Source: Euzebya pacifica (GTDB taxonomy: Bacteria; Actinomycetota; Nitriliruptoria; Euzebyales; Euzebyaceae). Taken from it: DNA of 64,000 bases. The position numbers and the translations under genes were made by a program. The notes under the pieces are model-generated. The model was not told the origin of the DNA and made no database searches. It saw only the letters and a program-made list of their open reading frames with translations. Position 1 is the first letter of the stretch, and every line of letters starts with the position of its first letter. The DNA lies in assembly GCF_003344865.1 (NCBI RefSeq), contig NZ_CP031165.1, positions 62,001 through 126,000 of the forward strand, in the 5' to 3' direction. Below, piece by piece: positions 1-64,000 of the stretch.

Positions 1-580
1 GGGCTGGTGAGTAGAACTGCGCGGTCAGCATGGCCGCCAGCCCGATGGGTCCGGCGCCGACCACGGCGACGACGTCGCCCGGCTGCACGGCACCGTTGAG
101 GATGCCGACCTCGAACCCGGTCGGCAGGATGTCGGCGAGCATCAGCGCGGCCTCGTTGTCCACGCCGTCGGGGAGGTGGTACAGCGAGGTGTCGGCGAAC
201 GGCACCCGGACCTTCTCCGCCTGTGTGCCGTCGATGAGGTGGCCGAGGATCCAGCCGCCACCGTTGAGGCACTGCCCGTACGCGCCGTCGCGGCAGAACC
301 GGCACCGGCCGCAGGAGGAGATGCACGACACGAGCACCCGGTCGCCCGGGGCGACCCCAGTCACGGCCGAGCCGACCTGCTCGACGGTGCCAACGGCCTC
401 GTGGCCGAGGATCCGTCCGTCGGTGACGGCGGGGACGTCACCCTTGAGGATGTGCAGGTCGGTGCCGCAGATCGTGACGGCGTCGACGCGCACGATGGCG
501 TCGGTCGGATCGATGAGGGTGGGGTCGGGGACGTCTTCCCAGGACTTGCTCCCGGCACCATGGAATACCACTGCCTTCAT
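1..580 (-). CDS. Zinc-dependent alcohol dehydrogenase (MDR family), C-terminus outside window
   Basis: Oxidises or reduces an alcohol/aldehyde with NAD(P) in the cytoplasm; the substrate cannot be told. The first 193 residues are visible. The catalytic zinc ligands are Cys38 (ICGTDLH) and the His60-Glu61 pair (GHEAVG). The structural zinc site has Cys90, Cys93, Cys96 and Cys104. The Rossmann glycine motif GAGPIG appears near residue 174, just before the window edge cuts the gene. The start is the ATG at 578-580, preceded by an AAGGAG ribosome site 6 bases upstream. It is divergent from the TauE exporter. The domain order is that of threonine/alcohol dehydrogenases of about 345 residues. Confidence 0.9.
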   Translation of the reverse strand, partial: MKAVVFHGAGSKSWEDVPDPTLIDPTDAIVRVDAVTICGTDLHILKGDVPAVTDGRILGHEAVGTVEQVGSAVTGVAPGDRVLVSCISSCGRCRFCRDGAYGQCLNGGGWILGHLIDGTQAEKVRVPFADTSLYHLPDGVDNEAALMLADILPTGFEVGILNGAVQPGDVVAVVGAGPIGLAAMLTAQFYSPA

Positions 581-738
581 CACAGCTCCTTCGCCGGCGG
601 GATCGGCGAGGACGGCGTGTCCAACAAGTCCGCCAGCCTCCGGAGCGTGCGCGCGAGCCGCCCCCGTCGGAAGGGTCCAATGGCACGCTCCGGAGGTCCG
701 TTCGTCCCGGTTGGGCGCACGTCACCGCCCGCACCGGC

Positions 739-767
739 TTGACCTGCCGAATTGTTCGGACAACTAT
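739..767 (+). promoter_or_regulatory. Promoter of the TauE exporter gene with embedded operator
   Basis: The -35 hexamer TTGACC (739-744) and the -10 hexamer AACTAT (762-767) are 17 bases apart. The ATG at 776 lies 9 bases after the -10 box, so the message would be essentially leaderless. The 15-base element at 752-766 (TTGTTCGGACAACTA) fills the end of the spacer and overlaps the -10, a position suited to repression. It recurs upstream of the sulfite-dehydrogenase-like operon. Confidence 0.55.
752..766. promoter_or_regulatory. Shared operator, copy 1
   Basis: The sequence TTGTTCGGACAACTA has an inverted core TTGT-N4-ACAA. It matches the element at 1987-2001 at 12 of 15 positions, and both sit at the promoters of the two sulfur transcription units. 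The cognate regulator is not in the window. TTGT-N4-ACAA symmetry would fit several winged-helix repressors, so no family is assigned. Confidence 0.5.
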
Positions 768-775
768 GTACGGCG

Positions 776-1612
776 ATGGGTGATCTAGCGGGTATCGGCG
801 TCCTCGCGGGCCTGTCGTTGCTGACGGCCGGCATCGGCGCGCTGGGCGGGCTGGGCGGCGCCATCCTGCTGGTCCCGTTGCTGGCGCTGACCGGGACCCC
901 GGCCAGCGAGGCTGCGCCGCTCGGCCTGATCTCCGTTGCCGCCGGTTCCATCGCCGCTGGGGGGCTCCAGCTGGCCGAGCGGACGGTGAACCATCGCCTC
1001 GGGGTGACCACGGAGCTCGCGGCGACGCTCGGGGCGACCATGGGGGCGCTCGGATCGGGGTTGGTCGGCGACACGGTGCTGACCATCGGCCTGGCGGTGG
1101 TCGCTGCTGCCGCGGCGCTGGTGATGCTCCTGCGGACCTCGTCCAAGGGCGAGTCGACGCCGCAGGACCGGACGGTCGGGGAGTGGCCCGGACAGATCGC
1201 TGGTGTGGCGCCGACGGCCCGCATGGCGGCCGGCGGTGGGGTGGTGTACGAGGCCCGGCGTATCCCGACGGGCCTCGGCCTGATGTGGGTGTCTGGTGTG
1301 GTGGCCGGCGTGGCGGGGGCGAGCGGTGGGTTCATCAAGACCCCCGTGACCACCGAGGTCATGGGCATCCCGTTGAAGATCGCGGCGTCCACGACGACGT
1401 TCACGATCGGCGTGACGGCCGCAGCCGGGTTGGTGGTCTTCGCCCTCCAGGGCCGGATCGACCCCTTCGCCGCAGCCGCGGTGATCGCCGGAAGCCTGAT
1501 CGGTGGACAGGTCGGTGCGGCACTCCAGGCTCGAGCGCCGACGTCGATCATCCGCCGGGGCCTCGGCGGCCTCCTGCTGCTGATCGCCGTCCTGCTGGTG
1601 GCGTCGGCCTGA
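776..1612 (+). CDS. TauE/SafE-family anion exporter
   Basis: A polytopic inner-membrane protein of 278 residues with the two-repeat TauE/SafE layout: an N-terminal glycine-rich membrane segment (GGLGGAILLVPLLAL) and a second half with GASGGFIKTPV after a hydrophilic loop. Members export sulfite, sulfonates or related anions. The ATG at 776 is chosen because the promoter -10 box ends at 767; a TTG at 752 would lie inside the operator. Its stop overlaps the DUF1634 start (ATGA) and it shares an operator with the sulfite-dehydrogenase-like operon, so sulfite or sulfate export is the best guess. Substrate specificity cannot be read from sequence. Confidence 0.85.
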   Translation: MGDLAGIGVLAGLSLLTAGIGALGGLGGAILLVPLLALTGTPASEAAPLGLISVAAGSIAAGGLQLAERTVNHRLGVTTELAATLGATMGALGSGLVGDTVLTIGLAVVAAAAALVMLLRTSSKGESTPQDRTVGEWPGQIAGVAPTARMAAGGGVVYEARRIPTGLGLMWVSGVVAGVAGASGGFIKTPVTTEVMGIPLKIAASTTTFTIGVTAAAGLVVFALQGRIDPFAAAAVIAGSLIGGQVGAALQARAPTSIIRRGLGGLLLLIAVLLVASA

Positions 1613-1926
1613 TGCGGGTCAAGCAGGACGAACCGTTCGAGGTCCAACCCCGGGCCAACGCCGCCCTGGCCAAGGTGCTGCGGGTCGGCACGGGCGCCGC
1701 CCTGGTGGTCGCGCTGGCCGCCCTCGTGGTCGGTGGGATGGGTGCCGATGCCCCCGGCCGCGCGCTGGCCTGGTCGGCGCTCGGGATCGTCGTGGCCGTC
1801 CCGCTGGGACGGGTCGGCCTGCTCGGCATCCGATGGATCGCGCGTCGTGACTACCTGTTCGCCCTGCTGGCGTTCGGGCTGCTGGCCATCGTGGTGGTGG
1901 GCGGCGTCCTTGCCATCCGGACCTGA
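1612..1926 (+). CDS. DUF1634 small membrane protein
   Basis: A 104-residue protein with three predicted membrane helices (about residues 28-46, 54-71 and 82-101) and a short charged N-terminus. It starts at an ATG overlapping the exporter stop, so the two are translationally coupled. DUF1634 proteins are commonly found beside TauE-type permeases and are presumed partners; their biochemical role is unknown. Confidence 0.75.
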   Translation: MRVKQDEPFEVQPRANAALAKVLRVGTGAALVVALAALVVGGMGADAPGRALAWSALGIVVAVPLGRVGLLGIRWIARRDYLFALLAFGLLAIVVVGGVLAIRT

Positions 1927-1944
1927 CGGGTTTCTCGAAGCCCC

Positions 1945-1973
1945 TTGACAGGGCGCGCGAGGAGCCCAATAGT
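1945..1973 (+). promoter_or_regulatory. Promoter of the sulfite-dehydrogenase-like operon
   Basis: A consensus -35 TTGACA (1945-1950) is followed after 17 bases by AATAGT (1968-1973). Transcription would begin near 1980, immediately before the operator at 1979-2001, so a bound regulator would block the start site. Confidence 0.6.
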
Positions 1974-1978
1974 TTCCA

Positions 1979-2001
1979 CGGACAAGTTGTACGGATAACT
2001 T
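1979..2001. promoter_or_regulatory. Shared operator, copy 2
   Basis: The element TTGTACGGATAACTT (1987-2001) aligns with 752-766. Here the half-site CGGAYAA occurs twice in direct orientation, at 1979-1985 and 1992-1998, 13 bases apart, and ACAAGTTGT (1982-1990) is a small palindrome. Its position at +1 to +20 suggests repression of the operon. Confidence 0.5.
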
Positions 2002-2021
2002 CCTCCGTCTGGAGCCGTTCG

Positions 2022-3575
2022 ATGGACCTGCTTCCCCTCCACCCGTCCACCCCCCAGGCCGACGGGGTGCCCAGCTGGGTGAAGGTCATCGACCAGACCA
2101 AGTGCATCGGGTGCCACGCGTGCACCACGGCGTGCAAGTCCGAGAACGATGTGCCCGTGGGGGTGTCGCGGACCTACGTGAAGTCGGTGGACGTCGGCAC
2201 GTTCCCGGAGGCCAGCCGCGCCTTCCAGGTCACGCGGTGCAACCAGTGCGTCGACGCCCCCTGCGTGACCGCCTGCCCGACCTCGGCCATGCACAAGCGG
2301 CCCGACGGGATCGTCGACTTCGACAAGGAGGCGTGCATCGGCTGCAAGGCCTGCATCGCCGCCTGCCCGTACGACGCCATCTTCATCAACCCCGAGGACC
2401 ACTCGGCGGAGAAGTGCAACTTCTGTGCCCACCGGCTGGACGTCGGGCTCGAGCCGGCCTGCGTCACGGTCTGCCCGGTGGAGGCCATCCTCGTCGGTGA
2501 CCAGAACAACCCCCTGTCCAAGGTCTCCCAGATCGTCGGGCGTGAGGAGACCCAGCAGCGTCGGCCCGAGAAGGGCACGAAGCCGAAGCTGTTCTACAAG
2601 GGCGCCCGGCAGGTGACCCTCGACCCGTTGGCAGCCACGCTGCCGCCGGGCGGGATCTTCGCGTGGGCGCAGCAGCCGCCGACCGATGACCACCACATCA
2701 ACTCCGGCGCACCCGAGGGCCACCAGACGTCAGCGGCCGCCGCGATCCTGTCCTACGACGTGCCGCACAACGTGCCCTGGGACTGGCGGGTCGGGCTCTA
2801 CACCTGGACCAAGTCCATCTCGGCGGGCACCTACCTGGTCGCGGCGCTGCTGGTGCTGATGGGCGTCCTCGACTCGTCCTCGACCCTGTGGCGGTGGACG
2901 ACCCCGATCGTGGCCCTGGCCTTCCTCGGCATCACCGGGGCCGTGCTGGTCTGGGACCTCGAGCATCCCGCCCGGTTCCTCTACATCTTCACCCGGCCAC
3001 AGTGGAAGTCGTGGCTGGTCCGTGGCGGCATCCTCATCTCCGGGTTCGGGGCGGTCTTGGCCCTGCACCTGTTGGGGTCGTTGCTGGGTGCCGACGCGTT
3101 GACCCGGTGGCTGATGGTCGCCGGTATTCCCCTGGGGATCGGCGCGGCGGTGTACACCGCATTCCTGTTCGCCCAGGCCAAGGCCCGTGACCTGTGGCAG
3201 AACCCCCTGCTGCCCCCGCACTTCCTCGTCCAGGCGACGCTGGCCGGCTCGGCCGTCCTGTCCCTGGCCGCCCTCGGCGCCGACGACCGTGTCGGTGACG
3301 CCCTCGGCTGGACGGTCTTCGTGTCCGCCGCCGTCCACCTGGTGATGATCGCTGGCGAGGTCACCCTCCCGCACGTGACCGCGCACGCCGAGCTGGCAAC
3401 CCACAACCTGGTGCGCGGTCGGTTCGCCCGCTTCTTCTGGGCCGGGGTCGTGACCAGCGCGGTGGCCCTCCTGGCACCGATCGTCCCGGTCGTGGCGGGC
3501 CTGATCGGGCTGGCGGGCCTGCTCGCCTTCGAACACGCCTACGTCCAGGCGGGCCAGTCGGTCCCGCTCGCCTGA
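2022..3575 (+). CDS. Fused four-cluster ferredoxin and NrfD-type membrane subunit (SoeBC/PsrBC-like)
   Basis: Electron-transfer and quinone-reactive part of a membrane-bound molybdenum oxidoreductase. Residues about 15-190 form a PsrB/DmsB-type ferredoxin with four cysteine groups (CIGCHACTTAC, CNQCVDAPC, CIGCKACIAAC, CNFC...C), enough for four [4Fe-4S] clusters. Residues about 245-515 form an NrfD/PsrC-like membrane domain of roughly eight helices. These are normally two genes; here they are one 517-residue polypeptide. There is no Tat signal, which with the signal-less catalytic subunit implies cytoplasm-facing catalysis, as in SoeABC sulfite dehydrogenase. The start is the ATG at 2022 with GGAG upstream. 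The catalytic subunit follows 33 bases later. Confidence 0.85.
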   Translation: MDLLPLHPSTPQADGVPSWVKVIDQTKCIGCHACTTACKSENDVPVGVSRTYVKSVDVGTFPEASRAFQVTRCNQCVDAPCVTACPTSAMHKRPDGIVDFDKEACIGCKACIAACPYDAIFINPEDHSAEKCNFCAHRLDVGLEPACVTVCPVEAILVGDQNNPLSKVSQIVGREETQQRRPEKGTKPKLFYKGARQVTLDPLAATLPPGGIFAWAQQPPTDDHHINSGAPEGHQTSAAAAILSYDVPHNVPWDWRVGLYTWTKSISAGTYLVAALLVLMGVLDSSSTLWRWTTPIVALAFLGITGAVLVWDLEHPARFLYIFTRPQWKSWLVRGGILISGFGAVLALHLLGSLLGADALTRWLMVAGIPLGIGAAVYTAFLFAQAKARDLWQNPLLPPHFLVQATLAGSAVLSLAALGADDRVGDALGWTVFVSAAVHLVMIAGEVTLPHVTAHAELATHNLVRGRFARFFWAGVVTSAVALLAPIVPVVAGLIGLAGLLAFEHAYVQAGQSVPLA

Positions 3576-3608
3576 CCCCAACGAAATCCACGACAGGAGC
3601 CGCGCCAC

Positions 3609-6563
3609 ATGTCGGAGTCGATCCAGCAGCTCAACGAACGGGTCTCCGCGGCGCGGCACGAGGCCGAGCGTCGGGGCGAGACCTTCTACCCCGGGGCCAG
3701 CCGCATCCACCTGGCAGCGTTCCCGCCGAAGGAGCGATGGGACAACTGGGTCGAGCTCGACAGCCGTTCGTGGCCCCGCCGCGTGGAGAAGCGGTCGATG
3801 CTGGTGCCGACGACCTGCTTCAACTGCGAGTCCGCGTGTGGCCTGCTGGCCTATGTCGACCCCGACACGCTGTCGGTCCGCAAGTTCGAGGGCAACCCCG
3901 AGCAGCCGGGCTCCCGCGGCCGCAACTGCGCCAAGGGCCCGGCGACGCTGAACCAGGTGACCGACCCCGACCGGATCCTCTCGCCCCTCAAGCGGGTCGG
4001 CGAGCGGGGTGAGGGCAAGTGGGCGCAGGTCTCGTGGGACGAGGCGCTGGACGACATCGGCGGGCGCATCCGCGCGGCCCTGCAGGAGGGCCGCAACAAC
4101 GAGGTCATGTACCACGTGGGCCGGCCGGGAGAGGACGGCTTCACCGAGCGGGTGCTGGCGGCCTGGGGCGTGGACGGCCACAACTCCCACACCAACGTCT
4201 GCTCCTCCGGCGCACGGACGGGCTACCAGTTCTGGTGCGGGATCGACCGTCCGTCACCGGATCACGCCAACGCCGAGGTGATGCTGCTGATCTCGGCGCA
4301 CCTGGAGACCGGCCACTACTTCAACCCCCACGCCCAGCGGATCACCGAGGCCCGCGAACGCGGCGCCAAGCTGGTCGTGCTCGACGTGCGCATGTCCAAC
4401 ACCGCCACCCATGCCGACCACTGGCTGGCCACCTACCCGGGGTCGGAGGCCGCTGTGCTGCTGGCCATCGCCCGGCACCTCATCGCCACGGACCGCTACG
4501 ACCGGGACTTCGTGCGGAAGTGGTGGAACTGGCAGGAGTACATGGCCGAGGTGGAGGGACGCCCGGAGGCGTCGTTCGAGGACTTCCACGACGCCCTGCT
4601 GGAGATCTACGCCGAGTTCACCTTCGACTTCGCCGAGGCGGAGTCCGGCATCCCCGCCGCGAAGCTGCTGGAAGTGGCCGACCTCGTCGCCTCCGCCGGG
4701 ACACGCCTGTCGACCCACAACTGGCGCTCGGCCGCCGCCGGCAACGAAGGCGGCTGGCAGGTGTCGCGCACCCTGTTCATGCTCAACGCCCTGACCGGGT
4801 CCATCGCGGTGCCGGGCGGCCTGTACCCCAACGCCTACAACAAGTTCGTCGCCACCCCGATCCACACGCCCCCGCACCCGGCGGTGTGGAACGACCTCAC
4901 CTTCCCGCTGGAGTACCCGGTGGCGCAGAACGAGCTGTCGTTCCTCCTGCCCCACTTCCTGGACGAGGGACGAGGGGTCATCGACACCTACTTCACCCGC
5001 GTCTACAACCCGGTGTGGACCAACCCCGACGGGTTCCGCTGGATCGACATGCTCCGTGACCCGGACAAGATCGGGCTGCACGTCGCGCTGACCCCGACGT
5101 GGAACGAGACCGCCTACTTCGCCGACTACGTCCTGCCGATGGGGCTTGCGTCCGAACGCCACGACATCACCAGCTACGAGCAGTACGACGGCCAGTGGAT
5201 CGGCTTCCGCCAGCCCGTGCTGCGTGCGGCCGCGGAACGGCTCGGCCGGCCGGTCTCCGACACCCGGGAGGTCAACCCCGGCCAGGTGTGGGAGGAGAAC
5301 GAGTTCTGGATCGACCTGTCCTGGCGCATCGATCCCGACGGGGCCATGGGCATCCGCAAGTACTTCGAGTCACGGCAGGACCCGGGGACCAAGCTGACCG
5401 TCGACGAGTACTACGGCTGGATGTTCGCCAACTCCGTGCCTGGCCTTCCCGAGAAGGCCATGGCGGAGGGGCGGACCCCCCTGGAGTACATGCGTCGCTA
5501 CGGCGCGTTCGAGATCGCCAAGGGCGTCGGCCCGATCTACGCCGCCGAGGTGGACGAGGCCGAGCTCGACGACACCGCCGAGGATGCCTACGGCCGCGTG
5601 TACACCCGCGCCTCCGCGCCGAAGAAGGTCAACAACGCCCCGACCGGTGCACCCCCCGGGGACGGGGAGGGACGTCGAGCCGTCGGCGTGTCCGTTGACG
5701 GCGTGGTGCGGCGCGGCTTCCCCACCCCCTCGGGGAAGCTGGAGTTCTGGTCGCGCACGTTGCACGACTGGGGCTGGTCGGAGTACGCGATCCCGACCTA
5801 CATCCGCAGCCACATCCACCCCACCCACCTCCGCCCGGGGCAGATGCCGCTCATCAGCACGTTCCGGATCAACACCCAGATCCACACCCGGTCCGCCAAC
5901 AGCAAGTGGCTGGACGAGCTGTCCCACACCAACCCGCTGTGGATCCACCCGGCGCAGGCCGACCCGCTCGGCGTCCGCACCGGCGACCTCGTCCGGGTCA
6001 CCACCGCCATCGGCCACTTCGTCGTCAAGGCCTGGGTCACCCAGGGCATCCGCCCGGGTGTCGTGGCCTGCTCACACCACATGGGCCGCTGGCGCCTCCA
6101 GGGCCACGAGCAGGGTCACCGCCTCAACACCACCACCGTTGCGCTCAACCAGGACGGCAGCACGTGGTCGATGACGCCGCGCAAGGCCGCGGGTGCGTTC
6201 GAGTCGACCGATCCCGACACCGCCCGCATCTGGTGGAGCGACGTCGGGGTCCACCAGAACATGACGTTCGGGGTCCAGCCCGATCCCATCTCCGGCCAGC
6301 ACTGCTGGCACCAGGCCGTGACCGTGACGCGCGCCGACCCCGGCGACAACCCGGGCGACATCGTCGTGGACACCGACGCCAGCGAGGCCGTCTACCGGCA
6401 GTGGCTGGCCAAGACCCGCCCGGCCGGTCCCGAGGCACCCGACGCCGAACGTCGCCCCCGCTGGTTGATCCGCCCGCTGAAGCCGGAGGCCGGGGCCTTC
6501 GCCGTCGACGGGCCGGTCGGACGCCGCACGAACCCGCAGCCCCAACCCTCCGGGCAGGCCTGA
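3609..6563 (+). CDS. Molybdopterin oxidoreductase catalytic subunit, sulfite dehydrogenase SoeA-like
   Basis: A 984-residue DMSO-reductase-family enzyme. An N-terminal [4Fe-4S] site uses Cys70, Cys73, Cys77 and Cys107. Cys198 (TNVCSSG) sits where the molybdenum ligand is expected. The molybdopterin-dinucleotide-binding C-terminal domain lies at about residues 730-900. No Tat signal is present, so catalysis should be cytoplasmic. With TusA, DsrE2, the CstB-like enzyme and a TauE exporter in the same cluster, sulfite oxidation to sulfate (SoeA) is the most consistent role. Polysulfide, thiosulfate or tetrathionate chemistry remains possible because these subfamilies are hard to separate by eye. 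AGGAG precedes the ATG. Confidence 0.85.
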   Translation: MSESIQQLNERVSAARHEAERRGETFYPGASRIHLAAFPPKERWDNWVELDSRSWPRRVEKRSMLVPTTCFNCESACGLLAYVDPDTLSVRKFEGNPEQPGSRGRNCAKGPATLNQVTDPDRILSPLKRVGERGEGKWAQVSWDEALDDIGGRIRAALQEGRNNEVMYHVGRPGEDGFTERVLAAWGVDGHNSHTNVCSSGARTGYQFWCGIDRPSPDHANAEVMLLISAHLETGHYFNPHAQRITEARERGAKLVVLDVRMSNTATHADHWLATYPGSEAAVLLAIARHLIATDRYDRDFVRKWWNWQEYMAEVEGRPEASFEDFHDALLEIYAEFTFDFAEAESGIPAAKLLEVADLVASAGTRLSTHNWRSAAAGNEGGWQVSRTLFMLNALTGSIAVPGGLYPNAYNKFVATPIHTPPHPAVWNDLTFPLEYPVAQNELSFLLPHFLDEGRGVIDTYFTRVYNPVWTNPDGFRWIDMLRDPDKIGLHVALTPTWNETAYFADYVLPMGLASERHDITSYEQYDGQWIGFRQPVLRAAAERLGRPVSDTREVNPGQVWEENEFWIDLSWRIDPDGAMGIRKYFESRQDPGTKLTVDEYYGWMFANSVPGLPEKAMAEGRTPLEYMRRYGAFEIAKGVGPIYAAEVDEAELDDTAEDAYGRVYTRASAPKKVNNAPTGAPPGDGEGRRAVGVSVDGVVRRGFPTPSGKLEFWSRTLHDWGWSEYAIPTYIRSHIHPTHLRPGQMPLISTFRINTQIHTRSANSKWLDELSHTNPLWIHPAQADPLGVRTGDLVRVTTAIGHFVVKAWVTQGIRPGVVACSHHMGRWRLQGHEQGHRLNTTTVALNQDGSTWSMTPRKAAGAFESTDPDTARIWWSDVGVHQNMTFGVQPDPISGQHCWHQAVTVTRADPGDNPGDIVVDTDASEAVYRQWLAKTRPAGPEAPDAERRPRWLIRPLKPEAGAFAVDGPVGRRTNPQPQPSGQA

Positions 6564-7402
6564 TGGAGCTGCTGCGCGCACTCGGGACCCTCGCCGAGCA
6601 GCCCGACGTCCACACCGCCGACCTCGCGCGGCTCGTGGGGCTCGACCCACCCACGCCCGACGAGTGGCACGCCACGTTCGTCGAGCGGTTCTACCCCTAC
6701 GCGTCGGTCCACCTCGGCCAGCAGGGGTTCCTCGGGGGCCCCGTGCGCGACGGCGTTGCGGGGGTCCTGGACACCATCGGTGCCCGGGTCGCACAGGAGG
6801 CCGACCACCTCGCCGTCCTCCTGGACGCCTTCGCCCACGTCGACGAGCGGGGCTGGGTCCCGGGTCGGGCGGTCCTGCTGTGGGAGCACATCCTGCCGTG
6901 GACGCTGCCCTTCCTCGATCGGGTGGCCCTGGAGGGGGCCGGGCCCTTCCGCGACTGGGCACAGCTGCTGTCGGCCGTGCTGGCCGACACTGCCGAACGC
7001 GTGCCGCGGCCGAGCGGCGCCGAGCTGGTCCTCGTGGAGGAACCCGACGGCCTGCCCGACCCTCGGCTGGGCGGCGAGGACGACCTCGTGCAGGCGCTCC
7101 TCGCCCCCGCTCGGTACGGCGCCATCCTCACGCGCGACGACCTGCTGCTGGCGGCCGGTCGACTCGACCTCGCGCCCCGGGTCGGGGAACGACGCTACGT
7201 GCTGCGGGCGCTGCTCCAGCAGGACCCTGCGGGGACGCTGGGCTGGCTGGGCAACCACGCCCGAGCCGCTGATTACCGCACCCGCACATGGCCCGAGGTC
7301 GTGGGACACCTCGCGGCCTGGTGGTCGTCTCGGGCCACCCGTTCCGCCGACCTGCTCAATGACCTCGCCGACGACGCCCGTACCGCGAAGGCGGTGGCCT
7401 AG
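6563..7402 (+). CDS. TorD/DmsD-type chaperone for the molybdoenzyme
   Basis: A 279-residue, predicted all-helical protein whose ATG overlaps the stop of the catalytic subunit. The pattern of an N-terminal helical bundle, a segment around PYASVHLG and a central region HVDERGWVPGRAVLLWEHILPW resembles TorD/NarJ-like maturation chaperones, which hold the apo-Mo enzyme during cofactor insertion. The C-terminal 90 residues extend beyond the usual size of about 200 and match nothing I recognise. Assignment rests on fold pattern and context. Confidence 0.75.
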   Translation: MELLRALGTLAEQPDVHTADLARLVGLDPPTPDEWHATFVERFYPYASVHLGQQGFLGGPVRDGVAGVLDTIGARVAQEADHLAVLLDAFAHVDERGWVPGRAVLLWEHILPWTLPFLDRVALEGAGPFRDWAQLLSAVLADTAERVPRPSGAELVLVEEPDGLPDPRLGGEDDLVQALLAPARYGAILTRDDLLLAAGRLDLAPRVGERRYVLRALLQQDPAGTLGWLGNHARAADYRTRTWPEVVGHLAAWWSSRATRSADLLNDLADDARTAKAVA

Positions 7403-7435
7403 AGGCCACCGAGCCGAACCACAAAGGAGGACCCG

Positions 7436-7912
7436 ATGGCTGGAGATCCAGACGCTGGCAGCATGACGATCGTGTGCTGGTCGGGAGACCTGGACAAAGT
7501 CTGGCCCCAGTACATCCTCGCCACGACCGGCGCGGCCTACGGCATGGACGTCATGCTCTTCTGCACGTTCTGGGGGCTGTTCCCGCTGAAGAAGCCGGGC
7601 GTCGGCATCACGGGCAACAACTGGATGACCAAGGCGCTCGGCGTCATGAACCGCGAGAACCTCAGCCATCTCAACGTGGGTGGGGCCGGGGCGAAGATGA
7701 TGCGCACCATCGCCGCGGAGCAGGGCGTGGCGCCGCCCGAGGAGCTGATGGAGATCGCGCTCGAGCTGGGGGTTCGCATCGCCCCCTGCCAGATGACGAT
7801 GGACCTGATGGGGTTGGAGCGCGAGGACCTCATCGACGGCCTGCAGGAGCCGTTGGGCGCGGCGGCGGCCGTGGCGGAGATGAAGAAGTCCGAGATCAAC
7901 CTGTTCATCTGA
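7436..7912 (+). CDS. DsrE/DsrF-like sulfur carrier (DsrE2-type)
   Basis: A 158-residue DsrE-fold protein. Two cysteines lie in conserved-looking settings: FCTFWG after the hydrophobic strand, and APCQMTMDLMG, the expected persulfide-carrying site of DsrE2 proteins. Family members receive sulfane sulfur and pass it to or from TusA. A strong ribosome site AAAGGAGG lies 6 bases before the ATG at 7436. TusA follows directly, giving the DsrE2-TusA-rhodanese trio known from sulfur oxidisers. Confidence 0.85.
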   Translation: MAGDPDAGSMTIVCWSGDLDKVWPQYILATTGAAYGMDVMLFCTFWGLFPLKKPGVGITGNNWMTKALGVMNRENLSHLNVGGAGAKMMRTIAAEQGVAPPEELMEIALELGVRIAPCQMTMDLMGLEREDLIDGLQEPLGAAAAVAEMKKSEINLFI

Positions 7913-7953
7913 GCGCCCACGGGTGGAGCACCCCGGGCAGACAAGGAGCTGAC

Positions 7954-8184
7954 ATGGCCGACATCGCCAAGACCCTCGACGCGAGTGGACTCGCGTGCCC
8001 GATGCCCGTGGTCAAGACCCGGATGGCCATCACCGACCTCCAGTCCGGGGACGTGCTGGAGGTCATCTCCACCGACCGGGGGTCGTGCACCGACATCCCC
8101 GCCTGGACGGAGGGGACCGGCAACAAGCTGATCGAGCAGCGGGAGGAGAACGGTTCGTTCGTCTTCCTCATCGAGAAGTCGTGA
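7954..8184 (+). CDS. tusA: TusA-family sulfur carrier protein
   Basis: A 76-residue protein with the family motif CPMPVVK near the N-terminus; its first cysteine carries the persulfide. AAGGAG lies 6 bases before the ATG at 7954. It sits between DsrE2 and the MBL-rhodanese enzyme and overlaps the latter (GTGA). Context points to sulfane-sulfur trafficking for oxidation, not tRNA thiolation, though both use the same fold. Confidence 0.9.
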   Translation: MADIAKTLDASGLACPMPVVKTRMAITDLQSGDVLEVISTDRGSCTDIPAWTEGTGNKLIEQREENGSFVFLIEKS

Positions 8185-9536
8185 CCGGCATCACGACCGA
8201 CGGGCTGGTGGTCATCGACACCACCAGCCTGGGCGACCGCAGCTACCTGCTGACCGACGGCGACGTGGGCGTCGTCATCGATCCGCAGCGAGACATCGAA
8301 CGCGTCCTGCGCGCCGCCGAGGACGCATCGGTGCGCGTGACCCACGTCCTGGAGACCCACGTGCACAACGACTACGTCACCGGGGGGCTCGCCCTGGCCG
8401 GTGCCGTCGGCGCCAGCTACGGCATCCCCGACGGCGAGGCGATGGCCTTCGAGCACGACGTCGTGCGGGACGGCGCCGCGCTGGAGACCGGCCACCTGCG
8501 CCTCGTACCGGTGCACACGCCCGGCCACACGCCCACCCACATGTCCTACCTGGCCATGCGCGACGACGAGGTCATCGGGCTGTTCACCGGTGGGTCGATG
8601 CTGTACGCGGCGGTCGGTCGCACCGACCTGATCAGTGAGGCGCTGACGCACTCCCTCAGCCTGCAGCAACACGCATCGGTCCGGCACCTCGCCGGCCTCG
8701 TCGACGGCGGGATCCCGGTGTTCCCCACCCACGGGTTCGGCAGCCACTGCAGCTCCGGGACTGCCGACATCATCCACAGCGGCACGGTGGCCGACGAACG
8801 AACCCGCAACCCCGCCCTCCTCACCGCCGACCCCGAGGCCTTCGCCGACGAGCTGATCGCTGGCCTCGGTCCCTACCCCACCTACTACGAGCGGATGGAC
8901 CCGGCGAATCGCCAGGGGCCCGGTCGGGTGCCCACCGAGCTGCCCGAACGCCTCACCGCCGGCGACGTGGCCGCCCACATCGACAGGGGCTCGATGGTGG
9001 TCGACCTCCGCGCTCGCGGACCGTTCGCGGCCGGGCACCTGCCCGGGAGCGTCAACGTGGAGCTCCGTGACGACCTGCCGACCTACCTCGGCTGGGTCCA
9101 CGATGCAGCCGATCCCTTGCTGCTGCTGGCCCCCGACGAGCGCGACCTGCGGGAGGCGCAGGTCATGCTCGCCCGCATCGGCCTCGACGACATCGTCGGC
9201 GTCGGCATCGGGCCGGTGACCGACTTCGCCGGTCCCGGTGGCCTTGGCGTGACGCGCCGCGTCCGATGGCCCGAGGTCAACGACGCGCGTCCTGCAGACG
9301 CGGTGGTCCTCGACACGCGTGACCAGCACGAGTGGGACAGCGGCCACCACTCGGCCGCCATCCACATCCCCTTCCACGAGGTGCTTGCCCGGGAGGGCGA
9401 GCTGCCCGCCGGGCCGGTCTGGGTCTACTGCGCCACCGGCAACCGGGCCGCAGTCGCCGCCTCGCTGCTGGCGAGGGTGGGCCGCGAGGTCGTCCTCATC
9501 GACGACTTCTGCCTGCCCGGCGACGTCCCCGGCTGA
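8181..9536 (+). CDS. CstB-like persulfide dioxygenase with two rhodanese domains
   Basis: A cytoplasmic 451-residue fusion. Residues 1-250 are a metallo-beta-lactamase domain with the non-haem-iron site of persulfide dioxygenases (His60, His62 and Asp64 in ETHVHNDYVTGG; later PGHTPTH). Residues about 258-345 are a rhodanese-like domain without an active cysteine. Residues about 355-451 are a rhodanese with Cys417 in the loop YCATGNRA. This order is that of CstB, which oxidises low-molecular persulfides and handles the product with the rhodanese. The GTG start at 8181 overlaps the tusA stop. It ends the sulfur operon, and a sulfite or thiosulfate product would fit the Mo complex upstream. Confidence 0.85.
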   Translation: MTGITTDGLVVIDTTSLGDRSYLLTDGDVGVVIDPQRDIERVLRAAEDASVRVTHVLETHVHNDYVTGGLALAGAVGASYGIPDGEAMAFEHDVVRDGAALETGHLRLVPVHTPGHTPTHMSYLAMRDDEVIGLFTGGSMLYAAVGRTDLISEALTHSLSLQQHASVRHLAGLVDGGIPVFPTHGFGSHCSSGTADIIHSGTVADERTRNPALLTADPEAFADELIAGLGPYPTYYERMDPANRQGPGRVPTELPERLTAGDVAAHIDRGSMVVDLRARGPFAAGHLPGSVNVELRDDLPTYLGWVHDAADPLLLLAPDERDLREAQVMLARIGLDDIVGVGIGPVTDFAGPGGLGVTRRVRWPEVNDARPADAVVLDTRDQHEWDSGHHSAAIHIPFHEVLAREGELPAGPVWVYCATGNRAAVAASLLARVGREVVLIDDFCLPGDVPG

Positions 9537-9547
9537 CCGCGTCGTCC

Positions 9548-9600
9548 GTGACATCAGTCCCCGGGGCTTCCTACAGTGACCGACCGATCGTAGGAACCCC
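9548..9600 (+). promoter_or_regulatory. Promoter plus hairpin before the DHFR-like gene
   Basis: GTGACA (9548-9553), 18 bases, then TACAGT (9572-9577) form a plausible promoter. Overlapping it, GGGG-C-TTCCTAC (9563-9574) pairs with GTAGGAACCCC (9590-9600), an 11-bp stem with one bulged C and a 15-base loop. It could act as a weak terminator for the operon upstream, as an operator, or both. There is no U tract. Confidence 0.35.
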
Positions 9601-9621
9601 GCAACGACAGAAGGACTGACC

Positions 9622-10170
9622 ATCTCGACCCTGACCGCAGACCTGTTCGTCACCGTCGACGGCTACGCCAAGGGCAAGGACGCCCCCGCCTACTTCGGCC
9701 TGTACGGCCCCGACCTCGGTCGGTGGATCGATGCCGAGATGGCGGTTCCGCAGTGCCTGCTGATGGGTCGGGTGACCTACGAGACGCTCTTGGCGGCGGC
9801 GGTGGCCGACCCCTCCGACAGTCCGGACCGGATGACGGAGCTCCCCAAGGTCATCTGCTCGACGACGCTGGACGAACCGCTCGCGTGGGCGAACAGCCGG
9901 ATCACCCGCGACGCCGTCAGCGAGGTACGGACCCTCAAGTCCTCCCTCGACGTCCCCCTGCGGACCTTCGGCAGCCTGTCGATCGTGTCGACCCTCGTGG
10001 CGGCCGACCTGGTGGACCGCCTGCGGCTGGTCGTCTTCCCGCTGGCCCTCGGCGAGTCCGGCAGGGAACCCGCCCTGGCCGGCCTGCCCGACGTGGACCT
10101 CGAGCTGCTGTCCACCGAGACGTTGGACGGACGCCTCGTCGTACTGGAGTACCGACCCCATCGCCGCTGA
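9622..10170 (+). CDS. RibD/dihydrofolate-reductase-like protein, apparent ATC start
   Basis: A reductase of the DHFR/RibD C-terminal fold, 182 residues. The N-terminal strand LTADLFVTVDGYAKG and the central LMGRVTYETL are family hallmarks. No ATG, GTG or TTG lies in frame between the upstream stop (9577-9579) and the ATG at 9739, which would delete the first strand. An AAGGA at 9611-9615 is correctly spaced from the ATC at 9622; CTG at 9616 or 9631 are alternatives. Function of the stand-alone proteins is poorly known. It converges with the secreted hydrolase gene. Confidence 0.75.
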   Translation: MSTLTADLFVTVDGYAKGKDAPAYFGLYGPDLGRWIDAEMAVPQCLLMGRVTYETLLAAAVADPSDSPDRMTELPKVICSTTLDEPLAWANSRITRDAVSEVRTLKSSLDVPLRTFGSLSIVSTLVAADLVDRLRLVVFPLALGESGREPALAGLPDVDLELLSTETLDGRLVVLEYRPHRR

Positions 10171-10218
10171 CGGATCGGCTGCTCCTCCGACGACGTCCGC
10201 CCGGGACCGGCCCGCGGG

Positions 10219-12000
10219 TCAGCGCAGGACGGGGATGTTGACGTAGGACGCGTGGGCCGTGTCGTGGATGATCTCCACCGTGCCGCCAAGGCTGTTGCCG
10301 AGCATCGGGAGCGGGGACATCGCGTGTGGCACGTCGGAGGGCCCGACGCTGATCCGCAGCGAGTGGCCGGCCTTGATGACGGCGTTGGTCGGGAAGACCT
10401 CGACGTTGACCGGGATGGCCTCGCCCGCGGGCACCGGCATCTGCGCCTCCCTCGTGAAGTCGTGATACGGCATCAGCATGTGGCCGTCGACCACCCGGGT
10501 CCGGTCCACGTTCAGGCGCCGGTGCGAGGCGGCCATCAGGCCCGTCGACAGCTCGGTGGAGGTGCCGTCGGGCGCCACGTCCTGGACGCGCACGACGACC
10601 ACGGCGTCCTCCCGATCGGTGCGGATCCACATCCGGGCGCCGATCGGGCCGTCCAGGCGCAGGTCCTCCTCCAACGGTTCGGTGGTGTAGAGGACCTCCA
10701 GCTCGTTGTTGAGCCGGTTGTCGGTGGTGCACGGCGAGCTCTCGGTCACGCCGATCAGCCACTGGGTGCTCGAACCGGTGCATGCCCCGGAGATGGGCAT
10801 CATCCGGTAGCTGTCGGCCGGCTCGTCGGTGGAGGGCGCCTCCGTGGACAGACCGCCCTCGCCACGCAGGTAGAACCGCTCGGGTGCCATGGCCGGGTTC
10901 GGCCAGTTCTGCTGCGGGGCGAACACGCCGGCGCCGCGCACCCACTGCGTGACAGCCGGGATGCGGTTGATGTGGGTGTTGTCGCCCTTCAGGTAGTTGT
11001 CGAACCAGCGCAGCGCGATGCTGTCGAGGGTGACGGGCAGCTCGGCGGTCGGCAGGCCGTCGCCGAAGTCGCCGTGGGTCCAGTTGCCCATCAGCAGCTT
11101 GGTGTCGTGCGGCAGGCCCCGGGCCAGCGCCTCGTAGACCAACGGCTCGCCCCGCTGGAAGATGTCGCGCAGGCCACCGACGACGAACGCGGGCACCTCG
11201 ACCCGGTCGATGACCTCGATGGGGGAGCGCAGCCGGTGGAACGGTCCGTCGTAGGCGTTGTCGCCCCCGGTCACGCTGTCGATGACCGTTCGGCCCTGGA
11301 AGGCCGGCACGCTGCCGGCGTGGCTGGCGACGGCGCCGGCCGCCCCGAGCGGGTCCTGTGCGGTGTAGGTCGGCGGCTGCACTCCCGTGCCGGTCACGAG
11401 CCCCAGCCACAACGGGATGAACGCGGTGTTGACCTGGCCGCCGGCCATGACGATGTCGCGGTAGGTGTCGGCCGACGGGACGATCGGGAAGATGGCCTTC
11501 AGCGACGGCGGCTGCAGCGCCGCGGTGAACAGCTGGTTGATCGCCAGGTAGGAGGCCCCCCACAGGCCCACGTTGCCGTCGGACCACTCCTGCGCTGCGG
11601 CCCACTCCACCAGCTCGTAGCCGTCGCCCTGCTCGGACTCGCCGAAGGAATCCCACTGCCCCTCCGACCCGCCGGTGCCGCGGACGTCGACGACGACGTG
11701 CACGTAGCCGCGCTCCACGAAGTAGGGGTTCGCGCCGCCGAGTCCGGCGCCGCCCTTGGAGTAGGGCGTCTGGGTCAGGATGACCGGGAACCGGCCCGGC
11801 GCGTCCGGGCGGTGCACGTCGGCGCGCAGCCGGATGCCGTCGCGCATGGTGACCGGGATGTCGGTCTGGCTGACCACGCCGTACTCCGCGTCCCGGTCGT
11901 AGGCCTCCCAGGCCACGACCTCCTCCGCGGTCAGGGCGGCGGGCAGCAGGCCCAGGACCAGCAGGACGGACAGGACGCTGATCAGCGTTCGACGGCTCAT
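10219..12000 (-). CDS. Secreted CocE/NonD (S15) family hydrolase
   Basis: A 593-residue exported alpha/beta-hydrolase related to X-Pro dipeptidyl-peptidases and cocaine esterase. A signal peptide spans about residues 1-25 (LISVLSVLLVLGLLPAALTA). The nucleophile is Ser150 in LWGASYL; the acid is probably the Asp in GGLRDIF, and the histidine lies in NWTHGDFG. A C-terminal jelly-roll domain (PP_C-like) covers about residues 380-593. Substrate is unknown; esters or amides are likely. The ATG at 12000 begins the only good signal sequence. It is divergent from the CWB2-protease locus. Confidence 0.85.
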   Translation of the reverse strand: MSRRTLISVLSVLLVLGLLPAALTAEEVVAWEAYDRDAEYGVVSQTDIPVTMRDGIRLRADVHRPDAPGRFPVILTQTPYSKGGAGLGGANPYFVERGYVHVVVDVRGTGGSEGQWDSFGESEQGDGYELVEWAAAQEWSDGNVGLWGASYLAINQLFTAALQPPSLKAIFPIVPSADTYRDIVMAGGQVNTAFIPLWLGLVTGTGVQPPTYTAQDPLGAAGAVASHAGSVPAFQGRTVIDSVTGGDNAYDGPFHRLRSPIEVIDRVEVPAFVVGGLRDIFQRGEPLVYEALARGLPHDTKLLMGNWTHGDFGDGLPTAELPVTLDSIALRWFDNYLKGDNTHINRIPAVTQWVRGAGVFAPQQNWPNPAMAPERFYLRGEGGLSTEAPSTDEPADSYRMMPISGACTGSSTQWLIGVTESSPCTTDNRLNNELEVLYTTEPLEEDLRLDGPIGARMWIRTDREDAVVVVRVQDVAPDGTSTELSTGLMAASHRRLNVDRTRVVDGHMLMPYHDFTREAQMPVPAGEAIPVNVEVFPTNAVIKAGHSLRISVGPSDVPHAMSPLPMLGNSLGGTVEIIHDTAHASYVNIPVLR

Positions 12001-12141
12001 GTGACCGGGGGTTCGACATGACCACGGTCAGTTCCTGCTGGCGAGGTGTAGGGGAACCCCTGATTCGGGCGGAGGTGGTGCGGCCTACCGTGCCCCACAG
12101 ATCCGTCCGACCGGACGGGCCCGCTCGAGGGGAGCTCTCCT
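12001..12141. other. Divergent intergenic region with a 12-base palindrome
   Basis: The stretch separates two genes for exported proteins. It holds a perfect palindrome AGGGGAACCCCT at 12050-12061 and a GGGGAG ribosome site (12129-12134) for the GTG at 12142. I see no convincing -35/-10 pair on either strand. Confidence 0.35.
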
Positions 12142-13059
12142 GTGTCGAACTCGCGTTCCCGACGACTGGCCACCATCCTGGCCCTCGTCAGCCTCCTCGG
12201 GCTGCTCCCGCCCGCCGGTGCGCAGGAGCCGGGTACGCCGCAACCGGGCCTCCCGACGGAGCGCCTGCAGGGTGACAGCCGCTTCGGCACCGCGGCAGCG
12301 GTCGCCCGTGCGGCGTTCGAGCGGTCCGACACCGTCTACGTCGCCCCCGGCGGTGCGTTCGCGTTCGCCCTCGCCGGCGGACCCCGCGCACACCGGGCGG
12401 CGGCGCCGATCCTCCTGACCGACGGTCCCACCGTGCCGGACGCCACGATCCAGGAGCTCCAGCGACTGCAACCCCACGAGATCGCCGTGCTCGGCGGCGT
12501 CGATGTCGTCCCGGAGGAGGTTGTGACGACCCTGGCCGGCTTCGGCACCGTTCGTCGCATCGCTGGCGACAACGTGGTCGACACCGTCGCGCGCATCGCC
12601 CTGGACGGCTGGCCCGACGGTGCCGACACGGTCTACCTGGCGACCGCCCAGGACTTCCCCGATGCCCTCGCCGGCGGGGTCGCCGCTGCCATCGACGACG
12701 CACCGATCCTGCTCGTCCAGCGCGACTACCTCCCGCCCGAGACAGCAGCAGCGCTCCGGCAGCTCGGCCCCAGCCACGTCAGGCTCCTCGGCGGCAACGC
12801 CGCCATCACCGATGGCGTCGCCCTCCAGCTGGGGGAGGTCACCGACGCGGTGCCCGGTCGCCTCGGCGGCTCGACGCGCATCCACACCGCCGTCGAGGTC
12901 AACACCGCCGTCCGCCCGTCGGGGCTGGACGTCGCCAACGTCTGGATCGCAACCGCCGAGAACTTCCCCCGACGCCATGGCCGCCACGCCAGCAGTCGTC
13001 GCGTCCGACGGCGCGCTGCTGCTCACCCGCCACGACTGCCTGCCCCACGTGGTCCGTGA
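12142..13059 (+). CDS. N-terminal part of a CWB2-subtilase gene, cut off by a frameshift
   Basis: The GTG at 12142 (GGGGAG 7 bases upstream) opens a signal peptide of about 28 residues ending near PPAGAQ, then CWB2 repeats that anchor proteins to the cell envelope (TERLQGDSRFGTA, FPDALAGG, IAVLGGVDVV, VRLLGGNAAI). The third repeat should read ENFPDAMAATPAVV, but a run of five Cs at 12966-12970 has one base too many. From there the frame encodes unrelated arginine-rich sequence to a stop at 13059. Deleting one C joins it perfectly to the protease frame, so the two parts are one gene of about 1,335 residues. Confidence 0.8.
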   Translation: MSNSRSRRLATILALVSLLGLLPPAGAQEPGTPQPGLPTERLQGDSRFGTAAAVARAAFERSDTVYVAPGGAFAFALAGGPRAHRAAAPILLTDGPTVPDATIQELQRLQPHEIAVLGGVDVVPEEVVTTLAGFGTVRRIAGDNVVDTVARIALDGWPDGADTVYLATAQDFPDALAGGVAAAIDDAPILLVQRDYLPPETAAALRQLGPSHVRLLGGNAAITDGVALQLGEVTDAVPGRLGGSTRIHTAVEVNTAVRPSGLDVANVWIATAENFPRRHGRHASSRRVRRRAAAHPPRLPAPRGP

Positions 13060-16000
13060 CGAGATCGCGCGGCTGGCCCCCGAACGGATCATCGTCCTCG
13101 GAGGCCCTGCCGCCGTCTCGGAGGACGCCGCAGCGCTGGAGGTGTGCGAGACCCTCCCGCCGCCGCCCACCTTCGAGGTGCGCCCCGCCGACCCCGTCGG
13201 CATGGAGCCCGAAGTCGGCGATCTCGGGCCCCGGCCGGTCGCGGAGATCCTGGACGACGAAGGGACAGCCACCCGCCTTGTCGAGGACGAGCTCGTGGTG
13301 TCCACCCGTGACGAGGCGGCCTTCGACACGTGGCTGCACGAGGTCGACGGGCAGGTGCTGCAGTCCATCCCCGGCTCCGACATCATCCCGCCGACCTGGG
13401 TCGTCCGACTGCCGACCCCCGGCAGCTCGTTCTCCCGCGTGGAGGTCGAACAGCTCGGATCGGACCTGCAGCTGCTCAACGGCATCGCGACGGGACACCA
13501 CATCGTCACCTCCGACACCGCCCTGTCGACGGTCGCGACCGCAACGGCTGCCGTCGCCGACGGCCTGACGGTTGGACTCAACGTCGTCGCAGAGCGCGAC
13601 GAGCTCCTCGACGGCGAGGTCGAGGAGTCGCCCAACATCGACGGGGTGGTGGAGTTCGCCAACCCGTTCACCTGGCCGCAGTTCGCGCGGGACGGCCTGC
13701 CGGGGACGGGGACGGCCGAGGCCTGGCGCCTGCTGGCCGCCAATGACCGGGCGGACGCCGAGGTCACAATCGGGATCCTCGACTCCGGCTTCGCGGAGGA
13801 CAACGACGACTACCCCGAGGGCACCCTCGGCCGGGACGGCATCCGCAACACGACCCCGTGTGGCGGTCGGCCGTGTCCGTGGCACGGCACCGATGTCTCG
13901 GTTGCGGCCGCGGGTGTCCTCGACAACCAGTTCGGGTCGGCAGGCGCAGCTGGTCCGATCGGCCGAATCCGTCAGTACGGCCTTCTGGGCACCACGACGG
14001 GATCGATGATCGCCGCGCTGGCGACGATGGCCGGGGAAGGGGTGCCTCCTGTGATCAACGCGAGCCTGTCCTTCACGGTGCCTGCTGCCCTGACGCCGAT
14101 GATGCGCCCCCTGGAGCACGTGACCCGGGGGCTGCAGATCCTGGGTGACGCCGTCTTCGTCGCGTCGGCCGGCAACCAGGGGCTGGACCTCAACCGCACC
14201 GACTGCCTCCCCTTCGGGGTGTGCTGGGAGCGAACGGGCACCTACCCCTGCGAGCTGGACGGCGTCTACTGCGTGGGTGGTCTGACCAGCGGTACCCGTG
14301 ACAGGCACCCGAACTCGAACTTCGGCTTCGAGGCGTGCGAGAACCCGGTCTGTGCGGTGAAGATGTTCGCACCCTTCACCGTGCTCGTCGGCGCGAACCC
14401 CGACAACACGGGCAACCGGTTGCGACCGGTGAACGGCACGAGCTACTCCGCGCCGTACGTGGCAGGTGTCTTCGCCATGATGCGGGCCGCCGATCCGGAC
14501 CTGCACGCACTCCAGCTCATCCACCTGATGAACGCCACGGCCCACTCCTCGACCCATCCACAGGTCGGCCGGGTGGTCAACGCCTACGGCGCGGTGCTCG
14601 AGGCGCTGGGGCCCGACGCACGCACGGTAATCGGCGCCAACCGCACGCCGTCCCCCTTCCCCGTCGATCCGGTCCCGGCCACGGGATTCAGCAGCGTCCT
14701 CAGCACCGATCAGGGGACCCTCCGCGGCGACGGCACGACCCCGTCGACACCCCCGACGGTGGGGTGGTTCGGCACGCTCCCCGGAACCACGTACTGGTCG
14801 GATGCGCCTTGGGCCGGGACCCCCCTGATCGCCGGCGACGTGCTGGTGGTCCCGGCGGTCGACACCCGGGACGAGCGACGAACGGCCAACGAGATCTCCC
14901 TGTTCGGCATCGATCTCGGGACGGGCGACATCCGCTGGTCCATCAGCGACATCGAGGGGACGTGCCCTCCGGTGGTCGACCGCGACGGGCGGGTCTGGGC
15001 CATCCGCGGATACGAGCAGACCAACGTCCTGGAGTGGAGCTTCGTGCTGCTGCGCATCGACGCGGCGACCGGGCGGGCCAGCCGCACGTTCTCCACACCT
15101 CGACACGCGACGGGCGGGGGATTCGCCGACGCAGACCCCCTGCGCGACTGCGACGGCCACCCACTTCGCCTCTCCCCCGATGGCACGCGGCTGCTGGTCT
15201 GGCAGGGCGAAGCCGTGGACTACGTGCGCTACAGCTCGCTCAGGTTGCTCGACATCACCCTGCCCGACGTGGTCGAAACCGCGAACATCCGCATGGACCC
15301 CACCGTGCCGGGTGGGGCGGCGTCGGACTTCAACGGTGACCGTGCCTGGGTCGAGGACCTGCGTGTTGCCGCGGACCGCCACACGGCATATGTCCTGCAG
15401 CGCGGCGCAGGAGACGACTCCGACGACATCACCGACGACGAGTGGTGGCTGCACGCCATCGACATGGCCGGTCTGCCCCGAACGGCCGACCTGATCGACC
15501 CGGGGATCATCGACCGCTCGGTCCGCCTCCCGGTCGGAGCGGTCGACATCGGGGCCTGGGCAGTCGTCGGCGATGACATCATCGTCTCCGGCGAGGAAAC
15601 GCTGTCGGGCCGCCATCGGTTCCCCACCGACGGTGGCCGAACGAGCGGGCGCACGTTCCGCATCCACGACAACGGCACCGCCCTCGTCGAGCAGGCGCGT
15701 CAGCTCAGCGACAGCGGCGCCCCGGCCCGTCCCGGGGAGTTCCCGGATCGTCCGAGGACCATCGGCGTGGCGCCCACCGGCCAGCTGTACGGGCACACGA
15801 GCATCGCGGGGCTGCTGGGCATCGAGCCGGCGACCCTCACCCAGTCGTGGCGCACGGCCGCGGGGAGCTTCGAGGTCCCCGACTACGGCAGCCTCCTCGT
15901 CGACGTCTCCGGCAACGCCGTGGTCGCCGGCCAGTTCGCCGAGACGGTTGACTCGGTGACGCCGACGGGCACGACCCGGTGGTCGTTCCGCCTGCGCGGC

Positions 16001-16147
16001 GACGGCTCGGTCCACGTCGGCGCCGATGGCACTGTGATCGACTACTCCACCGTCGACCGAGTTCGGCTCGTCGCCATCACCGCCGACGGCCGGACGGTCC
16101 TGATCGGTGTCACACCACTCGGGCTGGCCGTGTTCGCCCTGGAGTAG
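12977..16147 (+). CDS. C-terminal part: last CWB2 repeat, S8 subtilase and beta-propeller domain
   Basis: The continuation of the upstream part in the +1-shifted frame. It completes the CWB2 repeat (IIVLGGPAAVS), then a subtilisin-like protease with Asp (codon 13781, ILDSGFAED), His (13883, WHGTDVS) and Ser (14441, NGTSYSAPYVAG). From about 14640 to the TAG at 16145 it forms a PQQ-like beta-propeller (DLGTGDIRWS, TPTGTTRWSFRL). The product would be a wall-attached exported protease. The ATG at 12977 is only the first start after the shift; there is no ribosome site, and this part alone would lack a signal peptide. Confidence 0.75.
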   Translation: MAATPAVVASDGALLLTRHDCLPHVVRDEIARLAPERIIVLGGPAAVSEDAAALEVCETLPPPPTFEVRPADPVGMEPEVGDLGPRPVAEILDDEGTATRLVEDELVVSTRDEAAFDTWLHEVDGQVLQSIPGSDIIPPTWVVRLPTPGSSFSRVEVEQLGSDLQLLNGIATGHHIVTSDTALSTVATATAAVADGLTVGLNVVAERDELLDGEVEESPNIDGVVEFANPFTWPQFARDGLPGTGTAEAWRLLAANDRADAEVTIGILDSGFAEDNDDYPEGTLGRDGIRNTTPCGGRPCPWHGTDVSVAAAGVLDNQFGSAGAAGPIGRIRQYGLLGTTTGSMIAALATMAGEGVPPVINASLSFTVPAALTPMMRPLEHVTRGLQILGDAVFVASAGNQGLDLNRTDCLPFGVCWERTGTYPCELDGVYCVGGLTSGTRDRHPNSNFGFEACENPVCAVKMFAPFTVLVGANPDNTGNRLRPVNGTSYSAPYVAGVFAMMRAADPDLHALQLIHLMNATAHSSTHPQVGRVVNAYGAVLEALGPDARTVIGANRTPSPFPVDPVPATGFSSVLSTDQGTLRGDGTTPSTPPTVGWFGTLPGTTYWSDAPWAGTPLIAGDVLVVPAVDTRDERRTANEISLFGIDLGTGDIRWSISDIEGTCPPVVDRDGRVWAIRGYEQTNVLEWSFVLLRIDAATGRASRTFSTPRHATGGGFADADPLRDCDGHPLRLSPDGTRLLVWQGEAVDYVRYSSLRLLDITLPDVVETANIRMDPTVPGGAASDFNGDRAWVEDLRVAADRHTAYVLQRGAGDDSDDITDDEWWLHAIDMAGLPRTADLIDPGIIDRSVRLPVGAVDIGAWAVVGDDIIVSGEETLSGRHRFPTDGGRTSGRTFRIHDNGTALVEQARQLSDSGAPARPGEFPDRPRTIGVAPTGQLYGHTSIAGLLGIEPATLTQSWRTAAGSFEVPDYGSLLVDVSGNAVVAGQFAETVDSVTPTGTTRWSFRLRGDGSVHVGADGTVIDYSTVDRVRLVAITADGRTVLIGVTPLGLAVFALE

Positions 16148-16261
16148 CCGCGCAACGGCACCTGCAGACACGGAACTGCTGCCGTCGGCACGAACGCGGC
16201 TGTATCCTGACGATCCGAGGTTCCGGGGGCAGCTCAGACCCCGGTCGAGGATCGGGGAGCA

Positions 16262-19051
16262 GTGGACTCCGATGCGCTGCGCCGGCTCTGGGGCCGGGCC
16301 GAGGAGGTCGATGCGTTGCACGACCTCCTCCATGACGACGTCGACCATCCGAGTGGGATGGTGCTGCACGGTGACGGTGGCATCGGCAGGACCGCCCTGT
16401 GGTGGGCCGCGGTCGACATGGCCGAAGCCGCGGGCCACCGGGTGCTGCGTGTTCGGGCGTCGGTGGCTGACGAGCTGCTGGCCTTCGCCGGCCTCGCCGA
16501 CCTGCTGGACGGGGTGGACGAGGAGGTCCTGGCCTGCCTGCCCGCACCCCAGCGACGCGCCGTCGACAGCGTGACCCTCCGGACCGATCCCTCGATCGAC
16601 GTCGAGCCCCGCACCGTCGGCACCGCCCTGTCCACGCTGTTGCGAATGCTGTGCGCCGGTGGTCCGGTCCTTGTCGCCGTCGACGACGAACCGTGGTTGG
16701 ACAGGCCGACGGCGGATGCGCTCTCCTTCGCGCTGCGGCGCATCGACCACCACGCCGTTCGCGTGCTCCTGACCGCGCCTGCGACCGCTCCGCCAGGACG
16801 TGTCCGGCAGACGCTGGTCGACGCCTTCGGCACCCGTCTCCACGAACGGACCATCGGCCCGCTGGATGCAGACAGCATGCGCCGCATCCTGGCCGAGCTC
16901 GATCGACCGTCGCTGCCCCGCACCCTCGTCGAGCGCCTCGTCGCCGCCGCCGGGGGGCACCCGCTGCTCGCCCTCGAGCTGGCCCGGGGCGTGCGCATGC
17001 TGGACCGGCTCCCCCGGGCCGACGAGCCCCTGCCGCTGCCGGCTCGCCTTCGTGACCTCGTCGCGGCCCGCGTCGAAGGGCTGGAGGAATCCGACCGCGC
17101 ACTGCTGCGGCTGATCGCGTTCGCGTCTCGCCCGACGGTCGATCTGGTCCTCGCACAGGCCGGGGGTGCGGCGACCCTCGACGCGTGGGAGGCTGCCGGC
17201 CTCACCACCGTCGATCGCGGGGTGGTCAAGCTGGCCAACCAGATGCTGGCGGTGGCGGTGCGCGAGGGCGCAACCGGCCCCCAACGCCGTGCCACGCATG
17301 CGGCCCTGGCCACACTCGTGCCCGAGGTCGAACAACAGGCCAGGCACATGGCACTCGCCGACAGCCGTCCGGACGGCGCCGTCGCCGATGCGCTGGAACG
17401 AGCGGCCACCGCCACGGCGGCCCGGGGGTCGCCGAGCGCGGCTGCGGAGCTGGCCGCGCTGGCGGTGGCCCGGACACCCGAGACCGACCACGATGACCGT
17501 GCTCGGCGCCGGCTGGACTTCGCCGCGTTGTGCTTCCGCCTCGGCGACACCGACGAAGCCGTCGGGCTCGCAAGGTCGGTCCTCGGCAGCCCGACCACGG
17601 ACGACATGCATGCCCGGGCACTGCTGTTGCTGGGAGAGGTCGAGTTCGAGAACGGCATCAGCGAGATCGCGGTTGCACATTGCCTGTCGGGGCTGCAGCT
17701 GGTCACCGACGACGTGGGGCTGCAGGCGCGTCTCCACGCCCAGGTCGCCGCAGTCGCCACCCACGACATGACGCTCGCCCTCGGGCATGCCGACCGGGCC
17801 ATGACGTTGCTGGCCGGAATGGACGAACCCGACCCGGCGACAGCATGCATGGCGTTGCAGGGACGGATCGCCGCCACCCTCGCCCTCGGCGGTGGTCTGG
17901 TGATGGAGGACGTGGAACGGGCGATCCTCCTGGAGGGCAAGGCGCCCGCACCACGGGTGGCCGATCGGCCGAGCGCTGCCCTCGGGGCATGGTTGGCGTG
18001 GACCGACGACGTGGACGGGGCGAAGGAGGCGCTGGAGGCCACCCTGCAGACAGCCCGAGACGAAGGCGACGAGTCCAGCGTTCCCTATGCCCTGTCCCAC
18101 CTGCCGTTGACCCTCCTCCGGCTCGGCGAGCTGGCCGAGGCCCGTGCGGTCGCCGAGCAGGTCCTCGAGGCCGCCGAGGCGACCGCACAGGACTACCAGC
18201 GGTGCCAGGCGCTGTGGATGCTCGCGATCATCGATGCCCACCTCGGCGACCTCGATGGCGCCACCCGCGAGGCGGAGGAGTGCCGGGTCGTTGCCGGGGC
18301 AGGCGAGGACCCGTGGGTGGTCCGTCAGGCGCTGTCGACGATGGGGTTCGTGGAGCTGTCGCGAGGGCGACCGGACGCGGCAGTCGGCCACCTGCGGGCC
18401 GCTGTGGAGCTGGAGGAGCGAATCGGCCTCCGCAACCCCGTGCTCAGGCGCGGTGCCCAGCTGCTCGCCGACGCCCTGGTCGAGGTCGGGGACCTCACGG
18501 CGGCTGCAGTCCTGATCGATGACCTCGCCGAGGCCGCGGATGTGCTCGACACCGCACCCACCCAAGCGGTCTGTCGGCGACTGCGGGCCCAGCTCGCTGC
18601 GGCCGACGGGCGCCTCGAGGACGCCCTCGACCACCTCGAGGAGGCGCGGCGGTACCACGCCAGGCGACCGTTCCCCTTCGACGAGGCACGAACCATGCTG
18701 GTCCTCGGACAGGTACAGCGTCGGCGACGACAGCGCGGACAGGCGGCGGCGGCGCTGCAGCACGCGAGGGACGGCTTCGCGGCCATCGGCGCGCAGGGCT
18801 GGGTGGCGCGGGTCGATGCGGAGATGGTCAGCAGCGCCGGGCGGTCCCGAACGGGGGCGTTGACGGCAGCCGAGCGGCGTGTGGCGGACGCCCTGCTCGC
18901 GGGCGCGACGGTCAAGGAAGCGGCGCGTCGGCTGCACATGAGCCCCAAGACCGTCGAGGTCCACATCACGCGCATCTACCGGAAGCTCGGCATCCGCTCG
19001 CGTGCCCAGCTCGGTGCGGCCCTCGGCGCCGCCGACACCCCGTCGCAGTGA
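16262..19051 (+). CDS. Large LuxR-family ATPase regulator (LAL type)
   Basis: A cytoplasmic 929-residue transcription factor. The N-terminal AAA/NB-ARC-like ATPase has a Walker A motif GDGGIGRTAL in which Arg43 replaces the usual lysine, and a Walker B VLVAVDDEPWLD. A long helical TPR-like middle (about 330-860) would sense a ligand or partner. The C-terminal LuxR helix-turn-helix (about 875-925) reads VKEAARRLHMSPKTVEVHI. The start is the GTG at 16262 behind GGGGAG. A -10-like TATCCT lies at 16203-16208. Neighbours on both sides are separate units, so targets cannot be inferred. The arginine for lysine change may weaken ATP hydrolysis. Confidence 0.85.
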   Translation: MDSDALRRLWGRAEEVDALHDLLHDDVDHPSGMVLHGDGGIGRTALWWAAVDMAEAAGHRVLRVRASVADELLAFAGLADLLDGVDEEVLACLPAPQRRAVDSVTLRTDPSIDVEPRTVGTALSTLLRMLCAGGPVLVAVDDEPWLDRPTADALSFALRRIDHHAVRVLLTAPATAPPGRVRQTLVDAFGTRLHERTIGPLDADSMRRILAELDRPSLPRTLVERLVAAAGGHPLLALELARGVRMLDRLPRADEPLPLPARLRDLVAARVEGLEESDRALLRLIAFASRPTVDLVLAQAGGAATLDAWEAAGLTTVDRGVVKLANQMLAVAVREGATGPQRRATHAALATLVPEVEQQARHMALADSRPDGAVADALERAATATAARGSPSAAAELAALAVARTPETDHDDRARRRLDFAALCFRLGDTDEAVGLARSVLGSPTTDDMHARALLLLGEVEFENGISEIAVAHCLSGLQLVTDDVGLQARLHAQVAAVATHDMTLALGHADRAMTLLAGMDEPDPATACMALQGRIAATLALGGGLVMEDVERAILLEGKAPAPRVADRPSAALGAWLAWTDDVDGAKEALEATLQTARDEGDESSVPYALSHLPLTLLRLGELAEARAVAEQVLEAAEATAQDYQRCQALWMLAIIDAHLGDLDGATREAEECRVVAGAGEDPWVVRQALSTMGFVELSRGRPDAAVGHLRAAVELEERIGLRNPVLRRGAQLLADALVEVGDLTAAAVLIDDLAEAADVLDTAPTQAVCRRLRAQLAAADGRLEDALDHLEEARRYHARRPFPFDEARTMLVLGQVQRRRRQRGQAAAALQHARDGFAAIGAQGWVARVDAEMVSSAGRSRTGALTAAERRVADALLAGATVKEAARRLHMSPKTVEVHITRIYRKLGIRSRAQLGAALGAADTPSQ

Positions 19052-19079
19052 CGGGGTACGTCCCGCCGCACACACACCC

Positions 19080-19108
19080 TTGCCCGATATCTTGTTCCAC
19101 AATATATT
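19080..19108 (+). promoter_or_regulatory. padR promoter with embedded palindromic operator
   Basis: TTGCCC (19080-19085), 17 bases, TATATT (19103-19108); the ATG at 19115 is where transcription should begin, so the message is leaderless and no ribosome site exists. The spacer and -10 are occupied by the inverted repeat ATAT-C-TTGT (19087-19095) / ACAA-T-ATAT (19099-19107), 8 of 9 positions symmetric around TCC. This fits autoregulation by the PadR protein encoded next. Confidence 0.6.
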
Positions 19109-19114
19109 CTGGCC

Positions 19115-19462
19115 ATGGCACCACGACGCATGACCGAGCAGGCGTTCTTCGTCCTCACGGTGCTCACCGGTGGTCCTCGCCACGGGTACGGGATCATGCA
19201 GGAGGTCGACGAGCTGTCCGACGGCCGCGTCGACCTGAAGGTCGGCACGCTGTACGGAGTCCTGGACCGCCTCGTCGAGGACGGCTTGGTCGAACCGGAC
19301 CGAGACGAGGTCCACGACGGTCGGCTGCGCCGCTACTACCAGATCACCGACGCGGGCGGGCAGGTCCTCTGGCGGGAAGCCCAACGGCACGCAGCCAACG
19401 CCCGCATCGCCAGCGATCGGCTCCGGGCCCTGCGCCCGTCGTGGGAAGCCGGCGGCGCATGA
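19115..19462 (+). CDS. PadR-family transcriptional regulator
   Basis: A 115-residue winged-helix repressor. The PadR signature is clear: FFVLTVLTGGPRHGYGIM, then DLKVGTLYGVLDRLVEDGLV for the recognition helix and wing, and RRYYQITDAG. Its ATG lies at the predicted transcription start, downstream of a palindrome overlapping the promoter, which suggests it represses itself. Its stop overlaps the next ATG (ATGA). PadR plus a membrane protein is a recurrent actinobacterial pair. Confidence 0.9.
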   Translation: MAPRRMTEQAFFVLTVLTGGPRHGYGIMQEVDELSDGRVDLKVGTLYGVLDRLVEDGLVEPDRDEVHDGRLRRYYQITDAGGQVLWREAQRHAANARIASDRLRALRPSWEAGGA

Positions 19463-20547
19463 ACCGCACCGCGGGCAGCGAGCAGGAACCGACGATGCTG
19501 GAGGTCCGCTACCGACGGTTGCTGCGCATCCTGCCGACGGCCTACCGCCGGCAGTGGGAGGAGGAGATGGTCTCGACCTTCCTGGCGAGCATGGCGACCG
19601 ATGACCCCGAGGAGGCGGAGTACCTGGCGTACTGCGGACGGCCCGGATGGTCGGAGCGGGCAAGTGTCGTGGCGTTGCCGGTGCGGCTGCGGCTGGGCGG
19701 TGTCGATGCGCCCCCACAGGCCTTCCTGTGGGGCGAGGCGGTCCGGCGCGTCGCCCTCGTCGTGCTGCTGGTCAACGCCGTGGGCGCCACGGTCATGGTG
19801 GCCCAGCAGGCGTGGCTCGCTGGCTTGGTCCCATGGCCCGCCGTGCCCGACCACGTCGTGGCAGCCGCAGACGGTGGACGACCGCTGCCGCTCGACGTTG
19901 CCGAAGCGACCGCGTGGATGGGCGCCTACGCCAGCCTCGTCCTCGGCCGCTGGCGAACGGCCCGGGTCCTCGCCGCGCTGGCGTTCCTCCCGTCGATCAT
20001 CGGGGCGGCCACGGCCGCGGTCGCACTGCTTGCCGGTGCCGATTCGACGCCTTGGCTGACCGTCGCCATGCGGTGGATCGCCCTGGCCCTGATGGCGGTG
20101 CTCCTGCTCGGCCTCGCGGCGTTCCACGAAGGCGTCGATCGCGTCCCTTTCCGCCCGTGGATGCTCGCGTTCGTCGTCGGCCTGTCCGCCACCGCGGTGG
20201 TGCAGATCGGGCTGCTGGCCACCCCGGCCCTGCCCGGACCGCTGCTCGTCCCGTCCGTGGTCTGGTCCGCCTGGCTGCTGGTCGTGGTCGCCTTGACGTG
20301 GACGGGTCGGGGCTCGACCGACGTGGTGGGCTGGACGTTGACCCTGGCGATGCTCGCGGTTGCCCTCCTGGGCATGCGGGTGGTGTCCCTCCTGCCCCAG
20401 CTGCTGTCGAGTACCGGTGGTGCGGCGACCCACCCGTTTCAGCTGGTCGATGTCGTCGTCCTGTCCACCGTCGCAGCAGTTCTCGTCGGCAGGGCCAGGC
20501 GGGAGCTCCGCGCTCCAGAGGATCTGGCGCAGATACTTCACACTTGA
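19459..20547 (+). CDS. Multi-pass membrane protein coupled to PadR
   Basis: A 362-residue protein. The soluble N-terminus (YRRLLRILPTAYRRQWEEEM) is typical of actinobacterial membrane proteins encoded after PadR genes. About eight or nine hydrophobic segments follow between residues 90 and 350. No catalytic or transport motif is visible, and function is unknown. The ATG overlaps the padR stop, so it is translated with it and should be derepressed with it. The gene ends 39 bases before the aromatic operon, and its last bases overlap the MarR-type operator. Confidence 0.7.
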   Translation: MNRTAGSEQEPTMLEVRYRRLLRILPTAYRRQWEEEMVSTFLASMATDDPEEAEYLAYCGRPGWSERASVVALPVRLRLGGVDAPPQAFLWGEAVRRVALVVLLVNAVGATVMVAQQAWLAGLVPWPAVPDHVVAAADGGRPLPLDVAEATAWMGAYASLVLGRWRTARVLAALAFLPSIIGAATAAVALLAGADSTPWLTVAMRWIALALMAVLLLGLAAFHEGVDRVPFRPWMLAFVVGLSATAVVQIGLLATPALPGPLLVPSVVWSAWLLVVVALTWTGRGSTDVVGWTLTLAMLAVALLGMRVVSLLPQLLSSTGGAATHPFQLVDVVVLSTVAAVLVGRARRELRAPEDLAQILHT

Positions 20548-20559
20548 ACTTTACAAGTG
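20541..20559. promoter_or_regulatory. MarR-type palindromic operator of the aromatic operon
   Basis: CACTTG (20541-20546), seven bases, CAAGTG (20554-20559) form a perfect inverted repeat 27 bases before the operon's first ATG. The size and A/T-rich centre (AACTTTA) suit a MarR dimer, and a MarR gene is third in the operon. The ligand would be expected to be the aryl-CoA or free aromatic acid. Confidence 0.55.
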
Positions 20560-20585
20560 CGAAGGACTGTGGTTGAACTGACCAC

Positions 20586-22880
20586 ATGAAGATCGCCTGT
20601 CTCGGTGGTGGCCCAGCCGGGCTGTACTTCGCCATCAGCGCGAAGCTGCGCGACCCCGACCACGACGTCGTGGTCCTCGAGCGCAACCGGGCCGACGACG
20701 CGTTCGGCTGGGGTGTCGTGCTGTCGGTCGAGACCCTGGACAACCTGGCGGCCAACGACCCGATCAGCGCGGCCGCAATCCGATCCCATTTCGCTTACTG
20801 GGACGACATCGCCGTGCACCACCGCGGCACGCGCACCCTCTCCACGGGCCACGGCTTCTGCGGCATCGGACGCCGGAAGCTGCTGGAGATCCTCCAGGGA
20901 CGGGCCCGCGAGCTGGGCGTCGACCTGCGGTTCGAGTCGGAGGTTGCCGATCCGACCCCGCTGATGGACGACTACGACCTGGTCGTCGCAGCCGACGGGG
21001 TCAACTCGAAGGCGCGCATGGCCTTCGCCGACGTGTTCGAGCCCGACATCGACGTGCGTGCCTGCAAGTTCGTGTGGCTCGGCACCCATCAGACCTTCGA
21101 CGACGCGTTCACGTTCGTCTTCACCGAGACACCCCACGGCTGGGTCTGGGCACACGCCTACCAGTTCGACGCCGACACCGCGACGTTCATCGTGGAGTGC
21201 GCGGAGGACACGTGGCGGGCCTGGGGCTTCGACGAGATGACCCAGGCCGAGTCCATCGCCACCTGCGAGGAGATCTTCGCCGACCACCTCGACGGCCACG
21301 CGCTGCTCAGCAACGACCGGCACCCGCGTGGTTCCGCATGGATCAACTTCCAGCGGGTCCTCTGCGCCACCTGGAGCCACCGCAACCTCGTCCTGATGGG
21401 CGACGCCGCGGCCACCGCGCACTTCTCCATCGGGTCGGGCACGAAGCTGGCGCTGGAGAGCGCGATCGCCCTGGCCGACTACCTGCAGGACGAGCCGGAC
21501 ATGTCCGCCGCCTTCTCGCGGTACGAGGACGAGCGTCGGTTGGAGGTGCTGCGCCTGCAGTCCGCGGCCCGCAACTCCACCGAGTGGTTCGAGGACGTCG
21601 AGCGGTACCTCCACCTCGACCCGGTGCAGCTGAACTACTCGTTGTTGACCCGCTCCCAGCGCATCGGCCACGAGAACCTGCGGCTGCGCGACCCCGACTG
21701 GCTGGCCGACGCCGAGGCCTGGTTCCAGCGTCGGGCCGGCGCCGAGGAGTCCGCCGTCGACCGGCCACCCATGTTCGCCCCCTACCGGCTGCGTGACCTG
21801 TCGCTGGTCAACCGGGTCGTCGTCTCGCCCATGGCGCAGTACCGCGCCGTCGACGGCTGCCCCACCGACTGGCACCTCGTCCACTACGGCGAACGGGCCA
21901 AGGGTGGCGCCGGCCTGGTCATGACGGAGATGACGTGCGTCAGCCCCGAGGGACGCATCACACCGGGCTGCACCGGCTTCTACGCCCCCGAGCACGAGGA
22001 GGCGTGGCGGCGCATCGTCGACTTCGTCCACGCCGAGAGCCCCGCCATGATCGCCGCCCAGATCGGCCACTCCGGGTCCAAGGGCTCGACCCAGCTCGGC
22101 TGGGAGGAGATGGACGCTCCGCTGCCGGTGGACTCGTGGCCGCTGATGGCCGCGTCGGCGGTGCCCTGGTCGGACCGCAACGACGTGCCGAGGGCCATGG
22201 ACCGCGACGACATGGACCGGGTGCGCGAGGAGTTCGTCGCCGCCACCGAGATGGCGCTGCGCTGCGGCTTCGACATGATCGAGCTGCACATGGCGCACGG
22301 CTACCTGCTGAGCAGCTTCATCACCCCGGTCACCAACCGCCGGACCGATGCCTACGGCGGTTCGCTGGACAACAGGATGCGCTTCCCGCTGGAGGTCTTC
22401 CACGCCGTGCGCGCCGTGTGGCCGCAGGACCGGCCGATCTCGGTCCGCATCTCGGCCAACGACTGGGTCGGCGAGGACGGCATCACCCCGACCGATGCCG
22501 TCGACGTCGCCCGCGTGCTGCAGGACGCCGGGGTCGACATCTGCAACGTGTCCGCTGGTCAGACCTCCACCGCCGCGCGGCCCGTCTACGGCCGGATGTT
22601 CCAGACGCCGTTCTCCGACCGCATCCGCAACGAGACGGGCATGGCGACGATGGCCGTCGGCAACATCTACGAACCCGACCACGTCAACTCCATCCTCATG
22701 GCCGGCCGGGCCGACCTGGTCTGCCTCGCACGACCACACCTGGCCGACCCCTACTGGACGCTGCACGCGGCTGCCCAGCTCGGCGACCGGGGCGTCAGCT
22801 GGCCGCTGCCCTACCTGCCCGGCCGCGACCAGCTGTACCGGCTGGCCGAACGCGGCGAGACCCTCGGGACGAACGTCTGA
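20586..22880 (+). CDS. Bifunctional aryl-CoA monooxygenase/reductase (2-aminobenzoyl-CoA type)
   Basis: A 764-residue cytoplasmic flavoprotein fusion. Residues 1-380 are a class A FAD monooxygenase (GGGPAG at 7-12; [25 protein letters not shown]). From Met396 follows an old-yellow-enzyme-type NADH:flavin oxidoreductase ([30 protein letters not shown]). This fusion is known in 2-aminobenzoyl-CoA monooxygenase/reductase of Azoarcus and its relatives, often labelled salicylyl-CoA 5-hydroxylase/oxidoreductase. It hydroxylates the CoA-activated ring and then reduces it, removing aromaticity. The C-terminal reductase and the RidA gene downstream favour an aminobenzoyl substrate. It heads the operon behind a MarR-type operator. 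Confidence 0.85.
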
Positions 22881-23638
22881 TGGCGGATCCGCTGGGCCCC
22901 CTCGAGGGACGGACCGCGCTGGTCACCGGCGGCGGGACGGGCATCGGCGCGGCCATCGCCCGGACCCTCGCCGGCGCCGGCGCCCGGGTCACGATCGCCG
23001 GCCGTCGCCCCGACCCGCTGGCCGACGTTGCCGACGCCCACGACGCCATCACCGCCGCACCCCTCGACGTGACCGACGAAGCGGCGGTCACGACGCTGTT
23101 CGCCGACCGCGGCCCCTTCGACATCGTCGTCGCCAACGCCGGCGCCGTGGCCAGCGCACCCGCCACCCGGACCAGCCTCGACCAGTGGCAGCAGCTCCTC
23201 GACGTCAACCTGACCGGGACGTTCCTGACCCTGCGGGAGGCGCTTCGCCAGCCCGCGACCGGCTGGGGGCGCCTGCTCGCCGTCGCCTCGACCGCCGGCC
23301 TCGTCGGGTACCCCTACGTCGCCGCGTACTGCGCCGCGAAGCACGGCACCGTCGGGTTGGTCCGCGCGCTGGCCAAGGAGGTCGCCGGGAGCGGTCGGAC
23401 GGTCAACGCCATCTGCCCCGGCTACACCGACACGCCGCTGGTCGAGCGCAGCGTCACACGGATCACCGAGGCGACCGGCCGGTCGGCCGACGACGCCCTC
23501 GCCGGACTGCTCACCGGCAACCCGACCGGTCGGCTGGTGCAGCCCGACGAGGTCGCCGCCACCGCGCTGTGGCTGTGCGGACCCGGCTCGGACATGGTGA
23601 CGGGTCAGGCCATCGCCGTCGACGGTGGCGAGACATGA
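22880..23638 (+). CDS. SDR-family oxidoreductase, probable 3-hydroxyacyl-CoA dehydrogenase
   Basis: A classical short-chain dehydrogenase of 252 residues: TGGGTGIG cofactor loop, VANAG, catalytic Ser in VASTAG, and the YCAAK catalytic Tyr/Lys pair. The ATG overlaps the preceding TGA by one base. In aryl-CoA degradation clusters such an enzyme oxidises a hydroxyl formed after ring hydration. The exact substrate is inferred only from context. Confidence 0.85.
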
Positions 23639-24093
23639 CCGCCCCGTCGACATCCACCGACGCCCAACGGCTGCGGCTGTGGCTGCGCATGCTGCGAGCG
23701 ACCCGTCGGATCGAGTCCGACCTGCGCGAACGGCTCCGCGAGGCCCACGACACCACGCTTCCGCGGTTCGACGTCCTGGCGGCCCTGTACCGGGAGCCCG
23801 ACGGCATGCGGATGACCCAGCTGTCCAAGCGGCTGATGGTCTCCAACGGCAACGTCACCGGCCTGGTCGACCGCCTTGCCGCCGACGGCCTCGTCGCCCG
23901 TGCCGCCATCGAGGGCGACCGTCGCGCCACCCGGGTCCACCTGACCGACGCCGGCCGGACCACCTTCGAGGAGATGGCGCCCACCCACCGGGGCTGGATC
24001 GACGACATCTTCGGCGACCTCTCCACCGAGGAGGTCAGCACCATGATCCACGCGCTCGAGAAGCTGCTGCACCCCGAGGAGCACACCCGATGA
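23635..24093 (+). CDS. MarR-family transcriptional regulator
   Basis: A 152-residue winged-helix regulator: the DNA-binding core [24 protein letters not shown] and wing [16 protein letters not shown] are typical MarR. It is encoded inside the operon with ATGA overlaps on both sides, so its level follows the enzymes. The palindrome CACTTG-N7-CAAGTG upstream of the operon is its likely site. Related MarR proteins in aromatic-acid clusters respond to aryl-CoA thioesters, a plausible inducer here. Confidence 0.9.
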
Positions 24094-24899
24094 CGATGTC
24101 CGACCGCACCCCCGAGCACTTCCTCTGGGAGACCGACGGCCGTGTGGCGGTGATCCGGCTGGACCGACCCGAGCGGAAGAACCCGCTGACCTTCGACAGC
24201 TACGCCGAGCTGCGCGACACCTTCCGCGACCTCGCCTACGCCACCGACATCGACGTGGTCGTGCTGGCCTCCAACGGCGGCAACTTCTGCTCCGGCGGGG
24301 ACGTGCACGACATCATCGGCCCGCTCGTCGGCATGGACATGGCCGGCCTGCTGGCGTTCACCCGGATGACCGGGGACCTGGTCAAGGCCATCATCGGCTG
24401 CGGCAAGCCGGTGATCGCCGCGGTCGACGGCACCTGCGTCGGGGCGGGCGCGATCCTGGCGATGGCGGCCGACATGCGGCTGGCCACCCCCGAGGCCCGG
24501 ACGGCGTTCCTGTTCACCCGCGTCGGCCTGGCGGGCTGTGACATGGGCGCCTGCGCGATCCTTCCCCGCATCATCGGCCAGGGCAGGGCTGCCGAGCTCC
24601 TGTACACCGGCCGGACGATGACCGCCGAGGAGGGCGAGCGCTGGGGCTTCTGGAACCGGCTGACCGCCGCGGAGGACCTGGACCGCGCCGCGCTCGAGCT
24701 GGCCCACCGGCTGGCCGACGGACCCACCTTCGCCCACGGCATCACCAAGACCCAGCTGAACCAGGAGTGGTCGATGAGCCTCGAGCAGGCCATCGAGGCC
24801 GAAGCGCAGGCCCAGGCCATCTGCATGCAGACCCGCGACTTCGAACGGGCCTACTCCGCCTTCGTCGACAAGCAGCGACCGGTCTTCGAGGGCAACTGA
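24090..24899 (+). CDS. Enoyl-CoA hydratase/isomerase family protein
   Basis: A crotonase-fold enzyme of 269 residues. The oxyanion-hole segments are [13 protein letters not shown] and [19 protein letters not shown]. It would hydrate or hydrolytically open the dearomatised ring CoA ester, or hydrate the resulting enoyl-CoA. Overlapping starts and stops (ATGA both sides) place it firmly in the operon. Confidence 0.88.
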
Positions 24900-26041
24900 T
24901 GGCCGATCGCAGCTTCCTGTCCTGGCCGTTCCTCGACGACCGCCACCGCGACCTCGCCGACCGGCTGGAGGAGTGGTGCACCGCCAACCTGCCGGTGGAC
25001 CACACCGACGTCGACGCGGCCTGCCGCGACCTGGTGCGCCGGCTGGGCGACGACGGCTGGCTGGCCCACACCGCGGCCGATGCCGGCGACCGCTTGGACG
25101 TCCGCACGTTGTGCCTTGTCCGCGAGACCCTCGCCCGCCACGACGGGCTGGCCGACTTCGCCTTCGCGATGCAGGGCCTCGGGGCGGGGGCCATCACCCT
25201 GTTCGGCACCGACGCGCAGCGGGCGTGGCTGGACGAGACGCGGGCGGGCCGTGCCATCGCCGCGTTCGCGCTCAGCGAACCCCGCTCCGGGTCCGACGTG
25301 GCCGGCATCGAGACCACCGCGACACCCACCGGCGACGGCTGGCGGCTGGACGGGGAGAAGACGTGGATCTCCAACGGCGGCATCGCCGACCTGTACGTCG
25401 TGTTCGCCCGCACCGGTGAGGCGCCCGGCGCCCGCGGACTGTCGGCGTTCGTCGTGCCCGGCGACGTCGACGGCCTGGAGGTCGTGGAACGACTCGAGAC
25501 GATGGCGCCGCACCCGTTGGCCCGCCTCCGCTTCGACGGCGTCTCGGTGTCCGCCGACGCCATGATCGGTGACGCCGGCGCCGGCTTCCGCATCGCCATG
25601 TCGGTGCTGGACGTCTTCCGCGCCAGCGTCGGCGCCGCAGCACTCGGGTTCGCCCGCAGGGCCCTCGACGAGTCGCTCGCCCGTGCCCGTGACCGGGTCC
25701 TGTTCGGCGCCCCGTTGGCCGACCTGCAGATGGTCCAGGGCCACCTCGCCGACATGGCCCTTGCCGTCGACTCGGCGGCCCTCCTCGTCTACCGCGCCGC
25801 GTGGACCAAGGACTCCGGTGCCGCCCGGGTCACCCGTGAGGCGGCCATGGCCAAGCTGTTCGCCACCGACGAGGCGCAGAAGGTCATCGACGCCGCCGTC
25901 CAGCTGCACGGCGGCGACGGCGTCCGGGTCGGGTCGGTCGTGGAGCAGCTGTACCGCGAGATCCGTGCGCTGCGGATCTACGAGGGCGCAAGCGATGTCC
26001 AGAAGGTCGTCATCGCCAGGCAGGTCCTGGCAGGAGGGTGA
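24899..26041 (+). CDS. Acyl-CoA dehydrogenase
   Basis: A 380-residue FAD enzyme of beta-oxidation type. The flavin-binding signature [19 protein letters not shown] and the C-terminal [20 protein letters not shown]...IYEGASDVQ are diagnostic. The ATG overlaps the previous TGA. In this operon it probably desaturates a ring-derived CoA ester; its electrons would go to an electron-transfer flavoprotein not encoded in the window. Confidence 0.9.
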
Positions 26042-26044
26042 GGG

Positions 26045-27667
26045 ATGCTCGGAGCCACCGCACACGTCGACACGTTCACACGGGACAACCTGCCACCGCC
26101 CGATCAGTGGCCGGACTTCCTGCTGGACCACCTGGACTACCCCGAGCACCTCAACGCCGCGGTCGAGCTGACCGATCGCATGGTCGAGCGAGGCTTCGGT
26201 GACCACACCGCCCTGATCGGCAACGGCCGCCGCCGCACCTACAAGGAGCTGTCGGACTGGACCAACCGGCTGGCCCACGCGCTGGTCGAGGACTACGGCG
26301 TGCAGCCCGGCAACCGGGTGCTGCTGCGCTCGGCCAACAACCCGGCGATGGTGGCCTGCTGGCTGGCCGTCACCAAGGCCGGCGCCGTTGCGGTCAACAC
26401 CATGCCGTTGCTGCGCGCCACCGAGCTGACCGCGATCGTCGACAAGGCCGAGATCGCCTTCGGCCTCTGCGACACGCGGATGATGGACGAGCTGACGGCG
26501 TGCGCGAAGGACAGCCGCTTCCTGCGCAAGGTCATCGGCTTCGACGGCACCGCCAACCACGACGCCGAGCTGGACCGGATCGCCCTCGGCAAGGACGTGC
26601 GGTACGAGTCGGTGGACACCGGCCGCGACGACGTGGCGCTGCTGGGCTTCACCTCGGGCACGACCGGCACGCCCAAGGCGACCATGCACTTCCACCGCGA
26701 CCTGCTGGCCATCGCCGACGGGTACGCCGCCGAGGTGCTGCAGGTCACCCCCGACGACGTCTTCGTCGGGTCGCCGCCGCTGGCCTTCACCTTCGGCCTC
26801 GGCGGCCTGGCGATCTTCCCGCTGCGGTTCGGCGCCACCGCGACGCTGCTGGAGAACGCCGCCCCGCCCAACATGATCGAGATCATCGAGACGTACGGCG
26901 CGACGATCTCCTTCACCGCCCCGACGGCCTACCGGGTGATGCTGCGGGCCATGGAGGAGGGGGCCGACCTGTCGTCGCTGCGCTGCGCGGTCTCCGCCGG
27001 CGAGACCCTCCCCTCCCCGGTCTTCGAGGAGTGGGTCGAGCGGACCGGCAAGCCCCTCCTCGACGGCATCGGCACGACCGAGATGCTGCACATCTTCATC
27101 TCCAACCGGCTGGACGACGCCACCCCGGCCTGCACCGGCCGGCCCGTCACCGGGTACGAGGCCAAGGTGGTCGGCGACGACATGCAGGAGCTGCCGACGG
27201 GTGAGGTGGGACGGCTGGCGGTGCGCGGGCCGACAGGGTGCCGCTACCTGGCCGACGACCGGCAGGCCGGCTACGTCCGCGACGGCTGGAACCTGACCGG
27301 GGACTCCTTCAGCCGCGACGAGGAGGGTCGGTTCCACTTCGCCGCCCGCAACGACGACATGATCATCTCCGCCGGCTACAACATCGCCGGTCCCGAGGTG
27401 GAGGCGGCGCTGCTCGGCCATCCCGACGTGGCGGAGTGTGCGGTGGTCGGGGTCCCCGACGAGGAGCGGGGCCACATCGTCCAGGCCCACGTCGTGCTGA
27501 CCGACGGCGTGGACGGCGACGACGCGTGCGTGCTGCGGCTGCAGACCCACGTCAAGGCCGCCATCGCGCCGTACAAGTACCCGCGCTCGATCGAGTTCCA
27601 CGACGCCCTGCCGAAGACCCAGACCGGCAAGATCCAGCGCTTCCGGTTGCGAGGGGAGATCCGTTGA
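26045..27667 (+). CDS. Aryl-CoA ligase (benzoate/2-aminobenzoate-CoA ligase family)
   Basis: A class I adenylate-forming enzyme of 540 residues that activates an aromatic acid with ATP and CoA. The P-loop FTSGTTGTPKATMH starts at Thr203, GTTEMLHIF is the A5-like motif, and PKTQTGKIQ holds the C-terminal catalytic lysine. The N-terminal extension of about 50 residues (DNLPPPDQWPDFLLDHLDYP) resembles benzoate- and 2-aminobenzoate-CoA ligases. It supplies substrate for the monooxygenase/reductase at the head of the operon. It begins three bases after the acyl-CoA dehydrogenase stop. Confidence 0.88.
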   Translation: MLGATAHVDTFTRDNLPPPDQWPDFLLDHLDYPEHLNAAVELTDRMVERGFGDHTALIGNGRRRTYKELSDWTNRLAHALVEDYGVQPGNRVLLRSANNPAMVACWLAVTKAGAVAVNTMPLLRATELTAIVDKAEIAFGLCDTRMMDELTACAKDSRFLRKVIGFDGTANHDAELDRIALGKDVRYESVDTGRDDVALLGFTSGTTGTPKATMHFHRDLLAIADGYAAEVLQVTPDDVFVGSPPLAFTFGLGGLAIFPLRFGATATLLENAAPPNMIEIIETYGATISFTAPTAYRVMLRAMEEGADLSSLRCAVSAGETLPSPVFEEWVERTGKPLLDGIGTTEMLHIFISNRLDDATPACTGRPVTGYEAKVVGDDMQELPTGEVGRLAVRGPTGCRYLADDRQAGYVRDGWNLTGDSFSRDEEGRFHFAARNDDMIISAGYNIAGPEVEAALLGHPDVAECAVVGVPDEERGHIVQAHVVLTDGVDGDDACVLRLQTHVKAAIAPYKYPRSIEFHDALPKTQTGKIQRFRLRGEIR

Positions 27668-28077
27668 CCGAGCGGTCCACGTCCCTTCCCGAGCCCCTCC
27701 ATCCGGCGGGGTGGCGGCGTGCGGTGGGCTATGCCAACGGCATGGTCGCTGAGGGGCGGCAGGTCCATGTCGCCGGGCAGATCGGCTGGACCGGCGACCA
27801 GGTGTTCGAGACCGACGACTTCGTCGGACAGGCACGTCAGGCGATGCGCAACATCGTCGCCGTGCTCGCCGAGGCCGACGCCGGCCCCGAACACCTCGTC
27901 CGGTTGAACTGGTACGTGGTGGACAAGGCCGAGTACCTGGCTGGCGTCCGCGAGCTCGGGGCTGCCTACCGCGAGGTGCTGGGCGACCACTACCCCGCGA
28001 TGACGCTGGTGCAGGTGGTCGCGCTGCTCGAGGACCGGGCGCGCGTCGAGATCGAGGCGACGGCCGTTGTGTCCTGA
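27664..28077 (+). CDS. RidA-family protein (enamine/imine deaminase type)
   Basis: A 137-residue RidA/YjgF protein starting at a TTG (27664) that overlaps the ligase stop. AGQIGWTGD and RLNWYVVDKAEYLAG are family features. RidA proteins hydrolyse enamines and imines. In a 2-aminobenzoyl-CoA pathway the reduced, dearomatised product is an enamine, so this gene offers a direct route for ammonia release. That assignment is inference from context. Confidence 0.85.
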   Translation: MTERSTSLPEPLHPAGWRRAVGYANGMVAEGRQVHVAGQIGWTGDQVFETDDFVGQARQAMRNIVAVLAEADAGPEHLVRLNWYVVDKAEYLAGVRELGAAYREVLGDHYPAMTLVQVVALLEDRARVEIEATAVVS

Positions 28078-28089
28078 GGGCAGGGACCC

Positions 28090-28129
28090 GCAGGCGGACC
28101 CAGCGGCGCGGTGCCGTGGGGCCGCCTGC
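28090..28129. terminator. Bidirectional hairpin terminator
   Basis: GCAGGCGG (28090-28097) pairs with CCGCCTGC (28122-28129), continuing inward after one mismatch with CCCA/TGGG, giving a 12-bp stem between the convergent ridA-like and dodecin genes. There is no U tract, which is common in high-GC actinobacteria. Confidence 0.5.
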
Positions 28130-28134
28130 CGATG

Positions 28135-28353
28135 TCAGCTGGCGTCGTCCTCGTACTTGAACGAGACGTTGACCTTCGCGCGGTAGTGCGTGACGGCGCC
28201 GTCCTCGAGGACGAGGTCGAGCTCGGCGATCTCGGCGACCCGCAGGTCGCGCAGCGAGGAGGACGCCCGTTCGACGGCTGCTGACGCAGCCCGCTCCCAG
28301 CTCTCGGTGCTGGTGCCGACCAGCTGGATGACCTTGTAGACGCGCTCTGTCAT
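28135..28353 (-). CDS. Dodecin family flavin-binding protein
   Basis: A 72-residue protein matching dodecins: RVYKVIQLVGTSTESWERAA at the N-terminus and HYRAKVNVSFKYED at the C-terminus. Dodecins assemble into hollow dodecamers that store or buffer flavins or CoA. The ATG at 28353 begins the family's conserved start. It lies head-to-head with the cyclase gene, inside a region rich in flavin and CoA enzymes. Confidence 0.9.
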   Translation of the reverse strand: MTERVYKVIQLVGTSTESWERAASAAVERASSSLRDLRVAEIAELDLVLEDGAVTHYRAKVNVSFKYEDDAS

Positions 28354-28519
28354 GGTGGAGCCCTTCGTACTGGCGCAACCGGTGTCACGCCAACGACCAG
28401 CCGACCGCGTGCGGACCAGCCTGTCAACATCGATCGAGACGATCGGGACGTCGGCACGCACCTTCGGCATCCCCTAGGGTTCGCCGCACCACGGGGACCC
28501 GCTGATCCAAGGAGCTGTC
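28354..28519. promoter_or_regulatory. Divergent promoter region, dodecin and cyclase
   Basis: On the plus strand a -10-like TAGGGT (28475-28480) and an AAGGAG ribosome site precede the ATG at 28520. On the minus strand a perfect TTGACA (28427-28422) precedes the dodecin gene, but the base run 17 bases on (TCGGCT) is a poor -10. I see no clear palindrome. Confidence 0.3.
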
Positions 28520-29293
28520 ATGTCCGTACTCGCGAGCCTGGTCGACGCGCTCGGCAACGGATCGATCGAGGTGGTCGACCTGACCGCCCCGCTGTCGTCG
28601 GACACCCCCCTCCTCGAGCTGCCGCCGGAGTTCGGGCAGACCGCCCGGTTCGAGCTGGAGGAGATCAGCCGCTACGACGACCGTGGCCCGGCCTGGTACT
28701 GGAACAACTTCCGTACCGGTGAGCACACCGGCACCCACTTCGACGCCCCCAACCACTGGGTCACCGGCAAGGACCTGGCCGACATCGGCTCGGTGACCCC
28801 GTCGGCCTTCGTCGCGCCGGCCGTCGTCCTCGACGTCACGGCCGAGGTCGAGCAGGACCCGCACTTCCTCGTCGAGCGGTCCCACCTCGACGCCTTCCAG
28901 GACGAACACGGTCCCTTCCCCGCCGGTGGCTGGCTGCTGTGCCGTACCGGCTGGTCGTCGCGCACGACCCAGGAGGAGATGCTCAACAACACCGACGTCG
29001 GCCCCTCCTCACCCGGGATGAGCCCCGAGTGCGCCCGCTGGGTCGCCGAGGAGTCGGTGCTGCAGGGCATCGGCGTGGAGACCGTCGGCACCGACGCGGG
29101 CGCCGCTCACTCCTTCGACCCGCCCTTCCCCTGCCACTCCTTCCTGCTGGGCAACGACAAGTACGGGCTGGCCCAGCTGCAGAACCTCGACCGGCTTCCC
29201 GCGACGGGTGCGGTCGTCATCGCCCCACCGCTGAAGATCGTCGGCGGGTCCGGCTCGCCGGTGCGCGTCGTCGCCCTCGTCGAACGGTCGTGA
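28520..29293 (+). CDS. Cyclase-family metallohydrolase, isatin hydrolase-like
   Basis: A 257-residue protein of the cyclase/kynurenine-formamidase fold. The metal motif HxxxHxD is His69, His73 and Asp75 in EHTGTHFDAPNHW. Its length and the segment RYDDRGPAWYWNN before the motif recall Mn-dependent isatin hydrolases more than the shorter kynurenine formamidases (about 210 residues). It would open isatin to isatinate (2-aminophenylglyoxylate). AAGGAG precedes the ATG, and its stop overlaps the thiamine-diphosphate enzyme (GTGA). Placement next to 2-aminobenzoyl-CoA genes supports the idea. Biochemical identity is inferred. Confidence 0.75.
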   Translation: MSVLASLVDALGNGSIEVVDLTAPLSSDTPLLELPPEFGQTARFELEEISRYDDRGPAWYWNNFRTGEHTGTHFDAPNHWVTGKDLADIGSVTPSAFVAPAVVLDVTAEVEQDPHFLVERSHLDAFQDEHGPFPAGGWLLCRTGWSSRTTQEEMLNNTDVGPSSPGMSPECARWVAEESVLQGIGVETVGTDAGAAHSFDPPFPCHSFLLGNDKYGLAQLQNLDRLPATGAVVIAPPLKIVGGSGSPVRVVALVERS

Positions 29294-30927
29294 AGGTCGC
29301 CGAGGCGCTCGGCCGGGCGTTGGTGGCGGAGGGGGCAGGACAGGTCTTCGGCGTCGTCGGCTCGGGCAACTTCCACATCACCAACGCCCTCGTCGCCGCG
29401 GGGGCACGGTTCGTTGCCGCCCGTCACGAGGGCGGGGCGGCGACGATGGCCGACGCCTACAGCCGGATGGGTGGTGGCGTCGGGTTGCTGAGCGTGCACC
29501 AGGGCTGCGGCCTGACCAACGCCATGACCGGGATCGCCGAGGCCGCCAAGAGCCGCACGCCGCTGCTCGTCCTGGCCGCCGAGGTCACCAACCGCCAGTC
29601 CAACTTCTGGGTCGACCAGACCGCTCTTGCGGAGTCCGTCGGCGCGGTGTCCGCACGCATCACGTCCGCCGACACCGCCGTCGAGCAGGGGGTGGCCGCC
29701 TTCCGACGGGCACGGGACGAACGTCGCACGGTCATCCTCAACCTGCCGTTGCCGGTCCAGGACATGGAGGCCGGGCACGGGGCGACCAGCCGGAACCCCG
29801 ACACGCACCCGGAGGCGTCGTCGGTGATCCCGAGTGACGAGGACGTCGCGCTGCTGGTGGCGGCGCTGCGGGACGCCGAACGTCCGGTCTTCGTCGCCGG
29901 CCGCGGATCGCGTGGCCCCGGCTGCCGGGAGGCGCTGGAGGCGCTGGCCGACCGGACCGGTGCGTTGGTCGCCACGTCCGCGGTGGCCAAGGGCCTGTTC
30001 AACGGCAACCCGTGGTCGCTGGACGTCTCGGGCGGCTTCTCCTCACCGCTGGCCGCCGAGCTGATCCGCGACGCCGACCTGATCGTGGGGTGGGGCTGCG
30101 CGCTGAACATGTGGACCACCCGCCACGGCCACCTGATCGGCGAGGACACCCGTGTGATCCAGGTCGACCTCGAGCGCAGCGCCATCGGGGCGTGGCAGGA
30201 CCGTGCCGAGGGGGTCATCGGCGACGTCCGTGCCACCGCCACGGCCGCCCTCGAGGAGGTCACGGCCGCCGACGGCTATCGGCGCGAGACCATTCGGGAC
30301 CGCATCGCCGCGGAGGTCCGCTGGCGCGACGTGCCCTACGACGACGAGGGCACCGAGGACCGCATCGACCCGCGGACACTCACCATCGCGCTGGACGACC
30401 TGCTCCCGGCGGAACGGATCGTTGGCGTCGACTCGGGCAACTTCATGGGCCACCCCAGCATGTTCCTGTCGGTCCCCGACGAGCAGGGCTTCTGCTTCAC
30501 CCAGGCCTTCCAGTCCATCGGGCTGGGGCTCGCAACCACCATCGGGGCCGCGCTGGCCCAGCCCGACCGCCTGCCGGTCGCGGCCGTCGGCGACGGGGGC
30601 CTCCTCATGGGGGTGTCGGAGCTGGAGACCGTCGCACGGCTCGGCCTGCCCATGGTCGTCGTCGTCTACAACGACGAGGCGTACGGCGCAGAGGTCCACC
30701 ACTTCGGACCTCATGGGCACGAGCTGGGCACCGTGGAGTTCCCCCCGACCGACATCGCCGCGGTCGCCCGTGGCTTCGGCTTCGAGGCGACCACGGTCCG
30801 GGTGCCGTCGGACCTGGCGCCGGTTCGTGCATGGTTGGACGGCCCGCGTGACCGGCCCCTCCTGATCGATGCCAAGGTCATCAGCCAGGCGTCGTGGTGG
30901 CTCGAGGAGGCCTTCGCCGGCCACTGA
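29290..30927 (+). CDS. Thiamine-diphosphate-dependent decarboxylase-like enzyme
   Basis: A 545-residue enzyme of the acetolactate synthase/benzoylformate decarboxylase superfamily. Glu47 (ARHEGGAA) is the cofactor-activating glutamate. The ThDP/Mg motif starts at GDGG (residue 434) and ends in VVYNDEAYGAE. The GTG start overlaps the cyclase stop. If the cyclase makes isatinate, an aryl-2-oxoacid like benzoylformate, this enzyme could decarboxylate it toward 2-aminobenzaldehyde or 2-aminobenzoate. Other 2-oxoacid chemistry is possible, because the family is broad and substrate residues cannot be read reliably by eye. Confidence 0.82.
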   Translation: MKVAEALGRALVAEGAGQVFGVVGSGNFHITNALVAAGARFVAARHEGGAATMADAYSRMGGGVGLLSVHQGCGLTNAMTGIAEAAKSRTPLLVLAAEVTNRQSNFWVDQTALAESVGAVSARITSADTAVEQGVAAFRRARDERRTVILNLPLPVQDMEAGHGATSRNPDTHPEASSVIPSDEDVALLVAALRDAERPVFVAGRGSRGPGCREALEALADRTGALVATSAVAKGLFNGNPWSLDVSGGFSSPLAAELIRDADLIVGWGCALNMWTTRHGHLIGEDTRVIQVDLERSAIGAWQDRAEGVIGDVRATATAALEEVTAADGYRRETIRDRIAAEVRWRDVPYDDEGTEDRIDPRTLTIALDDLLPAERIVGVDSGNFMGHPSMFLSVPDEQGFCFTQAFQSIGLGLATTIGAALAQPDRLPVAAVGDGGLLMGVSELETVARLGLPMVVVVYNDEAYGAEVHHFGPHGHELGTVEFPPTDIAAVARGFGFEATTVRVPSDLAPVRAWLDGPRDRPLLIDAKVISQASWWLEEAFAGH

Positions 30928-30956
30928 CGTCCACGGCGTCGTCGGGGGTGGACACG

Positions 30957-30987
30957 ACGACGCCCCGACCAACGGTCGGGGCGTCGT
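30957..30987. terminator. Strong bidirectional hairpin terminator
   Basis: ACGACGCCCCGACC (30957-30970) pairs perfectly with GGTCGGGGCGTCGT (30974-30987): a 14-bp stem with a three-base loop between two convergent genes. Confidence 0.75.
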
Positions 30988-31007
30988 GAGCTGGATCGAG
31001 CTTGGTG

Positions 31008-32093
31008 CTAGTCGACCTCTTGGTCGGCGGCGTGACGGGCCATGGCTGCCACCTCGTCCGAGACCAGGTCGGTCGGTCCGAAGGTGATGATCGTCGACGG
31101 CTGGTTGTCGTACAGGTAGTTGAACGGCCCGTCGGGGATGGAGTCGGTCTGCACGTAGACCAGGGGGGCGTCGGTGACGGAGGCGGCGGCACCACCGGTG
31201 AGGGCGTAGACCCATCCGTCGGGGAAGAAGCCGTTCACGAGGCCGACCGAGGCCGTGCCGCCGCCGCGAACCTGGTACTCGTTGGCGATCGCCACCGAGG
31301 TCTCGTCGCGGGTCGAGCCCGAGATACGGACGATGCTGGCGGGGTCGGGGGCGTTGGCCCGCAGCTCCTCCTCCACTCCCTGCGAGAGGGCGCCGGTGCC
31401 GCCGAGCAGGGTCACCCGGTCGAAGAAGGTGATGTCCCGGGCGAACAGGAAGTCACGGACGGCAGGGTGCAGCGCCGTGCCCTGGGTGACCAGGATGGGG
31501 ACGTTGAAGCGGCTGCCGTAGGCCCCGGCGGCTGCCGAGTCGGCGAAGTTGTCGCTGCGGGCGACCATCGCCTCGACGTTGCCGTTGGTGCGACCCTCGA
31601 TCACCTGGGCGACGACCACGGAGGTTTCCACACGAGACGGGCCCTCGAGTCGCTCGACACACCAGCCCTGGATGCTGATCTCCTCAGCCGCCGCGAACGA
31701 CACGGCGTTCGGGCCGCCGAGGATGTAGACATCGGCCGGCTGGTCGTCGCAGTTGGGACCAGCGTTGGGGGCAAGGAGGGTGTTGATCTCCTCCAGCACC
31801 TCTTGGCGGATGGGGGCGTCCGGGCCCCCGTCGGTCAGCAGCAGCGGACCGCCCACGGTGCCGGCCAGGGCCGATCCGCCGAGGTTGTCGGCAAAGTCGT
31901 CGTTGCGTCCGACGACGAGCGTGTCGACGGTGCCGGGCCCGAAGGTGCTGGCCGACACCTCGATCGAGGCCAGCGAGGGGTCCAGGGAGTCGGCGGTGCG
32001 GAGGTCCTGGGCTGCGGCAGGTGCCGCGAGGAGGGTCGTTGCCAGCGCGCCGGCAAGGACGGCGCGGTGACCGCGCCGAAGGGTGAGGGTCAA
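31008..32093 (-). CDS. Secreted cell-wall-binding repeat 2 (CWB2) protein
   Basis: About 361 residues made almost entirely of CWB2 repeats, the envelope-anchoring domain first known from clostridial S-layer proteins. Repeats show VVGRNDDFADNLGGSALAG, VYILGGPNAVS, ARSDNFADSAAAGAYG and VTLLGGTGALS. A signal peptide (GHRAVLAGALATTLLAAPAAAQ) follows the chosen TTG at 32093. No ATG is available; a GTG at 32201 would put 36 odd residues before the signal. No separate catalytic domain is seen, so it is a wall-coat or scaffold protein. It is the second CWB2 locus in the window. Confidence 0.82.
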   Translation of the reverse strand: MTLTLRRGHRAVLAGALATTLLAAPAAAQDLRTADSLDPSLASIEVSASTFGPGTVDTLVVGRNDDFADNLGGSALAGTVGGPLLLTDGGPDAPIRQEVLEEINTLLAPNAGPNCDDQPADVYILGGPNAVSFAAAEEISIQGWCVERLEGPSRVETSVVVAQVIEGRTNGNVEAMVARSDNFADSAAAGAYGSRFNVPILVTQGTALHPAVRDFLFARDITFFDRVTLLGGTGALSQGVEEELRANAPDPASIVRISGSTRDETSVAIANEYQVRGGGTASVGLVNGFFPDGWVYALTGGAAASVTDAPLVYVQTDSIPDGPFNYLYDNQPSTIITFGPTDLVSDEVAAMARHAADQEVD

Positions 32094-32219
32094 GTGAGGG
32101 ACAGCTTTCTGGTTGGTGATGCTGGGGGACTGGCGGAACGTAGGCCCAGCCGTGCGGTCAACGCACGCGGTGTGCACCTGGTGGGACAGTCGACCGTTCA
32201 CTGCCGCGGGCTCCGTCGG

Positions 32220-32558
32220 TCAGGCCGACCGGGGCGCGTACATGATCACCGCGACGCCGATCAGGCAGACCGCGGCGCCGATCAGGTCGTAGCGGTCGGG
32301 CCTGAACCCGTCCGCCAGGACGCCCCACAGCAACGATCCGGCGACGAACACGCCGCCGTAGGCCGCGAGGACCCGTCCGAAGTTGTTGTCGGGCTGCAGG
32401 GTGGCCACGAAGCCGTAGCCAGCCAGCGCCAGGATGCCCGCACCGACCCACACGAGGCCACGGTTCTCGCGTACCCCCTGCCAGACCAGCCACGCCCCAC
32501 CGATCTCGAGGACGGCCGCGGCCAGGAACAGCAGGATCGAACGAAGGGCGTCGGGCAT
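32220..32558 (-). CDS. YnfA family (UPF0060) small membrane protein
   Basis: A 112-residue four-helix membrane protein with the family's conserved C-terminal pattern [15 protein letters not shown] ... [17 protein letters not shown]. YnfA proteins resemble small multidrug-resistance transporters, but physiological substrates are unsettled. It is divergent from the hypothetical gene at 32603. Confidence 0.9.
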
Positions 32559-32567
32559 CGCCGGAAC

Positions 32568-32596
32568 GTAACAGCGGGGCGGGCCGCGGCTACGGT
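32568..32596 (+). promoter_or_regulatory. Leaderless promoter of the hypothetical gene
   Basis: GTAACA (32568-32573), 17 bases, TACGGT (32591-32596); the ATG at 32603 falls on the expected transcription start and has no ribosome site. Confidence 0.45.
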
Positions 32597-32602
32597 CATC
32601 CG

Positions 32603-33619
32603 ATGCCGAACCGCCCCACGCCCCCGGAGACCACGTCCATCATCGCCCTGCTCGAGGCGCGATCGTCGGTCATCCGCTACATCGGCCAGTCGGTGGCGCC
32701 CCGCCCGACGTTCGTCCGCCACGCCCGCGGCCACGCCAAGGACTTCCGCCGGGTGGTACTCCACGAGGCGGTCGAGGTCGGCGACGTGGCCGCCTACCAC
32801 CAGCAGGAGGAGATCGCCCACGCCGTCCGTGCGGGGCATCCGTTGCTGAACGAGCAGGGGCTCCCGACCAACCTGATGACCGAGCCGACGGTGCGGGCCG
32901 CCCGAGACCGTGCGCTCGAGGCAGTCGCGGCCGGCGACGGCACGCTCGACGACCTGCCTGCCCAGCTCGAGGCCGATCGGGTGATGTGTGCATTCCAGGC
33001 CGAGGCGCGGACGTCGGGTGTGACGCAGCCGCTGGCCCACCCGACGTGGCGGCTGGACGTCCGGCCCGCCCGGACCGGCACCGTCCCGGTGGGGTTCGCC
33101 GACATCGTGGAGGACCCCGTGGCGCAGGCGCCGCTGCTGGACACGTCGGCGCTGGACGACCGGGCCGCCGCCCTCCTGCGTCGCTTCGCCGTCGTGCGAA
33201 CCGCGGAGGGCCTCCAGGCCATCGCCGACGGGTACGCCATGTGGGCAACGGGCCAGCGGGCCCGGAACAACCGCGACGCCACCGCCGCCCGGTTCGTCCG
33301 CGACGGGCTCGCCGAGCTGCGCATGCCCCGCCGCGACCTCGGGGCCATCCTCGACCGGCACCTCCCGGGCGCCACCGACCGGCTCGTGGACATCGACGGC
33401 ATGGAGATCGGACGCCGGGACTCCCTCGTCCTGATCACCGACGACGCCGACCGGCTGGACACCCTGGCCACCGCGCTGATCGGCATGGCCGTCGACGTCG
33501 ACGCCTCCACCGCCAAGCCGGTCCGCCAGCGCACGACCAGCCACGACACCCAGCAGGTCCTGCTCCGGGCCTCCCAGGCGATCGTCCTGGCCGACGAGCT
33601 CCGCCGGGCCAGGGCCTGA
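32603..33619 (+). CDS. Uncharacterised protein of 338 residues
   Basis: No family recognised. It is a soluble, highly charged protein without signal or membrane segments. A basic stretch ([14 protein letters not shown]) lies near residue 40. Helical segments dominate the middle ([18 protein letters not shown]), and the C-terminal third has an acidic [20 protein letters not shown] patch. Composition and codon use match the neighbours. The ATG is placed at a predicted leaderless start. It is followed by the first 50-bp repeat array with no co-directional partner gene. Confidence 0.65.
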
Positions 33620-33624
33620 CCCGC

Positions 33625-33724
33625 GTGTCGCCTCAGTCGCGCCGTGCGCGACTGGTCCGACACGCCTCCGATGCGTGTTGTCTCAGTCGCAGGGGGCTCG
33701 ACTGGTCCGACGCACATGGGAGGG
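33625..33724. repeat. 50-bp tandem repeat array, two copies
   Basis: Two units start at 33625 and 33675, with CTCAGTCGC at 33632 and 33682, exactly 50 bases apart. Each unit contains two inverted repeats: CAGTCG...CGACTG around a G-rich centre, and CCGACACGC...GCGTGT around CTCCGAT. The same unit occurs at 34621-34780 on the other side of the secreted-protein gene. Confidence 0.8.
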
Positions 33725-33738
33725 TCCGCCGAAGTCAA

Positions 33739-33754
33739 TACCCGCCGGCGGGTA
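33739..33754. promoter_or_regulatory. Perfect 16-base palindrome (operator-like)
   Basis: TACCCGCCGGCGGGTA is fully self-complementary and lies 88 bases before the secreted-protein ATG. Uninterrupted palindromes of this size are typical of TetR-type operators; no regulator gene is adjacent. Confidence 0.4.
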
Positions 33755-33841
33755 GGCACTGCGAGAGGTGAACGGCGTCCGGTTGGCGAATGACCCGCTG
33801 GTGACCGAGGACCGATCCCGGTCCCTTCCCAAGGAGCATCC

Positions 33842-34555
33842 ATGCGTGTTGCCCTCAGCGTCGTCGCGCTCTTCCTGGTCACTGCCCTCGGGCTGCCGGC
33901 CGGCGCGGTCGAACCAGCCCCCCACATCACCGACCCGGCCGGTGACGCCAACGCCATCAACGGTCAGGGCCTCGTCACCGGCAGCGCCGCCCAGGGCACG
34001 TCGACCCCCGTCGGCTATGCACCTGCCGACCTCCTCGCCGTCCGCTACGCCACCGCCTACAAGGCCGTGCCGGTCGGTGGGGACGGCCTCACCTACGTCC
34101 AGTCCGGGCTCGAGGCACACATCACCACGGCGGCCCCGGCCACCAGCGCCGGCCCGACCCTGATCTACCGGCTCAACGTCGAGGTCGGCAGCTGCGGCGG
34201 CTTCGTGCAGTACTACCTGAACGGGCCGGCCAGCGGACCCACCGACGGCACGACCCTGGAGTTCCGCCAGTTCGCCAGCCGCGGCTGCGCGGCCGACGCC
34301 ACCATCCGGCCGGCCGGCTGGTACGCCTCGGTCACCGGCAACACCCTCGTGTTCCACATGCCGCTCAGCGGCCTGTCCGGCGCGGACAGGAGCAACTTCT
34401 CGGTGGGCCGTTCGGTGGTGACCTCGACGGCGGAGGTCCGCACCCAGCTCGCCGCCCTGACCGCCCCGGCGATCGACCTGACCGCCCCCGGGACCACGTT
34501 CGTCATCGGGTCCGACCGACCGGCCGACGTCCCGTGCACGGTGGGCTGCCCGTAG
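33842..34555 (+). CDS. Secreted protein of unknown function
   Basis: A 237-residue protein with a clear signal peptide (MRVALSVVALFLVTALGLPAGA) and a mature part rich in beta-strand-like segments. It begins with DPAGDANAING, a motif often seen at the start of secreted actinobacterial proteins with a DOMON-like or carbohydrate-binding look. Two cysteine pairs are possible (CGG/RGC and the C-terminal CTVGC). AAGGAG lies before the ATG. It is bracketed by the two 50-bp repeat arrays and has its own terminator. No enzymatic motif is visible. Confidence 0.75.
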   Translation: MRVALSVVALFLVTALGLPAGAVEPAPHITDPAGDANAINGQGLVTGSAAQGTSTPVGYAPADLLAVRYATAYKAVPVGGDGLTYVQSGLEAHITTAAPATSAGPTLIYRLNVEVGSCGGFVQYYLNGPASGPTDGTTLEFRQFASRGCAADATIRPAGWYASVTGNTLVFHMPLSGLSGADRSNFSVGRSVVTSTAEVRTQLAALTAPAIDLTAPGTTFVIGSDRPADVPCTVGCP

Positions 34556-34582
34556 GCCACGGCTCGAGCTGGCTCCCGCCAC

Positions 34583-34617
34583 ACAACGACCGGCCCCGAA
34601 CCGGGACCGGCCGTTGT
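34583..34617 (+). terminator. Hairpin terminator after the secreted-protein gene
   Basis: ACAACG (34583-34588) pairs with CGTTGT (34612-34617), and CCGG with CCGG inside, with two mismatches and a short GAAC loop. It lies 28 bases after the stop and immediately before the second repeat array. Confidence 0.5.
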
Positions 34618-34620
34618 CGT

Positions 34621-34780
34621 CTCAGTCGCGTTGGCCTCGACTGGCACGACACACCTCGGAGGTGTGTTGCCTCAGTCGCAGACGGGTCGACTGGACCGAC
34701 ACGCCTCCGATGCGTGTTGTCTCAGTCGCAGGAGGGTCGACTGGTGCGACACACCTGGGGGTGACCGGTCCGACACGCCC
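34621..34780. repeat. 50-bp tandem repeat array, three copies plus a remnant
   Basis: CTCAGTCGC recurs at 34621, 34671 and 34721, exactly 50 bases apart, each followed by (T/C)CGACTGG and CGACAC(G/A)CCT. A fragment GGTCCGACACGCC follows at about 34767. It ends just before the guaB stop (34787). The units are about 75-90% alike within and between the two arrays. They have no unique spacers, so this is not a CRISPR. Confidence 0.8.
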
Positions 34781-34786
34781 GGGGGG

Positions 34787-36256
34787 TCAGCGTTCGCCGG
34801 GCTGGTAGTTGGGGGCCTCGTGGACGACGTCGAGGTCGTGGACGTGGCTCTCGCGAGACCCGGCGGCGGTCTGGCGGACGAAGCGGGCCTTCTCAGCGAG
34901 CTCCACCAGGTTCTGTGCACCGACATAGCCCATCCCGGACCGCAGGCCGCCGATCAGCTGACCGGTGACGTCGGCGACGGGGCCGCGGTATGGCAGCAGG
35001 CCGGACACACCCTCGGGCACCATCTTCTCGGGCTTGCTGCCGGAGTCCTGGAAGTACCGGTCGGCCGAGCCGGCGCGCATGGCGTCCAGCGACCCCATGC
35101 CGCGGTACTCCTTGTAGCGACGGCCACCGGCCAGGACCAGCTCGCCGGGGGACTCGTCGGTGCCTGCCAGCAGGTTGCCGACCATGATCGCGGTGGCGCC
35201 GGCGGCCAGCGCCTTGACCATGTCGCCTGAGAACCGGATGCCACCGTCGGCCACGGTGGAGACGTCCAGGTCAGCGGCAGCCTCGGCGGCCTCCATGACG
35301 GCGGTCAGCTGGGGCACGCCGACACCGGTGACGATGCGGGTGGTGCAGATCGAGCCCGGGCCGACCCCGACCTTGACGACATCGGCGCCGTGGTCGACAC
35401 AGGCGCGGACGGCGTCCGCCGTCGCGACGTTGCCGACCATCAGCGCGGTCTCGGGGTGGCTGGCCTTGACCTTGGCGGCGAACTCCAGGATCCCGGTGGA
35501 GTGACCGTGGGCGGAGTCGATCGCCAGCAGGTCCACGCCGGCGTCGACCAGCGCAGCCGCGCGATCGAGCATGCCGTCACCGACGCCGATCGCCGCTGCG
35601 GACAGCAGCCGACCCTTCAGGTCCTTGGCGGAGTTCGGGTACGCCCGGATCTTCTCGATGTCCTTGAACGTGAACATGCCGACCAGCCGACCGTCGTCGT
35701 CGACGATCGGCAGCTTCTCCACCCGGTGGGTCTGCATCAGCTTGCGAGCCGTCTCGAGGTCCGTGCCGACGGCCGCGGTCACGAGGCCCTCGGAGGTCAT
35801 GTAGGTGGAGACCGGCTTGGCGGGGTCGGCGTCGTCGCGCAGGTCTCGGTTGGTCACCACGCCGAGCAGCCGGCCGTCGGTGCCGACGACCGGGAAGCCG
35901 GAAATGCGATACCGACGCATCAGCTCGTGGGAGCGGGACACCGGGTCATCGGGGCCGAGGGTGACGGGGCCGGAGATGAAGCCGGACTCCGAACGCTTGA
36001 CGCGCTCGACCATCGAGGCCTGCTCCTCCACCGTGCAGTTCTTGTGGATGACCCCGATGCCGCCCTGGCGGGCCACGGCGACGGCCATCTCGCCCTCGGT
36101 GACCTTGTCCATCGCCGCCGACAGCAGGGGCACCCGCAGGTTCACGCCCTGGGCCAGCTCCACCGCCACGTCGACGTCACGGGGGAGGACCGAGGAGGGT
36201 CCGGGGAGGAGCAGCACGTCGTCGTAGGCGAGCGCCTGGGGGATGTCAGCCACCAC
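34787..36256 (-). CDS. guaB: Inosine-5'-monophosphate dehydrogenase
   Basis: Converts IMP to XMP with NAD+, the committed step of guanine nucleotide synthesis. The 489-residue protein has the full architecture: an N-terminal TIM-barrel part ([15 protein letters not shown]), two CBS domains at about residues 95-205, the catalytic loop [10 protein letters not shown] with Cys304, and the flap GMGSLDAM. The start is one of two adjacent GTG codons; 36256 is preferred because AAGGA lies 8 bases upstream. Downstream of its stop lies the 50-bp repeat array. It is probably transcribed alone or from the diguanylate cyclase gene upstream. Confidence 0.95.
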
Positions 36257-36339
36257 TGTCGGATCCTTGATTGGGGGAGGAGCGGAACGCCCATGGTCCC
36301 ACTCGACCCCGGAACGTGCACGTGCGCGACCGTACGGGC

Positions 36340-37353
<1,014 letters not shown>

Positions 37354-37436
37354 CCCGTACACATCGGCGGTCGGGTCCGACGGGTGAGGACAATTGGTGC
37401 TGGACGGCCACACGGGCCTCGGATAAACCGGAGCAG

Positions 37437-39299
37437 TTGCACGATCCTTCGCCTCCTGAACCCTCGCCGCCACCCGTCGACCTCGGCATACCCGACCTCG
37501 GGCCGGCGAGGCTGATCGGCGAGGGCGCCCGGGGGACGGTGTACCGGGCGCCCATCCCGACCGGCCACGACGTTGCCGTGCGGGTGGTGTCGCCCTTCGG
37601 CGGGGACCCCGCCGAGCTCGACGGACTGTGCAGGACCGCGGGGCTGCTGACCACACGTGCCCACCCGCATGTCTCAGCAGTCTGGGCGGCCGGTGTGACC
37701 GACACGGGCGCCGGCTACCTGGTCGAGGAGATCCGAGCCGGCGGCAGCCTGCGGACCATGCTGGAGAAGGGTCCGCTCGACGTGGCAGACGTGCTGTCCC
37801 TCGGTGTGCGGCTGGCGGCGGGCATGGCGGCCGTCCACGCCTGCGGGTCCCTCATCGGCTGGGTCGCGTCGGACAGTGTCCGGACGGATGCGTGGGGTCA
37901 GCGAACGTGGTGCGGTGTCGGGGTCGACCTGCTGCTGCGGGACGGGGACAGCCGTCGGGTGCCCAGCATGTACGCAGCCCCGGAGTGGTTCGAGGGTGGG
38001 GGCCCCACGGTGGCGACGGAGGTCTACGGACTCGGCGCCGTGCTGGCGCATGCGTTGCGCGGGCGGGCCCTCGCCGACATCGGGCATGTGGAGGAGACGA
38101 TCCTGCCGCTGATGACGCGGGTGAGGACCGGGGACCTGCCCGACCTCGCCAAGGAGGGATTTCCCGAACCCGTCGCCGCCCTGATCCACACGCTGACCGC
38201 GCTCGACCCGGCGGACCGGCCGGATCCCACCGGTGCTGGCGCCATGATCCGTGCGGTCCAGGCGCGGCTGGGACAGCCGGTGACCGAGGTCGGACCGTGG
38301 TCCCCTCCCTCGAGGGCCGTGCCGGTCGGAACGAAGGGCCCCGAACGCGAACGTCTCGCGGTCCCACCGGCGCCCTCCCCTCGGCCGGCCCCGCCTTCGC
38401 CCTCCCCGCGGCCGGTCCCGCCGAGCCCGCGTCCGTCCGCACGGGGGTGGCTGGTGACCGAGCGAGGGGATCACTGGCCGGTCGCCGGCGAGGTCAGGAT
38501 CGGAACCGGCACGACCGTGCGTCCGGTGGGCACGGGCGTGGTGCTGGAGAACCGCGACGAGGGAACCCTCATCGCGTCGAGCGGTCAGCCTCCTCGCCGG
38601 ATCGCCTGCCCGTCGGCCACGTTCCTGGAGGAGGGGGACGTCGTTCACGTCGGTGGTGAACGCCTGCGGTGGCGTGCGTTCGTGGAAGCGCCGTTCCCTG
38701 TGCCGGCGCCAACGCATGCGCTGACGGCCGCGGCGGCGTGCGCCGGCCTGTACGGGGAGCCCTGGGTCGGTGCCCTCCTGGATGCGGCGAAACGCTGCCG
38801 GACGTCGGTGGTGGCGGTCGATGTCGGGCTGCGTACCGCGGCGGACCTGGCCCCGGTCCCGTGGGTGGCGCGAGGGGATCGGGTCGGGCTGGACCTGCCG
38901 GTCGGACGGGCGCGTGTCGTGACCGCCGGGCCCGACGGGGTGGCCGTGCCGCTCGAGGGTCGGCGGGTCGTGGCGTGGGATCGTGTCCGGGAGCTGAGGT
39001 ACAGCGTCTGGGGGGCCAACCAGCAGGAGTTCGCCATCGAGCACGCGGACGGACGGATCAGCTGGTCGCCGGTTCTGGGGTGGCCGTCGGCTGGGTCCGG
39101 TTTCCTGAGGGCCGTCGCCGGGATCTGGCGCGCAGCGGCCCCCGACGTCTGGCGGCAGGCGCGGGCGGCACACACCGCGGACCTTCGCCAGCGGCACGGA
39201 CTCCCTGACACGGGACCTGCTGACGACGCCGAACACGACGAGCTGCGTCGCCGAATCCTCCAACCGCGGGTGGGCGGGGACTCCCACCTGGTGACCTGA
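37437..39299 (+). CDS. Pseudokinase with FHA-like and conserved C-terminal domains
   Basis: A 620-residue soluble protein. Residues 22-270 resemble a Ser/Thr kinase: the glycine loop GEGARGTV (28-35) and the C-lobe APEW (181-184) and EVYGLG survive. The beta3 lysine is Arg49 (VAVR), HRD is replaced (HACGSLIGW) and DFG is lost (GVGVDLLL). It should not phosphorylate. A proline-rich linker (about 300-335) leads to an FHA-like beta segment (about 336-410), then a 200-residue domain shared with the next gene. TTG at 37437 is chosen because it follows GGAG and precedes the first domain. It is first of three co-directional genes. Confidence 0.7.
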   Translation: MHDPSPPEPSPPPVDLGIPDLGPARLIGEGARGTVYRAPIPTGHDVAVRVVSPFGGDPAELDGLCRTAGLLTTRAHPHVSAVWAAGVTDTGAGYLVEEIRAGGSLRTMLEKGPLDVADVLSLGVRLAAGMAAVHACGSLIGWVASDSVRTDAWGQRTWCGVGVDLLLRDGDSRRVPSMYAAPEWFEGGGPTVATEVYGLGAVLAHALRGRALADIGHVEETILPLMTRVRTGDLPDLAKEGFPEPVAALIHTLTALDPADRPDPTGAGAMIRAVQARLGQPVTEVGPWSPPSRAVPVGTKGPERERLAVPPAPSPRPAPPSPSPRPVPPSPRPSARGWLVTERGDHWPVAGEVRIGTGTTVRPVGTGVVLENRDEGTLIASSGQPPRRIACPSATFLEEGDVVHVGGERLRWRAFVEAPFPVPAPTHALTAAAACAGLYGEPWVGALLDAAKRCRTSVVAVDVGLRTAADLAPVPWVARGDRVGLDLPVGRARVVTAGPDGVAVPLEGRRVVAWDRVRELRYSVWGANQQEFAIEHADGRISWSPVLGWPSAGSGFLRAVAGIWRAAAPDVWRQARAAHTADLRQRHGLPDTGPADDAEHDELRRRILQPRVGGDSHLVT

Positions 39300-39324
39300 C
39301 GTCCACTCTTCGCGAGGAGCCCGC

Positions 39325-40365
39325 ATGACCAGCCACCATGACCAACGCGAGGCCCAGCAGCTGCGCGAACGTGCGGCTCCTGCGTCCGTGCCGACGCCAG
39401 TCGGCGTCCCGGTGGCCCCACCCCCGCCAAGCGTCGGAGGCGGCCCGGTGGGTTGGCTGGTCAGTGACCGAGGAGAGATCCTGCCGCTCCACGGCCTTAC
39501 TTGGCTCGGCAGCGCCCCATCCGAGGCGGGAGCGCAGGAGCGCCGTCACTGTGTCGAAGGGCTCCACCCGACACACGCGTGCCTGCTTCCAGTCGGCACC
39601 GGCCTCGTGGTCAAGGAGCACCGGCTTCCCGCCGCCATCGTGTCGAACGGGCAGACACCCCAGATGCTGGACGGACAGTCCCTGACCGGCCTGGACGACG
39701 GGGACATCCTTCACCTCGGGCCGGTGCGGCTGCGCTGGCTGGCCAATGCGACCATGCCGGACGAACCGATTCCTCCGCCGGAGGACGAGCTGACCGCTGT
39801 CGCTGCTGCGTCCCGTCTGTACCGCCAGCCGTTCGTCAGCGCGCTGTTGGCCGCCGCCGCGCGCACACGCGGCATCGTGGCCGCGGTGGACGTCGGCCTT
39901 CGGGATGTGACCGATGACGCGCCGGCGGAGTGGGAACTGCGAGGGGCCTCCATCGTCCAAGACCTTCCCGTCGAGCGTGCCAGCGTGGTCGTGGTCGGCC
40001 CCCGCGGTGTGTCCGTACCGCTGGAGAACAGGCGCCCGGTGCCCTGGAGACGTGTCCGCCAGCTCCGGTACGGGACAGGGGACGTCAATCAGCAGTTCGA
40101 GATCCTCAGCGACTCCGGACGGATCGAGTGGGCAGCGCTCAGGGGAGGGCCAACCATGGGAACCGCGCTTCTCGGTGCAGCGGCGATGGCGTGGCGAGCA
40201 GCTGCCCCCGATGTCTGGCAGCAGGCACGCGCGGCCCACAGCGCGGACCTGCGGCAGCGCCACGGCTTCCTCGACACTGGGCCTGTTGACGACGCCAGCC
40301 ACGAGGCGCTGCTCTTGCGGACGCGTCCCCCGCTGGTGCGTGGTGACTTCCACCTGGTGACCTGA
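39325..40365 (+). CDS. FHA-like protein with the same conserved C-terminal domain
   Basis: A 346-residue paralogue of the second half of the upstream pseudokinase. An FHA-like part (about 43-140: GWLVSDRGEILPL, DGDILHLGPVRLRWL) is followed by the shared domain (about 150-346). That domain has near-identical blocks: VAAVDVGLRD, WRRVRQLRY, NQQFEI, WRAAAPDVWQQARAAH, ADLRQRHG, DTGPVDD and a HLVT C-terminus. It has no kinase part. The ATG follows GAGGAG. The shared domain matches nothing I know. Confidence 0.7.
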   Translation: MTSHHDQREAQQLRERAAPASVPTPVGVPVAPPPPSVGGGPVGWLVSDRGEILPLHGLTWLGSAPSEAGAQERRHCVEGLHPTHACLLPVGTGLVVKEHRLPAAIVSNGQTPQMLDGQSLTGLDDGDILHLGPVRLRWLANATMPDEPIPPPEDELTAVAAASRLYRQPFVSALLAAAARTRGIVAAVDVGLRDVTDDAPAEWELRGASIVQDLPVERASVVVVGPRGVSVPLENRRPVPWRRVRQLRYGTGDVNQQFEILSDSGRIEWAALRGGPTMGTALLGAAAMAWRAAAPDVWQQARAAHSADLRQRHGFLDTGPVDDASHEALLLRTRPPLVRGDFHLVT

Positions 40366-40390
40366 CGTCGACCCCGAGCGAGGAGACCAC

Positions 40391-40948
40391 ATGACCGACC
40401 GCTACGACGGACGCGAGGCCCCGCCGCCCGTGCCGATCGACGTGCCACCGATCGTGGGCGCCAACCCGTGGGGCGCTCCCCCTGGCTGGCGGATCGAGCA
40501 CGGCCTGCCGCTCGTCGAACGTCGCGACTACCTCCCCTGGGCGGTTGTCCGCGGCGACGTCCCGCCGGAGGTGGTGTACCCGGGCACGGCCGAGACCGCG
40601 ACCGAGGTCCTGCTCGTGGACGGTCCGTTCATGGGCCGACCGGTCCGCTTCGGCGCACGCTTCGACGACGACGGCGTGCTGGTCGGGCTGGAATGCCACC
40701 GCTTGGCGCACTGGGCGTGGCCGGACGTCCCGGCGGTCGGACTGTCGCCACAGGTCCGCACGCACCTGGCCGCCGCGCTGGGTTTGCCCACCACCCATCG
40801 AACCGACCGGCAGCAACCAGCCGACGAGTACGACGTGGGATGGCTCCACGCGCGCCACGAGGTCCGGTACAGCCCGTCCAGCCGCGATGCCATGGACGAC
40901 TCCTGGGACGAGGCGCTGGTGATCACCGTCCGAGCTGGCGGGTCCTGA
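40391..40948 (+). CDS. Third gene of the pseudokinase module, unknown function
   Basis: A 185-residue soluble protein, proline-rich at the N-terminus (PPPVPIDVPPIVGANPWG), otherwise unfamiliar. Tryptophans are frequent (GWRIEHG, LPWAVV, HWAWPDVP, VGWLHARH). The 46 bases spanning the previous stop and this start are almost the same as at the previous gene junction, and GAGGAG precedes the ATG. It is therefore probably in the same operon and may act with the two FHA-like proteins. It converges with the exopolysaccharide operon. Confidence 0.65.
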   Translation: MTDRYDGREAPPPVPIDVPPIVGANPWGAPPGWRIEHGLPLVERRDYLPWAVVRGDVPPEVVYPGTAETATEVLLVDGPFMGRPVRFGARFDDDGVLVGLECHRLAHWAWPDVPAVGLSPQVRTHLAAALGLPTTHRTDRQQPADEYDVGWLHARHEVRYSPSSRDAMDDSWDEALVITVRAGGS

Positions 40949-40963
40949 CGTCGTGCCCGGGGG

Positions 40964-41989
40964 TCACGACACGCGGTCCATGGTGGGAAGGTCCCGGCCC
41001 TCGGCAACGCCCTCGAGCGCGATCCGCGCCGCCATCCTCCCGCGCGTCCACGCGACTGTGCGCTGGAGTCCTTCCTCCAGGGACACGGGCGCCACGTCGG
41101 GCACGAGGGTACGAAGGCGGTCGACGTCGGCCCGGCTGTGGCGGATGTCGCTCACCCGTTCGGGGCCGTGGTGCACGACCAACGGGTGGCCCACGACACG
41201 GCAGACGACGTCGATCAGCTGGTCCAACGACGTCGGCTCACCGGAGGCCACGTTCACCGCGGCGGCACTCGTCAGCCCACGTTGCAACGCGGTGGAGATC
41301 ACGTCGGCCACCGTGTCGACGAAGACGAAGTCCCTTGTCTGCCCACCATCACCGTTGACCACCAACGGCTGTCCGTCGAGCGCGGCCTCGACGAACGCGG
41401 GGATCACGGCCGCGTACGCGTGGCCGGCCGGTTGGTGGGGCCCGTAGACGTTGAAGAACCGCAGCGGCAGCACCGGCAGGCCGTAGCTGCGCCCGTACGA
41501 CAGCGCGTAGCCCTCCGCGGCCAGCTTGCTGGCTGCGTACGGGCTCAGCGGATCCACCGGCAGCCCCTCGTGCTTCCGTGCTGCCGGGTGCTCGCCGTAC
41601 ACCGCAGAGGACGAGGCCAGCACCACCGGGACGTTGCCGACGGCACGCGCCGCATCCAGCACCCGCAGGGTCCCCGTGGCGTTGACCTCGTGGCAGAGGA
41701 CGGGATCGGCGACCGACGCGGCGACCGACGCCATGGCCGCGAGGTGGACGATCCCGTCGCAGCCCTCCACGGCGGACCGCAGCGCGGTCCAGTCCAGGAT
41801 CGAGGCGTCGATGTCGGTCACCGGAAGGCCGTGGAGGGTGCCGTGGTCACCCGCGGAGCGATCGTCGATGACCCGGACCTCGTCGACCTCGTCATCGTCC
41901 AGCAACCGACGCACGAGGTTGGCACCGATGAAACCCGCACCACCGGTGACGAGGATGCGGCGGGGTCGTTGCAGCGTGGAGCGGGTCAT
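40964..41989 (-). CDS. NAD-dependent nucleotide-sugar epimerase/dehydratase
   Basis: An extended SDR of 341 residues: GGAGFIGANLVRRLL at the N-terminus, the catalytic SSSAVYGE and YAASK (Tyr/Lys) motifs and NVYGPHQ. It resembles UDP-glucose 4-epimerase and related sugar epimerases that prepare precursors for polysaccharides. The ATG overlaps the stop of the small membrane gene. It is the last gene of the ten-gene exopolysaccharide operon. The exact sugar is unknown. Confidence 0.88.
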   Translation of the reverse strand: MTRSTLQRPRRILVTGGAGFIGANLVRRLLDDDEVDEVRVIDDRSAGDHGTLHGLPVTDIDASILDWTALRSAVEGCDGIVHLAAMASVAASVADPVLCHEVNATGTLRVLDAARAVGNVPVVLASSSAVYGEHPAARKHEGLPVDPLSPYAASKLAAEGYALSYGRSYGLPVLPLRFFNVYGPHQPAGHAYAAVIPAFVEAALDGQPLVVNGDGGQTRDFVFVDTVADVISTALQRGLTSAAAVNVASGEPTSLDQLIDVVCRVVGHPLVVHHGPERVSDIRHSRADVDRLRTLVPDVAPVSLEEGLQRTVAWTRGRMAARIALEGVAEGRDLPTMDRVS

Positions 41990-42396
41990 CCCGACACCTT
42001 TCGTTGGCGCAGGAGCAGGCCCGCCGTCGCCGCGACGACCGTCACCCCCACGAGGATCTGGAGGGCCCGTGGTCCGGACCACGGGCCGATCAACAGGACG
42101 GTGGTGCTGACGACCACGGACACGGCAACCGACACGACGACGACAACGCCTGCACCCAGCCGGCGCACGTCGGGCCCGACGACGGCGAGTCCGGGACCGA
42201 CCGCGACGAACGCCAGGACAAGCGCCCCGCGAAGCGCGATCGGCATGGGCACGGCCAGCGCGAGGGCGGCCAACGCCGACAGCGCCAGCGCACCGACCCG
42301 TCCCCGGCGCGTGGGGTCCATCAGCCGCGGGGTGTCGAGCGACCGCGTGGGGTCGATCAGCGGCGTGGTGTCGGTCTGCGGCGAGCGGTCGGTCAT
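41986..42396 (-). CDS. Small hydrophobic membrane protein of the exopolysaccharide operon
   Basis: A 136-residue protein with a polar N-terminus and about four membrane segments from residue 29 on (VGALALSALAALALAVPMPI and following). No family recognised. It overlaps both neighbours by 4 bases (ATGA), so it is part of the cluster, perhaps assisting the adjacent large membrane protein. Confidence 0.65.
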   Translation of the reverse strand: MTDRSPQTDTTPLIDPTRSLDTPRLMDPTRRGRVGALALSALAALALAVPMPIALRGALVLAFVAVGPGLAVVGPDVRRLGAGVVVVVSVAVSVVVSTTVLLIGPWSGPRALQILVGVTVVAATAGLLLRQRKVSG

Positions 42397-44258
42397 CGGG
42401 CACCCACCCCTCCCACCTCGGTGACGCCCCGGTCCTCGGGGGCTCGACCCCACACCACACCAGCGTCGTTGCGGGCCAGCTCGACGAAGGCGGGATCCGC
42501 GGCGAGCGCGGCGTCGATCGTGGCGATGCCACCCGAGGGCAGCGAGCCCGACGCCTCGGTGGCCGCGACCATGCTCCGGGTCAGCAGCAGGTAGGTGGCG
42601 CTGTACGCCTCGTTGTCCAGCCACTCGCCCAGCACCCCGGCGGGGTCGGCGAGCACCCGACGACGACCGTCGACGGGTTCACGGTCGATGGGGACGTAGG
42701 TGAAGACCTCGTACCGCAACGACTGCGTGGGGTAGTTGCGTGATCCCTCGACCAGCAGCGACCCGGGCGGGGCGGTCGCGTAGAGGTCCTGGACCAGCGC
42801 CACCTCGTCCTGACCGAACGCGTACTGCCGCTCGTTGCCCAGGTGGGCCAGCAGGAACAGCGGCAGCAGCACGGCGCTCGCAACCGCCACGACGGCAGCG
42901 CCCCCACGACGCGACCGGTCGGCCACGAGGAGGGTGCCGACGAGGAACGCCAGCGCCGGGAGCCCGAACAAGACCACGCGGAACAGCACCTCGCCGCCGT
43001 AGCTGCTCAAGCCGACCAGCAGCACCGGCAGCCCGGCCAGCAGGGCCATCAGGCCGTGGGTTCGTCCCCGACGCCATTCCCGCAGCAGGCCGATCAGCGC
43101 CAGCAGCACCACCAGGACGGTCAGCACCCGGGCCGACGCCGCCACCAGCGCCTGGCCGCTGCTGACCGCCGCGAGGTCGACCACGGTGCCGTCGAGGTTG
43201 CTGCCGACCGAGCCAACCGTCTCGAGCTCGTCGGCGTTGTCCATCAGCAACGGCGCGGCGAAGACCACGGCCCATGCCGCGCCGACGCCGACGATCACCG
43301 TGGCCAGCCACGGCGTCCCGGCGTAGGCCCCCACGACCAACGCCACACAGGTGAGGGCCAGCATCACCGGGGTCAGCTGATGGCTGCAGGCGATGGCGAG
43401 GGCAAGGACGTAGACCTCCCGCGGGACGACCCCCAAGCGCTTGCGGACCGAGGTCGGGCCCAAGCGGCGCACCCCGCGTCCCACCCGTGACATCGCCCTG
43501 CTGCTGGCCGCGCCGATGCGCGTCAGGGCCGGGGTGGCCCGTGTCGCCAGCCGCAGCGACACCGGGCGTCGTGCCGCCGTGAGGCAGACCAGGACCACGA
43601 CGGCGGTCAGGTACATGACGAAGGCCATGGCCTGCGGGCTGAAGTAGTCCTGCCCGACCCACGACCCGAGTACGTACACCCAGCACGCCACCGGGCCCAC
43701 TCGCCGATCGTCGGTGCACACGGCGAACAGGACCGACAGCAGCCAGACGACCAGGAGGTTGACCACCAGCGGCCACCACCGGCCCAGCTGGGCCGCGTCG
43801 ATCCCGGTGGTCTCCGCGATCATGGCGTTGAGGGCGAAGAAGCCGGGCCACCCGTGGTAGGCGCCCAGCGTCTCGATGGTGGGGTCGACGACGCCGTTGC
43901 GCGTGATGAAGTCGATGACGCCCACGTGCTTCCACGCCCACGGATACCGCATGGTCCCGTACACCAGCGTCGGCGTGGCGTGCAGCACGACGAGCATCGC
44001 GACGACATGGGCCCGGAGGACGCCCGGCACGACCACGGGCATCGCCAGCGCACGGACGAAGCCGGCGACGAGGAAGCCCAGCCCGACCAGGCAGGTGACC
44101 GGCAGGACGCTGACGAACCCGAGGTCCGTCATCTCCTGCCAACGGATGCCGCCCACGATGCCCACGCCCCACAGGGCCACCCCGCCGATGAGCAGGGCCA
44201 GCGCGTCGAGCCGTTCGCGACGGCCGACCGCCGGTTCAGCGGAGGACGAGATCAACAT
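42393..44258 (-). CDS. Large polytopic membrane protein, glycosyltransferase-C or polymerase-like
   Basis: A 621-residue protein with about 14 hydrophobic segments and a soluble C-terminal part of about 110 residues. The loop YHGWPGFFALNAMIAETTG and the motif SWVGQDYFSPQAM occur in uncharacterised actinobacterial membrane proteins of polysaccharide clusters. The layout (many helices, long periplasmic loops) suits a GT-C glycosyltransferase or a Wzy-like polymerase, the one function otherwise missing here. The ATG at 44258 lies inside the end of the flippase gene (23-base overlap). No ribosome site is evident, so coupling is likely. Confidence 0.65.
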   Translation of the reverse strand: MLISSSAEPAVGRRERLDALALLIGGVALWGVGIVGGIRWQEMTDLGFVSVLPVTCLVGLGFLVAGFVRALAMPVVVPGVLRAHVVAMLVVLHATPTLVYGTMRYPWAWKHVGVIDFITRNGVVDPTIETLGAYHGWPGFFALNAMIAETTGIDAAQLGRWWPLVVNLLVVWLLSVLFAVCTDDRRVGPVACWVYVLGSWVGQDYFSPQAMAFVMYLTAVVVLVCLTAARRPVSLRLATRATPALTRIGAASSRAMSRVGRGVRRLGPTSVRKRLGVVPREVYVLALAIACSHQLTPVMLALTCVALVVGAYAGTPWLATVIVGVGAAWAVVFAAPLLMDNADELETVGSVGSNLDGTVVDLAAVSSGQALVAASARVLTVLVVLLALIGLLREWRRGRTHGLMALLAGLPVLLVGLSSYGGEVLFRVVLFGLPALAFLVGTLLVADRSRRGGAAVVAVASAVLLPLFLLAHLGNERQYAFGQDEVALVQDLYATAPPGSLLVEGSRNYPTQSLRYEVFTYVPIDREPVDGRRRVLADPAGVLGEWLDNEAYSATYLLLTRSMVAATEASGSLPSGGIATIDAALAADPAFVELARNDAGVVWGRAPEDRGVTEVGGVGAR

Positions 44259-46614
44259 TGAGCGCGAACCAGCGGGTGCCCGGCTGGTAGCGGGGTGAGG
44301 TGGGGATCGTGGCCGTGACCAGGCCGAGCCAGCCGAGGACCACCGCATCGTCGGGGGGCAGGGAGCCGGGGGTGGCGCCGGCCTCCTCGATGCCCGCGGT
44401 GGCGAGGATCGCCAGCTCCCACGGCTCAAGCTGTCTGCCGGACCGCAGGCCGACGACATGCGGACCCAGCTGCTCGCCGAGGGCGTCGATCCTGCTGCTG
44501 AGCACCAGGGTGGCCAGGTCCACCAGTGGGTTGCCGTACGAGGAGGCCTCCCAGTCGACGAGGCCGACCGGCGCGTCGGGACCGGTGGGACGGCCGTCCC
44601 ACCACGACGAACCGGGGCGAACCTCGTCCAGGCGGGTCCCATCGATGACGACGTTTCCCAGCCAGGCATCCCCGTGCACGACCGCGTGGTCGGCGTCCGC
44701 GAGCTCGAGCCGGGTGGCGATCCGGTCGAGGGTCCCCTCGAGGCGGTCGAGCGCGGCCGGACGGGCCGAGGCGACCAACGCCTCGACCAACGGTTCGGCG
44801 GTGTCGTGCACCCAGCGGCGACGTTCGGGCGCGGTGGTCGGGTGGGCCGTTCGCTGGTGCAGGTGGCGCAGCGCCCGGGCGGCGATCTCGGTCGCCTCGC
44901 GCCGGGACAGCCCGTCGCCGACGAGGTGATCTGCCCGGACTCCGGCCAGCCGGGTCTCCACGCTGATGGTTGTGGCAGGAGTGGTCGGCACCGTGGTCAG
45001 GTCGATGATCGCGGGGTGGGCCACGAGGCCGTCCAGCGGGAGGGACGCGGAACGGGTCAGGACGTCGGCCGCGGCCTCGATCGCGGTCGTCCCGTGCGAT
45101 GCGGTGGCGGTCCGCACGACGAGCTGCGCCCCGGACGTCCGGTCGGTCACCGAACGGATCGTGACCTCACCGCCGCCGGACATGGCCTCCACCTCCAGCG
45201 CTCGCCCCCGCAGGGCAGGGAACGGCACCAGCGGGTCGGTGTCTCGCCGGCGACGGCGGCGGGCCGCCCGCTGTCCGTCCACGTGCAGCCACAGGCTGGT
45301 GGCGATCGCGCGGATGGGGGACTCGCGCAGTGTGTCGTTGAGGGCCAGCGCCGCCACGAGGTTCAGGCCGAGCCACAAGCAGCCCACCCCGGTGATCCCC
45401 GCCTGCTGGACCGCCGGGCCCGCGCCGCCGACCACACCCACCGCCAGGCCAGCCGAGACCAGCAGGAGGCGTCGGTAGCGGCCGGTGGCCCGCAGCACCG
45501 CCAGCCCGTTGGTCACCACCAGGCCCGGAAGGGTGGCCACGACCAGAAGCCGGAGGAGGGTCGTGCCGGCGGTGCGGTACTCGGGTCCGAACAACGACAG
45601 CAGCAGCGGTGCGGCGACGACGCCGACGACCGCTGCCGGAACCAGGACCACGGCGCCGCGACGCAGGGAGCGCAGCGCCAACGAGGTGGCGTTCCTCGGC
45701 GCTGCGGCGGCCTCGGTGAGGAGGGACATGCCGAGGCCCCGCCCCAGCAGGTACGGCACGTAGGCCGTGGACCAGGTCAGCGTGAAGTAGGCGGTGCGTG
45801 CTGGTCCCACGTGCCCGAGGAGCAGCACCGGCAGCAGGCCGTGGGACGCCGAGCTGAACAGCGAGGCGACGTGGTCGACGGTCAGGAACCGGCCGACGCC
45901 GCCCAGCGAGAGGTCGTCCGGTCCGGCGGTCGTCGGGCCGGACGTCGCCGGGAGGGACCTCGCGACGACCAGCCAGACGGTGCCGACGACGATCGGCAGG
46001 GCCGCGACCCAGGCCCAGAAGACCGCGAGCGCTGCGGTGACGGGCAGCGCGAGGAGGACGACGAGCTTGACGATCGCGTAGCCGAGGTTGGAGGCCAGCA
46101 GCACCGAGCTGCGGCGAAGTCCAGCCAGGACTCCGTGCTGGACGACGAAGAGGGTCCAGCAGGCCGAGACGGCGGGGAACCACCACCACGCACCGGTTCC
46201 GTCGAGCGCGGGCACGAGGTCCGGGGCCCACCGCGACAACCCCAGCAGGAACACCACACCGGCCAACCCGCCGGCAGCGGCGGCGGTCGTGCCGCCGGTG
46301 CGCAGGAACCAGCGCGCGCGGTCCCCGGCGACGGGCAGGTAGCGGTTGAAGCCGTTGACCAGGCCCAGCTGGGCGAAGTTGCCGAGCAGTCCGAGCACCG
46401 CGACGAGCGCAGCCCCGATCCCGACCGTCGCCGCGCCGTATCGCCGGGCGGCCACCGTCCAGAACGCGACGCCGAGGACCGAGGTGGCGAGCGAGGACAG
46501 CCCGATGACGTAGCCGTGGCGTGCCAACGGATCGTCGCCGAGCGCCCGCACTGTGTGCATCGTGCGGGCTCGAAGGCCACCCGCCGGTGCCCTGGCTTCC
46601 TCCACCTGCATCAT
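44236..46614 (-). CDS. Polysaccharide flippase fused to an APH/choline-kinase-like domain
   Basis: A 792-residue fusion. Residues about 15-440 are a Wzx/MATE-type flippase with some 12-14 helices (FWTVAARRYGAATVGIG, LLGRGLGMSLLTEA). Residues about 460-792 are an aminoglycoside-phosphotransferase-like kinase with the catalytic HGDAWLGNVV (His-Gly-Asp...Asn) and the metal motif LVDWEAS. Both parts look intact. The first should translocate lipid-linked repeat units; the second could phosphorylate a sugar or lipid head group. I know the two folds only as separate proteins. It starts at an ATG overlapping the GH16 stop. Confidence 0.8.
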   Translation of the reverse strand: MMQVEEARAPAGGLRARTMHTVRALGDDPLARHGYVIGLSSLATSVLGVAFWTVAARRYGAATVGIGAALVAVLGLLGNFAQLGLVNGFNRYLPVAGDRARWFLRTGGTTAAAAGGLAGVVFLLGLSRWAPDLVPALDGTGAWWWFPAVSACWTLFVVQHGVLAGLRRSSVLLASNLGYAIVKLVVLLALPVTAALAVFWAWVAALPIVVGTVWLVVARSLPATSGPTTAGPDDLSLGGVGRFLTVDHVASLFSSASHGLLPVLLLGHVGPARTAYFTLTWSTAYVPYLLGRGLGMSLLTEAAAAPRNATSLALRSLRRGAVVLVPAAVVGVVAAPLLLSLFGPEYRTAGTTLLRLLVVATLPGLVVTNGLAVLRATGRYRRLLLVSAGLAVGVVGGAGPAVQQAGITGVGCLWLGLNLVAALALNDTLRESPIRAIATSLWLHVDGQRAARRRRRRDTDPLVPFPALRGRALEVEAMSGGGEVTIRSVTDRTSGAQLVVRTATASHGTTAIEAAADVLTRSASLPLDGLVAHPAIIDLTTVPTTPATTISVETRLAGVRADHLVGDGLSRREATEIAARALRHLHQRTAHPTTAPERRRWVHDTAEPLVEALVASARPAALDRLEGTLDRIATRLELADADHAVVHGDAWLGNVVIDGTRLDEVRPGSSWWDGRPTGPDAPVGLVDWEASSYGNPLVDLATLVLSSRIDALGEQLGPHVVGLRSGRQLEPWELAILATAGIEEAGATPGSLPPDDAVVLGWLGLVTATIPTSPRYQPGTRWFALNVDLVLR

Positions 46615-47480
46615 GATCCGCACCGGGGACGGATCACGACGTCCTCGACGTCGAAGGACGCCGGGAACGTGGTGTCCGGGCCGGGCGGCCCGGCCCATTC
46701 GCCGCCGACCGCCAGGTTGATCAGGAGGTACATGGGCTCGTCGGGGATGGCGTCGGGCTCGGTGACCTCCCAGACCGTGCGGCCGTCCAGCAGGAACTCC
46801 AGCCGGTCCGGCGCCCAGATCACGCCGTAGGTGTGGAAGTCCTCGGAGAGGTCGTCGACGTCAACGTCCTGGCCGAGGGACTGGCGTTCGCCATCGCCGT
46901 CGACGTAGTGCACGTGCATGCGCAGGATGTCGGTGGAGTCGCCGAGGACCTCCATCAGGTCGATCTCCGGTCGGGACTCCTCCGTGGCCGGCAACATCCA
47001 GATTGCCGGCCAGAGTCCCGACCCAGAGGGGACCCGGGCGCGGACCTCGACCTCGCCGTAGGTGAACGCCAACCGCGGTTCGCCGTCGTGGACCGCCGGG
47101 CCGGTGGTGATCATCCCCGAGCGGTGGCTCCACCGGGTGCCGTCGTCGGTGGTGTGCGGTCGGTCGTCGGCCACCAGCCTGACCATGCCGTCCGCGACCT
47201 GCACCTGATCGGGCAGGTACCACTGCAGCTCGTCGTTGCCGAGGTTGGTGCAGCCGTCGTCGTCCCACCAGTAGCAGCGCGTCCATGCCGCGTCGTCCAG
47301 CCGATCGCCGTCGAACCGGTCCACCGTCGCGAACTGTCCGGGTTCGCGCCGGCGGTAGAACTCAAGGCTCTCGCACGCCCCACGGGCGGCGTCCTGGGTG
47401 ACCACCGCGAGGACGAGCAGGGCGGCCACCACGACCACGAGGCGCCGGGGCTCGAACCATCGTCGGATGGCGTCAGGCAC
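46611..47480 (-). CDS. Exported glycoside hydrolase family 16 enzyme
   Basis: A 289-residue beta-glucanase/endogalactanase-type enzyme with one N-terminal membrane segment (RLVVVVAALLVLAVVTQDAA) as signal or anchor. The retaining catalytic motif ExDxxE is PEIDLMEVLG, with the supporting GLWPAIWMLP before it. In a polysaccharide operon it could trim or transglycosylate the product. The GTG at 47480 is preferred (8-base overlap with the upstream stop); a GTG two codons earlier (47486) is possible. Confidence 0.85.
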   Translation of the reverse strand: MPDAIRRWFEPRRLVVVVAALLVLAVVTQDAARGACESLEFYRRREPGQFATVDRFDGDRLDDAAWTRCYWWDDDGCTNLGNDELQWYLPDQVQVADGMVRLVADDRPHTTDDGTRWSHRSGMITTGPAVHDGEPRLAFTYGEVEVRARVPSGSGLWPAIWMLPATEESRPEIDLMEVLGDSTDILRMHVHYVDGDGERQSLGQDVDVDDLSEDFHTYGVIWAPDRLEFLLDGRTVWEVTEPDAIPDEPMYLLINLAVGGEWAGPPGPDTTFPASFDVEDVVIRPRCGS

Positions 47481-48558
47481 TGGCACCCGCCTTCGCGTCA
47501 GGGCCGGTCGGTCCGGGCGTTCGCACGAAGAGCGTCCGGGCCGTTCCACGTGCGACGGCCTCCAATCGGCTCAGGGGCAGGCGCTCGAGCCGGTAGGACG
47601 CGTAGGGCACGGGCACGGCGCCAAGCCCTCGCTTGAACGCCTCCAGGCCGCTGCCCGCGGCGCTGTCGCCCATGTGGTAGTGCGCGCAGCCGGCACGGGC
47701 GGCCGCCTCGATGGCGGTGGCCTGCAGCAGGTGGGTGGCGCCGCTGTTGCCCACGGCGTCGATGTCCATGGCGCCACGGGTGTAGTGCGCGTTGGTGCCC
47801 TGCAGGACGAGCGCACCGCTGACGGTGCGGTCGCCGAGCGAGGCGAGGTAGAGCCGGAAGGACGGGCCGATGGCGTCACGCAACCGCTGCAGCCGTCGTC
47901 GGGGATCCCTGATGCTCCGGCGGAGGTGCGCGACCGCCGGGACCTCGCCGTCACGTCGCGCCCAGCGGGTGACGGAGGTCCGGAGCAGCAGGAGGAAGGC
48001 ATCCAGGTCGTCGTCAGTTGCCGAGCAGCGAACCTCGACGCCCTCCCTCTCGGCGCGTCGGATCAGGCGCCGGGTGCCCTTGTTGAACGCGTCGTCGCGG
48101 ACCCGCTCCCACCCGTCCCGCAGGTCCACGACCCCGGCCCGGGCGGGACGCACGACGGGCAGACCGTCCGCGGCCTCTTGCCACAGCGAGGCATCCAGCG
48201 GGTTGGGACGCAGGTGCACCTGTGCGGGTCCCCGGTGCCGCAGGTCGTCGAGGACTGCGGCCAGGTGTCCCGCGCGGAGCGACCGGTCCGCGATCAACCC
48301 CCCGAACCCCCAGGCCGCCGGCTGCGATGCCAGGCGGGCAGCGCCACCCAGCCCGATCCGGACGCCCGGGAGGACGGCACGGGTGCCGTCGAGGAACACG
48401 TACAGGCGGCTCCCGTCAGCGGCGCCCCACGCCCGGGCGGCTGCCCGGGTGGCCGCCGGCGTCTGCGACACGAGGGTCCTGGGGTCGGCGGCGGCGACGG
48501 CGGACCACTCGGCGGGCGGTGCTGGGGTCAGGACCTCGCGCAGCCTCGTCCCGTTCAT
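47473..48558 (-). CDS. GNAT-fold acyltransferase (BioF2/FemAB-like)
   Basis: A 361-residue cytoplasmic protein with the double-GNAT layout of FemAB/CelD-like (Acetyltransf_6) enzymes. The central DAFNKGTRRLIRRAEREGVEV and the C-terminal ATHLLQATAIEAAARAGCAH and GLEAFKRGLG are typical. Such genes are frequent in exopolysaccharide clusters, where they are thought to acylate a sugar intermediate. It overlaps both neighbours by 4 bases. Confidence 0.8.
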   Translation of the reverse strand: MNGTRLREVLTPAPPAEWSAVAAADPRTLVSQTPAATRAAARAWGAADGSRLYVFLDGTRAVLPGVRIGLGGAARLASQPAAWGFGGLIADRSLRAGHLAAVLDDLRHRGPAQVHLRPNPLDASLWQEAADGLPVVRPARAGVVDLRDGWERVRDDAFNKGTRRLIRRAEREGVEVRCSATDDDLDAFLLLLRTSVTRWARRDGEVPAVAHLRRSIRDPRRRLQRLRDAIGPSFRLYLASLGDRTVSGALVLQGTNAHYTRGAMDIDAVGNSGATHLLQATAIEAAARAGCAHYHMGDSAAGSGLEAFKRGLGAVPVPYASYRLERLPLSRLEAVARGTARTLFVRTPGPTGPDAKAGASA

Positions 48559-49352
48559 CCCACACCTGCCAGATGGCGTTGCTGGCGGCCGAGGGTGCCC
48601 CGCCTGATCACTCGCCAGGCGCTGCGCTTCACCCGCCCCAGACGCGGATCCCGGGTGCCGCAGGCATGCAGGTGGCGAAGCAGGTCGTCGGGCTCCATGT
48701 CCCCCCGGACCTCGACCCGGGCGAGGGCGAACGGGTCGTCGGCGTGGCCGTGGAGCCGGTCGCCCACCCCGAGTCCGGTGCGGTACCCCAGGTCCGCGGC
48801 GGCACGCCTGACTTCCCTCGTCGAGTAGCCGTGTGGGTAGGCCACCGTTGTGACCGGTCGGCCGACCACGTCCTCCAGCACCGCCCGACCGGTGGCCAGC
48901 TCGGCACGTGCTCGGTCGCCGTCCAGCAGGTCCATCATGGCATGGGTGTGCCCGTGGGCACCCACCTCCACGTGGTCGGGCAGCGCGGCGAGGTCGGTCG
49001 TCGACATCATCGGCACGTCGCCTGCCCCCAGCGGTGCCAGCCACTCGGCCCGGCCCCCCACGTAGCCGGTGGTGACCAGCACCGTGCTCGGGACGTCCAG
49101 CAGCTCGAGCACGGGAAGCGCCTCGCAGGCGAAGTCAGCGAACCCGTCGTCGACCGTCACCGCGTACGGTCGTCGTGGCAGCGGCGCCCCGTCGCGGGCC
49201 GCGACGACCCGCTGCAACGTCACCGCCGTGTAGCCCTCCTCGGCCAGGGCGAGGAGGTGGGCCGCCATCCGCCAGGGGGTCATCTGCCAGCGCGACAACG
49301 CCTCGGGCCCGGTCGGGGCGATGCTGTGCAACATCAGGATCGGGATGCTCAC
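48555..49352 (-). CDS. Polysaccharide deacetylase (CE4/NodB family)
   Basis: A 265-residue protein. The NodB metal motif is present: VTVDDGFAD (usual TFDDG) and HGHTHAMM for the HxxxH ligands; AYPHGY follows. It has no signal peptide, so it would act in the cytoplasm or on the inner membrane face unless the start is further upstream. The GTG at 49352 overlaps the glycosyltransferase stop. Expected activity is N- or O-deacetylation of the growing polymer or its precursor. Confidence 0.85.
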   Translation of the reverse strand: MSIPILMLHSIAPTGPEALSRWQMTPWRMAAHLLALAEEGYTAVTLQRVVAARDGAPLPRRPYAVTVDDGFADFACEALPVLELLDVPSTVLVTTGYVGGRAEWLAPLGAGDVPMMSTTDLAALPDHVEVGAHGHTHAMMDLLDGDRARAELATGRAVLEDVVGRPVTTVAYPHGYSTREVRRAAADLGYRTGLGVGDRLHGHADDPFALARVEVRGDMEPDDLLRHLHACGTRDPRLGRVKRSAWRVIRRGTLGRQQRHLAGVG

Positions 49353-50590
49353 GCGTCCTCCTCCGTCGTCGCCGTCAGCCCGACGCCGACATGTGGCCGG
49401 ATCCGTTCGGCGCGGCGTCGGCCGGCCATGTAGGCCCACGGGCCCGACAGCAGTCCGACCAGGTGCACCATGTCGTGCCCCCGTCGGCGACCTGCCCCGG
49501 GTGCAACCCTCGCCGACTGGCTGACAAGCCGTCGCACGCCTGCCGGGATGGCCTGTCGCAGGATCGTCGCGCCGTCGGGGTCCTGCAGCGCACACCGGGC
49601 GAGGTACGCGCCCAGGCCGCGACCGTAGCCCTTGGCCTGGCGGGCCAGCGCCCTCGGGTCGTCGGGGTGGTGGTGCCGAACGACGGCCGCCGGTTGGTAG
49701 ACGATGGCCATGCCGCGCACCAGGAGGTCGTGCATCACCGCGAGGTCGTCCCCGCCAGCGCTGGGGCTGCCCGCGCCGAGCGCCAGGTCGAAGCCGCCGA
49801 GCTCCTGCAGGGCGCTGCGCCGGATGGCGATGTTGGCACCGGATCCGCATTCACCCACGAGCAGCGGGAACAGCCGGTCGGAGGGACGGTCGTCGTCCAG
49901 GTCGAAGCGACGTTCGGTGAACCCCTTGCCGAGGCCGTTGCCCTCGGCCCGGGCCTGGGTCACCGTGTCCAGCCGTGCGGGATAGATCAAGCCCGTGACG
50001 GCTCCCGCATCGGGGTTGCGTGCGAACGTGTCGACGATGGCGGACAGCCAGTCGGGATCGACCTCCACGTCGTCGTCGGTGATGGCGACGATCGGGGTGT
50101 CGACCAGGCCCAGCCCGGCGTTGTGGGCGGTGGAGAGGCCGGCCAGCGGTTCACGCACCCACGTCACGTCGAGGCCGTCGTGGCATGCCGCGCGGACGAC
50201 GCGCTGGGTCTCCTCGCCCGTGACCGCGTTGTCGACCACGAGGACGCTGAAGGGCCGGTAGTGCAGGCGTGACAGGGACGCGAGGCATCGTTGGAGGGAC
50301 GCCGGCCGATCACGGGTGGCGATCAGCACGGTGACCAGCGGCCCCCGATCGGCGAACGACCTCGCGGGGCTCGGGGACCGGTCCGCCCGCGCGATCGCGC
50401 TGTCCATCGCGGAGGGGTCCACGACCCCGCCGGGCGCATCCACGACGGCCACACCGACGGGACGACCGCGGTCCCGCAGCAACATCTGGACCCGCTCGTA
50501 GCGCCGGCCGTCGGGGGTGGAGCCGGTGACGATCCGTCGGGGCGGTTCTGCCACGTCGATGTCGACGAGCTGCACCGGCCGGAACGTCAT
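49349..50590 (-). CDS. Family 2 glycosyltransferase
   Basis: A 413-residue protein. An N-terminal extension of about 95 residues precedes the GT-A fold (VTVLIATRDRPASLQRCLASL). The metal-binding motif is TDDDVEVDPDW and the acceptor side has GGDDLAVMHDL. The C-terminal 70 residues are basic and amphipathic, probably for membrane association. It overlaps neighbours by 4 bases on both sides. Donor and acceptor are unknown. Confidence 0.88.
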   Translation of the reverse strand: MTFRPVQLVDIDVAEPPRRIVTGSTPDGRRYERVQMLLRDRGRPVGVAVVDAPGGVVDPSAMDSAIARADRSPSPARSFADRGPLVTVLIATRDRPASLQRCLASLSRLHYRPFSVLVVDNAVTGEETQRVVRAACHDGLDVTWVREPLAGLSTAHNAGLGLVDTPIVAITDDDVEVDPDWLSAIVDTFARNPDAGAVTGLIYPARLDTVTQARAEGNGLGKGFTERRFDLDDDRPSDRLFPLLVGECGSGANIAIRRSALQELGGFDLALGAGSPSAGGDDLAVMHDLLVRGMAIVYQPAAVVRHHHPDDPRALARQAKGYGRGLGAYLARCALQDPDGATILRQAIPAGVRRLVSQSARVAPGAGRRRGHDMVHLVGLLSGPWAYMAGRRRAERIRPHVGVGLTATTEEDA

Positions 50591-51549
50591 GCGATCGCCT
50601 CCTCGGGCGTGGGCCGCCGGTCCTGCCTGGCCGGGCGCTGGTGCTCGGAGGCGTAGCCAGCCGCGGCGGCGATCACCCCGACGACGATGGCTGCAGCCTG
50701 CACCGGTCCACCGGTGCGCCACCCGTCGGGCGTGCCCAGGCACCGTCCGAGCGCTGAAGGGATGGTCGCCCGAAGGTGCGCGCGTTCGCTCGAGAGGGCG
50801 TCGTCGAACCCCTGGGTGGACGACACGCGGGCCTTGGAGCGTCCCTCACCATGGCAGCGCCGCAGGTAGTAGCGCATCCGCGCTCGGTCGTCGTCGACGT
50901 GATGGCGCACGCGGATCGCCGGGTCGAACAGCACCGAGTCGTTGCCGAGCAGGCGGCGGAGCCGGATGCAGAGCTCGGTCTCCTCTGCCCCGAGGGCGTC
51001 ACCAGCCCCCCTGCCCACCCGGGTGTCGAACCCGCCCAGCGCGGCCAGGGTGCTGGCCCGGAACGCCATGGAACAACCGATGACGTTGCGCACCCTTGCC
51101 GGGGCGGTCGGGGAACCCTCGTGGGTGCAGCCCACGACCCAGTCGAAGGTCGGGTGGAACCAGCGGGGTCGTTCACCCGGCCACTGGGGTTCTGCCGTTC
51201 CGCCGACGGCCTGCACCGTCGGGTCGTCGAAGGCCGCGCCGATCCGTTCCAGCCACGTTGCATCGGCCTCGGCATCGTCGTCGAGGAAGGCCACGATCTC
51301 GTGGCGCGCGGCAGCCACACCGGTGTTGCGAGCCGAGGACAGGCCAGCCGGATCGTCGGCGGCCACGATGTCGATGGTGGGCCATGCCAACCGGGCGTAG
51401 GTCATCAGCGCGTCGTTGTGGTCGATGACCAGCACGACCTGGTCGGGCTGCTGTGTCTGGGCGGCCAGGGATCGCAGCGCCTGCCCGAGGACCCCGATCC
51501 GTTCGGTCGTGTGGGCGCAGACGACGACGGAGACCGATGGCGACCTCAC
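50587..51549 (-). CDS. Family 2 glycosyltransferase
   Basis: A 320-residue GT-A enzyme: VSVVVCAHTTERIGVLGQAL, the metal motif FLDDDAEADATWL, and GCSMAFRASTLAALGGFD. One C-terminal hydrophobic segment (AAAIVVGVIAAAAGYA) suggests membrane attachment. The GTG at 51549 overlaps the upstream stop. Confidence 0.88.
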   Translation of the reverse strand: MRSPSVSVVVCAHTTERIGVLGQALRSLAAQTQQPDQVVLVIDHNDALMTYARLAWPTIDIVAADDPAGLSSARNTGVAAARHEIVAFLDDDAEADATWLERIGAAFDDPTVQAVGGTAEPQWPGERPRWFHPTFDWVVGCTHEGSPTAPARVRNVIGCSMAFRASTLAALGGFDTRVGRGAGDALGAEETELCIRLRRLLGNDSVLFDPAIRVRHHVDDDRARMRYYLRRCHGEGRSKARVSSTQGFDDALSSERAHLRATIPSALGRCLGTPDGWRTGGPVQAAAIVVGVIAAAAGYASEHQRPARQDRRPTPEEAIA

Positions 51550-52346
51550 GACGCCGCCGACAGCGACACGTCGTCCAGCACGATCACCCGGTCGGGTTCG
51601 GCCGCCACGGTGGCCAACGGGACGGGCAGGTCCAGCCGCCACTCCCGCACGATCGTGCGCAGGACCCGGAACCCGTCCCGGAAGGTCCGCAGGTTGCTGC
51701 GGCCGTGCACCCGGGGCGACTCGAACGAGGCCACCTCGGTGATGCGGTGGCGCGCCTTGACTGCGCGGAGGGCCATGAGCGTTTCGATCTCGAACCCGTC
51801 GCAGTCCAGCGCCAGCTGGTGCACGCGGTCACGCCAGAAGGCGTTGTAGCCGTAGCACAGGTCGCTGAAGCGGACCCCGAAGAGCGCGCGGGCGATGAGC
51901 TTCAGGCCATGGTTGCCGGTGCTGCGATACCACTCCATGTCGGTCGTGCCGCCGCCCTGGACGAACCGCGACCCCTTGGCGAAGTCCGCACCCGACAGCA
52001 GCGCCCCCACGAACGCGGGGATCTCCGCGGGGTCAGCGGATCCGTCGGCGTCGAGGGTGACGACCACCTCGCCGGTCGACGCGGAGATCCCGGCGATGAG
52101 CGCGTGTCCCTTGCCGTTGCGCGGCTGCTCGATCACTCGCAGTGATGGGAGGAGTACCCTCGCGACGTCCACCGTGCCGTCCGTCGACTCCCCGTCGACG
52201 AGGATGACCTCGTGCACCCAGCTCGGGATCCGCGGCAGCACGTACGGCAGGTTGGCGGCTTCGTTCACCGTGGGCACGACGACCGAGATCGTCGGCCACT
52301 CGGCGGGTTGCGGGGGGATCGGCTCGAGCGGGCGGGGGTGGAACAT
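51546..52346 (-). CDS. Family 2 glycosyltransferase, DPM1-like
   Basis: A 266-residue enzyme resembling dolichol- or polyprenyl-phosphate mannosyltransferases: ISVVVPTVNEAANLPYVLP, VDGESTDGT, the catalytic LDADGSADP, and KGSRFVQGGG. It has no C-terminal membrane helices, so it would act on a lipid carrier at the membrane face. It is the first gene of the ten-gene operon, 148 bases from the divergent sigma gene. Confidence 0.88.
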   Translation of the reverse strand: MFHPRPLEPIPPQPAEWPTISVVVPTVNEAANLPYVLPRIPSWVHEVILVDGESTDGTVDVARVLLPSLRVIEQPRNGKGHALIAGISASTGEVVVTLDADGSADPAEIPAFVGALLSGADFAKGSRFVQGGGTTDMEWYRSTGNHGLKLIARALFGVRFSDLCYGYNAFWRDRVHQLALDCDGFEIETLMALRAVKARHRITEVASFESPRVHGRSNLRTFRDGFRVLRTIVREWRLDLPVPLATVAAEPDRVIVLDDVSLSAAS

Positions 52347-52493
52347 CGGACGTCCTGTGCTTCTCGGAAGTGCCGCGGCGGCGGTGGCCCACCGTCCACG
52401 AGGTTGCAGTTCGAGAGAGAAGTGCGACGGGGCGTTCGAACAGGTACATAACTTCTTGCAACGTGACGCGACTTCAGCGTAGGGTCACGGACT
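52347..52493. promoter_or_regulatory. Divergent promoter region, exopolysaccharide operon and sigma gene
   Basis: For the sigma gene, TTGCAA (52456-52461), 18 bases, TAGGGT (52480-52485); the GTG at 52494 is at the expected transcript start (leaderless). TTGCAA is self-complementary and so could also serve the minus strand. On that strand TATGTA (52449-52444) is -10-like, but no well-spaced -35 is seen. The compact arrangement favours joint control. Confidence 0.45.
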
Positions 52494-53078
52494 GTGAGCA
52501 ATCCGCGGGGATCCGAGGGGACCCGGTCGACACCTGACCGGGTGGGGGGCGGCTCGCTGCTGGACCGGTGCCGGGCCGGTGATCAGGCGGCATGGGAGCG
52601 GTTGCTCGCCCGGTACGAGCGGCTGGTGTTCTCCATCCCCCTCAACTACGGCCTGGACCGCGAACAGGCGGCCGACGTCATGCAGTCGACGTTCACCGAG
52701 CTGCTCGCCAACCTCGGCACCGTTCGGGACGGTGACCGCCTCGGCGCCTGGCTCGCCACCGTGGCCAGGCGCTTGACCTGGCGGACGATCGAACGGCGGT
52801 CGCGGGACCAGCAGGTGGCCGAGCTGGCGGATCGGCTGGACCCCATCGGCGACTTCATCGACGCCTGGAACCAGCGCAACTGGGTCGTGGAGGCGGTGCT
52901 TGCGCTGGACGGGCCGTGCCGCGACCTGCTCGAGGCGATGTACCTGGACCCCGCCAGGCCGTCCTACGACGAGATCGCCGAACGCCTGGGTCGGTCACGG
53001 GGAGGGTTGGGGCCGGCGCGGGGACGGTGCCTCGACAAGCTCCGCGAGCAGCTCCGCCGCCTGGACGAACACGCCTGA
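52494..53078 (+). CDS. ECF-like sigma-70 family factor
   Basis: A 194-residue sigma factor. Region 2 spans about residues 20-95 (LLDRCRAGDQAAWERLLARY, ADVMQSTFTELL, RRLTWRTIERR) and region 4 about 130-190 (LEAMYLDPARPSYDEIAERLGRSRGG). No extra C-terminal domain is present, and no anti-sigma gene is adjacent. Its GTG is a predicted leaderless start. Being divergent from the exopolysaccharide operon, it may direct that operon or itself. Confidence 0.88.
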   Translation: MSNPRGSEGTRSTPDRVGGGSLLDRCRAGDQAAWERLLARYERLVFSIPLNYGLDREQAADVMQSTFTELLANLGTVRDGDRLGAWLATVARRLTWRTIERRSRDQQVAELADRLDPIGDFIDAWNQRNWVVEAVLALDGPCRDLLEAMYLDPARPSYDEIAERLGRSRGGLGPARGRCLDKLREQLRRLDEHA

Positions 53079-53110
53079 CACACAACGACCTGCGCACGGG
53101 CCGGTCGTGT

Positions 53111-53806
53111 TCACCGGTCCTCGAGCAGTCGCCGTTCGTACTTGGCCCGGACGCGCGCCCGACGGGCGACCTTCTTGGGTGGGGTGGGCTGGCGCACGAC
53201 TCGGACGGCACCGCGGGCGTCAGCGACGTCGACCCACTTCCGTTCCAGCAGCCTCGCGCGCACGATCGCGCCGGTGCGGGGGCCGGCCGCGGCCGCGACG
53301 ACGCTGGCCAGGTCCGAACGTGCCATCCCGGCGGTCCCGCCGGCCTGCCCGGCCTCGGCCACCGCGGTCTTGAGCTCGGGCATCCACAGCAGGTTGGTGA
53401 GGGCCAGGTGGTCCTGATCGGGGTTGTGGCCCGTCGGCCTGACCTGGTGGACGCCGGCGGCATCGACGTCGGTCAGCCCCCACCACGACGGCAGCAGCTC
53501 CGCCGCCGCGGCAACGTGGCCGGCATCGCCGGCCAGGACACAGCGGTCGCACACCCGGCCGTACCACCCGGCCTGGGTGGGCAGGCGTGCCAGCGTGTCC
53601 GCGGCGGACTTGATCTCCACCCCGATGATCGCGTCGGCGTGGATGACGACCAGGTCGGCTCGTGCCGATCCCCGGCCGAGCCCCAGCTCGTGGACGACCA
53701 GGACCGGCTCGTCCATCCCGCCGAACGTCTCGACGAGGTCGTCGACCACCCGCGCCCGGACCTCGGCCTCGGACAGGGCGTCGGCACCGGTCGTGGAGCG
53801 TCCCAT
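53111..53806 (-). CDS. sce7726-family protein (nuclease-like fold)
   Basis: A 231-residue protein matching the sce7726 family: SARADLVVIHADAIIGVEIKSAADTLARL followed by QAGWYGRVCDRCVLA. The Asp...Glu-x-Lys arrangement (ADLVV, VEIKS) has the look of a PD-(D/E)xK nuclease core. Members are scattered, often near mobile or phage genes; their role is unknown. Here it stands alone, with a basic C-terminal tail (KKVARRARVRAKYERR) that could bind nucleic acid. Confidence 0.75.
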   Translation of the reverse strand: MGRSTTGADALSEAEVRARVVDDLVETFGGMDEPVLVVHELGLGRGSARADLVVIHADAIIGVEIKSAADTLARLPTQAGWYGRVCDRCVLAGDAGHVAAAAELLPSWWGLTDVDAAGVHQVRPTGHNPDQDHLALTNLLWMPELKTAVAEAGQAGGTAGMARSDLASVVAAAAGPRTGAIVRARLLERKWVDVADARGAVRVVRQPTPPKKVARRARVRAKYERRLLEDR

Positions 53807-53875
53807 GGGCCGAGCGTACGGCCGGTCACTGGCCCGGCGGGGGAGGGGCCGACGTGGGGTGACCCTGTCGTCGTC

Positions 53876-54343
53876 TCAGCAGGTCCCGAAAACGGCGGTC
53901 GCCTCGCCGGCCAGCTCCGGGCACGGCCCCTCGACGACGACCTCCACGTTGGAGGCGGCAACGACGTCGTGAACCCGGAGGCCGACGGTCGGTCCGTCGC
54001 CGGAGTCCAGCTCGGCGATCATCGGGGCGGAGAGCACGTAGACGAGGCGACCGATCCCGGCCTTCACGTGGGCGGTGGCGCACATCGCACAGTGCTCCCC
54101 GCTCGTGTACATCGTCGCCCCTGCGCGTTCGTCGGGGTCGAGGTGGCGCGATGCCCACGACGCGAGCGCGAGCTCCGGGTGGGCGGTGACATCACCCGTG
54201 GTCACCACCTCGTTGCGACGCTCGGCAAGGACCGCGCCATCGGCAGAGACCAGCACGGACCCGTACGGCTGGTCGCCGGCGTCCACAGCCGCTGCCGCCA
54301 GCTCGATGCAGCGGCGAAGGTGCGTGAGGTCGGTCTCGTTCAT
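53876..54343 (-). CDS. Nucleoside/cytidine deaminase-fold protein
   Basis: A 155-residue zinc deaminase of the guanine-deaminase/CDA superfamily. The zinc and proton-shuttle motif is AHPELA (His-Pro-Glu instead of the usual His-Ala-Glu) and the cysteines lie in SGEHCAMCA (usual xPCxxC). The variants suggest a substrate different from cytidine; guanine or a modified base is possible. It is divergent from the diguanylate cyclase at 54520. Confidence 0.85.
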   Translation of the reverse strand: MNETDLTHLRRCIELAAAAVDAGDQPYGSVLVSADGAVLAERRNEVVTTGDVTAHPELALASWASRHLDPDERAGATMYTSGEHCAMCATAHVKAGIGRLVYVLSAPMIAELDSGDGPTVGLRVHDVVAASNVEVVVEGPCPELAGEATAVFGTC

Positions 54344-54474
54344 GGGGGTGGCCGGTCGCGGGTCGACGATGGTGGAGGGACTCTAACCACGGTCCTGTCG
54401 GGCACCACCGCACAACGTCACCGAGCTGTCCGTGCGACTTCCCTGGCGAAGTCCTCATCACCGGGTGGGGCCTG

Positions 54475-54517
54475 CCGATCCGGTACAGAAGGGCAACTCC
54501 TCTGAACCGGGACTCGG
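54475..54517 (+). other. Leader hairpin before the diguanylate cyclase gene
   Basis: CCGA-TCCGGT-A-CAG (54475-54488) can fold back on CTG-A-ACCGGGA-C-TCGG (54502-54517), with a 13-base loop containing AAGGG. The stem ends 2 bases before the ATG at 54520, so it could influence start access. No match to a known riboswitch is claimed. Confidence 0.35.
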
Positions 54518-54519
54518 TG

Positions 54520-55638
54520 ATGGCGCACGCAGGCGCGGACAGTGTCGACCGGCGCGACGGACTCCGTCGACGCATCTATCTCGCGTGCCTCATCGTGGGA
54601 ATCCCGATCCTCCTGACCGTGTGGTGGACCCACCGCGCCGACGACCCCTTCCTGGCCCTTGCCTATCCCTTGAGCGCGGCCTCGCAGGTCGTGGTCGTCG
54701 TCGGGCTGCTGCGCGGCAGCATGGGGGTGCGGACCGCGGAACGTGTCGTGCTGGCGGGCATCGTCGTGACCTACCTCGGCGGCCTCGGGGTCGGGGTGGT
54801 CACCGCACCCGACCTCGCCAGCGTCGACGAACAGCTGACGCTCTCGGCCCTGCTGACGGTCAACCTCATGCCGATGCTGGCCTACGTCACCTTCGACACC
54901 GCTCGCGCGCTCCAGGTGTCGCTGGCGATCGTCGGGGCCTACATCGGGATCGTCGGGATCCGCTTGGTGCCCGAGGCGCTGTCGGGACGGCTGGGCGGCG
55001 AAGCGACGGACTACCTCAGCCAGATGATCTTCCTGCTGGCGGCGGTCGGCCTGCTGCACGTCATCGCCCAGGTGAAGTCGCAGGCGGCAGAGGCGCGACT
55101 GACCGCCGAGGCGATGGAGGAGCTGGCCAACACCGACGCCCTGACCGGCATCGCCAACCGCCGGCAGCTGCACCAGGTGCTGGAGGAGTGGGTGGGCGCC
55201 GCGGCGGCCGACACCAACCTCGCCGTCGTCCTGATCGACCTCGACCACTTCAAGCGGGTCAACGACCGCCACGGGCACGAGACGGGCGATGCGGTGCTGC
55301 GCCGGGTCGCCCGCACGCTCGTCGATGTTGCGCGTCCGGGAGACCTCGTCGGTCGTTGGGGCGGTGAGGAGTTCCTCGTGATCGCCCCGGCGACGACCAA
55401 GGACGAAGCAGTCGTGCTCGCCGAGGCCTGTCGCGTGGCCCTGTCGGCCACGACCGCCCCAGCGGTGGGACGGATCACCGCGAGCTTCGGTGTCGCGGTC
55501 CACCTCGACGACGACACCGCATGGACGTTGCTTCGTCGGGCCGACGACGCCCTGTACCAAGCCAAGGCGCAGGGTCGTGACCGGGTGGAGATCGAGGTGG
55601 CCGAGGGACGGGAGCTGCGCACCTCCGGCGTGGCCTGA
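54520..55638 (+). CDS. Membrane-bound GGDEF diguanylate cyclase with I-site
   Basis: A 372-residue protein. About six membrane helices (residues 19-182) are followed by a short coiled linker and a GGDEF domain. The active site is GGEEF (281-285), with DLDHFKRVND for substrate binding. RPGD at 272-275 sits exactly five residues before GGEEF, the canonical inhibitory RxxD site, so the enzyme should be product-inhibited. The first gene of this kind in the window lacks that site. ATG 54520 is chosen over the GTG at 54517. Confidence 0.9.
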   Translation: MAHAGADSVDRRDGLRRRIYLACLIVGIPILLTVWWTHRADDPFLALAYPLSAASQVVVVVGLLRGSMGVRTAERVVLAGIVVTYLGGLGVGVVTAPDLASVDEQLTLSALLTVNLMPMLAYVTFDTARALQVSLAIVGAYIGIVGIRLVPEALSGRLGGEATDYLSQMIFLLAAVGLLHVIAQVKSQAAEARLTAEAMEELANTDALTGIANRRQLHQVLEEWVGAAAADTNLAVVLIDLDHFKRVNDRHGHETGDAVLRRVARTLVDVARPGDLVGRWGGEEFLVIAPATTKDEAVVLAEACRVALSATTAPAVGRITASFGVAVHLDDDTAWTLLRRADDALYQAKAQGRDRVEIEVAEGRELRTSGVA

Positions 55639-55664
55639 CACTCGAGGCAGGCACACTGGTCCGT

Positions 55665-56015
55665 GTGATCTCGTGGCCCCGCACCGTTGTCGTCGTGTCG
55701 CTGGTCGGTGTGCTCCTCGGCGGGTGCGGGATCGGTGGCGGGGTGCAGGAGGTCCGCCTCGAGCGGCTGGCCGACGAGCAGGATGCATGGGACGGGCGTG
55801 ACGTCCGCACCCGCGGCATCGTGAGGATGGCCGAGCAGCCCCTGCACTACTGGATCGAGGACGACGTCCCGAACCGGGTCGAGATCCAGCCCGCCGACGC
55901 CGTGGAGGACCATGTGGGACGGCAGGTGATCGTCGAGGGAACCTTCCGCTTCCGCGACGACGAGGGTCGCCGGATCACCGTCGGCACCGTCGAGGTCGTC
56001 ACCCCGGACAGCTGA
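55665..56015 (+). CDS. Small lipoprotein of unknown function
   Basis: A 116-residue exported protein. The signal (WPRTVVVVSLVGVLLGGC) ends in a lipobox LGGC, so it should be lipid-anchored outside the membrane. The mature part (DVRTRGIVRMAEQPLHYWIED, HVGRQVIVEGTFRFRDDEG) has an OB-fold-like beta pattern. The GTG at 55665 follows the cyclase by 26 bases and may be co-transcribed with it. Confidence 0.72.
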   Translation: MISWPRTVVVVSLVGVLLGGCGIGGGVQEVRLERLADEQDAWDGRDVRTRGIVRMAEQPLHYWIEDDVPNRVEIQPADAVEDHVGRQVIVEGTFRFRDDEGRRITVGTVEVVTPDS

Positions 56016-56025
56016 CTCGGGCAGG

Positions 56026-56955
56026 TCAGGTCCAGTCCAGGGCCGACCGACGGTTCCAGTAGGCCGCCGGGTCCTCCGGGGTGACGGTCGGCAGGTCGTC
56101 GGGGTCCACCTCGACCGCGCCGACGTTGGATCGCAGGTGGGCCTCCGTGGCCGCCCCGGACAGCACCACGTCGACGAACGGCTGGGCCAGGACGGCGGCG
56201 ATCGCCAGCGCATCGCTCGACGCCGGTCCCCTGAGCGCGTGGTCGCCGCGGGCGGTCAGCCGACCGTTGGCCAGCGCCTCCTTGACGATCACTCCCCACC
56301 CGGCGTCGTGGGCCTCCGCCAGGGCTGGGCCGGCGGAGGGCTCGAGGACGTTCCACGTTGCCTGCACACAGCGGAAGGGGCTGCCGGGGATCGCCAGGGC
56401 CCGGCGGATCGTGTCGGCCTGACCGGGACCGGAGACCGACAGGCCGACCGTGACCGGTTCGGCTCGCAGGGCGTCGAGCACCGCCTCGTCCTCGAGGATC
56501 CCCGAGTCCAGCGTCGCGGAGTGCACCTGGTACAGGCCCAACCGATCGCCCAGCAGCGCGTCGGTCTCGGCCCGCTGCCGCTCGAACGTCGCCAGCGAGT
56601 GGTCCTTCACTTCGTGCACGTCGGCCTCGACCTGCCAGTCGGCGGTGTAGGTGTAGCCCCACTTCGACCCGATCGTCACGGGCGCCGACGGCGACCAGTC
56701 CGACAGGAACGCCTCGGCGCGCCCGTACGAGCGGGCCGCATCGACGTAGGTGATGCCCAGCGCGACGGCGAGGTCGAGGACGCGGTGTGCCCTGCGGCGC
56801 ATGCCCTCCACGGAGCGGTCCTCGCCGACGTCGTCGGCGTGACCCACGTTGATGTAGCCAGGGCGTCCCAGCGCCGCCAGGCCGAGCCCGATTCGGCCGA
56901 TCGTGGGGCCGCCGCGGCCGAGGGTCGTCGTGGGCAACCGGTCGGTGTTCGTCAT
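56026..56955 (-). CDS. Aldo/keto reductase
   Basis: A 309-residue (alpha/beta)8-barrel NADPH oxidoreductase. The catalytic tetrad is visible: Asp and Tyr in VDAARSYGRAE, Lys in IGSKWGYT, His in YQVHSAT. Substrate is unknown. The ATG at 56955 is divergent from the PucR regulator. Confidence 0.88.
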   Translation of the reverse strand: MTNTDRLPTTTLGRGGPTIGRIGLGLAALGRPGYINVGHADDVGEDRSVEGMRRRAHRVLDLAVALGITYVDAARSYGRAEAFLSDWSPSAPVTIGSKWGYTYTADWQVEADVHEVKDHSLATFERQRAETDALLGDRLGLYQVHSATLDSGILEDEAVLDALRAEPVTVGLSVSGPGQADTIRRALAIPGSPFRCVQATWNVLEPSAGPALAEAHDAGWGVIVKEALANGRLTARGDHALRGPASSDALAIAAVLAQPFVDVVLSGAATEAHLRSNVGAVEVDPDDLPTVTPEDPAAYWNRRSALDWT

Positions 56956-57020
56956 GCGGCGGACCCTACGACGCGAGGGCCCGACCGACGCGGGGGCGGA
57001 CGCCGGTAGGCTGCCGCGCC

Positions 57021-57062
57021 GTGAGCCGACACCCGCTTCTCCCTGCCAGCGCGGCGCCATGA
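57021..57062 (+). CDS. Putative 13-codon leaderless upstream peptide
   Basis: A GTG at 57021, eight bases after a -10-like TAGGCT (57007-57012), opens a frame VSRHPLLPASAAP whose TGA (57060-57062) overlaps the regulator's ATG (57059). The regulator has no ribosome site of its own, so translation could be coupled. There is no clear -35, so this is a hypothesis from spacing alone. Confidence 0.35.
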   Translation: MSRHPLLPASAAP

Positions 57063-58372
57063 CGAGCCGTCCGCTGCAGGGCCGGCTGGTGCGCGAGGAC
57101 GAACCCGGGGCGGAGGAGATCCTGCGGTTGGTCGGGGTGGTCGGGGACCGGCTGCAGGCCCGGTTCCCCGAGATCAACGACACGATGAACCTTGCCATCG
57201 AGGACGCCATCGACGTGCTCGACGACCCCGAGATCCTCGACTCGATGCACGCAAGCGTCGAGGGCAACGTCGTCACCATCCTCCACCTGCTGCGCCAGGG
57301 CATCCCGCTGGAGCACGCCCAGCCGATCACGGCGGCCACCGACTACGCCCGGCGAACCGCCCAGCAGGGGGTGCCGTCCGCCGCCCTCCGCCGGGCGTAC
57401 CACATCGGCTCTGACGACCTGCTCAACCACATGTTCGAGGAGATCCAGCAGCTCGACGCCGAAGCCGACGTCAAGCTGCGGCTCCTCCACCACCTCGCCG
57501 GGTGGATGCACCAGTACGTCGACTGGATCACCGCAGTCGTGCTCGAGGTCCACGAGGAGGAACGGCGCCACGTCCTCCAGCGCCGCGCGAGCGTCGTCTC
57601 CGGGCTCGTCCAGCGGGTCCTCGACGGCCGACCGGTCCCCCCTGCCGACTTCCTGAACCGCACCGGCTACCGCCTGTCGCAGGTCCACATCGCTGCAGTC
57701 GCCTGGCTGGCAGGGGCCAACCAGGGCACCGACCGGACCGCCGACCTGACGGAGGTCGGGCACCGGCTGGCCGGGCTGCTCGACAGCCACGGCGCGCCGC
57801 TGCTGGTGCCGGTCGACCGCAACGCGGTGCGGATCTGGATCGGTCTGGGGCAGCGGTCCGACCCCGTCGACATGGCCGACCTGCGTCGGCGGCTCGACGT
57901 CGACGCCGACGTCAGGGTGGCGCTCGGCACCCCGCTCGACGGACCGGATGGCTTCCGCCGCAGCCTCGAGCAGGCCGAGGTGGTCAAGGTCGTCCCGACG
58001 GTGGCAAGCACGTCGGTGACGCGAGCCGTCGGCTGGGCCGAGGACGGCATGACCACGGTTGCTCGGCTCGCCCACGACCTCGGCGGGACGCGACGCTGGG
58101 TCCGCGAGGTGCTCGGACCGTTGGCGGAGGACACCGAGGGCGCCGAGCGATTGCGCGAGACCGTCCGGGTGCACCTCCGGAACGGCGGCAGCTACGTGCG
58201 GACCGGCGAGGTGCTGCTGCTGCATCGCAACACCGTCAAGTACCGGATCCAGCAGGTCGAGGCGATGCGTGGCCGACCGCTCGAGGACGGCCGGCTGGAC
58301 CTCGAGCTCGCGTTGCATGCCTGGCACCTGCTGGGGTCGGTGGTCCTGGTCGGCGGAGGACACACCCGCTGA
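57059..58372 (+). CDS. PucR/CdaR-type transcriptional regulator
   Basis: A 437-residue regulator. An RsbRD-like N-terminal helical domain (about 20-160) is followed by a GGDEF-like degenerate middle and a C-terminal PucR helix-turn-helix (about 385-430), with the signature LRNGGSYVRTGEVLLLHRNTVKYRIQQVE. Regulators of this build are common beside lipid and aromatic catabolic genes in actinobacteria. The palindrome 16 bases after its stop, upstream of the acyl-CoA synthetase gene, is its most likely target. Confidence 0.85.
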   Translation: MTSRPLQGRLVREDEPGAEEILRLVGVVGDRLQARFPEINDTMNLAIEDAIDVLDDPEILDSMHASVEGNVVTILHLLRQGIPLEHAQPITAATDYARRTAQQGVPSAALRRAYHIGSDDLLNHMFEEIQQLDAEADVKLRLLHHLAGWMHQYVDWITAVVLEVHEEERRHVLQRRASVVSGLVQRVLDGRPVPPADFLNRTGYRLSQVHIAAVAWLAGANQGTDRTADLTEVGHRLAGLLDSHGAPLLVPVDRNAVRIWIGLGQRSDPVDMADLRRRLDVDADVRVALGTPLDGPDGFRRSLEQAEVVKVVPTVASTSVTRAVGWAEDGMTTVARLAHDLGGTRRWVREVLGPLAEDTEGAERLRETVRVHLRNGGSYVRTGEVLLLHRNTVKYRIQQVEAMRGRPLEDGRLDLELALHAWHLLGSVVLVGGGHTR

Positions 58373-58387
58373 CCACGGTCATCTGCG

Positions 58388-58406
58388 GTTGTGCAGCGTG
58401 CACAAC
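58388..58406. promoter_or_regulatory. Palindromic operator before the acyl-CoA synthetase gene
   Basis: GTTGTGCA (58388-58395), GCG, TGCACAAC (58399-58406): a perfect 8-bp inverted repeat. A -10-like GATATT lies at 58416-58421. It sits between the PucR-type regulator and three likely target genes. Confidence 0.55.
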
Positions 58407-58513
58407 AAGGCAACGGATATTCGTCCTGCCGGACCGTGTTGCCGTCGGTGACCTCGGGCCTACGTTCACCTCCCCGACATCAACCGAGCCGCAGCGCTCG
58501 ACGCGGAGCCGAC

Positions 58514-59992
58514 ATGAGCCTGGACTACCTCCCTTGGCGTTGCCCTGCCGACCGCCGAGCAGCCGTCGCCGTGCGTGATGACCGCACGGAGCTGACCTAT
58601 CGGCAGCTCGACGACTGGACCCGAGCGGTAGCGGGACAGCTGGCCGGGTCGGGCCTGGGGCGGGGTGACGTGGTGGCCATCGTGCTGCCCAACCGCGTCG
58701 AGCTCCTGGTGGTGATGCTGGCGGCCTGGCGCCTCGGCGCCGTAGCCACACCCGTCAACCCGGTGTTCACCGAGCACGAGGCCAGGTACCAGATCGAGGA
58801 CGCCGACGCGCTGATCGTGGTCAACGAAGGCCTGGACGAGAGCCCTCGTGGAGGTCGCATGGCCACCGGCGTCGACGACCTCGCGCGCCCGTCCGGCGAC
58901 CGGCCACCCGTCGGGCCGGAACCCGCCGACCTCGACGGCAGCGACCTGGCCCTCCTCATCTACACGAGCGGGTCCACCGGGCGGCCCAAGGGCGTGATGC
59001 TGGACCACGACAACGCTGAGGCGATGACCAGCCAGATGGTCCGTCACTTCGGCCTGACATCGGAGGACCACTGCATGCTGGTCCTTCCGCTGTTCCACGT
59101 GAACGCCATCATGGTCAGCGTGCTGTCGGTCTGGCGTGCCGGCGGGCAGGTGTCCGTCGTCGGCCAGTTCTCCGCCAGCCGGTTCTTCGATGACGTCGAG
59201 CGGTTGCGGCCCACCTACTTCTCCGCCGTGCCGACGATCTACGCGATGCTGGTGGCCCTGCCCGAGGAGGTGAAGCCGGACACCTCGTCGCTGCGCTTCG
59301 TCGTCTGCGGTGCTGCACCGGTGTCCGAGGAGCTGCTGGTCGCCAGCAACGAGCGCTACGGCTTCGAGATGGTCGAGGGGTACGGGCTGACCGAAGGCAC
59401 CTGTGCCTCCGCCTGCAACCCCGTCGACGGCGTCCGCAAGCTGGGGACCGTCGGGCCCGCCCTTCCCGGTCAGCAGATCCGTGTCGTCGACGAGGACGGG
59501 CACCCCGTCCCCAACGGCCAGCGCGGCGAGGTCCTGATCGCCGGCCCGACCGTCATGCGGGGCTACCTCGGGCGTCCCGAGGCCACCGCAGAGACCATCG
59601 TCGACGGCTGGCTGCGCACCGGGGACGTCGGCGTGCTCGACGACGACGGCTACCTCCGCATCGTCGATCGCGTGAAGGACATGATCATCCGCGGAGGCGA
59701 GAACCTGTACCCCAAGGAGATCGAGTCGGTCCTGACCACCGTCGACGGCGTGCTCGAGGCCGCCGTCGTCGGCCAGCACGACCCGTTGTTCGGTGAGGTC
59801 CCCGTCGCGTTCGTGTCCCGGTACCCCGGCTCGGATGTCGACGAGGAGACCCTCCTGGACCACTGCCGCCTGCACCTGACCAGGGTCAAGGTGCCGGTGG
59901 CCATCAACCTCGTCGAGGAACTGCCGCGCAACCCCGTCGGCAAGATCGACAAGCCGGGCCTTCGTCGGTCGCTGCAACCGCAGCCGACCTAG
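58514..59992 (+). CDS. Acyl-CoA synthetase (class I adenylate-forming)
   Basis: A 492-residue ATP-dependent acid-CoA ligase: P-loop YTSGSTGRPKG, EGYGLTEGTCAS, the hinge DRVKDMIIRGGENLYP and the catalytic lysine in NPVGKIDKPGL. It resembles fatty-acyl or aromatic acid ligases. Acid specificity cannot be read. It is followed by a DUF3556 membrane protein and an FAD oxidoreductase in the same direction. Confidence 0.88.
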   Translation: MSLDYLPWRCPADRRAAVAVRDDRTELTYRQLDDWTRAVAGQLAGSGLGRGDVVAIVLPNRVELLVVMLAAWRLGAVATPVNPVFTEHEARYQIEDADALIVVNEGLDESPRGGRMATGVDDLARPSGDRPPVGPEPADLDGSDLALLIYTSGSTGRPKGVMLDHDNAEAMTSQMVRHFGLTSEDHCMLVLPLFHVNAIMVSVLSVWRAGGQVSVVGQFSASRFFDDVERLRPTYFSAVPTIYAMLVALPEEVKPDTSSLRFVVCGAAPVSEELLVASNERYGFEMVEGYGLTEGTCASACNPVDGVRKLGTVGPALPGQQIRVVDEDGHPVPNGQRGEVLIAGPTVMRGYLGRPEATAETIVDGWLRTGDVGVLDDDGYLRIVDRVKDMIIRGGENLYPKEIESVLTTVDGVLEAAVVGQHDPLFGEVPVAFVSRYPGSDVDEETLLDHCRLHLTRVKVPVAINLVEELPRNPVGKIDKPGLRRSLQPQPT

Positions 59993-60112
59993 CGGACCAG
60001 CGCCCACCACCGTCGGCGACCGTCGACGTCCGACCACGAGCCACCGCTCGGGGGACGTCGTCGTGGGCCCTGCGCCGGCCTGCCCGCACACCTGCCAGCC
60101 AAGGAGAAGGAC

Positions 60113-61918
60113 ATGGGTTTCAAGACCGCAGACATGCCGCCGGTGGATCCGGCGGAGTACGACTCGATGCCGTTCATGGACCGCATGCGCATGCTTGCCA
60201 CGCACTGGGTCGAGTACGGCTTCGGCGGCCCCAAGCAGATGCACATGCTGTACGTGTACAAGCTGCTGTTCTACGTGATCGCAGGTGTCGTGGTCGTGGG
60301 GGTCAGCACTCCCGGCCTGTCGTTGGCCGACCTCGGCGACTGGTGGGGCGAGCCGATCGTCTACGAGAAGTTCATCGTCTGGACCCTGCTGTTCGAGATC
60401 ACGGGGTACGCCTCCTCGTCGGGTCCGCTGGCGTTCAAGTTCGCCCCCTTCACGGGTGGCTGGCGCTACTGGACCAGGCGCAACACCCTGCGGCTGCCGC
60501 CGTGGCCGAGCAAGGTGCCCCTCACCGCGGGTGACCACCGCACCCTCGCCGACGTCACCATCTACGGCACCATCCTGGTGCTGCTCGTCGGGTTGCTGCT
60601 GGCGCCCGGCACCCAGGACAACGCCTTCCCCGGAACCGACGCTGGCCTGATCCACCCGATGGGCCTGCTGGCCTACGTGGTCCTCATCGGCATCATGGGC
60701 CTGCGCGACCGCGTGGTGTTCCTGGCCGCCCGGTCCGAGCAGTACGTCGCCATCCTGTTCTTCTTCGCCGTCCTGTCGACCCCCGTCGACATGATCCTCG
60801 CCGCCAAGGTCGCGATGGTCAGCATCTGGATGGGCGCCGGCGTGTCGAAGTTCGGCCATCACTTCACGTCCGTGGTCCCGCCGATGGTGAGCAACACGCC
60901 CTGGATCACCTCGACGGCGTTCAAGCGGAAGCTCTACCGAGATTTCCCCAACGACCTGCGGCCCTCGCGGCTGAGCTGGGCGTTCGCCCACATCGGCGGC
61001 ACCGTCGTCGAGCTGTGCCTGCCGGTGGTGCTGCTGTTCTCGACCAACACCACGCTCACCTGGCTGGCAATCGGCGGGATGATCCTCTTCCACGTCTTCA
61101 TCACCTCCACCTTCCCGCTGGCCGTGCCGCTGGAGTGGAACGTGTTCTTCATGTTCGCGGTGGCGTGGCTGTTCGGCGGGTTCCCTGCAGGTGAGGGATG
61201 GGGCCTCGGCGACGTCAGCTCGCCGCTGGTCCTGCTGGCCTTCGCCGTGGCGTTCCTGACCATGCCGATCCTGGGCAACCTCCGGCCCGACCTGGTCAGC
61301 TTCCTGCCCTCCATGCGGCAGTACGCCGGGAACTGGGCGTCGGCCACCTGGGCGTTCCGTGGCGACGCGGCCGAGGACAAGCTCAACCAGCACCTGGTCA
61401 AGTACAACGCCAACCAGATCGACCAGCTGGCGGCGGCCTTCGGCAAGGAGGTCGCGGAGATCTTCATGCAGAAGGCAGTCGCCTGGCGGACGATGCACAG
61501 CCAGGGTCGGGCGTTGATCTCGCTGATGATGCGTCACCTCGACCGGCTCGAGAACTACCGCATCCGCGAGGCCGAGTTCACCTGCACGACCCTCGTCGGC
61601 TGGCAGTTCGGCGATGCCCACCTGCACAACGAGCAGACGATCACCGCGGTCCAGAAGCGCTGCAACTTCGAGCCGGGCGAGTGCGTCATCGTGTGGATCG
61701 AGTCCCAGCCCATCCACCGCAAGCGACTGGAGTACAAGGTCATCGACGCCGCGCTCGGCGTCGTCGAGCGGGGGCACTACCACCCGGCCGACGCCGTCAA
61801 CGAGCAGCCCTGGCTGCCCAACGGCCCGATCCCCCACACCGTCACCTGGCGGCGCGAGGGCTACGTGCCGATCGGCGAGTGGGCGCACCCGTCGGTTCGT
61901 GCGACGGTGGGGGCATGA
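60113..61918 (+). CDS. DUF3556 polytopic membrane protein
   Basis: A 601-residue protein. Residues about 40-410 carry eight or more membrane helices with conserved polar loops (FKFAPFTGGWRYWTRRNTLRLP, MGAGVSKFGHHFTSVVPPM). A soluble C-terminal domain of about 170 residues follows. It matches the DUF3556 family found in mycobacteria and relatives; function is unknown. AAGGAG-AAGGA precedes the ATG. The 120-base gap after the synthetase has no clear promoter, so they are probably co-transcribed. Confidence 0.8.
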   Translation: MGFKTADMPPVDPAEYDSMPFMDRMRMLATHWVEYGFGGPKQMHMLYVYKLLFYVIAGVVVVGVSTPGLSLADLGDWWGEPIVYEKFIVWTLLFEITGYASSSGPLAFKFAPFTGGWRYWTRRNTLRLPPWPSKVPLTAGDHRTLADVTIYGTILVLLVGLLLAPGTQDNAFPGTDAGLIHPMGLLAYVVLIGIMGLRDRVVFLAARSEQYVAILFFFAVLSTPVDMILAAKVAMVSIWMGAGVSKFGHHFTSVVPPMVSNTPWITSTAFKRKLYRDFPNDLRPSRLSWAFAHIGGTVVELCLPVVLLFSTNTTLTWLAIGGMILFHVFITSTFPLAVPLEWNVFFMFAVAWLFGGFPAGEGWGLGDVSSPLVLLAFAVAFLTMPILGNLRPDLVSFLPSMRQYAGNWASATWAFRGDAAEDKLNQHLVKYNANQIDQLAAAFGKEVAEIFMQKAVAWRTMHSQGRALISLMMRHLDRLENYRIREAEFTCTTLVGWQFGDAHLHNEQTITAVQKRCNFEPGECVIVWIESQPIHRKRLEYKVIDAALGVVERGHYHPADAVNEQPWLPNGPIPHTVTWRREGYVPIGEWAHPSVRATVGA

Positions 61919-61937
61919 CCCTCCAGGTGCGCAGCCG

Positions 61938-63356
61938 ATGACCGACGCAGTGGTGGTGGGCAGCGGGCCGAACGGCCTCGCTGCCGCCGTCACGCTGGCG
62001 ACCGCTGGCGTGACGGTCCGGGTGCTGGAGGCCGCCGACACGATCGGCGGCGGGGTGCGCAGCAGCGAGCTGACCGTGCCCGGGCTGCTGCACGACGAGT
62101 GCAGCGGCTTCCACCCCCTGGCCGTGGACACCGCGTTCAGCCGCTCGGTGGACCTGGCCGCCCATGGCCTGACCTGGCGGTGGCCCGAGGTGCAGTACAG
62201 CCATCCGCTGGACGGGGGAAGGGGGGCCGCGGCGTTCCGCTCGGTGGACGACACGGCCGACGGGCTCGGCGTCGACGGGCAGGCGTGGCGACGGCTGTTC
62301 GGGCCGTTGGTCGACCGCTTCGACCGGATCGCCGAGGACTTCCTCCAGCCGATGCTGCACGTCCCGTCCAACCCGTTCGCCCTGGCGCGGTTCGGGCTGC
62401 GGGCCGCCCCGTCGGTGCAGCTGTTGGCCTCGCGGATGTCGACCCCGGAGGCCCGGGCGTTGTGGGCCGGTGCCGGCGCGCACGCGATGCGCCCGTTCGG
62501 CCAGCCGCTGTCGGCGGCCATCGGCGCGGCGCTGGCGACGGCGGCACATCGGTACGGCTGGCCGGTGGCCGAGGGCGGGTCCCAGGCGATCGCCACGGCG
62601 ATGCGCTCGGTCATCGAGGCGCACGGTGGGACCATCGAGACCGGTGTCCGCGTCGAGTCGCTGGACGAGCTGGGTACCCCGGACCTGACGGTGCTGGACG
62701 TGGCGCCGGGCGCGGTCGTGCGCATGGCCGGCAAGCGACTGCCGGCGCGGGTGGCCAGGGCGTACCGGCGCTACCGCCACGGACCGGGGGCGTTCAAGGT
62801 CGAGTACGCCGTCGTGGGTGGGGTGCCGTGGAGCCACGAACCCACCCGACGGGCCGGCACCGTGCATGTCATCGGCGACTTCGAGGAGACGGCGGCGGCC
62901 GAGCAGGCGGTGCACCGGGGGAGGATGCCCGAGCGCCCGTTCGTCCTGCTCGGCCAGCAGTCCCTCGCCGACCCCGGGCGGGCCAACGGCGACGTGCACC
63001 CCATCTACGCCTACGCCCACACCCCGCACGGCTGGACCGGCGACGCCACCGAGGCGATCACGGGACAGGTCGAACGGTTCGCCCCCGGCTTCCGGGACCG
63101 CATCGTCGCGACACACGTGCGGTCGACCACGGACATGTCGGTGCACAACCCCAACTACGTCGGTGGGGACATCGTCACGGGGGCCAACACGCCGTGGCAG
63201 CTCGTCTTCCGACCGCGGGTGGCGCTGGACCCCTACGCCACCGGCATCCCCGGGGTGTACCTGTGCTCGGCGGCCACCCCGCCCGGCGCCGGCGCCCACG
63301 GCATGTGCGGCTTCCACGCCGCCCGGTCGGCCCTGGACTGGCTGGGCCGCCGGTAG
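61938..63356 (+). CDS. FAD-dependent oxidoreductase, phytoene-desaturase-like
   Basis: A 472-residue flavoprotein: VVVGSGPNGLAAAVTLATAG dinucleotide-binding motif, ADTIGGGVRSSEL, and the C-terminal PGVYLCSAATPPGAGAHGMCG, which is characteristic of phytoene-desaturase/CrtI-like amine-oxidase-fold enzymes. It begins 20 bases after DUF3556. With a synthetase and an integral membrane protein, a lipid or isoprenoid desaturation step is plausible. No other carotenoid genes are in the window, so pigment synthesis is not claimed. Confidence 0.85.
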   Translation: MTDAVVVGSGPNGLAAAVTLATAGVTVRVLEAADTIGGGVRSSELTVPGLLHDECSGFHPLAVDTAFSRSVDLAAHGLTWRWPEVQYSHPLDGGRGAAAFRSVDDTADGLGVDGQAWRRLFGPLVDRFDRIAEDFLQPMLHVPSNPFALARFGLRAAPSVQLLASRMSTPEARALWAGAGAHAMRPFGQPLSAAIGAALATAAHRYGWPVAEGGSQAIATAMRSVIEAHGGTIETGVRVESLDELGTPDLTVLDVAPGAVVRMAGKRLPARVARAYRRYRHGPGAFKVEYAVVGGVPWSHEPTRRAGTVHVIGDFEETAAAEQAVHRGRMPERPFVLLGQQSLADPGRANGDVHPIYAYAHTPHGWTGDATEAITGQVERFAPGFRDRIVATHVRSTTDMSVHNPNYVGGDIVTGANTPWQLVFRPRVALDPYATGIPGVYLCSAATPPGAGAHGMCGFHAARSALDWLGRR

Positions 63357-63579
63357 AGGCTGGCTTCGAGCGGACGTGGGGGCCGGGCGACCTGGGCCAC
63401 GCCGCGTGTCGGGTGTTTACGGCGGGCGGCCCCGAATCCGACACGCGTGGCCGAGGGGTCAGGGTCGGACCGGGTCGTGTGTCGGGTTTCTGCGACGGGC
63501 GGACCAGAACTCGACAAGCGTGGACGTTGGTGACCGGCGGCTCACCGCGCTGTGAACCGCCGGCCGGTCGTGCGCCTCG
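63357..63579. repeat. Intergenic region with a pair of 44-bp dispersed repeats
   Basis: Two related units begin TGTCGGGT and end GCGTGG, at 63407-63450 and 63480-63523, about three-quarters identical. In each, GTCGG at the left faces CCGAC (or TCGAC) at the right across CGGGCGG, so each forms a hairpin. This is a REP-like element. The rest of the gap holds nothing I can name. Confidence 0.6.
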
Positions 63580-64000
63580 TCAGTAGTTGCACCAGAGCAG
63601 GTCGTCGGCAACGGCGTCGAAGCCGTAGATCTCACCGCTCCAGGGGAAGACCTCGAACTGGGCCCAGATCAGGTCCCAGCCGACGTCCACGTTCATGGTG
63701 ACCGTGTAGCCACCGTCGGGGAAGGGACCGTCGACGAAGGTGTCGAGCGCCGGGGTGTAGCCACAGGCGTACATGGCGTTCTCGGCGACCCACATGGCTT
63801 CGACCCATTCATCGGTCGGCGGCGCCGGGGTGGTGAAGCCCCAGTACGCGTCGATCTCCCACAAGGGGTAGACGGTCTCGCAGGGGATGCCGTCGACGTC
63901 GGCGTCCATGCGGTCCGGTGCGCCGTCGGCGTACCAGTAGTCCATCGCGTCGGCGTAGCTGTACCCCATGTCGGCCAGGTCACGGCAGAACAGGCCGGTC
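63580..64000 (-). CDS. Excalibur-like secreted protein, N-terminus outside window
   Basis: The last 139 residues are visible. The segment FCRDLADMGYSYADAMDYWYADG followed by PDRMDADVDGIPCE is an excalibur-like calcium-binding pattern (DxDxDGxxCE) found in secreted actinobacterial proteins. An acidic, tryptophan-rich domain (WIQF-like: VGWDLIWAQFEVFPWSGE) ends the protein at CNY. The frame continues to the window edge, where the signal peptide would be expected. An internal ATG at 63969 would split the excalibur motif and is not used. Confidence 0.75.
   Translation of the reverse strand, partial: TGLFCRDLADMGYSYADAMDYWYADGAPDRMDADVDGIPCETVYPLWEIDAYWGFTTPAPPTDEWVEAMWVAENAMYACGYTPALDTFVDGPFPDGGYTVTMNVDVGWDLIWAQFEVFPWSGEIYGFDAVADDLLWCNY

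Follow-up and report, generated by a model that had tools for sequence, protein, structure and literature searches.

Three adjacent genes of Euzebya pacifica appear to encode a lineage-specific, phosphorylation-independent scaffold, in which a predicted pseudokinase joined to an FHA-like fold would form a complex with a second, related protein; judging from the sequences and from analogy with known systems, we give this reading a probability of about 0.5. The genes, here called P1, P2, and P3, follow one another in that order on the + strand at positions 37437-40948 of the window, by which we mean the whole 64,000-nucleotide stretch of DNA analyzed (source genome of 6.37 Mb, two contigs).

P1 (37437..39299, +; 620 aa) comprises a pseudokinase domain (residues 15-290, 37479..38306), a proline-rich linker (38307..38444), a truncated FHA-like segment (38445..38681), and the first copy of a C-terminal orphan domain (38703..39296), all read from the + strand. 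P2 (39325..40365, +; 346 aa) has a degenerate FHA fold (residues 41-143, 39445..39753) followed by the second copy of the orphan domain (39766..40362), and P3 (40391..40948, +) is an orphan of 185 aa. Translation of P1 starts at a TTG codon with GGAG upstream, both conserved in the sister species, where the order of the three genes is also the same. The spacers between genes measure ~25 bp, and a GCGAGGAG ribosome-binding-like site lies ahead of P2 and of P3. On the left, a GGDEF gene (36340-37362, - strand) is divergent from P1, while on the right an NDP-sugar epimerase gene (40964-41989, - strand) converges with P3. The set looks like one putative operon. Inspection of the sequences revealed zero transmembrane-like stretches in the three proteins, which makes a soluble complex plausible.

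P1 and P2 share 48% identity over 304 aa (E=2e-60), and the duplicated unit is the FHA-like and C-terminal parts together (~300 aa). A preliminary description of this DNA, made from its letters, had proposed a C-terminal domain of 200 residues that recurs in P2; the recurrence stands, but the shared part is larger than these last 200 residues. The near-invariant blocks that it pointed out at the protein ends are present as well, partly because of a nucleotide repeat of roughly 235 bp, the copies of which are about 80% identical and spaced 1066 bp apart. The first copy (39126..39361, +) runs from the 3′ end of P1 across the spacer into the start of P2, and the second (40192..40427, +) from the 3′ end of P2 across the spacer into the start of P3. 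This repeat suggests a tandem duplication, the unit of which reached the first codons of P3, possibly with some conversion. P3 as a diverged copy of P2 was rejected (hhalign probability of 0.5%), there being no detectable kinship beyond those first codons.

The novelty claimed for the shared domain, and the orphan status claimed for the third protein, both held. The C-terminal domain matched no family in Pfam, NCBIfam, PHROG, PADLOC, or a PDB sequence search, and a PDB sequence search with the profile of the FHA and C-terminal parts gave nothing significant. P3 likewise had no family in Pfam, NCBIfam, PADLOC, or PHROGs and nothing significant in the PDB sequence search, such that these four libraries returned generic kinase matches in P1 only. 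Modeled alone, the C-terminal domain (P2 copy) was predicted to have two helices, ~seven strands, and, toward the C-terminus, long helices (pLDDT 57), and a structure search with this model assigned no fold (best Z 4.6), which does not by itself argue for a new one. A PH-like identity, considered from the order of strands and helices, was backed by zero matches. Structure prediction of the shared unit, which had been put forward as a check, thus recovered a fold for the FHA part of P2 (see below) and not for the C-terminal domain.

The module was present in two of the 66 genomes of the class Nitriliruptoria, both among the four of the genus, and was absent elsewhere among 396 sampled Actinomycetota genomes. 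Searches with the profile of the FHA and C-terminal parts recovered five full-length proteins, two of them in this genome and the other three in the sister species, and P3 was found in the same two genomes only. Neither these proteins nor P3 occur in the remaining two species of the genus, whose guaB loci have different neighbors. No relatives of the combined profile or of the C-terminal profile emerged from two scans of genome contigs and one of viral contigs, nor did a tblastn search of plasmids with P2 expose any. Weak profile matches (E 1e-6 to 1e-1) occurred in other Actinomycetota, and seven of these loci were read (the newest, L138-L140, were left out): one holds a true FHA domain, and the rest resemble either unrelated proteins or shadow frames of GC-rich DNA. 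The true FHA protein (L039, in genome G073) is encoded beside an active kinase gene and, with E 1.8e-6 over the FHA part only, is the best profile match beyond the two genomes; it is a canonical FHA with GR and SRSH motifs and without the C-terminal orphan domain. In the sister species, a third copy is a solo gene of pseudokinase-FHA-C-terminal architecture (L007:6891-8783, -), situated near a histidine ammonia-lyase-like gene and without P2 or P3 as neighbors.

Such a distribution, confined in our searches to two of the four genomes of the genus, could signify that the genes are a cassette of recent acquisition, or one in decay, whose function has not settled, and their composition would fit, since none of the 45 genes in the window has a lower GC3 than P1 and P2 (0.85 and 0.80 vs a mean of 0.92). 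Recent exchange is also suggested by the region 39200-41150, which extends over P2 and P3 into the end of the epimerase gene and shows an identity of about 91-98% with the sister species, most flanks being lower. Synonymous divergence (dS) in this 39.2-41.15 kb tract is 0.05-0.09 vs about 0.3 or more in flanking genes, and it looks like a recombination tract reflecting a recent exchange between the species. However, reading frames are intact in both species, and the dN/dS between them is 0.15 for the kinase part of P1 and 0.14 for its C-terminal part, as compared with 0.98 for the linker. By these values, purifying selection acts on the kinase and C-terminal parts, so that the dead domain is maintained, while the proline linker evolves freely. 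The ratios for P2 (0.52) and P3 (0.35) are less clearly low, and few changes were counted in them. With a paralog of the same architecture retained at a second site as well, we consider the cassette explanation unlikely, even though it survives best among the alternatives to the scaffold.

Pfam did not report its FHA model for P1-P3. The predicted model of P2 was weak overall (pLDDT 50), the better part being residues 43-141, with values of about 50-74 in the FHA part. When this model was compared in VIA, Z reached 11.1 (92 residues, 2.4 Å) and the top rows were all FHA or FHA-like; a Foldseek search with it also matched FHA domains or FHA-like folds. At the sequence level, hhalign aligned a profile of the five module sequences, fully in register, to 28 FHA domains from the genus (E 8e-6), and the solo paralog was matched directly by the FHA profile of the genus (i-E 1.5e-4, four-sequence set). 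The presence of an FHA beta-sandwich fold in the module is therefore supported by both the predicted model and the sequences, in agreement with the preliminary description, which had placed an FHA-like segment after the proline linker of P1.

FHA domains bind phosphothreonine (pThr) through the Arg of a GR motif, the Ser of an SxxH motif, and an Asn. In the profile-profile alignment with the 28 FHA domains, each of these is replaced in P2 and the paralog: VGR reads LGS or IGA, VSrrHA reads LHPTHA or LAPDHA, and StNG gives way to unrelated residues. The sole pocket residue kept, in P2 and the paralog, is the His of the SxxH motif. The FHA segment of P1 goes further, as ~22 residues at the pThr site are missing relative to P2 and the solo paralog, in both species. 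With Arg, Ser, and Asn gone in all versions, the pocket appears lost and reading of phosphorylation by the module is unlikely. Of the earlier proposal of a scaffold that reads phosphorylation, the scaffold is accordingly the better half and the reading the part that fails.

These losses bear on a second alternative, a phospho-dependent adaptor in which an active kinase of the cell would phosphorylate P1, for example in its linker, and the FHA fold of P2 would dock there. Candidate kinases are available, with ~25 further kinase-like matches in the genome, most of them with intact catalytic motifs, and P2 does have the FHA fold. A precedent comes from Mycobacterium, where the pseudokinase MviN recruits FhaA once PknB has phosphorylated it, the contact requiring phosphorylation of the pseudokinase tail (PMC12599244). 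MviN and FhaA (the ActPs3 group) are, like the module, a case of an actinobacterial pseudokinase working with an FHA partner. However, MviN acts in peptidoglycan synthesis as a membrane protein, its contact with FhaA depends on phosphorylation, and its motif pattern (VALT / Lsidhpsr / Y--) differs from that of P1. Because the pThr-binding residues are missing in each copy and the corresponding segment is deleted from P1, we regard such an adaptor as improbable.

P1 residues 15-290 match PF00069 (E 5.4e-10; 39.6 bits vs a cut-off of 31.7), and the kinase part aligns with StkP. The glycine loop GEGARGTV (residues 28-35) and the APE motif (181-183) are retained, as had been described, together with the reported loss of the beta3 Lys, HRD, and DFG. 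The beta3 Lys is replaced by R49 (VAVR instead of VAVK), the alphaC Glu by Thr (in the alignment with kinases of the genus), and DFG by GVG (160-162). The HRDxKxxN position reads IGWVASDS (140-147), with HRD replaced by IGW (140-142), the HRD Asp by W142, and the catalytic-loop Asn by S147. All three known copies, P1, its ortholog, and the paralog of the sister genome, have lost the catalytic residues: at the positions of the beta3 Lys, alphaC Glu, HRD Asp, and DFG Asp, P1 and the ortholog have R, T, W, and G, and the paralog, with LGW for HRD and SIG for DFG, has R, T, W, and S. The motif set of the copies can be written VAVR / (I,L)GWVA(S,P)D(S,A) / GVG or SIG. Other kinases of the genus, a few outliers excepted, keep the catalytic residues in the same alignment. 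By sequence, then, P1 is a pseudokinase, having lost each canonical catalytic residue tested. In a maximum-likelihood reconstruction, the three pseudokinases formed one clade (100/100) on a long stem, nested among the active kinases of the genus within a group of good support (98/94), and catalysis was most simply lost in a single event, before the copies diverged. Among the other kinase-like proteins of this genome, at least two more (L071, G000:C1:1377076-1377672; L073, 320750-321313) are without the beta3 Lys or parts of HRD/DFG, and the genome may thus hold further pseudokinases.

What remains of the active site could point to a nucleotide-binding pseudoenzyme, in which Arg49 would pair with Asp164 and the complex would be driven by ATP binding or a new transfer activity. 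The glycine loop is partly retained, R49, W142, and D164 are invariant in all copies, and a salt bridge involving the beta3 Arg has been proposed for DYD kinases (PMC12599244). However, none of the HRD Asp, the Asn, and the DFG Asp remains, the first being replaced by a Trp, and pseudokinases that miss all three motifs almost never bind ATP (PMC12599244), which renders a nucleotide-driven complex doubtful.

By comparison with described groups, P1 falls outside the ActPs2, GLW, and DYD pseudokinases and may or may not belong to ActPs1 or ActPs3. An active Hanks-type Ser/Thr kinase was rejected, for although PF00069 matches, the beta3 Lys, alphaC Glu, HRD Asp, and DFG Asp are absent. In ActPs1, all three motifs are substituted, a PQQ-type C-terminal domain is frequent, and the G-helix is often missing (PMC12599244); judged by this description, P1 has the motif loss in common with the group, and Pfam found no PQQ domain in it. 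The beta3 Lys to Arg change is common to P1 and ActPs2, a typically membrane-linked group in which the HRD Asp is Asn and which has insertions of about 32 and 250 aa (PMC12599244), whereas in P1 the HRD Asp is Trp and the DFG-APE span is 24 residues. The hallmark of ActPs3 is a deletion in the activation loop, alongside complete motif loss; the P1 loop, at 24 residues vs a median of 28, falls within the range of active kinases, and its motif loss is full. GLW pseudokinases have GLW for HRD, Leu or Trp for the beta3 Lys, and a C-terminal TM region (PMC12599244), whereas P1 and its relatives have IGW or LGW, a beta3 Arg, and, for P1, no TM-like stretch. DYD pseudokinases share the beta3 Arg and loss of the alphaC Glu with P1 but retain HRD and/or DFG, both lost in P1, and are typically membrane-linked (PMC12599244).

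The neighborhood indicates no particular process. Genes of type VII secretion, cell division, or active kinases, which the preliminary description had suggested looking for beside the module, were not recognized among the neighbors examined, nor were defense genes. The last result counts against the weakest alternative, participation in a defense or conflict system, which we deem very unlikely: the distribution is patchy and the kinase-like matches include the MADS mad6 and PD-T4-6 models (PADLOC E about 1e-18 to 1e-17), but the best of them lie within the generic kinase domain, and the score for the NCBIfam mad6 model is 42 bits vs a cut-off of 460.

Elsewhere in the window, a protein with cell-wall-binding (CWB2) repeats and a subtilase domain (12142-16147) is split over two overlapping frames, its third CWB2 repeat switching frames over a run of CCCCC near 12970, by either a strain frameshift, phase variation, or a sequencing error. 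A gene at 44236-46560, in a polysaccharide-type cluster, encodes a long N-terminal part (flippase-like by eye) with a C-terminal APH phosphotransferase domain (residues 471-702). Genes for an NrfD/4Fe-4S protein, a molybdopterin oxidoreductase, a chaperone-like protein, a TusA-like protein (by eye), and a rhodanese/metallo-beta-lactamase protein lie in a row at 2022-9536, in what looks like a sulfur-compound oxidoreductase cluster.

The best analogue of the module is the pairing of YukC/EssB with YukB/EssC in type VIIb secretion, which likewise brings together a pseudokinase and FHA folds without pThr-binding residues. YukC copurifies in E. coli with the FHA domains of YukB, from which the phosphate-binding residues are absent, and the interaction is phosphorylation-independent (PMC9600267). 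YukC sits in the membrane and belongs to a secretion locus, whereas in the module a single, apparently soluble chain combines pseudokinase, FHA fold, and orphan C-terminal domain; neither a TM-like stretch nor, among the neighbors examined, a secretion gene was recognized that would mark a type VIIb system. Since the module repeats this pattern of an FHA fold without phosphate-binding residues, we propose a phosphorylation-independent P1:P2 complex. In the scaffold so envisaged, a Hanks-type kinase of the genus would have lost catalysis once, in a chain whose FHA fold gave up its phosphothreonine pocket and whose C-terminal domain would probably serve for interaction. Tandem duplication would have yielded P2, a kinase-less copy of the FHA and C-terminal parts, and the two proteins would most likely associate via the shared C-terminal domain and/or by contact of the pseudokinase with the FHA fold of P2. 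Because P3 accompanies P1 and P2, it is a candidate partner. Counting against the scaffold are the solo paralog in the sister species, by which P2 and P3 are not always required, the quality of the C-terminal model (pLDDT 57, best Z 4.6), the dN/dS of P2 and P3 (0.52/0.35), and the neighboring genes, which hint at no process.

Bacterial pseudokinases are experimentally mostly unexplored (PMC12599244). The pairing of a pseudokinase with an FHA domain was already known; new here is their union in one apparently soluble protein that also has an orphan domain. We tentatively suggest, at slightly less than even odds, that a writer (kinase) and a reader (FHA) have turned structural within one soluble chain and been joined to a new domain that forms a complex with its own kinase-less copy, which would amount to a pseudokinase family and an assembly domain not described before, both limited so far to one genus. 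As the pseudokinase and the phospho-blind FHA share one chain, with a partner copy ready-made, and active relatives of the dead kinase persist in the same genomes for comparison, this small soluble system could test contact between pseudokinase and FHA without phosphorylation, an idea known from type VII secretion.
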